A stretch of DNA of 32,620 bases, from the NCBI GenBank assembly GCA_947624055.1, contig CANQIW010000004.1, positions 1 to 32,620 of the forward strand, in the 5' to 3' direction. Within the stretch, counting starts at the first letter, position 1; every line of letters begins with the position of its first letter. The position numbers and the translations under genes are program-made. Source of the stretch: an uncultured Lachnospiraceae bacterium. GTDB lineage: Bacteria > Bacillota > Clostridia > Lachnospirales > Lachnospiraceae. Of this stretch, positions 1-32,620 are shown piece by piece. The notes beneath the pieces are model-generated. The model searched no databases and was not told the origin of the DNA. It was given only the letters and a program-made list of their open reading frames with translations.

Positions 1-663
1 CCGTACGGGCACGAGCGCATGGAGTGCGTCGCCGCGATTCTGCTCGCTGTAGTTCTGGCGATCACCGGTTGGGAGATCGGAATGTCTGGACTGAAGAAGA
101 TTGTGGCCGGGCATTATGAGAGCCTTGCAGTTCCGGGTGTGCTTGCGCTCGCTGCGGCGGTGATCTCAGTCGCGGTCAAGGAATGGATGTACTGGTACAC
201 GCGATTTTACGCGAAAAAGATCAATTCGTCCGCGCTCATGGCGGATGCCTGGCATCACCGTTCAGACTCACTCTCGTCGGTCGGCGCGTTCGTCGGCATC
301 CTTGGGGCACGTCTAGGCTTTCCAGTGATGGATCCGCTCGCGAGCGTCGTGATCTGTCTGTTCATTCTAAAGGCGGCGTACGATATTTTTCGGGATGCGA
401 TTGATAAGATGCTGGACACGGCCTGCGATCCGGCTCTTGAGCAGGAGCTGCGTGAGTTCGTGCTGCGCCAGCAGGGCGTGCAGGGCGTCGATCTGCTTCG
501 CACGAGGACTTTTGGCAGCCGGATTTATGTGGATGTCGATATCACCGCGAACGGAGATATGTCGCTGCGCGAGGCGCACGGGATCGCGGAGCGCGTGCAC
601 GAGGGGATCGAGCGGCAGTTCGATCAGGTGAAGCACATCATGGTGCATGTGAATCCGTGCTGA
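1..663 (+). CDS. Cation diffusion facilitator (CDF) family transporter, 5' truncated by window edge
   Basis: Frame is open from base 1 (PYGHERMECVAAILL, the CDF H/PYGHxRxE motif), then DAWHHRSDS metal-site motif and a C-terminal cytoplasmic domain. Confidence 0.9.
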   Translation, partial: PYGHERMECVAAILLAVVLAITGWEIGMSGLKKIVAGHYESLAVPGVLALAAAVISVAVKEWMYWYTRFYAKKINSSALMADAWHHRSDSLSSVGAFVGILGARLGFPVMDPLASVVICLFILKAAYDIFRDAIDKMLDTACDPALEQELREFVLRQQGVQGVDLLRTRTFGSRIYVDVDITANGDMSLREAHGIAERVHEGIERQFDQVKHIMVHVNPC

Positions 664-767
664 GGCTTTCCCACGAAAAGCAGCGAGCTTACACGGCGGC
701 ATGTGAGCCCGTGCGGAAGATGTCTCCGAAAGTTTATAAGTTTGTGCGGCAGATGGAAGAATAACCC

Positions 768-796
768 TTGCATTCTCCGAAAGATTCCGCTATAGT
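768..796 (+). promoter_or_regulatory. SigmaA-type promoter for the 829 ORF
   Basis: TTGCAT, 17 bp, TATAGT; followed by GGAAAGGAG ribosome site before ATG 829. Confidence 0.65.
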
Positions 797-828
797 ATTA
801 AATACCATACACGGAAAGGAGCGATACT

Positions 829-1062
829 ATGCCGCGTACGAAAGGATCAAAAAACAAATCTACGCTCACGGTGGATGAGCGGATCGTCCAGGTGACCGCC
901 GAGATCGAAGCACTTCAGGAACAGATCAAGGAGAAAAAGGCTTTGTTGAAAAGACTGAACGGTGAAAAATCAGAAGAGGACAAGAAGCGTCTCATGGCCG
1001 CAGTGCTTGCCAGCGACAAGACTGTGGATGAGATCATCGGGATGATCAGCAAGTCGAAATGA
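829..1062 (+). CDS. Small basic/coiled-coil protein of unknown function with AT-hook-like N-terminus (PRTKGSKNK)
   Basis: Promoter, strong RBS and downstream terminator-like hairpin; heptad-like central helix. Confidence 0.7.
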   Translation: MPRTKGSKNKSTLTVDERIVQVTAEIEALQEQIKEKKALLKRLNGEKSEEDKKRLMAAVLASDKTVDEIIGMISKSK

Positions 1063-1094
1063 CGATATTAAGGAATGAAGCTTTTGCGTTACCG

Positions 1095-1123
1095 TAAGCC
1101 CTCTGCGAGCCGCAGGGGGCTTA
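1095..1123 (+). terminator. Terminator-like hairpin after the 829 ORF
   Basis: TAAGCCCTCTGCG-AGC-CGCAGGGGGCTTA, 13-bp stem with one wobble; only a weak T tract. Confidence 0.6.
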
Positions 1124-1163
1124 TTTCCTGCGGTATATATGGCGGAAAAGCAGTCAAAAAAAA

Positions 1164-1187
1164 AATGAAGTATATTACTTCATTACA
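1164..1187 (+). repeat. Left copy of a 24-bp inverted repeat that is itself palindromic
   Basis: AATGAAGTATATTACTTCATTACA; reverse complement is identical to the core of 1539-1562. Confidence 0.8.
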
Positions 1188-1388
1188 CGTGAAATGACAC
1201 ATCCGAAACCTCAAATGCGATAAGATTTTAGCATCTTGCTTATCGAATGTCAACTGTTCGCGGAACTTTTAAAAATATTTCCAGAAATAAAGACCGATAA
1301 TTTTTGGAATAACCATAAATTTTATGACATATCATTGAAAAGTCTTACTTCTCTTCAATAGCTTTTCTTCTTTTTTCATTTATTCGCT

Positions 1389-1403
1389 GTCAGAATTGTA
1401 GTC
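1389..1403 (+). repeat. 15-bp direct repeat, copy 1
   Basis: GTCAGAATTGTAGTC, repeated exactly at 1479. Confidence 0.75.
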
Positions 1404-1478
1404 AAAGTATAAGTCTGCCAACTGTCTTATTTTATCATCTTTCAGCAAATCATTCGAACCGATTTAACATTATCTGCA

Positions 1479-1493
1479 GTCAGAATTGTAGTC
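1479..1493 (+). repeat. 15-bp direct repeat, copy 2
   Basis: GTCAGAATTGTAGTC, 90 bp downstream of copy 1. Confidence 0.75.
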
Positions 1494-1538
1494 GAAAAAA
1501 CAGTCGAGTGACTGAAAATACAGGACTTTCGGCTGTTT

Positions 1539-1565
1539 TGTAATGAAGTAATATACTTCATTACA
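1539..1565 (-). repeat. Right copy of the inverted repeat, a 12+3+12 palindrome
   Basis: TGTAATGAAGTA-ATA-TACTTCATTACA. Confidence 0.8.
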
Positions 1566-1646
1566 CCCATAAGAGGCAGGCAGAAATATAGATTGGCAGG
1601 TCTACGTGCCACAAACAAACGGATTTTGCGCGGAAGGAATGCGGAT

Positions 1647-3734
1647 ATGGGGGCTGTTCTGTTTCAGCACAACAAAACTGCATACGAATCAGCGCTTACC
1701 ATGCTTGCTAAAAAGGGGCGCGCGGCCGTGATCCATCCGACCGGCACAGGGAAGTCATTCATCGGGCTTAAGCTGTGTGCGGATTTTCCGGACAGGACTG
1801 TCTGCTGGTTGTCGCCGTCTGAGTACATTTTCCGGACGCAGTTGGAGAATTGGCGGGTGGCATGTGGCGGCACTCTGGCAAATATCCGCTTCTGTACCTA
1901 CGCGCGACTTATGATGATGGAAGCAGGGGAGCTCACGGAGATCTGTCCAGATTACATAGTATTGGATGAGTTCCACAGGTGCGGCGCGAAGATGTGGGGA
2001 CAGGGAGTACAGCGGCTGCTAGCGCAGTACCCGAAAACTCCTGTGCTCGGGCTCTCCGCGACGAACATCCGTTATCTGGACGGGCAGCGGGATATGGCCG
2101 ACGAGCTCTTCGGTGGGAACATCGCCTCGGAGATGACGCTCGGCGACGCGATCGTGCGCGGTATCCTGAATCCGCCGAAATATGTGCTCTCGATGTATTC
2201 CTGTCAGAAGGAGCTGGAACGCTGCCGTGAGCGGGCGAAGAATGCGAAGAGCAGGGCAGTGCGCGCGGAGGCGGAGAAATATCTGGAAACCTTGAAACGC
2301 GCGCTGGAGAAAGCAGACGGGTTGGATGAGGTTTTCCGGAAGCACATGGAAAACAGATCCGGAAAATATCTTGTATTCTGTTCCGATTATGAACATATGC
2401 AGGAGATGATCGCGAAAGTGCCGGAGTGGTTTGCGAAGGTGGACCCTGAGCCGCACATATACTCTGTCTATTCGGAGGATGCGCGGGCGGAGACGGAATT
2501 CGCAAGGTTCAAGGCGGATGAGAGCGCTCACCTGAAGCTTCTGTTTTGCATTGATATGCTGAACGAGGGAGTTCATATGAATGACGTCAGCGGCGTGATC
2601 CTGCTGCGGCCGACAGTTTCGCCGATCATCTACAAGCAGCAGATCGGACGGGCGCTGTCCGCTGGGAAGAGCCGGGGTGAGAACGCCGTGATTTTCGATG
2701 TGGTCATGAACATAGAGAACCTCTGCAGCATCGGTACGGTCGAGGAAGAGATGCAGGCGGCGGTGCGGTATTACCGGGAACGCGGGAAAAGCAGCTTTAT
2801 TGTCAACGAGCACTTCCATATCACGGACGAGGTGCAGGACTGTATGCGGCTGTTCCGCAAGTTGAACGAAACGCTGGGCGCCTCGTGGGAACTGATGTAT
2901 CAGGCGGCGGAACAGTATTTTGAAAAGCATGGAAATCTGGAAGCGACGAAGCGTTATGTGACAGAGGACGGCCTGTCATTGGGACAGTGGCTGGACACGC
3001 AGCGGAAGGTGCGGGCCGGAAAGGTGCAAGGCATTCTCACAGGATCACAGATTACGAGACTGGATCGGCTCGGTATGCGCTGGCAGTCGAAGGCAGACCA
3101 GAATTGGGAGCGCTATTTCGCGGCGGCGCAGGAATACTACCGGGAGCACGGGAACCTGCTGGTGAACGTGCGGGATGGGAAATACGGCGGCGTAAATCTG
3201 GGTAAATGGCTCGCGCAGCTGCGCACTTATAAGAAGAGCGGCATCCGCAACGCATACATGACTCAGGAGCGCATAGCGGCGCTGGACACAATAGGTATGG
3301 TCTGGGATGTGCCAGATTATTTCTGGGAGCAGAATTATCATGCGGCGCTGCGATACCACCGCGAACATGGAAATCTGGACGTCCCTTATTATTACGTGGA
3401 TTCGAATGGAGTCAAGCTTGGGGTCTGGATTGCGAATACAAGATTCGCCCGGCGAACCGAAGGAACCGGCAGGGCGGAGCTGACGGAAGAACAGGTAGCC
3501 CGGCTCGATGAGCTGGGGATGATCTGGGAGAACAGGAACAATGCCATCTGGGAGAAAGCTTATATGGCCGCCTGCAGGTACCGCAAAAAGTATGGGAACC
3601 TGAACATCCCGGTCGCCTACGTGACCGAGGACGGCTGTCATCTGGGGCGGTGGATCCGAAAGCAGAAAGAGACATATCATACCGGGATGAACGCGGAGCG
3701 CAGGAAAAAGCTGGAAGCGCTCGGGGTAGAGTAA
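1647..3734 (+). CDS. DExH-box superfamily 2 helicase with four tandem helicase-associated (HA) domains
   Basis: HPTGTGKS (Walker A), LDEFHRCG (motif II), QQIGRALSAG (motif VI); four W-x..HGNL..LG.W..LG(M).W repeats. ATG 1647 with GGAAGGAA upstream preferred over TTG 1593. Confidence 0.85.
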   Translation: MGAVLFQHNKTAYESALTMLAKKGRAAVIHPTGTGKSFIGLKLCADFPDRTVCWLSPSEYIFRTQLENWRVACGGTLANIRFCTYARLMMMEAGELTEICPDYIVLDEFHRCGAKMWGQGVQRLLAQYPKTPVLGLSATNIRYLDGQRDMADELFGGNIASEMTLGDAIVRGILNPPKYVLSMYSCQKELERCRERAKNAKSRAVRAEAEKYLETLKRALEKADGLDEVFRKHMENRSGKYLVFCSDYEHMQEMIAKVPEWFAKVDPEPHIYSVYSEDARAETEFARFKADESAHLKLLFCIDMLNEGVHMNDVSGVILLRPTVSPIIYKQQIGRALSAGKSRGENAVIFDVVMNIENLCSIGTVEEEMQAAVRYYRERGKSSFIVNEHFHITDEVQDCMRLFRKLNETLGASWELMYQAAEQYFEKHGNLEATKRYVTEDGLSLGQWLDTQRKVRAGKVQGILTGSQITRLDRLGMRWQSKADQNWERYFAAAQEYYREHGNLLVNVRDGKYGGVNLGKWLAQLRTYKKSGIRNAYMTQERIAALDTIGMVWDVPDYFWEQNYHAALRYHREHGNLDVPYYYVDSNGVKLGVWIANTRFARRTEGTGRAELTEEQVARLDELGMIWENRNNAIWEKAYMAACRYRKKYGNLNIPVAYVTEDGCHLGRWIRKQKETYHTGMNAERRKKLEALGVE

Positions 3735-3849
3735 AAGAAGATCCCTAATCTTTTATTGTATACATGGGGGATATCAAGGCAGGATCATCATAACAATATT
3801 TTGCGGATACCGATAAACGAAAGTCTAAGATTGAAGGTGCCTATGAAAA

Positions 3850-5187
3850 ATGAAGCATGAAAATCGAAAAAGAACCATCCGTTTCAGTCCACCGGACATA
3901 AGTGAAGCGGAGATTGCGGAAGTTGCGGAGGCACTGCGCAGCGGCTGGATTACGACAGGCCCGAGAACAAAACTTCTCGAAAGACGTTTGGCGGCATACA
4001 TAGAAACCGGAAAAACGGATATAGAGGCGAATGATGAATACTCCAACAGAGTTGTCTGCCTGAATTCGGCAACGGCTGCGGAAGAATTAAATCTGCGTAT
4101 TCTCGGTATCAGGCCGGGCGACGAGGTGATTGTACCGGCTTATACTTATACGGCGACAGCGAGTGCGGCGATCCATGCAGGAGCGACGGTAAAATTTGTT
4201 GACATTCAAAAGGATGGCGACCCAATCACACATATGCCGGAGATGGATTACGAACAGGTGGAGAATGCCATCACGGAAAGAACGAAAGCTGTAATCCCTG
4301 TTGACCTTGGCGGTATAGTCTGCGATTATGACAGGATTTTTGAAATTGCAGAACGAAAAAAGCATCTATTCACACCGCTTGAGGATCACAGTGATTCTCT
4401 GGCAGATCTGTCGTCTCGCATACAAAAAGCCATGGGAAGGATTGCTGTTGTCGCGGACTGTGCCCACAGCCTTGGCGCTTCTCGGATTGTAAATATCCTA
4501 GAGGCAGAAAAAACAGAGAAAGCCAGAAGATACTGCGGTGCAATAGCTGATTTTTCGAGTTTTTCATTTCATGCGGTCAAAAATTTTACGACGGCAGAGG
4601 GCGGTGCGGCTACCTGGTTACCAATCGCTGGAGTTGATGATGCCGAGATTTATCATATGTACCAGCTGCTTTCTCTGCATGGGCAGAGTAAGGATGCCCT
4701 AGCCAAGATGAAGATCGGAGCGTGGGAATATGACATTATCGGTCCGTGGTACAAATGCAACATGACGGATGTTATGGCGGCAATCGGATTACGACAATTG
4801 GACAGGTATAAGGGATTGCTTGCGCGGAGATGGGAGATCCTGAAAAGATACGATGCCGTTTGTGATGAACTGGGAGTCAGTCGTCTGATTTATCGCACGG
4901 ATTGCATGGACAGTTCGGGACATCTTTGCCTGATCCGGATACCCGGTATAGGGGAAGACGACAGAAACAGGATCATAGAGAGGATGGCGGAGCAGGGTGT
5001 AGCGACGAATGTCCATTATAAACCGCTTCCGATGATGACAGCCTATGGGAAGGACTGTAGAGAGTACCCGAATGCATTCGATTATTATAGCAATCTGATT
5101 ACACTGCCACTTCACACAGGATTGGATGATGAAGATGTGGAGTATGTATGCGGGAAGCTGAAGAGTTTATTGGAAATATCCAGATAA
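3850..5187 (+). CDS. DegT/DnrJ/EryC1/StrS family PLP-dependent sugar aminotransferase
   Basis: PGDEVIVPAYTYTATASA, DCAHSLGA, SFHAVKNFTTAEGGA (PLP lysine region). Confidence 0.9.
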   Translation: MKHENRKRTIRFSPPDISEAEIAEVAEALRSGWITTGPRTKLLERRLAAYIETGKTDIEANDEYSNRVVCLNSATAAEELNLRILGIRPGDEVIVPAYTYTATASAAIHAGATVKFVDIQKDGDPITHMPEMDYEQVENAITERTKAVIPVDLGGIVCDYDRIFEIAERKKHLFTPLEDHSDSLADLSSRIQKAMGRIAVVADCAHSLGASRIVNILEAEKTEKARRYCGAIADFSSFSFHAVKNFTTAEGGAATWLPIAGVDDAEIYHMYQLLSLHGQSKDALAKMKIGAWEYDIIGPWYKCNMTDVMAAIGLRQLDRYKGLLARRWEILKRYDAVCDELGVSRLIYRTDCMDSSGHLCLIRIPGIGEDDRNRIIERMAEQGVATNVHYKPLPMMTAYGKDCREYPNAFDYYSNLITLPLHTGLDDEDVEYVCGKLKSLLEISR

Positions 5188-5195
5188 GGGAAAAC

Positions 5196-5867
5196 ATGAA
5201 GAAGAACAGAATTCTGATAATAGCTGCTCATCCAGATGACGAATTGTTAGGATGCGGTGCGACGATTGCAATGTATACGTCAAGCAAGGATAATATAGTG
5301 CATTCTATCATTCTCTGTGAGGGAGAAAGTATGCGTTCGCAGGATGGTAACGCGAAGCAGTCTGCAATGAAAAAAGCGGCCAAGGTTCTCGGAATAGAGT
5401 CTGTAGAATGCATTGGTCTTCCTGACCAGCATCTTGATTCTGTGCCGATTGTGGAAATTATAACACCAATTGAAAAAGTGGTTGCTGATTTTCAACCAAA
5501 TATCATTTATGTCCACAGCGGAGCTGATATAAATAAAGATCACAAGATTGTTTTTGACGCTGCTCTTGTGGCGCTTCGCCCCAAAAATGTGTTCATAGAG
5601 GAAATATATAGTTTTTACATAGCCAGTGCGACTGAATGGGGGTATCCAAGAACATTCAATCCGGACACATGGGTTGGATTTGATAAAGAAGTCATGCAAA
5701 AAAAACTGGACGCTTTTGCGTGTTATGAGACAGAACTGTGTGATTATCCTCATCCGCGCTCACTGATGGCAATAGAGAATCTGGCAAAGACGATGGGAAA
5801 TCAATGCTGTATGGATTATGCAGAAGTGTTTGAAACAATAAGAAGAGTAGACAGGTGGGCCAGATAA
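5196..5867 (+). CDS. PIG-L/LmbE family N-acetylglucosaminyl deacetylase-like protein
   Basis: IIAAHPDDELLGCG and HSGADINKDH zinc motifs; start at ATG 5196. Confidence 0.9.
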   Translation: MKKNRILIIAAHPDDELLGCGATIAMYTSSKDNIVHSIILCEGESMRSQDGNAKQSAMKKAAKVLGIESVECIGLPDQHLDSVPIVEIITPIEKVVADFQPNIIYVHSGADINKDHKIVFDAALVALRPKNVFIEEIYSFYIASATEWGYPRTFNPDTWVGFDKEVMQKKLDAFACYETELCDYPHPRSLMAIENLAKTMGNQCCMDYAEVFETIRRVDRWAR

Positions 5868-5889
5868 AATGCTTCGGGAGGTAATATAA

Positions 5890-6816
5890 GTGAGATATGG
5901 CGCTATGTTTGCAGATTACAATTATTTTGAGGTTAATGTGAAAGAGTATGACAGCTCTCATGACTTTACTGTTACAAGAGCAGCTTCTCTTAATTATCCA
6001 AAGAACAATGCCGTAATGTTTATTATAAAACAGTATATGGATAAAGCAGATGTCTTTTCATCAGTAGAGAATTGTCTGATTTTCTGGCCGGAGAATGTTA
6101 ATTTGCCGAAAGGATTGGAGAAGAAACATGCAATAGTATTTTGTGAAGATCCACATCTGGAATACTGCCGTTTTTTCCAAAAGCATAATATTACAAATTT
6201 TATACCATGTTCACAAGTAAAGGAGATTAATCGATATCTTGTCGCTGGAAATGTTGAGATTGGGAAAGGAACGAAAATCTTTCCATATGTGTATATGAAC
6301 GGTAATATTCACATAGGCGAGAACTGCTATATTGCGGCAGGAGCTAGGATCATAGGTAATGTATACATAGGAAATCATGTACTGATCAAAGAAAACGCTG
6401 TGATTGGCGCAGATGGATTATCAACAGATCGGGATACTGATGGCAGTGCCGTTACAATGCCACAGTTTGGAGGAGTTGTTATAGAAGATGATGTCCAGAT
6501 TGGGGCTAACTCGGTCATTGCGAGGGGCGCCATTGATAACACGGTCATCAGCAGGGGATGTAAGATCGATAATTCTGTCTATGTTTCCCATAATGCGTTT
6601 CTCGGAGAGAATGTGTTCATGTGCGGGGAAAGCCATACGTTCGGGAGTGTGACCGTTGGAAGAAATACGCAGATATCTGGGAATGCCGCGGTCAGAGATG
6701 GTTTGACGGTAGGCGAAGGGTGTCTTGTAGGGGCCGGGGCTATGGTGACACGCAATGTAAAGGACAACACGGTGGTTTCGGGCAACCCTGCCCGGGAGAT
6801 GCTGTTCCCGAGATAG
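5890..6816 (+). CDS. LpxD-like left-handed beta-helix acyltransferase
   Basis: C-terminal hexapeptide repeats (IGENCYIAAGARIIGNVYIGNHVLIKENAVIGADG...) ending SGNPAREM; GTG start. Confidence 0.8.
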   Translation: MRYGAMFADYNYFEVNVKEYDSSHDFTVTRAASLNYPKNNAVMFIIKQYMDKADVFSSVENCLIFWPENVNLPKGLEKKHAIVFCEDPHLEYCRFFQKHNITNFIPCSQVKEINRYLVAGNVEIGKGTKIFPYVYMNGNIHIGENCYIAAGARIIGNVYIGNHVLIKENAVIGADGLSTDRDTDGSAVTMPQFGGVVIEDDVQIGANSVIARGAIDNTVISRGCKIDNSVYVSHNAFLGENVFMCGESHTFGSVTVGRNTQISGNAAVRDGLTVGEGCLVGAGAMVTRNVKDNTVVSGNPAREMLFPR

Positions 6817-6865
6817 GGGGAAATGTGCCTGACGATTCCGCATGCATGATGACGGAGGGAAAGAG

Positions 6866-7612
6866 ATGGGATTGCTGGATGGGAAAGTATGTCTGGTCAC
6901 AGGCGCGAGCCGGGGAATCGGGGCGGCCACAGCCAGACGGTTTGCCGAGGAGGGGGCGGTGGTTTACGCAAATGTCCGCAGACCTAAAAACCTCGACGCA
7001 TATTTTGAGGAGCTGAGCGTACACTGCCCGGGTACGGCCAAAGCGCTGTATTTTGACGTGAGGGAAGGGGATGCCGCGAAACAGGCGGTCATGGAGATCA
7101 GAAGAGAACAGGGAAGGCTTGACGTGCTGGTCAATAATGCCGGGGTCATGAAAGACGCGGTCATCGGCATGGTGTCCGCGGGACTGGTAAGGGAAATGTA
7201 TGATACAAACCTGTGGGGGGGGGTAAATATGCTCCAGCTCGCCTCCAAGCTGATGATGAGGCAGGGCAGCGGCAGCATCATCAATCTCTGCAGCATCGTC
7301 GGCATGGAGGGAAATGCGGGGCAGACAGCCTATTCGGCTTCCAAAGGGGCTGTGGCGGCGATGACAAAGACCGCGGCGAAAGAGCTTGCCCCTTATGGGA
7401 TCCGGGTAAATGCCGTAGCGCCGGGCATGATCGACACCGACATGTACCGCAGTATCGGGGAAGAGCGGATGCGGGCACAAATTGCGAAGATCGGGCTGGG
7501 AAGGCTTGGGACGCCGGAAGAGGTGGCTGATGCAGTCCTGTTCCTGGCAGCAGACCTGTCGCGCTATGTCACCGGGGAAATCCTGGGAGTGAATGGCGGG
7601 GCATCAATATGA
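6866..7612 (+). CDS. Short-chain dehydrogenase/reductase, FabG-like (copy 1)
   Basis: TGASRGIG, NNAG, CSIVG, YSASK motifs; ATG 6866 with GGAGGG upstream. Confidence 0.9.
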   Translation: MGLLDGKVCLVTGASRGIGAATARRFAEEGAVVYANVRRPKNLDAYFEELSVHCPGTAKALYFDVREGDAAKQAVMEIRREQGRLDVLVNNAGVMKDAVIGMVSAGLVREMYDTNLWGGVNMLQLASKLMMRQGSGSIINLCSIVGMEGNAGQTAYSASKGAVAAMTKTAAKELAPYGIRVNAVAPGMIDTDMYRSIGEERMRAQIAKIGLGRLGTPEEVADAVLFLAADLSRYVTGEILGVNGGASI

Positions 7613-7618
7613 AGGAGC

Positions 7619-8374
7619 ATGGAAAAAATGGGACTCTTGGAGCATAAGGTCTGCCTGGTGACTGGCGCAGGACGCGGGATCGGGGCGGAGACGGTACGGA
7701 AGTTTGCAGAGGAAGGGGCAGCCGTCTATGGGACGGCACGGACGGAGGGAACCCTGGATGCAAGATTCGCGGAGCTTGCCGGACAGTACCATACGCCGGT
7801 CGTTCCCCTGTATTTTGATGTGACGGATGAGGCGGCGGCGAAGAGAGCCGTAATGCAGATCAGGAAGGAGCAGGGAAGGCTGGATGTCCTTGTCAACAAT
7901 GCAGGGATCATGCAGGACAACGTGATCGGCATGATCGGCTACGACCTGATGAGGGCTGTTTTTGACGTGAATGTTTTTGCCGTCATAAGCATGACCCAGC
8001 TTGCGGTCAAACTGATGGGCAGGCAGGGCTCGGGATCTGTCATAAACCTGTCCAGTATTGTGGGACTGGACGGGGCGGCAGGACAGGCAGTCTATTCCGC
8101 GTCAAAGGGCGCCGTGGCGGCGCTGACAAAGGCGGCATCAAAGGAGTTATCCCCGAAGGGGATACGCGTCAACGCGGTGGCTCCCGGCCTGATCGACACG
8201 GACCTGCTCCGTGTGATTGGGGAGAAAAGGATTGAGGAAAACCTGTCCCATGTCCGTATGGGCAGACTGGGGAGACCTGAGGATGTGGCAGGCGTTATTA
8301 CTTTTCTTGCTTCGGATATGTCAGGGTATGTGACGGGGAAGATCATCGGCGTTGACGGAGATTTTCAGGTGTAA
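7619..8374 (+). CDS. Short-chain dehydrogenase/reductase, FabG-like (copy 2, paralogue of preceding gene)
   Basis: TGAGRGIG, NNAG, SSIVG, YSASK; extensive identity to copy 1 along its whole length. Confidence 0.9.
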   Translation: MEKMGLLEHKVCLVTGAGRGIGAETVRKFAEEGAAVYGTARTEGTLDARFAELAGQYHTPVVPLYFDVTDEAAAKRAVMQIRKEQGRLDVLVNNAGIMQDNVIGMIGYDLMRAVFDVNVFAVISMTQLAVKLMGRQGSGSVINLSSIVGLDGAAGQAVYSASKGAVAALTKAASKELSPKGIRVNAVAPGLIDTDLLRVIGEKRIEENLSHVRMGRLGRPEDVAGVITFLASDMSGYVTGKIIGVDGDFQV

Positions 8375-8408
8375 TGTGGAAAAATATTCAGGAAAAGGAG
8401 AAAAGAAG

Positions 8409-8651
8409 ATGACAAATCAGGAAAAGTACAACAAAGCTTTTATGACCGCTCTGGAGATTACGGAAGGACAGCTTTCCGGGCTTAAATATCAGGAGATTGA
8501 GGCCTGGGATTCTGTCGGCCACATGGGACTGGTCGCAGCACTTGAGGATGCGTTTGACATCATGATGGACACGGATGATATCATTGATCTCAGTTCTTAT
8601 GAAAAGGGGATGGAGATTCTTTCCAGGGAAGAGTACGGGATTGTGTTTTAA
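8409..8651 (+). CDS. Acyl carrier protein-like
   Basis: 80 aa acidic protein with WDSVGHMGLV phosphopantetheine attachment motif. Confidence 0.85.
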   Translation: MTNQEKYNKAFMTALEITEGQLSGLKYQEIEAWDSVGHMGLVAALEDAFDIMMDTDDIIDLSSYEKGMEILSREEYGIVF

Positions 8652-8676
8652 GCGGAATCTTGCGGATTTGTGACGA

Positions 8677-10122
8677 ATGTCTGAGGGAGTGGAGCAAAAC
8701 GGAATGGAAAAGATCTGGGATCTGGAAGAACACAAACAGAATACGGCCCTGCTGGATGACCAGGGGAATGCGCTCTCATATGGAGAACTGGCGCGGGAAT
8801 GCCATATCCTGTCGGATGCGGCAGGGAAGCGCTGTCTGGTATTCTGCCTGTGTGAAAACAGCATTGGTTCAATCCTTGGGTATGTGGCCTTCCTGGATTC
8901 CGGCATTGTGCCGGTGCTGCTGAACCGGCACCTGGACCGGGAACTTCTGGGCGGGCTGCTGCAGGCATACTGCCCGGCATATCTCTGGGTACCGCAGGGG
9001 CAGGAGGCGGATTTCCCAGGCATGGAGGCGGTGTACCGGGCATGGGGTTACAGCCTGGTGCGGACAGACTATGGCAGGGAATATCCCATGCATCCGGACC
9101 TTGCCCTCCTGCTCACAACCTCTGGCTCAACGGGCAGCCCGAAATTCGTCCGGCAGAGCAGCACGAACATCCGGGTGAATGCGGAATCCATCGTGCAGTA
9201 CCTCGGGCTGGATGAGACAGAACGCCCGGTCACGACCCTGCCGATGAACTATACTTACGGCCTGTCCATCATCAACAGCCACCTGCTGGCGGGTGCGGGG
9301 ATCCTGGTCACGGAAAAGGGTCTGATGCAGAGGGAATTCTGGAGTTTTTTCCGTGAGCAGGGCGCGACATCATTCGGAGGCGTGCCCTACACCTATGAGA
9401 TGCTGGACCGGCTGCGGTTTTTCCGGATGGACCTGCCGTCGCTGCGGACGATGACGCAGGCGGGCGGGAAGCTCCAGCCGGAGCTCCATGAGAAATTTGC
9501 GAGATATGCCCAGGGAAATGGGAAGCGTTTTGTCGTTATGTACGGCCAGTGTGAGGCCACTGCCCGCATGGGCTATCTTCCCCCAGGCAGGGCGGTGGAG
9601 AAAAAGGGCTCCATGGGGATCGCCATCCCGGGCGGCCGCTTCAGGCTGAAAGACACTGACGGGAATGAGATCACAGAGCCCTATACGGAGGGGGAACTGG
9701 TCTACGAGGGCGCGAATGTCACGCTGGGCTATGCGGAGCGCGGGGAGGACCTTGCGGAGGGCGACGAGCGGCATGGGGTGCTGGAAACCGGGGACATGGC
9801 AAAGTTCGACGGGGATGGGTACTACTACATTACAGGGAGGAAGAAGCGCTTCCTGAAGATCTATGGGAACCGGGTGAACCTGGATGAGATTGACCGTATG
9901 GTCAGGGGGCATTTCGGCGGGCTGGACTTTGCCAGCGCGGGTACGGACGACCAGATGTACCTGTTCGTCACGGACGGGTCAGTGGCCGGGGAGGTCCGGA
10001 CGTTTGTGTCCCAGAAAACAGGCCTGAACCCGGCGGCATTCCGGACGGTGGTGCTTGGCGCGATCCCACGGAATGATTCCGGGAAGACCCTGTACCGGGA
10101 ACTGGAGCGGTATTACGGATGA
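8677..10122 (+). CDS. AMP-dependent synthetase/ligase (ANL family acyl-adenylating enzyme)
   Basis: LLTTSGSTGSPK, YGQCEATARM, ETGDMAKFDGDGYYYITGRKKR. Confidence 0.9.
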   Translation: MSEGVEQNGMEKIWDLEEHKQNTALLDDQGNALSYGELARECHILSDAAGKRCLVFCLCENSIGSILGYVAFLDSGIVPVLLNRHLDRELLGGLLQAYCPAYLWVPQGQEADFPGMEAVYRAWGYSLVRTDYGREYPMHPDLALLLTTSGSTGSPKFVRQSSTNIRVNAESIVQYLGLDETERPVTTLPMNYTYGLSIINSHLLAGAGILVTEKGLMQREFWSFFREQGATSFGGVPYTYEMLDRLRFFRMDLPSLRTMTQAGGKLQPELHEKFARYAQGNGKRFVVMYGQCEATARMGYLPPGRAVEKKGSMGIAIPGGRFRLKDTDGNEITEPYTEGELVYEGANVTLGYAERGEDLAEGDERHGVLETGDMAKFDGDGYYYITGRKKRFLKIYGNRVNLDEIDRMVRGHFGGLDFASAGTDDQMYLFVTDGSVAGEVRTFVSQKTGLNPAAFRTVVLGAIPRNDSGKTLYRELERYYG

Positions 10123-10137
10123 ACCCGCCATGGATGG

Positions 10138-10160
10138 GCCTGTTCCCTGCAGGAACAGGC
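10138..10160. other. Perfect 9-bp hairpin in the gap between ligase and LuxE-LuxC ORFs
   Basis: GCCTGTTCC-CTGCA-GGAACAGGC with no T tract. Confidence 0.6.
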
Positions 10161-10228
10161 GGAAGCCGTGGGCATGGGACGGACGGCAGTTTGCATTTTT
10201 ATGAGGAAAAACAGTCTGGAGGACAGGG

Positions 10229-12646
10229 ATGGATTACAGTAGGATTCTGAAGATACCACCGTTTTCCCTCGGGAGGGCGGAAAAGGAAAAACTGCTCACC
10301 GGGCGTCTGCTGGGGCTGACGGAGCACCACAGGCTGAACTGCCCGGAGTACAGGCGGATGCTGGAGGCGTCCGGTTATGATGGCACGGCGGCAGCCTCAT
10401 ACAGGGACATCCCGTTCCTGCCGGTGCGCATGTTCAAGGAGCTGTCCCTGAAAAGCGTGGCAGACGGCGAAGTGGTGAAAACGGTGACATCTTCGGGAAC
10501 CACAGGGCAGGCAGTATCGAAGATATTCCTCGACCGGACAACGGCGGCAAACCAGCAGAAGACGATGGCGAAGATCGTGTCGGATTTTACCGGCACGGAC
10601 CGTATGCCGATGATAATCCTGGACTGCCCGTCTGTGGTGAAGGACCGGCGGATGTTCTCGGCGCGGGGTGCTGGGATCCTGGGATTCTCAGTTTTTGGCT
10701 CGAGGAGGGTCTACGCTCTGGACGACGACATGAAGCTTGATGTGGAAGGGCTGGAAGAATTCCTGGGGCAGCACCGTGGGGAACGGATCCTCCTTTTCGG
10801 GTTCACGTTCATGGTCTGGCAGCATTTTTACAAGGAACTGGTCCGGCTGAAAGGTGAGGGGATCACGTTCGACCTTTCGGAGGGGGTCCTGATCCATGGC
10901 GGCGGATGGAAGAAGCTCGTGAACGAGGCGGTGGGTCCGGAGGAATTCCATGCAAGTCTGAGGGAAGCCTGCGGGCTGGACGACATACACGACTACTATG
11001 GGATGGTGGAGCAGACCGGCTGCATCTATATGCAGTGTGAGTACGGGCACCTGCACGCGAGCATCTTTTCCGATGTGGTGATGAGGAACCCGCTTGACTT
11101 CAGCGAGTGCGGTATTGGGGAGAAAGGGATTATACAGGTACTTTCGGCGATCCCGGAGTCCTACCCCGGACATTCGCTGCTGACAGAGGATGAGGGGATC
11201 CTGCTCGGGGAGGATGACTGCCCGTGCGGGCGGAAAGGGAAATATTTCAGGGTGCTCGGGCGCCTGAAAGACGCAGAGATCCGCGGGTGCAGCGACACGT
11301 ATGCAGCGGGGTTTCGTGCAGTTGGGGAAACTACCCGGGAGAAAGCCGGGACATATCTAGCCGGAACACAGACGGGCTCAGGGACAGCGGACAGGGGACA
11401 GGGTGAGAAGAAGCCAGACGTGGAGCCTGACAGAACGTTGGATGCACTTTCGTCTGTGCGCTTCCTTGTCGGGAGTGCACAGACGGTGCGGCAAATGCCG
11501 TCGCTCTCCCCATGGGAGCCATTTGACGGCAGGGTGCTGGAATTCCTGGACGGGGTGTCAGGAAACCTGATGGCGGACAGGGAGGCAAGGGCGTATCCGG
11601 ACGTGGTGACGTTCGCGTTCTGGATCCGGAAGGCGAACACGCGGAGGCTGGAGGGGCGCTTTGCCAGGGACGCGGGAAATGGGAATATCCGTCTGGGACG
11701 CGGCACGGCGTTCCACATCGCGCCGTCCAACGTGCCGGTGAATTACGCGTACTCGCTCGCTGCCGGGCTCCTGGCGGGGAATGCCAACATTGTGAGGATC
11801 CCGTCAAAGGACTTCCCACAGGTGGGGCTGGTCAACAGGGCGCTCAGGTCTGCGCTGGAAAGGTATCCATATATGGAACCGTACATATGCCTTGTACGGT
11901 ATGGGCGTGACCGCGCGGTGAACGACCTGTTCTCGTCCATTGCCGATGTCCGTGTTGTCTGGGGCGGGGATGCCACGGTCGCGGAGCTGCGCAGGTCGCC
12001 GCTTGGCTCACGGGCCGGGGAAATCACATTTGCGGACCGGTTCTCGGTTGCGGTAGTCGACAGCGATGCGTACATGGATCTTTTGGACAGCGGAAAGGGG
12101 AAGGCGGCGGAGGGATTCTACAACGACACGTACCTGACCGACCAGAACGCCTGCACGAGCCCGCGGCTGGTCGCCTGGCTGGGCGGCCGGAAGGAAGAGG
12201 CAAAAACGGAATTCTGGGGACGGCTGCACAGGCTTACGGAAAGAAAGTATGGCTTCCAGCCAATCCAGGGGGTTGATAAGCTGGCGGACAGCTACCGTGC
12301 CGCGGCAGTGACGGATGGTATCCGGATCGAAGGGCACGCGGACAACCTGCTTGTACGTGTCCGGGTGGAGACGGCCCCGGCTGCACTGATGGATTATAAA
12401 GGTAATTCAGGCTACTTCTTTGAATACGACTGCGGGAACATCCTGGAGCTCCGGGAGCTGTGTGACGACAGGCGCTGCCAGACGGTGGCGTACATCGGGG
12501 ACAGGACTGCGCTGCTCCCGCTTGTGAGATCCGGGGTAAAAGGGGTTGACCGGATCGTGCCGGTCGGGAAGACGATGGATTTTGATTTGCTCTGGGACGG
12601 ATACGACCTGATGGAGCGGATGACGAGGACGATGACAATAGAATAA
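10229..12646 (+). CDS. Fused LuxE-like acyl-protein synthetase (N) and LuxC-like acyl-CoA/acyl-protein reductase (C)
   Basis: N half: VTSSGTTGQ, LIHGGGWKKL, DYYGMVEQTG, EIRGCSD near the end of the LuxE part. C half: FHIAPSNVPVNYAYSLAAGLLAGNANIVRIPSKDF and DQNACTSPR catalytic-Cys region. Confidence 0.85.
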   Translation: MDYSRILKIPPFSLGRAEKEKLLTGRLLGLTEHHRLNCPEYRRMLEASGYDGTAAASYRDIPFLPVRMFKELSLKSVADGEVVKTVTSSGTTGQAVSKIFLDRTTAANQQKTMAKIVSDFTGTDRMPMIILDCPSVVKDRRMFSARGAGILGFSVFGSRRVYALDDDMKLDVEGLEEFLGQHRGERILLFGFTFMVWQHFYKELVRLKGEGITFDLSEGVLIHGGGWKKLVNEAVGPEEFHASLREACGLDDIHDYYGMVEQTGCIYMQCEYGHLHASIFSDVVMRNPLDFSECGIGEKGIIQVLSAIPESYPGHSLLTEDEGILLGEDDCPCGRKGKYFRVLGRLKDAEIRGCSDTYAAGFRAVGETTREKAGTYLAGTQTGSGTADRGQGEKKPDVEPDRTLDALSSVRFLVGSAQTVRQMPSLSPWEPFDGRVLEFLDGVSGNLMADREARAYPDVVTFAFWIRKANTRRLEGRFARDAGNGNIRLGRGTAFHIAPSNVPVNYAYSLAAGLLAGNANIVRIPSKDFPQVGLVNRALRSALERYPYMEPYICLVRYGRDRAVNDLFSSIADVRVVWGGDATVAELRRSPLGSRAGEITFADRFSVAVVDSDAYMDLLDSGKGKAAEGFYNDTYLTDQNACTSPRLVAWLGGRKEEAKTEFWGRLHRLTERKYGFQPIQGVDKLADSYRAAAVTDGIRIEGHADNLLVRVRVETAPAALMDYKGNSGYFFEYDCGNILELRELCDDRRCQTVAYIGDRTALLPLVRSGVKGVDRIVPVGKTMDFDLLWDGYDLMERMTRTMTIE

Positions 12647-12661
12647 TAAAAAGGTGTAACG

Positions 12662-13384
12662 ATGGAGTATGAAGATAACCATAATTCTACAGGACAAAAA
12701 AAGAATGCTCTTTACAGAGAACTCCTTAAATATGAACAGCACACAGAGTTCACAAAAGGTCAGATCGTATATTTGAAAGTCAAAAGAGTTTTGGATATAT
12801 TTCTGGCGATAATCCTTTTGCTTCCGGCGTTTTTTGTAACGACTGTGTTTGCCGTCTGGATAAAGTCAGAATCAAAAGGGCCGATTTTCTTTACGCAGAA
12901 AAGACCGGGATACAGGAAAAGAATTTTTTCGATATACAAACTCCGATCAATGAAAATTGAGACGGTTGACGGATCAGGCAGATTTCTATCTGATAAGGAA
13001 AGGCTTACGAAATCAGGGTATTGGGCGAGGAGAACCAGCGCGGATGAATTGCCGCAGTTGATAAATATACTCAAAGGAGAAATGTCGTTTATAGGGCCGA
13101 GACCACAGTTGATAAATGATCTGCCGACATTTACAGATGAGCAAATGTGCCGCTTTGACATATTGCCTGGGATTACAAGCCTTCCTGCAATTCATGGAAG
13201 GAACAACCAGCCCATCGCAGAGAAATATAATTGGGACACATATTATGTAAAGCATATTTCCTTTATGCTTGATCTGAAAATATTTATTAAGACTGTATTG
13301 TTAGTATTTTCGCAAAAAGATATAGATGATGAAATAAACGATGTGATTCCAGCTGGGAAAATAATCAACGAAGATAAAATTTAG
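12662..13384 (+). CDS. Polyprenyl-phosphate sugar-1-phosphate transferase (initiating sugar transferase)
   Basis: KRVLDIFLAI, PIFFTQKRPG, YKLRSMK, TSADELPQLINILKGEMSFIGPRP. Confidence 0.92.
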   Translation: MEYEDNHNSTGQKKNALYRELLKYEQHTEFTKGQIVYLKVKRVLDIFLAIILLLPAFFVTTVFAVWIKSESKGPIFFTQKRPGYRKRIFSIYKLRSMKIETVDGSGRFLSDKERLTKSGYWARRTSADELPQLINILKGEMSFIGPRPQLINDLPTFTDEQMCRFDILPGITSLPAIHGRNNQPIAEKYNWDTYYVKHISFMLDLKIFIKTVLLVFSQKDIDDEINDVIPAGKIINEDKI

Positions 13385-13431
13385 GTCTGATCATTCAGCG
13401 ATGTTCACTGTAGGGAAAGGTTTGTGAATAA

Positions 13432-14634
13432 ATGAAGGACGACAGGATAGATGTCCTCTTTTTTGAACGTCCTCTTGTAGATCTCAAGAGATATGCTTTT
13501 AAAATTGCAGATGCTTTAAAAAAGATGGACGATAGGCTTGCACTGGCATCGGTCAGTCTGGAATTGCCGGGAAACGAAGATAAGACAAATATGGATCATC
13601 ATTACCTTCGGAAGGAGATCAGAGATATTGACGATTTCCTGAACAGGCATGCAGTCCGTATGATCGTCTTCACCAATCCAAGGATCCCTGACATGGAGAT
13701 GATTCTTCATGCGCACAGGCTTGGGATAAAAACCGTGATGATACAGGAGGGAGTTATCTTTGAAGGAGCAAATATAAATGAGGTAAGCGCATCGAACGCA
13801 GCCGCGGCCTTAAGATTCATTCCGAAAACGCTCTCATATTTTTGGATCATGCGGCGTATGTGCAGGTATGACGGCAGGAGCTATGTCGGTCTGTTGAAGG
13901 ATATTTTAAGGAAAAAGCATAATGTCACGAGCATTGTCGCGCATTATTTTTCGCCGTACCTTATCGGAGATTACGTACTGACGATGGGAGAGTATTGGGC
14001 TGATTATTACAGGAATACGATGCTGTACCCGGAAGACAGGATTCGGGTGATGGGTGATCACGATCTGGACGGCTTTATGTTTCATGATGAAAAGGAAAAG
14101 GCAATCTGCTATGTGGCGACGGTTATGGTAGAGGACGGGACAAGGAGCCGAAAGGAATTCAATGAGTTTTTGGATGCATTTTCAAACACAGTCGACAAGA
14201 AAACAAAACTGTATTTGAAGCTGCATCCAAGGAGCAATGAACAGCTGTATGAAAAGCTGAGAGACCACAACATTGAAATCATAGGGCAAGGCGAGCTTCC
14301 AAGCACAACCGTCTACGTAGGTCATAGATCGACTATGCTGGCGAGAGCATTGTATGAATCGGACAACCTGATCATATGGAAGTTTCCGAATGAGAAGGAG
14401 GATTTTTTCGAGCAGTTTGCTTCTTTTACAGTGTCATCTGAGGATGAATTGAAGGCAGCGCTTAAAAAGACGGATATTGAGCACTGTACGAATGAAAAAA
14501 GACATGAGATAGAGAAGATTTACTGGCTGAATCCGAGGGGTGCTATCTATAGTGCAGCAGAAATGCTTTATGAATATTTAATTCATGAAAGTATAAGGAT
14601 TATGGAAGGGCAGTACCATGAAAATTCAGATTAA
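13432..14634 (+). CDS. Putative glycosyltransferase of uncertain family; weak sialyl/ulosonyl-transferase-like motifs
   Basis: QEG at about aa 105 and KLHPR at about aa 263-267, then TTVYVGHRSTMLARALY; position within locus. Confidence 0.5.
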   Translation: MKDDRIDVLFFERPLVDLKRYAFKIADALKKMDDRLALASVSLELPGNEDKTNMDHHYLRKEIRDIDDFLNRHAVRMIVFTNPRIPDMEMILHAHRLGIKTVMIQEGVIFEGANINEVSASNAAAALRFIPKTLSYFWIMRRMCRYDGRSYVGLLKDILRKKHNVTSIVAHYFSPYLIGDYVLTMGEYWADYYRNTMLYPEDRIRVMGDHDLDGFMFHDEKEKAICYVATVMVEDGTRSRKEFNEFLDAFSNTVDKKTKLYLKLHPRSNEQLYEKLRDHNIEIIGQGELPSTTVYVGHRSTMLARALYESDNLIIWKFPNEKEDFFEQFASFTVSSEDELKAALKKTDIEHCTNEKRHEIEKIYWLNPRGAIYSAAEMLYEYLIHESIRIMEGQYHENSD

Positions 14635-15514
14635 AAAAATGCTAAATGAATTGGGAGATAAATCGGGATTAATTCAATTATCAAAGGAGCAACAAATAAA
14701 ACTAAGAGAATTACTTCTTGATATGTGTTCAGATGTTATGGGATTTTGCGACCATCATGGATTTTCTTGTGCATTAGGCGGCGGAAGCGCTTTAGGCGCT
14801 GTCAGGCATAAAGGGTTTATACCATGGGATGACGATATTGATTTAAATATGCCAAGAGCGGATTATGACTGCTTTATCCTATTATTTGCAGAAGAATATA
14901 AGGGTAAATATGAAGTATATGCCCCTGACGGAAATAGATTAGCTGCTGCTGTCTTTTGCAAAATAGCTTTGCCTGGAACAGTTCTTGAAGATGTGTTTCA
15001 TGCTGGAGATTCCATCAAATTGGGAGTGAGCTTAGACATATTTCCGATAGAAAATGTTCCGGAAAATCCTGTTATAGCCATAGTAAAAGGATGTTCGTGT
15101 GATCTTTTTCAAGCGGCAGTGGTTTCCTCGTATTATTTTCAAAGCCGGAGCAATGAAATGAGATCGTTGTTTTCGGGGAGCAGGAAAACCTTATTTATAT
15201 ATTGTGTCAGATGTGCTCTGGGATGTCTTATGTCATTTAAATCGTATCAGTGGTGGTTTTATAAGTTTGATCAATTTGCTCAGACTGAAAAGAAGTCCGA
15301 TAACACAACGGTTCCTACAGGACGAAGGCATTATTTTGGAGAGATGCTTGACCGGAAGATAATTTTTCCGTTAAAAAAGGTCAGATTTGAGGATAGAGAA
15401 TTTAATGTATATGCCAATGTGGAAGAATATCTGACTAAGCTATATGGGGACTATATGATAATTCCCCCGATAGAAAAACAAGAAAAGCATTTTTATACAA
15501 AAGTTAAACTATAG
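14618..15514 (+). CDS. LicD family phosphotransferase
   Basis: GGGSALGAVRHKGFIPWDDDIDL. Confidence 0.9.
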   Translation: MKIQIKKMLNELGDKSGLIQLSKEQQIKLRELLLDMCSDVMGFCDHHGFSCALGGGSALGAVRHKGFIPWDDDIDLNMPRADYDCFILLFAEEYKGKYEVYAPDGNRLAAAVFCKIALPGTVLEDVFHAGDSIKLGVSLDIFPIENVPENPVIAIVKGCSCDLFQAAVVSSYYFQSRSNEMRSLFSGSRKTLFIYCVRCALGCLMSFKSYQWWFYKFDQFAQTEKKSDNTTVPTGRRHYFGEMLDRKIIFPLKKVRFEDREFNVYANVEEYLTKLYGDYMIIPPIEKQEKHFYTKVKL

Positions 15515-15616
15515 ACATCATTTAATAACATATTAAAAAAGGGAAAAAACGAGAATTTAGATATTGAAGGATAGACGAAAAACAGAGTCTTTATTGAAGG
15601 GAAGAGTTGATTTTTC

Positions 15617-16726
15617 ATGAATATATTGATCGTACACAGCTGTCATATCAATGCTTTTCCACCTGTGAGAAATCTGATCGAGATTCTGTTGCGGAATGGT
15701 CATCATGTTACATTAGTGACCAGGGATAAGAGTGGATTGTATTTGGAAAACACAGATAACTTTAAATACATTGTTTTACCTGAAGCAAAAAAAGGAAAGC
15801 TACGCTCTTTATTTTCTTATATCGAGAAACTGTACAGGTTAAGAAGAATTGTAAGGAAAGAAATGGAATCCTGCGATGTTTTATGGACGACGACCGATTC
15901 TACAGTGCGTGATCTGGGGAAAATGGTTCTCGACTATAAACATGTGATGCAGTTGATGGAGTTGATCGAGGACATCCCATTGGTACCGGGACAGTATATG
16001 ATTCAAATGAACATAAAGAAATATGCGCAAAAAGCGAATAAGGTGGTGGTTCCGGAGTATAATCGCGCCCATATCCAGAAAACCTGGTGGGGTCTGAAAG
16101 AGTTACCAACGATATTGCCGAATAAAATGACGATGCAGGATATCGCTGAGATCCCGGCAGAAGTGAAAGAAGTATTGGATCAGTTAAATAAAGAAAAGAG
16201 AAAGATTATTCTTTACCAGGGAGTATTTAATAATGACAGGGATCTTGACTTGTATGCGCAGGCGATTGAAAGAATAAACGATGAATACTGCTTATACATT
16301 ATGGGGCAGGATATGCCCTACCGAAAAGAACTGTGCAGCAGATATCCGACGGTCAAATACATACCGTTTATCAAACCGCCGTTTCACCTCTGTATTACAA
16401 AAATGGCACATATTGGTCTGCTGCCGTACAAAGTTGAGAAAATCAAGCATGTTTCAGTATTAAATGTGTTATATTGTGCGCCCAATAAGATTTATGATTA
16501 CGCCGCATGCGGACTGCCTATGATCGGTTCGGATGTTCCGGGCTTGGCATATCCTTTCGCAACAAGCGGGATCGGTTATGTGTGTAAAAAATAGACAGTC
16601 GATGAAGTGATTCAAATTGTGAGAACGATCGAGTCGAGATATGACGATATGGTTGATCGTTGTTATGCGTTTTATAAAGAGACGGATATGGATTCCATTG
16701 TCAATACGATCTTGGAGGGTATATGA
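15617..16726 (+). pseudogene. GT4-like glycosyltransferase interrupted by an in-frame TAG at 16592-16594
   Basis: ORF ends GIGYVCKK*, then the same frame continues TVDEVIQIVRTIESRYDDMVDRCYAFYKETDMDSIVNTILEGI* to TGA 16724-16726, giving an ATGA overlap with the next gene. Confidence 0.75.
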
Positions 16727-17982
16727 AAATATCAATAACGAGGGAGAAGCTGATCGCCCTATTGATATTGTTGCCGTATGTAGAAGGCGATTTTTTAACG
16801 AAATATATTCAGATTTATTTTAATGAAACGTTTATAAGAGCAATATCGGTTATTTATATTATTGTAACCATGTTATTTGCTGTTTTGGTATTTACAAAAA
16901 AGAAATGGAAAAGTCATCAGGGTTACAGGGGACTCATGACTACATTTGCTGTCTATACGTTTTTTCAGGTTTTATTTGCAGCAGATAATGTTTTAAATTC
17001 ATTCTGCGTATGGATCTGGGTCAGTATTCCTATGCTTTTCGGAATTGTTGTGGGTGAATACTGCGAGCAAAGACGGCTTTGTTACAGAGACATCATTATC
17101 CATATGATCAGATGGTTTTGCGTATACCTCGTGGTTGTGTTGGTGTATAACGTGGCAGTACACCACCTGTTTATCAATCCGACTTTCAGACTGAGTCCAC
17201 GAGGGGGCGGAGCTGTGATTTTTGGATATACGATCGCCGTTGTGTTTGCATTCTGTGTTCAATACCGGGATTTTTTCTCAAAGAGGGAGTATTACATATT
17301 ATTAGCGATCCTTTCAGTTGGCGCTTTGGGAACTGAAAGCAGAGCGGCCATTTGGCCTATTGTATTTCTGTGGATCATTAATTTTGAACTGGCAGAACTG
17401 ACTGTAAAAAAAATCATTTTTATGGTTTTACTTATTTTTGTGCTGGTATTTTTCAGTGAATTAGATTTCAGTAACCTGGCGAATACTACTGAATTTATTG
17501 GATGGAAAAGACTATTTAATACAAGCAGTGTGAGGCGGTCTCTCACACTTGTAAATACTATGATCCTGTTTGGCAGAACTTCCTTTATGACAAAAATATT
17601 TGGCGTTGGACTTAATGATTTCTTTCCCTATCAAAAATGGGTTATGCAGGTAAATGATGTGGATTTAAATATGATTACACGTGATAGAATTTCGGTTTTG
17701 GTTCAGCCGCATAATTCTTTTCTATACGCGCTGATGGAGAGCGGACTGTTAGGTTTTTTGCTTCTGCTGGGGATTTTCATCTACGCTGTATGGTCATTCA
17801 TGCACTATAGGACAGATAATTACATCTTTAAGATCGTCTTTGTCGGTGTTATATTTTTGGCTAACTGTTTCGATTCTGTTTTTTACGTACAACCTGGCGC
17901 GGCGGGCACGCTATGGCTGTTGCTGATCATCACAATAAATGAGAATAAACAAAAATACTATGAGCAAAGAGTAAATATATGA
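16723..17982 (+). CDS. O-antigen polymerase/ligase-like membrane protein (Wzy-like)
   Basis: Multi-TM protein with large loop, PHNSFLYALMESGLLGFLLLLG near C-terminus. Confidence 0.75.
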   Translation: MKISITREKLIALLILLPYVEGDFLTKYIQIYFNETFIRAISVIYIIVTMLFAVLVFTKKKWKSHQGYRGLMTTFAVYTFFQVLFAADNVLNSFCVWIWVSIPMLFGIVVGEYCEQRRLCYRDIIIHMIRWFCVYLVVVLVYNVAVHHLFINPTFRLSPRGGGAVIFGYTIAVVFAFCVQYRDFFSKREYYILLAILSVGALGTESRAAIWPIVFLWIINFELAELTVKKIIFMVLLIFVLVFFSELDFSNLANTTEFIGWKRLFNTSSVRRSLTLVNTMILFGRTSFMTKIFGVGLNDFFPYQKWVMQVNDVDLNMITRDRISVLVQPHNSFLYALMESGLLGFLLLLGIFIYAVWSFMHYRTDNYIFKIVFVGVIFLANCFDSVFYVQPGAAGTLWLLLIITINENKQKYYEQRVNI

Positions 17983-19247
17983 AATTTGACATTATGAGCT
18001 ATGGAAAATCGTTATTTAGAAAGCGTTCTGTTAAAAACGGGATATGGTTATATACCCTGCAGTTTTTTAATATGGTGCTGCCGCTGGTGACTTTACCATA
18101 TATAACCAGGATTTTAGGCGCTTCACAGTATGGCGTTTTTTCGATCGTTCTGAATTTTGTTTCTTATCTGCAAGTTGTTGTAGAGTATGGGTTTGCTTTA
18201 TCTGCGACCCGGAGTGTGGCCCTGGCGCACGAAAAAGATGACCTGAGCAGCTTATTTACGACAGTAGTGTGCTCCAGACTGGTTTTGTTTGTTATCTGTA
18301 TCATGCTCACCGTAGGGAATATCCTGATTTTTGACAGACCTTTGGTAACGAATCTATGTTTCCTTACGTTATCGTGCAGCCTGATCGGCTACGTTCTGCA
18401 GGAAAATTGGATTTTTCAGGGCAAGCAGGAAATGAAATATATTTCCATATGCACAATCATTGCAAGAAGCGTAACTACTTTATTGATATTCTTTGTAATT
18501 AAGTCGCCGGATGACATTCTTCTTTATTGTATTCTGTATTCGCTTTCTCCGATCCTTGCAAACTTGATTGGCACGACATTGGCAATGAGAAGGTATCATC
18601 TGCGGTTTGTTAAAATAGAGATATCGGATCTGATTGCTTCTCTGAAAAGCGGAATGTACATATTTTTCAGCCAGTTAAGCTCAAAGGTCTTTGGAGCGAT
18701 AGGGGTCACTTTTCTCGGTATGTTTGCCAGCAACAAGGATGTTGGAATTTATTCGGCGATATACAAGATACCTTATGTCATTATGCTTTTATGGAGTCCG
18801 ATCGGACAGATATTGTATCCGATCACGAGTAAAAGGATAGCGGCTTCTAATGTAGATGGGTATCGTTTTATTCGAAGGATAAAGAAATATGCACTGGCAT
18901 TTTTTGGAGTGATAGCTCTTGGCATCGGAGCGTTTGCAAAACCGGTTACCTCTATCGCTTTTGGAAAAGAATATGCGTCCAGGTTTTATATTATCTATCC
19001 TTTACTGGCGTGGGATCTGTTAGGGATAAATAATAATTTTGAAGGAATCCAGACATTGGTTGGAAGCGGCTGCGATAAAGAGTATAGCAGATGTTTTCAG
19101 ATTGGAGTTGTTGGAACGGTTCTTTTTAATTTTATATTTATCTATACAATGGGAATTAATGGCGCCGCAATTGCTCCTTTAGTATCAGAAGGATTACTGG
19201 CGCTTTTGCTGCATATCCAAATTAAAAAGATCGGGAAATACAAATGA
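17979..19247 (+). CDS. Oligosaccharide flippase (Wzx-like, MOP superfamily)
   Basis: PLVTLPYITRILGASQYGVFSIVLNFVSYLQVVVEYGFALSATR. Confidence 0.9.
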   Translation: MKFDIMSYGKSLFRKRSVKNGIWLYTLQFFNMVLPLVTLPYITRILGASQYGVFSIVLNFVSYLQVVVEYGFALSATRSVALAHEKDDLSSLFTTVVCSRLVLFVICIMLTVGNILIFDRPLVTNLCFLTLSCSLIGYVLQENWIFQGKQEMKYISICTIIARSVTTLLIFFVIKSPDDILLYCILYSLSPILANLIGTTLAMRRYHLRFVKIEISDLIASLKSGMYIFFSQLSSKVFGAIGVTFLGMFASNKDVGIYSAIYKIPYVIMLLWSPIGQILYPITSKRIAASNVDGYRFIRRIKKYALAFFGVIALGIGAFAKPVTSIAFGKEYASRFYIIYPLLAWDLLGINNNFEGIQTLVGSGCDKEYSRCFQIGVVGTVLFNFIFIYTMGINGAAIAPLVSEGLLALLLHIQIKKIGKYK

Positions 19248-19264
19248 CAGATTTGGAGGGGATT

Positions 19265-20404
19265 ATGAAGAAGATTATGCTGGTTTTCGGAACCAGGCCG
19301 GAAGCGATAAAAATGTGCCCCTTGGTTAACGAATTAAAGAAAAGGAAGGGTATTCAGGTGGTGGTCTGTGTTACGGGCCAGCACAGACAGATGCTGGATG
19401 AGGTTTTATCAGTATTTCGTGTTGTTCCGGATTATGATCTGTCTATCATGAAGCAGGGACAGACCCTGTTCGACATTACTGCGAATATCCTGGAGCGGAT
19501 TCGTTTTGTTTTGGAAGAAGCTGCGCCGGATGTGGTTCTGGTACATGGCGATACTTCTACTACGTTTGTGACGGCATTGGCATGTTTTTATCTCCGCATC
19601 CCTGTAGGACATGTGGAAGCCGGACTCAGAACTCATAATATCTTCTCCCCCTATCCGGAAGAGTTCAATCGGCAGGCCGTAAGCATCATTTCAAGATATA
19701 ACTTTGCCCCGACGCAGCTCGCCGCACGGAATCTCATTCAGGAAGGGAAGGATCCTTCCACGGTTTATATTACAGGCAATACTGTTATTGATGCCATGCG
19801 CTATACTGTGAAGGAGGATTATACCCATCCGGAACTGGATTGGGCGGGGGATGGAAGACTCATTTTTATTACGGCCCACCGTCGAGAGAATCTCGGAGAG
19901 CCGATGCGCCGAATGTTCCGTGCAATCCGACGTGTCCTGAATGAACATCCCGAGTGCAGGGCTGTATTTCCGATTCATATGAATCCATTAGTGCGAGAAG
20001 CCGCAGACGCAGAACTGCGGGGCTGCAGCCAGATCCATATTATTGAACCGATCGAGGTATTCGATTGCCACAACTTTGAAGCACGATGTTATCTTTGCCT
20101 GACGGATTCCGGCGGAATCCAGGAGGAATGCCCGTCCTATGGAAAACCTGTTCTGGTAATGAGGGATACGACCGAGCGGCCGGAAGGGGTAGAAGCGGGA
20201 ACCTTGAGGTTGGTGGGGACGGATGAAGACGTCATTTACAAGAATTTTAAAGAACTGCTGGAGGATAAAGAGGCGTATCTTTCCATGACCCGTGTATGTA
20301 ATCCCTATGGCGATGGTCATGCGTGTGAAAGGATAGCGAATATCCTTGAAGGGAAAGCATATTCAGCATGGGATGGAGCCGATCCTCAAATGGAAAGAAG
20401 GTAA
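19265..20404 (+). CDS. wecB: UDP-N-acetylglucosamine 2-epimerase, non-hydrolysing type
   Basis: FGTRPEAIKMCPLV, VHGDTSTTF, GHVEAGLRTHNIFSPYPEEFNRQ, DSGGIQEECPSYGKPVLVMRDTTERPEG; GGAGG before ATG 19265. Confidence 0.9.
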   Translation: MKKIMLVFGTRPEAIKMCPLVNELKKRKGIQVVVCVTGQHRQMLDEVLSVFRVVPDYDLSIMKQGQTLFDITANILERIRFVLEEAAPDVVLVHGDTSTTFVTALACFYLRIPVGHVEAGLRTHNIFSPYPEEFNRQAVSIISRYNFAPTQLAARNLIQEGKDPSTVYITGNTVIDAMRYTVKEDYTHPELDWAGDGRLIFITAHRRENLGEPMRRMFRAIRRVLNEHPECRAVFPIHMNPLVREAADAELRGCSQIHIIEPIEVFDCHNFEARCYLCLTDSGGIQEECPSYGKPVLVMRDTTERPEGVEAGTLRLVGTDEDVIYKNFKELLEDKEAYLSMTRVCNPYGDGHACERIANILEGKAYSAWDGADPQMERR

Positions 20405-20412
20405 AACAGCAA

Positions 20413-21066
20413 ATGAAAACGGTAGCGTTAATTCCAGTCAAATTAGGCAGTAAACGCGTGCCAGGTAAGAACATTAAGCCGTTTTTCGATGGCACCCCAC
20501 TTATGCATTTCATCCAGCGTGCCTGCCTGGATGCAAAGACAATCAATGAGGTTTACGTATACTGTTCTGATAAAGCTGTGAAGGAATACCTTCTTCCCGG
20601 TGTCCGTTTCCTTCAGAGACCTGAGTATCTGAATGGTGACAATATCAATGCAAATGATTTTATTAAGGAATTTATAAAGTCTGTGGAGGCAGATATTTAT
20701 GTGAATGCCCATACGACATCTCCTTTTGCAAAGCCGGAAACGATTGACGATTTAGTCAATCATGTTGCAAGCGGCGAATATGACAGTGCGTTCTGTGCCG
20801 AAGCTTATCGCACTTTTATGTGGCAGGATGGGAATCCGATCAATTTTGACCCGGATCATTTTCCGCGTACGCAGGATCTTCCGGTGATTTATGGGGAGAC
20901 TTCAATTGCTTATGTGTTTACCAGGGAATCCTTCCTGAAGCATAACAGGAGGCTTGGGTCACATCCATACATCAGAGAGGTAGGTAAAATCGAAGCGATG
21001 GATATTGATTACCCGGAGGATTTTGAAATCTGCAATGCAATTTATAAGGAGATAATGAAGAAATGA
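20413..21066 (+). CDS. Acylneuraminate/Kdo-type cytidylyltransferase family protein
   Basis: ALIPVKLGSKRVPGKNIKPFFDGTPL, NAHTTSPFAKPETIDD. Confidence 0.85.
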   Translation: MKTVALIPVKLGSKRVPGKNIKPFFDGTPLMHFIQRACLDAKTINEVYVYCSDKAVKEYLLPGVRFLQRPEYLNGDNINANDFIKEFIKSVEADIYVNAHTTSPFAKPETIDDLVNHVASGEYDSAFCAEAYRTFMWQDGNPINFDPDHFPRTQDLPVIYGETSIAYVFTRESFLKHNRRLGSHPYIREVGKIEAMDIDYPEDFEICNAIYKEIMKK

Positions 21067-22100
21067 GCGTTCAGATAACAGACTGCACGATAAGGGATGG
21101 AGGGTATCTGTTCAATAAGAATTCCAGTCCGGAATTTGTCAGGGGTATTATGAAAGGCCTTGCTGATGCTGGGATCGATTATGTGGAAACCGGTTTTTTG
21201 CAGACAAATGTGACCGGAGATACTTTGGTATATGACAATTCCATCGATGCAAGAAAATATCTCCCTGCAGACCAGGGGGCAACAAAATTTCTTGGATTTT
21301 GTGATAACAGCAGATACTCATTAGATCGACTGGATGTCTATGATGGCAGATCCTTCAAATGGCTCCGTATTTCATTTGCGCAGCATGAAATTGATGAGTC
21401 GCTGGAATTTTGCGCCGGCGCGATGAAGAAGGGCTATTGTGTCCAATTCAATCCTATGGACTCTATCAGCTATACTGACGATGCCAGGGCAAGCTTGATT
21501 GAAAAGGTTAATAAGGTAAAGCCTGCTTCATTTTCCATTGTGGATACATTTGGGGCGATGGACATGGTGGATCTTGTCCACATATTCAGGCAGGTTGATT
21601 CTCTGCTTGACAGAGAAATAAAAATCGGGCTGCATTCTCATGATAATTTAGGATTGTCATGCGCTCTCGCTGAAAGAATGATTGAACTTGCGGAAGAGAC
21701 TGGCAGAGACGTTATTTTAGATGGTTCTCTGTTCGGAATGGGACGGGGCGCCGGGAATGCGAAAACGGAGCTTCTCGCGGATTATATCAATAAGCATTCC
21801 GGAGGACATTATGATCTTCGGAGATTGCTTGAGACAATTGATACATACATCACTCCTGTTTTACCAAGTATACACTGGGGATATGATCTCCCTATGTATA
21901 TATGTGGAACGAAACATTCCCATGTTGACAATGCATACCATCTGAAGAATAAATTCGGATGTACTGCAAACGAGATGTTTGAAGTGATGGAATCATTGTC
22001 CCCGCAGCAAAGGACACGTTATGGAATAGGGTATTCAAAGACAGATTTTTCGCAGCTTGACGCATTATATGAAAGCTACAGGAAGGGAACTATGTCATGA
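21063..22100 (+). CDS. HMGL-like (DRE-TIM) aldolase, 4-hydroxy-2-oxovalerate aldolase-like
   Basis: ITDCTIRDGGYLFN, YVETGF, IGLHSHDNLGLS, GMGRGAGNAKTELL. Confidence 0.85.
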   Translation: MSVQITDCTIRDGGYLFNKNSSPEFVRGIMKGLADAGIDYVETGFLQTNVTGDTLVYDNSIDARKYLPADQGATKFLGFCDNSRYSLDRLDVYDGRSFKWLRISFAQHEIDESLEFCAGAMKKGYCVQFNPMDSISYTDDARASLIEKVNKVKPASFSIVDTFGAMDMVDLVHIFRQVDSLLDREIKIGLHSHDNLGLSCALAERMIELAEETGRDVILDGSLFGMGRGAGNAKTELLADYINKHSGGHYDLRRLLETIDTYITPVLPSIHWGYDLPMYICGTKHSHVDNAYHLKNKFGCTANEMFEVMESLSPQQRTRYGIGYSKTDFSQLDALYESYRKGTMS

Positions 22101-23696
22101 ATTGTGCAGAGTATCTTGTTGATTTTCTGATAAAAAAGGGAGTTACTGATGTGTTTGGTTATTCGGGTGGATATATTGTACCTTTTATTGATGCATTATA
22201 TTCCCGTAAAGGGGAGATTAATGTTCACGTCTGCTACAATGAGCAGGGATGCGCCTATGCTGCCGACGGTTATGCACGCGCCAGTGGGAAACTTGGAGTA
22301 TATTTTACGACTTCCGGACCCGGCGCTGTGAATGCTTTTGGCGGACTTGCAGATGCCTGGTTTGACGGTGTACCACTGATGGGCATAAGTGGAAATGTGC
22401 CGACGAACGAACAGAGGGGGTATTCCGGCGTCAGGCAGAATGGATTTCAGGAAATGGAAATTGTATCTATGACCAAGCATATTACAAAATATTCTGTTTC
22501 ACCGAACCATGCGGAATCTTTTCCGGATATCGTGTCCAGGGCATACAATCTTGCCACAACTGGCAGACAAGGGGGTGTGGTTATTGATTTTCCGTTTGAC
22601 ATCCAAGAAACCAGTATTGATCATAGGTAATGGAGCCCGTGCGGCTGATGCCGGCGACCTTATTTATAAATTTATAGAGAAAACGCATATTCCGGTACTA
22701 ACCAGCATGAATACTGTCGATATGGTACAGGATAAATATCGTATCGGCTTTATTGGTACATATGGGAACAGGATAGCCAATATGATCCTGAATGAATGCG
22801 ATTTCGTAATCTCTGTCGGTGCAAGACTTGGTCTGCGCCAGATCGGGCATATGAAAGAGCTGTTTGCGCCTCATGCAAAACTTATCCGATGCGATGTTGA
22901 TCAATATGAGTTGGGAAGGCAGGTTAAGGAGGACGAAGAAAAATATAATTTCGATGCCAGATACTTTATGGAATTACTTTTGAAAGAGGAAATTCCCGAC
23001 TATATCGACTGGTGGAACAGATGTCATACGGCAAAAAAGTTGCTGGAGGGATACGATGATACAGAAGGTAATATACTGATTGATCATATTGCCCGGTTAT
23101 TGCCGGAAAATCCGATCGTGACTGTGGATATTGGGCAGACAGTTTGCTGGGTAGCACAGTCGCTTTGGCTTAAAGGGATAAATGGAAGGATCATCATAGG
23201 TGGAAGTTATGGAGCTATGGGGGTTGGGCTTCCATATGCTATCGGAGCATCGATCTCGAATAATAAGGGGATCACATACTGTATTACTGGTGATGGTGGG
23301 TTACAGATGAACATTCAGGAACTTGAGACGGTAAAGAGAGAAAAGCTACCTATAAAGATTCTTGTTGTGAATAACAGGGAGCTGGGCAAGATCAGTGAAA
23401 TTCAACATAGCTCCTATCATGACAGGTTTTGCATCACAACTGCTGAAAGTGGTTATACCGTTCCGGATTTTGAAAAGATAGCGATAGCATACGGCATTAA
23501 AGCGGCCACCTTGCCCTCTTACCAAGGACTTGAGGGATATAAAAGTTGGCTATATGATAACGAACCATGCTTGCTGAATATTATGCTTACGCAATTGACA
23601 CTTTTGATTCCCAAAATAAAGTGGGAAACGGGCACGATTAAACCTGATTTAGAAGGAGCTCTCCTTCAAAAAGTAAATTCCCTCATAGGAGCGTAG
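22097..23696 (+). pseudogene. TPP-dependent acetolactate synthase-like enzyme, disrupted (frameshift and apparent linker deletion near 22601-22615)
   Basis: N part: NEQGCAYAADGYARASG...GGVVIDFPFDIQ then stop at 22630. +1 frame continues KKPVLIIGNGARAADAG ... GDGGLQMNIQELETVKREKLPIKILVVNN. Confidence 0.75.
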
Positions 23697-23701
23697 AAAA
23701 T

Positions 23702-24622
23702 ATGATTAAGTATCTTGTCATGGATGTTGATGGAAGTCTTACAGACGGTAAGATCTACATGGGTTCTCGCGGAGAAGTAATGAAGGCTTTTTCAATCAAG
23801 GATGGATATGCGATCAGGAATGTTCTTAAGGCATATGGAATTGTTCCCATAGTCATTACCGCGAGGATTAGCTCAATTGTTCAAAATCGTTGTGATGAAC
23901 TTGGCATTAATCATGTGTATCAAGGAAAGATGGATAAGCTGAATACGTTAATGGGGATTGTCGGAGAGGCAGAATTGGGTCGGTGCGCGTACTTTGGAGA
24001 TGATATTATAGATATCAAGTGCATGCTGCCAATTAAAGAGGCTGGCGGGGTGATTGGCTGTCCATCCGATGCCGTACAGGAAGTGAAGGCAGTCGCTGAT
24101 TATATTTGTCTCAGCAAGGCCGGAAATGGAGCTTTGCGAGAATTTGCCGAATGGATTGTAAAACCAAAGGTTGATCCTGATGGGCTAAAGAGCAGGTTAG
24201 ACCATGCAGTCAGTTATCTGAAAAACATAACTGTTTCGGAAACTGATGCTGGCGCGAAAGTTATCGTTGACAAAAATTTCTATTACACTATTCAAAGCTA
24301 TAGTACGAAGCCTGAGAATGAAGCAATACTGGAATCACATAGGAAATATGTCGATATTCAGATAATGGTCAGCGGGGAAGAACAGATGGATTTGGCAGAT
24401 ATATCCCGCTTGACAATAAAGGAGAACTATAACCCAGAAAATGATGTGATTGTCTGGAATATTCCAAAGAGGATGGCTAGAATAACGCTTACAGCCGGTG
24501 ACAGTGTTATTTTATACCCCGAAAATGCCCATCGGGGAGCTATTATGAACAGAAACAAGAGTCATAAAGTTTTGAAAATTGTTGGGAAGGTAAGAAGTGC
24601 TGAAATAGTAAGCTATGAATAA
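23702..24622 (+). CDS. KdsC-like HAD phosphatase fused to a YhcH/YjgK/YiaL (DUF386) domain
   Basis: N: VMDVDGSLTDGKIYMGSRGEVMKAFSIKDGYAI, YFGDDIIDIKCM; C: ESHRKYVDIQIMVSGEEQMDLAD ... VILYPENAHRGAI. Confidence 0.85.
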   Translation: MIKYLVMDVDGSLTDGKIYMGSRGEVMKAFSIKDGYAIRNVLKAYGIVPIVITARISSIVQNRCDELGINHVYQGKMDKLNTLMGIVGEAELGRCAYFGDDIIDIKCMLPIKEAGGVIGCPSDAVQEVKAVADYICLSKAGNGALREFAEWIVKPKVDPDGLKSRLDHAVSYLKNITVSETDAGAKVIVDKNFYYTIQSYSTKPENEAILESHRKYVDIQIMVSGEEQMDLADISRLTIKENYNPENDVIVWNIPKRMARITLTAGDSVILYPENAHRGAIMNRNKSHKVLKIVGKVRSAEIVSYE

Positions 24623-25027
24623 TTTATTGATTTTACAGCTTTAAGATTCTGTGAGATGACGTTCCCCACTATAGGTATAATGGATGAATTGTACTGACAT
24701 TACAACGATAACAGCGGAAGCAATTGTCTGCTTGATTTGTCAATTTTTCTCACTGCGTTACACAGAAATCGAAAGAAACAGCGGATTACGCTCTGTTTTT
24801 CTTGAAGCATATTTTGAAGATGCCTGGCGGGAAGATCGAGAAACAGAGAAAAATTGCGTGTAAGATAATACAATCCGTTGAAAGCTGGGCTCTGGAGTGT
24901 TGAGGAGTAGTATTGACTAAATTCTATCAAAACAAAACGAGGGGCAGCGACACTGAAAAATGTGTGCTGCCACATCAGTATTGTTCCGGTAATTAAGCTG
25001 AAATGAGCGTTTTATGAATATAAGAGT

Positions 25028-25948
25028 TTATTTTGAGGCTTCGAGCTCCGCAATGCGGGTTTTCAGTTTTTTATTCTCGTCAGTCAGAGCTGTATTCTCG
25101 TTAGTCAAGGTAGCATTTTCTTTGGTCAGGGCAATATTTGTTTCTTCAAGTTCCTCAAGCTTGAATATGATATCGTCATGTGGCAGTTCCATAGCGCCGG
25201 GTAGCATAACTCCCATGGATTGGTCGCCTCCTCTTTTCTGGTAATGTAGCAGTATCTGCTCATACAGGCCGTTTGCGAGTTCGATCAGTTTGGCCGCGTC
25301 GGTATAAGTGATATTGCCAGCGGTATAGTTGGTTTTTATGCTGTCTATTATATCACATGTGACAACCTCTTTCAACTGCTGAAATTCGATCTGGGAGGGA
25401 TGCCTGACCAATCCGTCTGCGTCATAGAGGATTGCGCGCAGCCGCAGTATCTGGAAGGGGATCAGGACGATCAGCTTTTTCTGCTCAAGTTCGGCGAGAC
25501 TGTGTCTGGGATAGATAAAATTGTGCACATGGTAGTCGAAGGTTCCCTGTCTGGAAAAGTTGATATGCAGGGTGCTCTCCGGCGGGATATCGGGACTGTC
25601 CACGAGATAGATGACGATGGGCTCTGGAAAATCTAACTGGAGGCTGTCGTCCTGGCGGCTCTCGAGGGCGTGATAGAAACCGTACTCGAAGACGCGCAAT
25701 ACGATGGTGCTGTCGAGATAGATCTGCGCTTCCAGATGGTAATGGTGTTCACCATTGATGACCAGGAAAACATCCGCGAAGTGGTGCTTCAGCGCCGCGT
25801 TGGTAGACTCACGGTTCGTATAGACGATGGTACTGTCCGAAGGATAATTGGTGCCGAAGAGGCCGTTGATGAGGCTTAGAATGGCGGAATTGGAAAGTGA
25901 GAAGATCCGCTTGAAGCTGCGGTCAAAAATGTCTTTGATTTCCTGCAT
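25028..25948 (-). CDS. Rpn-like / PD-(D/E)XK nuclease-family protein with C-terminal coiled coil
   Basis: DRSFKRIFS N-terminus, DVFLVINGEHHYHLEAQIYLDSTIVLRVFEYG core; heptad repeats at C-terminus. Confidence 0.7.
   Translation of the reverse strand: MQEIKDIFDRSFKRIFSLSNSAILSLINGLFGTNYPSDSTIVYTNRESTNAALKHHFADVFLVINGEHHYHLEAQIYLDSTIVLRVFEYGFYHALESRQDDSLQLDFPEPIVIYLVDSPDIPPESTLHINFSRQGTFDYHVHNFIYPRHSLAELEQKKLIVLIPFQILRLRAILYDADGLVRHPSQIEFQQLKEVVTCDIIDSIKTNYTAGNITYTDAAKLIELANGLYEQILLHYQKRGGDQSMGVMLPGAMELPHDDIIFKLEELEETNIALTKENATLTNENTALTDENKKLKTRIAELEASK
25073..25135 (-). repeat. Three 21-bp tandem units encoding coiled-coil heptads
   Basis: attctcgtcagtcagagctgt / attctcgttagtcaaggtagc / attttctttggtcagggcaat, encoding ALTxEN-type heptads. 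Confidence 0.65.
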
Positions 25949-26251
25949 AGAGGCACTCCTTACATAGATTATTTTGCTGAAAAGACTGCTGCTTTTGGCA
26001 GGTTATCATTTGTAAGGGTGAAATGGCAGAGACGCCGAGAATACCAGGTAAGTGTGATAATGAGAGAATAACACAGAATAAGTTGCCTGTCAACAATAAA
26101 ATGAGAATAGTGCAAAATATTATGTGTGAATTTGAGCACACAAATTACGCTTTACACGAAAAAGCTAGTTTCGCGTCGCTGGCCACGGAGTGAGCAGTAA
26201 CAAACTCCCAACAATGGGTCGGAAATACCGGAAGCGCCGACAGCTTTCCGC

Positions 26252-26280
26252 TTGATAAATCCTCCCGGAGATGCTATAGT
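26252..26280 (+). promoter_or_regulatory. SigmaA-type promoter for the AAA-ATPase-like gene
   Basis: TTGATA, 17 bp, TATAGT; the TTG taken as ORF start in the track is this -35 box. Confidence 0.7.
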
Positions 26281-26329
26281 GAAGCAGACAGATTGTGCGC
26301 CGAAGCATGCATCAGGAGGCGAAAATGGA

Positions 26330-28009
26330 ATGAGTGAAATGAAGAAAAAGCTGCCAGTGGGCATTGATAATTTTGAAAAACTGCGTACGCAGGATTTTTA
26401 TTATGTCGATAAAACAGGGCTGGTTGCCGATCTCATGAACAACTGGGGAGAAGTGAACCTGTTCACCCGCCCGCGGCGGTTCGGGAAGACGCTGAATATG
26501 AGCATGCTGAAATCTTTCTTTGAGATCGGCGGGGATAAGAGTTTATTCGACGGGTTGGCTGTAAGCCAGGACACGGCGCTGTGCGGGAAACATATGGGTA
26601 AATATCCGGTGGTGTTCCTTTCGCTCAAGGGCGTGGACGGACTGACGTTTGAGGATGCGTATAAAATGCTGGCCGAAATCATTCGACAGGAGGCGTTTCG
26701 TCTGCAATTTCTGGCGGACAGCGACGTATTGACGGACGATGAGAAGCAGCCTTTGCGGAATCTTATGGGGCGCAGGGAAGATTCCTCTGGTATCAGGAAC
26801 AGTCTGAAAATGTTCTCCTCTCTTCTTGAGAAGCACTACGGCCGGAAGACTATCATTCTGATTGACGAGTATGATGTGCCGCTGGACAAGGCGTACCAGC
26901 ATGGGTATTACGACCAGATGATCGATCTGATCCGGGCGATGTTCGGCGCGGCGCTAAAGACCAACGACAGCCTGTTCTTCGCAGTGCTGACGGGGTGTCT
27001 GCGCGTGTCCAAAGAGAGTATTTTCACGGGGCTCAACAACCTGAAGGTACATTCCATCTCGGACGTAAAGTACGATGAGTATTTTGGCTTCACGGATCGG
27101 GAGGTCGGCGGCATGCTGGCGTACTATGGACTGGAGAAATTCCGGGAAGAAGCGCGGGAATGGTATGACGGATACCGCTTCGGCGGGCAGGACGTGTACT
27201 GCCCATGGGATGTGATTAACTACTGTGATGATTTGCGGGGCGATCCGGAGGCTGAGCCGAAATCTTACTGGCTGTATACCAGCGGCAACGATATGGTGCG
27301 CAGGCTTATTGAAAAGACGCCTGATGGTACGACACAGATGGAAGTGGAAGAGCTGATCGCAGGAAATACGGTTACCAAACAGTTGAACGAGCAGCTCACT
27401 CATAATGAGATTGGGGACAACGTTGACAATATCTGGAGTCTCCTGTACATGACGGGCTACCTGACAGTTACGCGGAGACCGTCCGGCGGCAGATATACGC
27501 TGCGCATACCGAACCGTGAGGTCCGGCAGATTTTTATGCGGCAGGTGCTGGCCTGGTTCCGCAATAAGGCGGAAGCGGAGACCGGTAAACTTGCTGAGTT
27601 GTATGCGGCTTTTGAAAAGGGTGATACGGAAACGATAACAGATTATCTGAACGAACAGCTGCTGGACACTGTCAGCTTCTACGACGCGCGGGAATCCTTT
27701 TATCATGGGTTCCTTCTGGCGCTGCTGAATACCTGTGCAGGATGGCGCGTTTCATCGAATCTGGAAACCGGCAGGGGCCGGAGCGATATTATCGTAGAAA
27801 GCAAGGATCGAAGGATTGGCTTTGTTGTGGAAGTGAAAGACGTCAGGGACGAGAGAAAACTTAACGGCGCCTGTGAAACAGCCGTAAAGCAGATTGAGGA
27901 GAAAGATTATACGGCAATCCTGCGGCGCTATCGCGTGGAGGAAATCTGGATATACGGCATCGCGTTCTGGGAAAAGGAATGCAGAGTCGTGGCAAAACGG
28001 GAGGCGTAA
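26330..28009 (+). CDS. AAA-ATPase-like protein with C-terminal PD-(D/E)XK nuclease domain
   Basis: LPVGIDNFEKLRTQDFYYVDKTGLVADL, FTRPRRFGKTLNMSML, IDEYDVPL, and C-terminal GRSDIIVE...GFVVEVK. Confidence 0.9.
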   Translation: MSEMKKKLPVGIDNFEKLRTQDFYYVDKTGLVADLMNNWGEVNLFTRPRRFGKTLNMSMLKSFFEIGGDKSLFDGLAVSQDTALCGKHMGKYPVVFLSLKGVDGLTFEDAYKMLAEIIRQEAFRLQFLADSDVLTDDEKQPLRNLMGRREDSSGIRNSLKMFSSLLEKHYGRKTIILIDEYDVPLDKAYQHGYYDQMIDLIRAMFGAALKTNDSLFFAVLTGCLRVSKESIFTGLNNLKVHSISDVKYDEYFGFTDREVGGMLAYYGLEKFREEAREWYDGYRFGGQDVYCPWDVINYCDDLRGDPEAEPKSYWLYTSGNDMVRRLIEKTPDGTTQMEVEELIAGNTVTKQLNEQLTHNEIGDNVDNIWSLLYMTGYLTVTRRPSGGRYTLRIPNREVRQIFMRQVLAWFRNKAEAETGKLAELYAAFEKGDTETITDYLNEQLLDTVSFYDARESFYHGFLLALLNTCAGWRVSSNLETGRGRSDIIVESKDRRIGFVVEVKDVRDERKLNGACETAVKQIEEKDYTAILRRYRVEEIWIYGIAFWEKECRVVAKREA

Positions 28010-28017
28010 GGCAGAGC

Positions 28018-28773
28018 ATGAGGCGGCAGGTGAGCCTGGAGGAGATCTCCGATGGGAGGCTGTACGGAAAAAACGATATGGTGCGCGCATGCACGGACGA
28101 CTGCAAGGGCTGTTCCGCGTGCTGCAGCGGGATGGGAAATTCCGTGATTCTTGACCCGCTCGACATCTGCCGGCTGACGGCTGGCCTCGGGCTCACCTTT
28201 GAGGAGCTGATGGCGGACAAGATTGAGCTGAACGTGGTGGACGGAATGATCCTGCCGAACCTGAAGATGAGCGAGGGAAGCGAGACCTGCGCCTTCCTGA
28301 ATGAGGAGGGTCGGTGCAGTATCCACGCGCAGCGTCCGGGGATCTGCAGGCTGTTTCCTCTGGGGCGGTATTATATACCGGAAGAAACGGCTGAGCCGGC
28401 GACGGATGGCGATTCCCGGGCGGAAGAGTCGGACGACTGTGCGTCTAAGACAGCTGCGCAGCGCCCGCAGAGGCGCGGTTTCCGTTATTTTTTGCAGGTG
28501 CATGAGTGCCCGATGCCGAACAGGACGAAGGTGAAGGTCGGCAAATGGATCGACACACCACAGCTGGATCGCTATGAGCGCTTTGTGAACGACTGGCACT
28601 ATTTTCTGGAGGATGTGCAGCGGCAGCTTGAGTTGGCCGCCGATGAGAAAGCGAAGAAGGTCAATCTGCTCCTGCTGAAGTTGTTTTTTGTCCGCCCGTA
28701 TGAGAAGGGAGATTTCTACGGGCAGTTTGAGGAGCGCCTTGCCGCCGCGCGGGAGGCGCTGGGACTTTGCTGA
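28018..28773 (+). CDS. YkgJ-type Cys-cluster (Zn/Fe-chelating domain) protein
   Basis: CTDDCKGCSACCSGMGN ... CAFLNEEGRCSIHAQRPGICRLFPLG. Confidence 0.85.
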   Translation: MRRQVSLEEISDGRLYGKNDMVRACTDDCKGCSACCSGMGNSVILDPLDICRLTAGLGLTFEELMADKIELNVVDGMILPNLKMSEGSETCAFLNEEGRCSIHAQRPGICRLFPLGRYYIPEETAEPATDGDSRAEESDDCASKTAAQRPQRRGFRYFLQVHECPMPNRTKVKVGKWIDTPQLDRYERFVNDWHYFLEDVQRQLELAADEKAKKVNLLLLKLFFVRPYEKGDFYGQFEERLAAAREALGLC

Positions 28774-28876
28774 CGAATTTGTAACAAAAAGTAAAGAATC
28801 ATGGGCCTGGACAATTGCATGGAATCCCGGGAATTCTCATATAGTTTAAGTAAGAATATCTGGGGGCGGATCAGAC

Positions 28877-29614
28877 ATGATGGAGAAGGAGATCAGTTTT
28901 GCCTGGTATCGTTTGAGGGGACTCGGGCTTTTGTGCCTGTGCTCCCTTGTATTTTTTTTCGGCGCATACCTGGCAAATCAGAGAAGCATGGCGGTGAACG
29001 GGGGCATTAGCGCGCAGACGATGCCGATCAGCTGCGTACAGGGGAAAGAGGGCGCGCTTGCGCTGAGTTTTGATGTGACAGGAGGAAGCGGCAGCATCGG
29101 GACGATCCTGAACATTCTCGGGAAGTATGAGGCGAAAGCTACCTTTTTCGTGACGGCGGACTGGGTGGATGAGTATCCGGAGGAGACGAAGCGGATCGTG
29201 GAAGAGGGTCATGAGATCGGGAGCCGGGGAGTCGACCGCGAGAGCATGACCGGGAAATCCTCCGGGGAAGTCCGGAAGATACTGGAAGAGGCGAGCGGCA
29301 AGGTACAGGAGCTGACCGGCGTCCGAATGAAGCTTTTCCGGGCGCCGTACGGAGAGTATGACAGTGTGCTGGTCGGGATCGCCGCCTCGGAGGGTTTCCT
29401 GCCCGTGCGGTGGAGTGTAGATTCGGAGGACTGGAAGGACTATGGGATCGAATCGATCATCCGCAAGGTGACAAAGGATGGACAGCTCGGCGCCGGGGCG
29501 ATCATCCGCATGCACAGCGGCGCGAGGAACACTGCGCAGGCGCTGGAGGCCATTATTGAGAACCTTCTGCAGCAGGGCTTCGCGCTGACGTCGGTTTCGG
29601 GACTTCTGCAGTGA
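28877..29614 (+). CDS. Membrane-anchored polysaccharide deacetylase-like (NodB fold) protein with altered active-site motifs
   Basis: N-terminal TM, SFDVTGG...KATFFVTADWVDEYPEE...GHEIGSRG, RAPYGEYD. Confidence 0.8.
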   Translation: MMEKEISFAWYRLRGLGLLCLCSLVFFFGAYLANQRSMAVNGGISAQTMPISCVQGKEGALALSFDVTGGSGSIGTILNILGKYEAKATFFVTADWVDEYPEETKRIVEEGHEIGSRGVDRESMTGKSSGEVRKILEEASGKVQELTGVRMKLFRAPYGEYDSVLVGIAASEGFLPVRWSVDSEDWKDYGIESIIRKVTKDGQLGAGAIIRMHSGARNTAQALEAIIENLLQQGFALTSVSGLLQ

Positions 29615-29676
29615 GACGCCCGCGCGGGAATGCCTGCGCGGAAGTGCCTGTATCCGGCCGCGGATGAGCGCCCGCG

Positions 29677-31809
29677 CTACATTCCCTGTACCGGCGCGCT
29701 CATTGTGACCGATGCGTTGTCGGTCCATTTGCCGCTTACCGGGGACACCAGCACCTGAATCTTCTGCACGGATTTTCTGCCGCCCCAGTTCGCGAGCGAC
29801 GCGCTGAGACTGACGGGAGTGTTGCAGGGGATCTCCCGGCTGCATTCCAGGATCTTTTTTCCGTTGAAGAGGCGTACCGTGATCAGGGCTTTTCCTGCGG
29901 TGGCTCCGCGCACGTTCAGCGTTGTGCAGAAGCAGGGCGCGGAGGCGAAATTCAGCTTCGGACTGAAGGTCTGGGTAAATCCCCAGAGGCTGTTGCGGTT
30001 TCGGCTGTTGTTGTGGTACGCGGTGAATGTGCCGTCCTTCGCGCTGCCCGAAGAGACCGCCCCATAGATCTTCCAGTCCGGAGCGATCGCGGAAAGCTTT
30101 GTGTAGCCGGCCACCTGATTCAGGTCGGAGGTGGCGTAGATTGTCTTGCGGTACAGTTTCTTTTTGTAGCTCTTGACCAGATTTTTCCATGTTTTGGCGC
30201 CGATGACAGAGAGCGCGTCCGCGGTCACCTCCGGGGCTTTGTTGGAGTCCATGTATTTGAACACGGTCCAGGAAGCTTTCTTTGTGTCGGCCCATTCCGG
30301 AAGGCTGCTTGTGGAGTCAGTGGTCCAGAGCCCCAGATCGAGTCCCTGGTCGATCTCGACCTGATGATCTACATGACGGTTCATGATAAAGGAATCGATC
30401 ATGTCGTCCGCCTCGGTCAAATAGTAGCTGTAGGCGATAGCCGCGGCCTGCTCTCTCTGTGCGTCCGTGCTGCCGCTGTAGGAATGGCGCACCGAGGTGT
30501 AGCCCTGCTCGGAGAGAATAACGCGTGTATTCGACCCGTAATTCTTCCGGATATAGGAGGTCAGGATTCCGATGTTGTTCATGCTGATGACAGGGGAGCT
30601 CAGCGACTGTATCGCCTGATCGTTTATATCTGCCCAGAATTTCGGCTCTGTCAGCGGGGAACCGTACGGATGAAAGGCGAGATTCCAGCTGATGTTGCCC
30701 TGATTCTTAAGGATAGAGGCGAACTTCTCCAGCATCTCCCGGGAGGTGAAACTGCCGCTCACACGGGTGTTCCAGAGATGGTCGAGGGAGATGTACACGC
30801 GCGCGTTCGCGTAGATGCTTGTCATGGTATTGTACGTCATGCGGAACGCGTTGGCGTAGATCTTTGCGTACTGTGTGAGCGTTTTCTGTCCGGCATAGTT
30901 GTAGACCTGGTAGTTGTTCACTTCGTTGCCGACGATCCAGTTGACGATGCGCCCGTGCTCGGCGGACGCGGATCCGTAGCGGGAGCCCAGAAACGCGAGC
31001 GCTGCCTGAAGCTGTTCGCGCGCGGCGGCGTTGGAGGTATTCCAGGCATAGAAGGAATGCCCGGCTGCGCGGCCGGACGGATAGATCAGTGACTTGAGGT
31101 CGTCGCGCCAGCCCAGCAGCAGGATCGCGCTTACGATGACATTGTTCTCCGCCAGTGCAGTGAGCTGAGCGTCGTAGCTGTTGACGAGTCCCCTGCGGAA
31201 CCAGTATGTCTTCCCGTGGTACTGGTAGGGGATCGAAAAGGTATCGTTCTTCTCCGCCGCGGTCGGAAGCAGGTCGGAGAGGACGATATTCATGGCGGAA
31301 TGCTGTACGTTCAGGTCGATCGCGTCCTCCAGCATGTTCGCGCTTACCTGCAGACCCTTCTTGGATGTCGCCGTGGGGAAGGCATAGCTGTACTGCGCGG
31401 CCCTCTGGGGATTGGAAATATAACTTACGTTGCTGATGGCCTTGTATGAGCCGTCGGAAGCTTTTGAGGCGATCACGAATTTGGAATACAGCAGAGTAGA
31501 TTCCTCAGCGTTTTTCAGCTTCACGGAGAAGGTCATCTTCTTTGCCGTCGTCGCGGACGCGAGGGGCATGGAATTTTTCTTGATGCCGGACTGGGAAAAG
31601 GTGAGCGCGAAAAGATAGCATTTTCCGCCGCTGATCTTTTTCGTATTTGAGACTGTGGCCGTGACCTTGACCTTCTTTGCGGATGAAAGCTGACATGACG
31701 CGATCCGGACCGGCTTCGTGGCGGCCGACGCGGTCATTGCCGACGAAGGGGCAGCCGACAGAACAAAAAACAGTATAAAATATAAGAACCCTTTCTTTAC
31801 AAAACGCAT
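29677..31809 (-). CDS. Secreted glycosidase-like protein (probably DUF5722 family)
   Basis: Signal peptide MRFVKKGFLYFILFFVLSAAPSSAMTASAA; TIM-barrel-like ILLLGWRDD, NWIVGNEVNN, FHPYGSPL, VILSEQGYTS. Confidence 0.7.
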   Translation of the reverse strand: MRFVKKGFLYFILFFVLSAAPSSAMTASAATKPVRIASCQLSSAKKVKVTATVSNTKKISGGKCYLFALTFSQSGIKKNSMPLASATTAKKMTFSVKLKNAEESTLLYSKFVIASKASDGSYKAISNVSYISNPQRAAQYSYAFPTATSKKGLQVSANMLEDAIDLNVQHSAMNIVLSDLLPTAAEKNDTFSIPYQYHGKTYWFRRGLVNSYDAQLTALAENNVIVSAILLLGWRDDLKSLIYPSGRAAGHSFYAWNTSNAAAREQLQAALAFLGSRYGSASAEHGRIVNWIVGNEVNNYQVYNYAGQKTLTQYAKIYANAFRMTYNTMTSIYANARVYISLDHLWNTRVSGSFTSREMLEKFASILKNQGNISWNLAFHPYGSPLTEPKFWADINDQAIQSLSSPVISMNNIGILTSYIRKNYGSNTRVILSEQGYTSVRHSYSGSTDAQREQAAAIAYSYYLTEADDMIDSFIMNRHVDHQVEIDQGLDLGLWTTDSTSSLPEWADTKKASWTVFKYMDSNKAPEVTADALSVIGAKTWKNLVKSYKKKLYRKTIYATSDLNQVAGYTKLSAIAPDWKIYGAVSSGSAKDGTFTAYHNNSRNRNSLWGFTQTFSPKLNFASAPCFCTTLNVRGATAGKALITVRLFNGKKILECSREIPCNTPVSLSASLANWGGRKSVQKIQVLVSPVSGKWTDNASVTMSAPVQGM

Positions 31810-31854
31810 AAAATCTCCTCCCCTGTGTAAATCCCGGACAAAAACTACGGTTCC

Positions 31855-31883
31855 ATTCTAACACGTAATTTGTATTATGTAAA
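31855..31883 (-). promoter_or_regulatory. SigmaA-type promoter for the 29677-31809 gene
   Basis: On minus strand: TTTACA, 17 bp, TAGAAT. Confidence 0.6.
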
Positions 31884-31892
31884 CGCATATGC

Positions 31893-31921
31893 TTGCGGAG
31901 GGAGGAAAAATGTGATATGAT
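31893..31921 (+). promoter_or_regulatory. SigmaA-type promoter for citrate synthase
   Basis: TTGCGG, 17 bp, TATGAT; -10 overlaps the palindrome ATATGA-tttt-TCATAT (31915-31930). Confidence 0.6.
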
Positions 31922-31965
31922 TTTTCATATTTGTCGTGATCATACAGAGAAAAGGAGGCAGCAGG

Positions 31966-32620
31966 ATGGGATATGAAAAGAATATCATGAGTTACGCAGG
32001 ACAAAAAGAAGAGCTTTGCAGAAAAAATGACCGGATCTCAGATCATCTGTTTCAGGAATTCGGAGTGTACCGCGGACTCAGAGACCAAAACGGCAAGGGC
32101 GTCGTGACAGGTCTGACCAGCATCTCGAAGATCGTTTCATTTCAGGATGTGGACGGGGTTAAGACTCCGTGCGACGGCCAGCTCTGGTACCGGGGATATC
32201 CGGTGCAGCATCTTGTCCAGGAGCTGGACAAAGACAGCTTTGGTTTTGAGTCCACGGCATACCTTCTGCTGTTCGGGGAGAAGCCGGAGCCCCAGGAGCT
32301 GCTGGAGTTTCGCCAGATCCTCGCGGAGGGGCGCGATCTGCCGACCAATTTTACGCGCGACGTGATCATGAAGGCGCCGAGCCGCGATATCATGAATTCC
32401 ATGATCCGCAGTATCCTGACGCTCGCGTCTTACGATGACAACGCGACGGATACGGAGCTTGCCAACAGCCTGAGGCAGTGCATTCAGCTCATCAGCGTAT
32501 TTCCGCTGCTGGCGGTGTACGGTTATCATGCGTACAACCACTATGAGCACAACGACAGCATGTACATCCACCGCCCGGATCACGATCTTTCCACGGCGGA
32601 GAATCTTCTGATGATGCTGC
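31966..32620 (+). CDS. Citrate synthase, 3' truncated by window edge
   Basis: GLTSISKIVSFQDVDGVKTPCDGQLWYRGYPVQHLVQEL ... FGEKPEPQELLEFRQIL; AGGAGG RBS; absent from the ORF track because it runs off the window. Confidence 0.85.
   Translation, partial: MGYEKNIMSYAGQKEELCRKNDRISDHLFQEFGVYRGLRDQNGKGVVTGLTSISKIVSFQDVDGVKTPCDGQLWYRGYPVQHLVQELDKDSFGFESTAYLLLFGEKPEPQELLEFRQILAEGRDLPTNFTRDVIMKAPSRDIMNSMIRSILTLASYDDNATDTELANSLRQCIQLISVFPLLAVYGYHAYNHYEHNDSMYIHRPDHDLSTAENLLMML

Follow-up and report, generated by a model that had tools for sequence, protein, structure and literature searches.

In bacteria that emit no light, the genes of LuxE and LuxC homologues often carry annotations that refer to bioluminescence or fatty acids. 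The DNA analysed here (the window, 32,620 nucleotides from an uncultured Lachnospiraceae bacterium) raises the question of what such enzymes make in a glycan locus. A first-pass annotation had described an 805-aa ORF with LuxE-like and LuxC-like halves downstream of an acyl carrier protein (ACP) and an ANL-family ligase, and had proposed that the ligase charges the ACP, from which the acyl group moves to the cysteine of LuxE and is reduced to an aldehyde used on a sugar or lipid rather than for light. The families, the cysteines, the gene linkage and the non-luminous role were supported; the order ligase, ACP, LuxE was not. In gut Clostridia, Bacteroides, spirochaetes and enterobacteria the evidence points to short hydroxy-acid chemistry that serves N-acylated sugars of the surface, and the likeliest product of the widespread cassette is a small hydroxy-acid with which surface sugars are decorated.

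The LuxE-LuxC locus

Re-reading of the sequence reproduced the positions of the ACP, the ANL ligase and the 805-aa ORF, as well as their direct succession, and no stop codon was found inside the ORF (Table 1). Five families (ACP, SDR, ANL, LuxE and LuxC) are contiguous, and the gene of a predicted initiating sugar-phosphate transferase marks the surrounding locus as one for a polysaccharide.

Table 1. Features of the LuxE-LuxC locus (positions in the window)
Feature	Position	Strand	Evidence
DegT family sugar aminotransferase (PseC-like)	3850..5187	+	PF01041 258 bits; TIGR03588
PIG-L family deacetylase	5148..5867	+	PF02585 82 bits; adjoins LpxD-like gene in L076 too
LpxD-like hexapeptide acyltransferase, 308 aa	5890..6816	+	TIGR01853; 62-64% orthologues in L076 and L088 operons
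FabG-like SDR 1, 256 aa	6842..7612	+	PF13561/PF00106; orthologue 75% L088
FabG-like SDR 2, 251 aa	7619..8374	+	PF13561/PF00106; orthologue 76% L088, 68% L076
ACP, 80 aa, phosphopantetheine Ser35	8409..8651	+	weak PF00550; DSV serine 80/80
ANL-family ligase, 481 aa	8677..10122	+	PF00501 134 bits; in cassette at 77/80 LuxE loci
LuxE-LuxC fusion, 805 aa	10229..12646	+	PF04443, PF05893, AF2 model, best PDB fold match 7xc6
Cys354, acyl-accepting, LuxE C-terminal tail (EIRGCSD)	11288..11290	+	7xc6 LuxE alignment; 13/13 invariant
Cys642, LuxC reductase cysteine (DQNACTSPR)	12152..12154	+	7xc6 LuxC alignment; 13/13 invariant
Initiating sugar-phosphate transferase (Bac_transf)	12662..13384	+	PF02397 177 bits; 57% orthologue in L076

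The ACP scores 15 bits against PF00550 (PP-binding), under the cut-off of 20.8, and is matched only at a looser limit than the Pfam default; its DSV serine, Ser35, is unchanged in all aligned cassette ACPs. The LpxD-like protein, which reaches 182.7 bits with the LpxD model TIGR01853 (cut-off 242.5), is a probable acyl-ACP:amino-sugar N-acyltransferase. The aminotransferase scores 248 bits against the PseC model TIGR03588 (cut-off 423), and the PIG-L deacetylase may expose an amine for re-acylation. The window holds neither an LDH/MDH-family gene nor a transketolase pair, and among the window genes scanned there was no iron alcohol dehydrogenase of the RfbM type, two SDRs being present instead. 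Further along the locus, position 21063 has an HMGL-like aldolase gene and 22097-23696 a frameshifted TPP enzyme gene, the latter 9.5 kb from the module among a CMP-sugar-type gene set.

Domains and cysteines of the fusion protein

Both families proposed from the sequence were recovered in the 805-aa protein, PF04443 (LuxE) over residues 6-358 with 182.5 bits (cut-off 24.9) and PF05893 (LuxC) over residues 488-649 with 80.2 bits (cut-off 21). The layout is a LuxE half (about 1-360), a disordered linker (about 351-400) and a LuxC half (about 405-805). For comparison we used PDB 7xc6, the solved structure of the Photobacterium LuxC-LuxE complex. In phmmer alignments EIRGCSD pairs with EQKGCS of its LuxE and DQNACTSPR with DQQACFS of its LuxC, so that both cysteines align with the nucleophiles. 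The two cysteine codons given by the first-pass annotation are exact. Cys354 and Cys642 are unchanged across the 13 homologues and also occur in an RfbN-type protein (L169). In the homologue alignment the adenylation motifs of the LuxE half (SSGTTGQ, YGMxEQ, TED and GR) are invariant or nearly so.

The AF2 model (pLDDT 88, pTM 0.82) comprises two confident domains separated by a disordered segment that starts at the LuxE cysteine (pLDDT below 50 for residues 351-400), which would fit a swinging tail. In a fold search, the structures closest to this model were those of the complex 7xc6 and of PaaK-like ligases. We rejected the idea that the fusion is an artefact of assembly or of a frameshift, given the frame open throughout, the disordered linker between well-folded halves, a fused sister protein (L086) and the other fused relatives described below.

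Recurrence of the cassette and of the fusion

At least 585 relatives were recovered through pattern hits, and from these the 80 best, the loci most similar to the window (numbered with the prefix L), were surveyed with the longest ORFs as gene calls. In these 80, LuxE has an ANL ligase as neighbour at 77, LuxC at 73 and an ACP at 67, which bears out the link of the homologues with ACP and ligase genes. Of 86 LuxE/LuxC gene pairs, 84 overlap or sit within 60 bp. The ACP-(SDR)-ANL-LuxE-LuxC cassette is found in Deinococcus, Rhizobium, Ponticoccus, Clostridia, Bacteroides, Treponema and Enterobacterales; since ACP-ANL-LuxE-LuxC recurs in dozens of unrelated genomes, the linkage is not due to chance. 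For the window, the sequence confirms a LuxE-LuxC fusion next to ACP and ANL genes. Phage records gave one weak match only. The genome of the window carries a second LuxE/LuxC copy.

The fusion had been regarded as unusual, a view that we do not retain: LuxE and LuxC are fused in 6 of the 80 best relatives (of at least 585), in the window's clade, and the RfbN-type proteins of L169, L170 and L138 are fused as well, so that the fusion is a known and several times recurring arrangement rather than a novelty. In the LuxE tree (a quick search with SH-aLRT support only) the window's LuxE is nested in the Clostridia part, with the fused L086 protein (859 aa) as its sister (SH-aLRT 94), and Enterobacterales homologues share its clade. 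The RfbN-type sequences form one clade (99) apart from that of the window (98). Simple descent of the window's fusion from RfbN was therefore discarded, and because of this separation the fusion probably arose independently of the RfbN type.

Relation to known systems

The closest described relative is RfbN, a coat-sugar enzyme of Vibrio cholerae O1, in which VC0248-0252 are the tetronate genes (PMC3441752). We read L169 and L170 as rfbKLMN-like from gene order and families, the former reading ACP-ANL-Fe-ADH-fusion (an 825-aa LuxE/LuxC protein) and the latter ANL-Fe-ADH-fusion. Shared with the window are the ACP, the ANL ligase and a LuxE-LuxC fusion of about 825 aa in one operon of a polysaccharide locus, with both cysteines aligned; the function assigned to rfbKLMN, the supply of a hydroxy-acid for amino-sugar N-acylation, would be shared too. 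RfbM is an iron alcohol dehydrogenase, whereas the window has two SDRs, and the L169 protein is 34% (LuxE) and 28% (LuxC) identical to that of the window. The step assigned to RfbL is the activation of 2,4-dihydroxybutanoate, once complete, and its loading onto the carrier RfbK, which would lie downstream of the reductase (PMC12208996). The window's ligase probably has an RfbL-like role and loads an acid onto the ACP. Our literature search found nothing useful on the biochemistry of tetronate synthesis, and the papers found describe no biochemistry for the window's clade.

The acp-fabG-ANL-luxE-luxC gene set has been described in the flagellin glycosylation islands of Aeromonas Group II and enterobacteria, where the authors suggested a "liposugar" (PMC7874193, PMC4875605). 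The window's module is thus not unique and represents a further instance of an already described cassette, with the same five families in a glycan locus. In the flagellin islands, however, LuxE and LuxC are separate or LuxE is fused to ANL (L175 and L176), and the cassette is tied to pseudaminic acid instead of an initiating sugar-phosphate transferase. These ANL-LuxE fusions also tie the steps of the pathway proposed below together. The luminous LuxC-LuxE complex shares both families and both catalytic cysteines with the window protein, but consists of separate chains with LuxD and luciferase as partners and a long-chain substrate.

Two operons of gut Clostridia, L076 and L088, contain orthologues of the LpxD-like protein, the SDR(s), ACP, ANL, LuxE and LuxC (45-78% identity) in identical order, LuxE and LuxC being encoded there by separate, overlapping genes. 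Identities to L076 are 62% for the LpxD-like protein, 68% for the SDR, 75% for ACP, 65% for ANL, 72% for LuxE, 45% for LuxC and 57% for Bac_transf; this operon also has the PIG-L gene, as well as an extra thioesterase and an LDH/MDH-family gene that lies between LuxC and Bac_transf.

Proposed pathway and alternatives

We favour, with moderate confidence, the view of the 805-aa protein as a carboxylic acid reductase that works in two steps on one chain, has RfbN-type function and feeds a hydroxy-acid to N-acylation. The substrate, the order of the steps and the acceptor sugar are those that we infer as follows. The LuxE half would use ATP to adenylate a short acid in its free form and would take up the acyl group on Cys354 of the flexible C-terminal tail. 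This tail would bring the group to Cys642 in the LuxC half, where NAD(P)H would reduce it to the aldehyde. An adjacent SDR would then reduce the aldehyde (or a keto group), giving the hydroxy-acid that the ANL ligase would activate and load onto the dedicated ACP. Finally, the LpxD-like enzyme would attach the hydroxyacyl group to a sugar nucleotide, at an amino group that the aminotransferase and PIG-L deacetylase encoded in this operon would make or expose, and the acylated sugar would enter the surface polysaccharide. Several points count against the scheme: the window has no Fe-ADH (RfbM) but two SDRs, which exceed the need of one aldehyde reduction, it has no LDH/MDH gene, and its LuxE falls outside the RfbN-type clade. 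A wider reading, including the claim that the window's version would be a one-chain form serving an LpxD-like N-acyltransferase, we put forward tentatively.

The original order, in which ANL loads the acid on ACP, acyl-ACP serves the LuxE cysteine and the aldehyde from LuxC is applied directly to a sugar or lipid, appears improbable. ACP and ANL nearly always adjoin LuxE/LuxC and ANL-LuxE fusions exist, both in its favour. So is the fact that luminous LuxE, which activates the free acid itself, receives that acid from another enzyme, LuxD. Yet the LuxE half has complete adenylation motifs of its own and hence needs a free acid and not acyl-ACP, an acyl-ACP-type (LpxD-like) transferase is encoded in the window operon and in the closest ones, and RfbL is placed after the reductase (PMC12208996). 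We attach a similarly low probability to a carboligation, in which the LuxE-LuxC aldehyde would be the acceptor for a thiamine enzyme (a transketolase pair, or the window's TPP enzyme with the HMGL-like aldolase) and the resulting longer polyhydroxy acid would go to ACP. Transketolase N/C pairs are present at about 24 of the 59 well-covered loci and TPP enzymes at 10, and an HMGL-like protein is encoded within the cassettes of L090 and L174, as one is further along the window's locus. However, the window lacks a transketolase pair, its TPP gene is broken and remote from the module, and no transketolase, TPP or HMGL genes are in view at the closest operons, L076 and L088. A literature search for LuxE together with transketolase found nothing.

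A long-chain fatty aldehyde made for a lipid, as in luminous bacteria, is very unlikely, even though the Pfam families are the same. The fusion scores 57 and 28 bits against the NCBIfam long-chain LuxE and LuxC equivalogs NF052244 and NF052251 (cut-offs 550 and 750), which the proteins of a true lux operon pass with 726 and 921 bits; by these models the window's LuxE and LuxC are distant from the luminous ones. The luciferase family PF00296 had no match in the window's own genome (78% complete), with a control matched in 10 genomes, and LuxD was not found in the same genome by a search lacking a positive control. Together with the consistent glycan context, these results led us to reject a role in light or long-chain aldehyde production, in agreement with the earlier remark that luxAB are absent. 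Equally remote is an oxidative direction, with LuxC converting an aldehyde to a thioester for ACP. LuxC does have the aldehyde-dehydrogenase fold, which often works oxidatively, but this would leave without a role the ATP-dependent LuxE with its invariant acyl cysteine, although it is coupled with LuxC in nearly all pairs.

The candidate acid

For the preferred pathway, the acid would most likely be malate and the product a 2,4-dihydroxybutyryl (3-deoxytetronyl) group, by analogy with the proposal for V. cholerae O1. Arginine at LDH position 102 is the malate/oxaloacetate residue. LDH/MDH-family genes lie near LuxC at 9 of the 59 well-covered loci, at the RfbN-type locus L138 and at the second LuxE/LuxC copy of the window's genome; their products have Arg at this position in 11 of 11 cases, whereas the LDH of 3wsv has Gln. 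The presence of such a dehydrogenase gene next to that of LuxC in related operons is an indirect pointer to a conversion of malate to 2,4-dihydroxybutyrate. Against the malate reading, these proteins match L-lactate dehydrogenase HMMs best. Transketolase pairs or TPP, NeuB or FabA genes occur at about half of the related loci, and as the simple malate scheme needs none of them, the product may differ between loci. In A. piscicola, the flagellin glycan of a strain with the acp-fabG-ANL-luxE-luxC gene set carries a group of about 102 Da (PMC7874193), and the mass that we computed for C4H6O3, a formula that O-methylglyceryl shares with the dihydroxybutyryl group, is 102.03.

Domains, cysteines and neighbourhood of the fusion

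The open reading frames proposed in the first-pass annotation were found at their coordinates. Both halves of the 805-aa protein were recognized, Pfam LuxE matching residues 6-358 (182.5 bits) and Pfam LuxC residues 488-649 (80.2 bits). By sequence, its only two relatives of solved structure are the chains of 7xc6, the Photobacterium phosphoreum LuxC-LuxE complex. The two proposed catalytic residues were also borne out, as C354 (EIRGCSD) aligns with the LuxE cysteine (EQKGCS) of 7xc6 and C642 (DQNACTSPR) with the LuxC cysteine (DQQACFS), both being invariant among 13 diverse homologues aligned. Despite these cysteines, the fusion is far from the luminous enzymes, since the NCBIfam long-chain models gave 57 of 550 and 28 of 750 bits, versus 726 and 921 bits for a true lux operon (L171). 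No luciferase-family protein was found in the window's own genome (78% complete).

Genes for a DegT aminotransferase, a PIG-L deacetylase, an LpxD-like hexapeptide acyltransferase, two FabG-like SDRs, an ACP and an ANL ligase lie 5' of the fusion on the same strand, and an initiating sugar-phosphate transferase, LicD, glycosyltransferases, a Wzy-like protein and a flippase are encoded 3' of it. The ACP matched PP-binding weakly (15 bits); all 80 of the cassette ACPs aligned share its DSV serine (Ser35). Further downstream, a NeuC-type epimerase, CTP transferase, aldolase and TPP enzyme set with no NeuB-family match among the window proteins scanned makes an unusual ulosonic-type sugar route possible. 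The frameshift in the TPP gene is either an assembly error or a broken gene.

Features of the window and of related loci
Sequence	Position	Strand	Feature	Remark
Window	1593-3734		Helicase, four helicase-associated (HA) domains	Left edge of polysaccharide locus
Window	10229-12646	+	805-aa LuxE-LuxC fusion	Pfam LuxE and LuxC matches
Window	19244-24622		NeuC-type epimerase, CTP transferase, HMGL-like aldolase, TPP enzyme, YhcH/DUF386 protein	Adjoining genes
Window	22097-23696		TPP-dependent acetolactate-synthase-like enzyme	Frameshift-split, two overlapping ORFs
Window	22097-22630		TPP enzyme, N domain	
Window	22509-23696		TPP enzyme, middle and C domains	
Window	26252-28009	+	AAA-ATPase_like/PDDEXK_9 protein	Beyond locus, unrelated to fusion
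Window	29677-31809	-	DUF5722 protein (446 bits)	Beyond locus, unrelated to fusion
L111	4880-5617		~245-aa GNAT-family protein	Just 5' of cassette
L090	5686-7326		~546-aa protein, HMGL-like N-terminal part	Remainder without recognized family
L174	114-1757		As in L090	As in L090
L175	8838-11471		ANL-LuxE fusion, 877 aa	LuxC separate, NeuB-like genes adjacent
L176	6470-9277		ANL-LuxE fusion, 935 aa	As in L175

The fusion belongs to a widespread cassette

Scanning a single genome from each species recovered at least 585 relatives. Among the best 80, ANL was present in 77, LuxC in 73 and ACP in 67, confirming for most of them the linkage of LuxE with ACP and ligase genes; LuxE and LuxC were fused in 6. 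Gene content was counted in the 59 loci whose flanks were long enough (LuxC 59, ANL 56, ACP 50, SDR 42, recognizable N-acyltransferase 28). LuxE and LuxC overlapped or lay at most 60 bp apart in 84 of 86 gene pairs, starts being those of the longest ORF. Two Clostridia loci (L088, L076) carry the window's own operon, but with LuxE and LuxC as separate genes; the pair is likewise unfused in the 3 of 24 other genomes of the genus that have it. ACP, ANL, LuxE and LuxC also occur together in Deinococcus, Rhizobium and Ponticoccus plasmids and other Firmicutes. The observation is ordinary in kind, yet widespread.

The window's genome carries on another contig (C1) a second, unfused copy, with a FabD gene between LuxE and LuxC. 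This copy, a chain-building cassette variant, also includes ACP, ANL, an LDH/MDH-family gene (Arg102) and a transketolase pair. Such split pairs occur repeatedly, in about 24 of the 59 loci (e.g. L083, L117, L059), often between SDR and ACP.

Among Enterobacterales-order genomes two kinds of locus stood out, true lux operons (L171-L173) and RfbN-type loci (L169, L170). The latter encode, in order, ANL, iron-ADH and an 825-aa LuxE-LuxC fusion, with ACP before ANL in L169, and so match V. cholerae O1 rfbKLMN in gene content. RfbM is reportedly the iron ADH and RfbN the reductase, a reading credited to Morona et al. in 1995. Tetronate synthesis in V. cholerae O1 was located at VC0248-VC0252 (PMC3441752), RfbL is assigned the activation of 2,4-dihydroxybutanoate onto RfbK (PMC12208996), and a LuxE domain is recorded in RfbN (PMC4772473). 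Descent of the window protein from RfbN was rejected on the basis of a tree of 128 LuxE sequences, in which lux, RfbN and cassette form three clades: the window LuxE lies among Clostridia in the cassette clade, sister to the fused L086 (SH-aLRT 94), which makes the window protein a fused representative of that clade. The fusion state needs several changes on this tree.

Proposed order of the reaction steps

The first-pass annotation suggested that the ligase may load ACP, which would then acylate the LuxE cysteine. Its domains, cysteines and gene linkage stand; this order is unlikely, as the LuxE half retains the ANL motifs SSGTTGQ, YGMxEQ, TED and GR and, judged by these, should adenylate the free acid itself. 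The acyl group would then pass to the tail cysteine and be reduced by LuxC. In the AF2 model (pLDDT 88, pTM 0.82) two domains are modelled with confidence, and residues 351-400, starting at the LuxE cysteine, are disordered, as expected for a tail predicted to carry the acyl group to LuxC. The top match in a fold search was 7xc6; the other half matched PaaK-type ligases. From gene content and RfbL, we infer that ANL and ACP would act after the reductase and supply the LpxD-like transferase.

Candidate substrates

Nine of the surveyed loci have an LDH/MDH-family gene close to LuxC, as do the RfbN-type L138 and the second copy in the window's genome; in L076 it is inside the window-type operon. 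Arg occupies, in 11 of 11 of these proteins, the place of a Gln in LDH 3wsv, at LDH position 102, which sets pyruvate versus oxaloacetate specificity; the Q102R switch is said to go back to Wilks et al. in 1988. With whole-protein HMMs, the two proteins scanned score L-lactate dehydrogenase first. Reduction of malate at C4, followed by a further reduction to the alcohol, would yield 2,4-dihydroxybutyrate (the O1 tetronate). For the window this route is an extrapolation, because the window has no LDH/MDH-family gene.

Aeromonas Group II and enterobacterial flagellin islands encode ACP, 3-oxoacyl-ACP reductase, AMP-dependent synthetase, LuxE and LuxC, a five-gene cassette for which a "liposugar" was proposed (PMC7874193, PMC4875605). 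The flagellin heptasaccharide of A. piscicola AH-3 (Group II) contains a pseudaminic acid derivative of 376.14 Da and an unidentified unit of 102 Da (PMC7874193). The published total minus the other units leaves 102.05, against 102.032 for C4H6O3; swapping one acetyl of pseudaminic acid for dihydroxybutyryl gives 376.148. The published precision is compatible with other formulas, and O-methylglyceryl is an isomer. Dihydroxybutyryl as the 102-Da unit is a lead, not evidence.

Other genes recur around the cassette. The GNAT-family protein, found in 12 of the 59 loci, is possibly another acyl-ACP-dependent N-acyltransferase. The HMGL-like proteins lie inside or directly adjoin LuxE/LuxC/ACP cassettes, and ANL-LuxE is a second kind of fusion within the same cassette.
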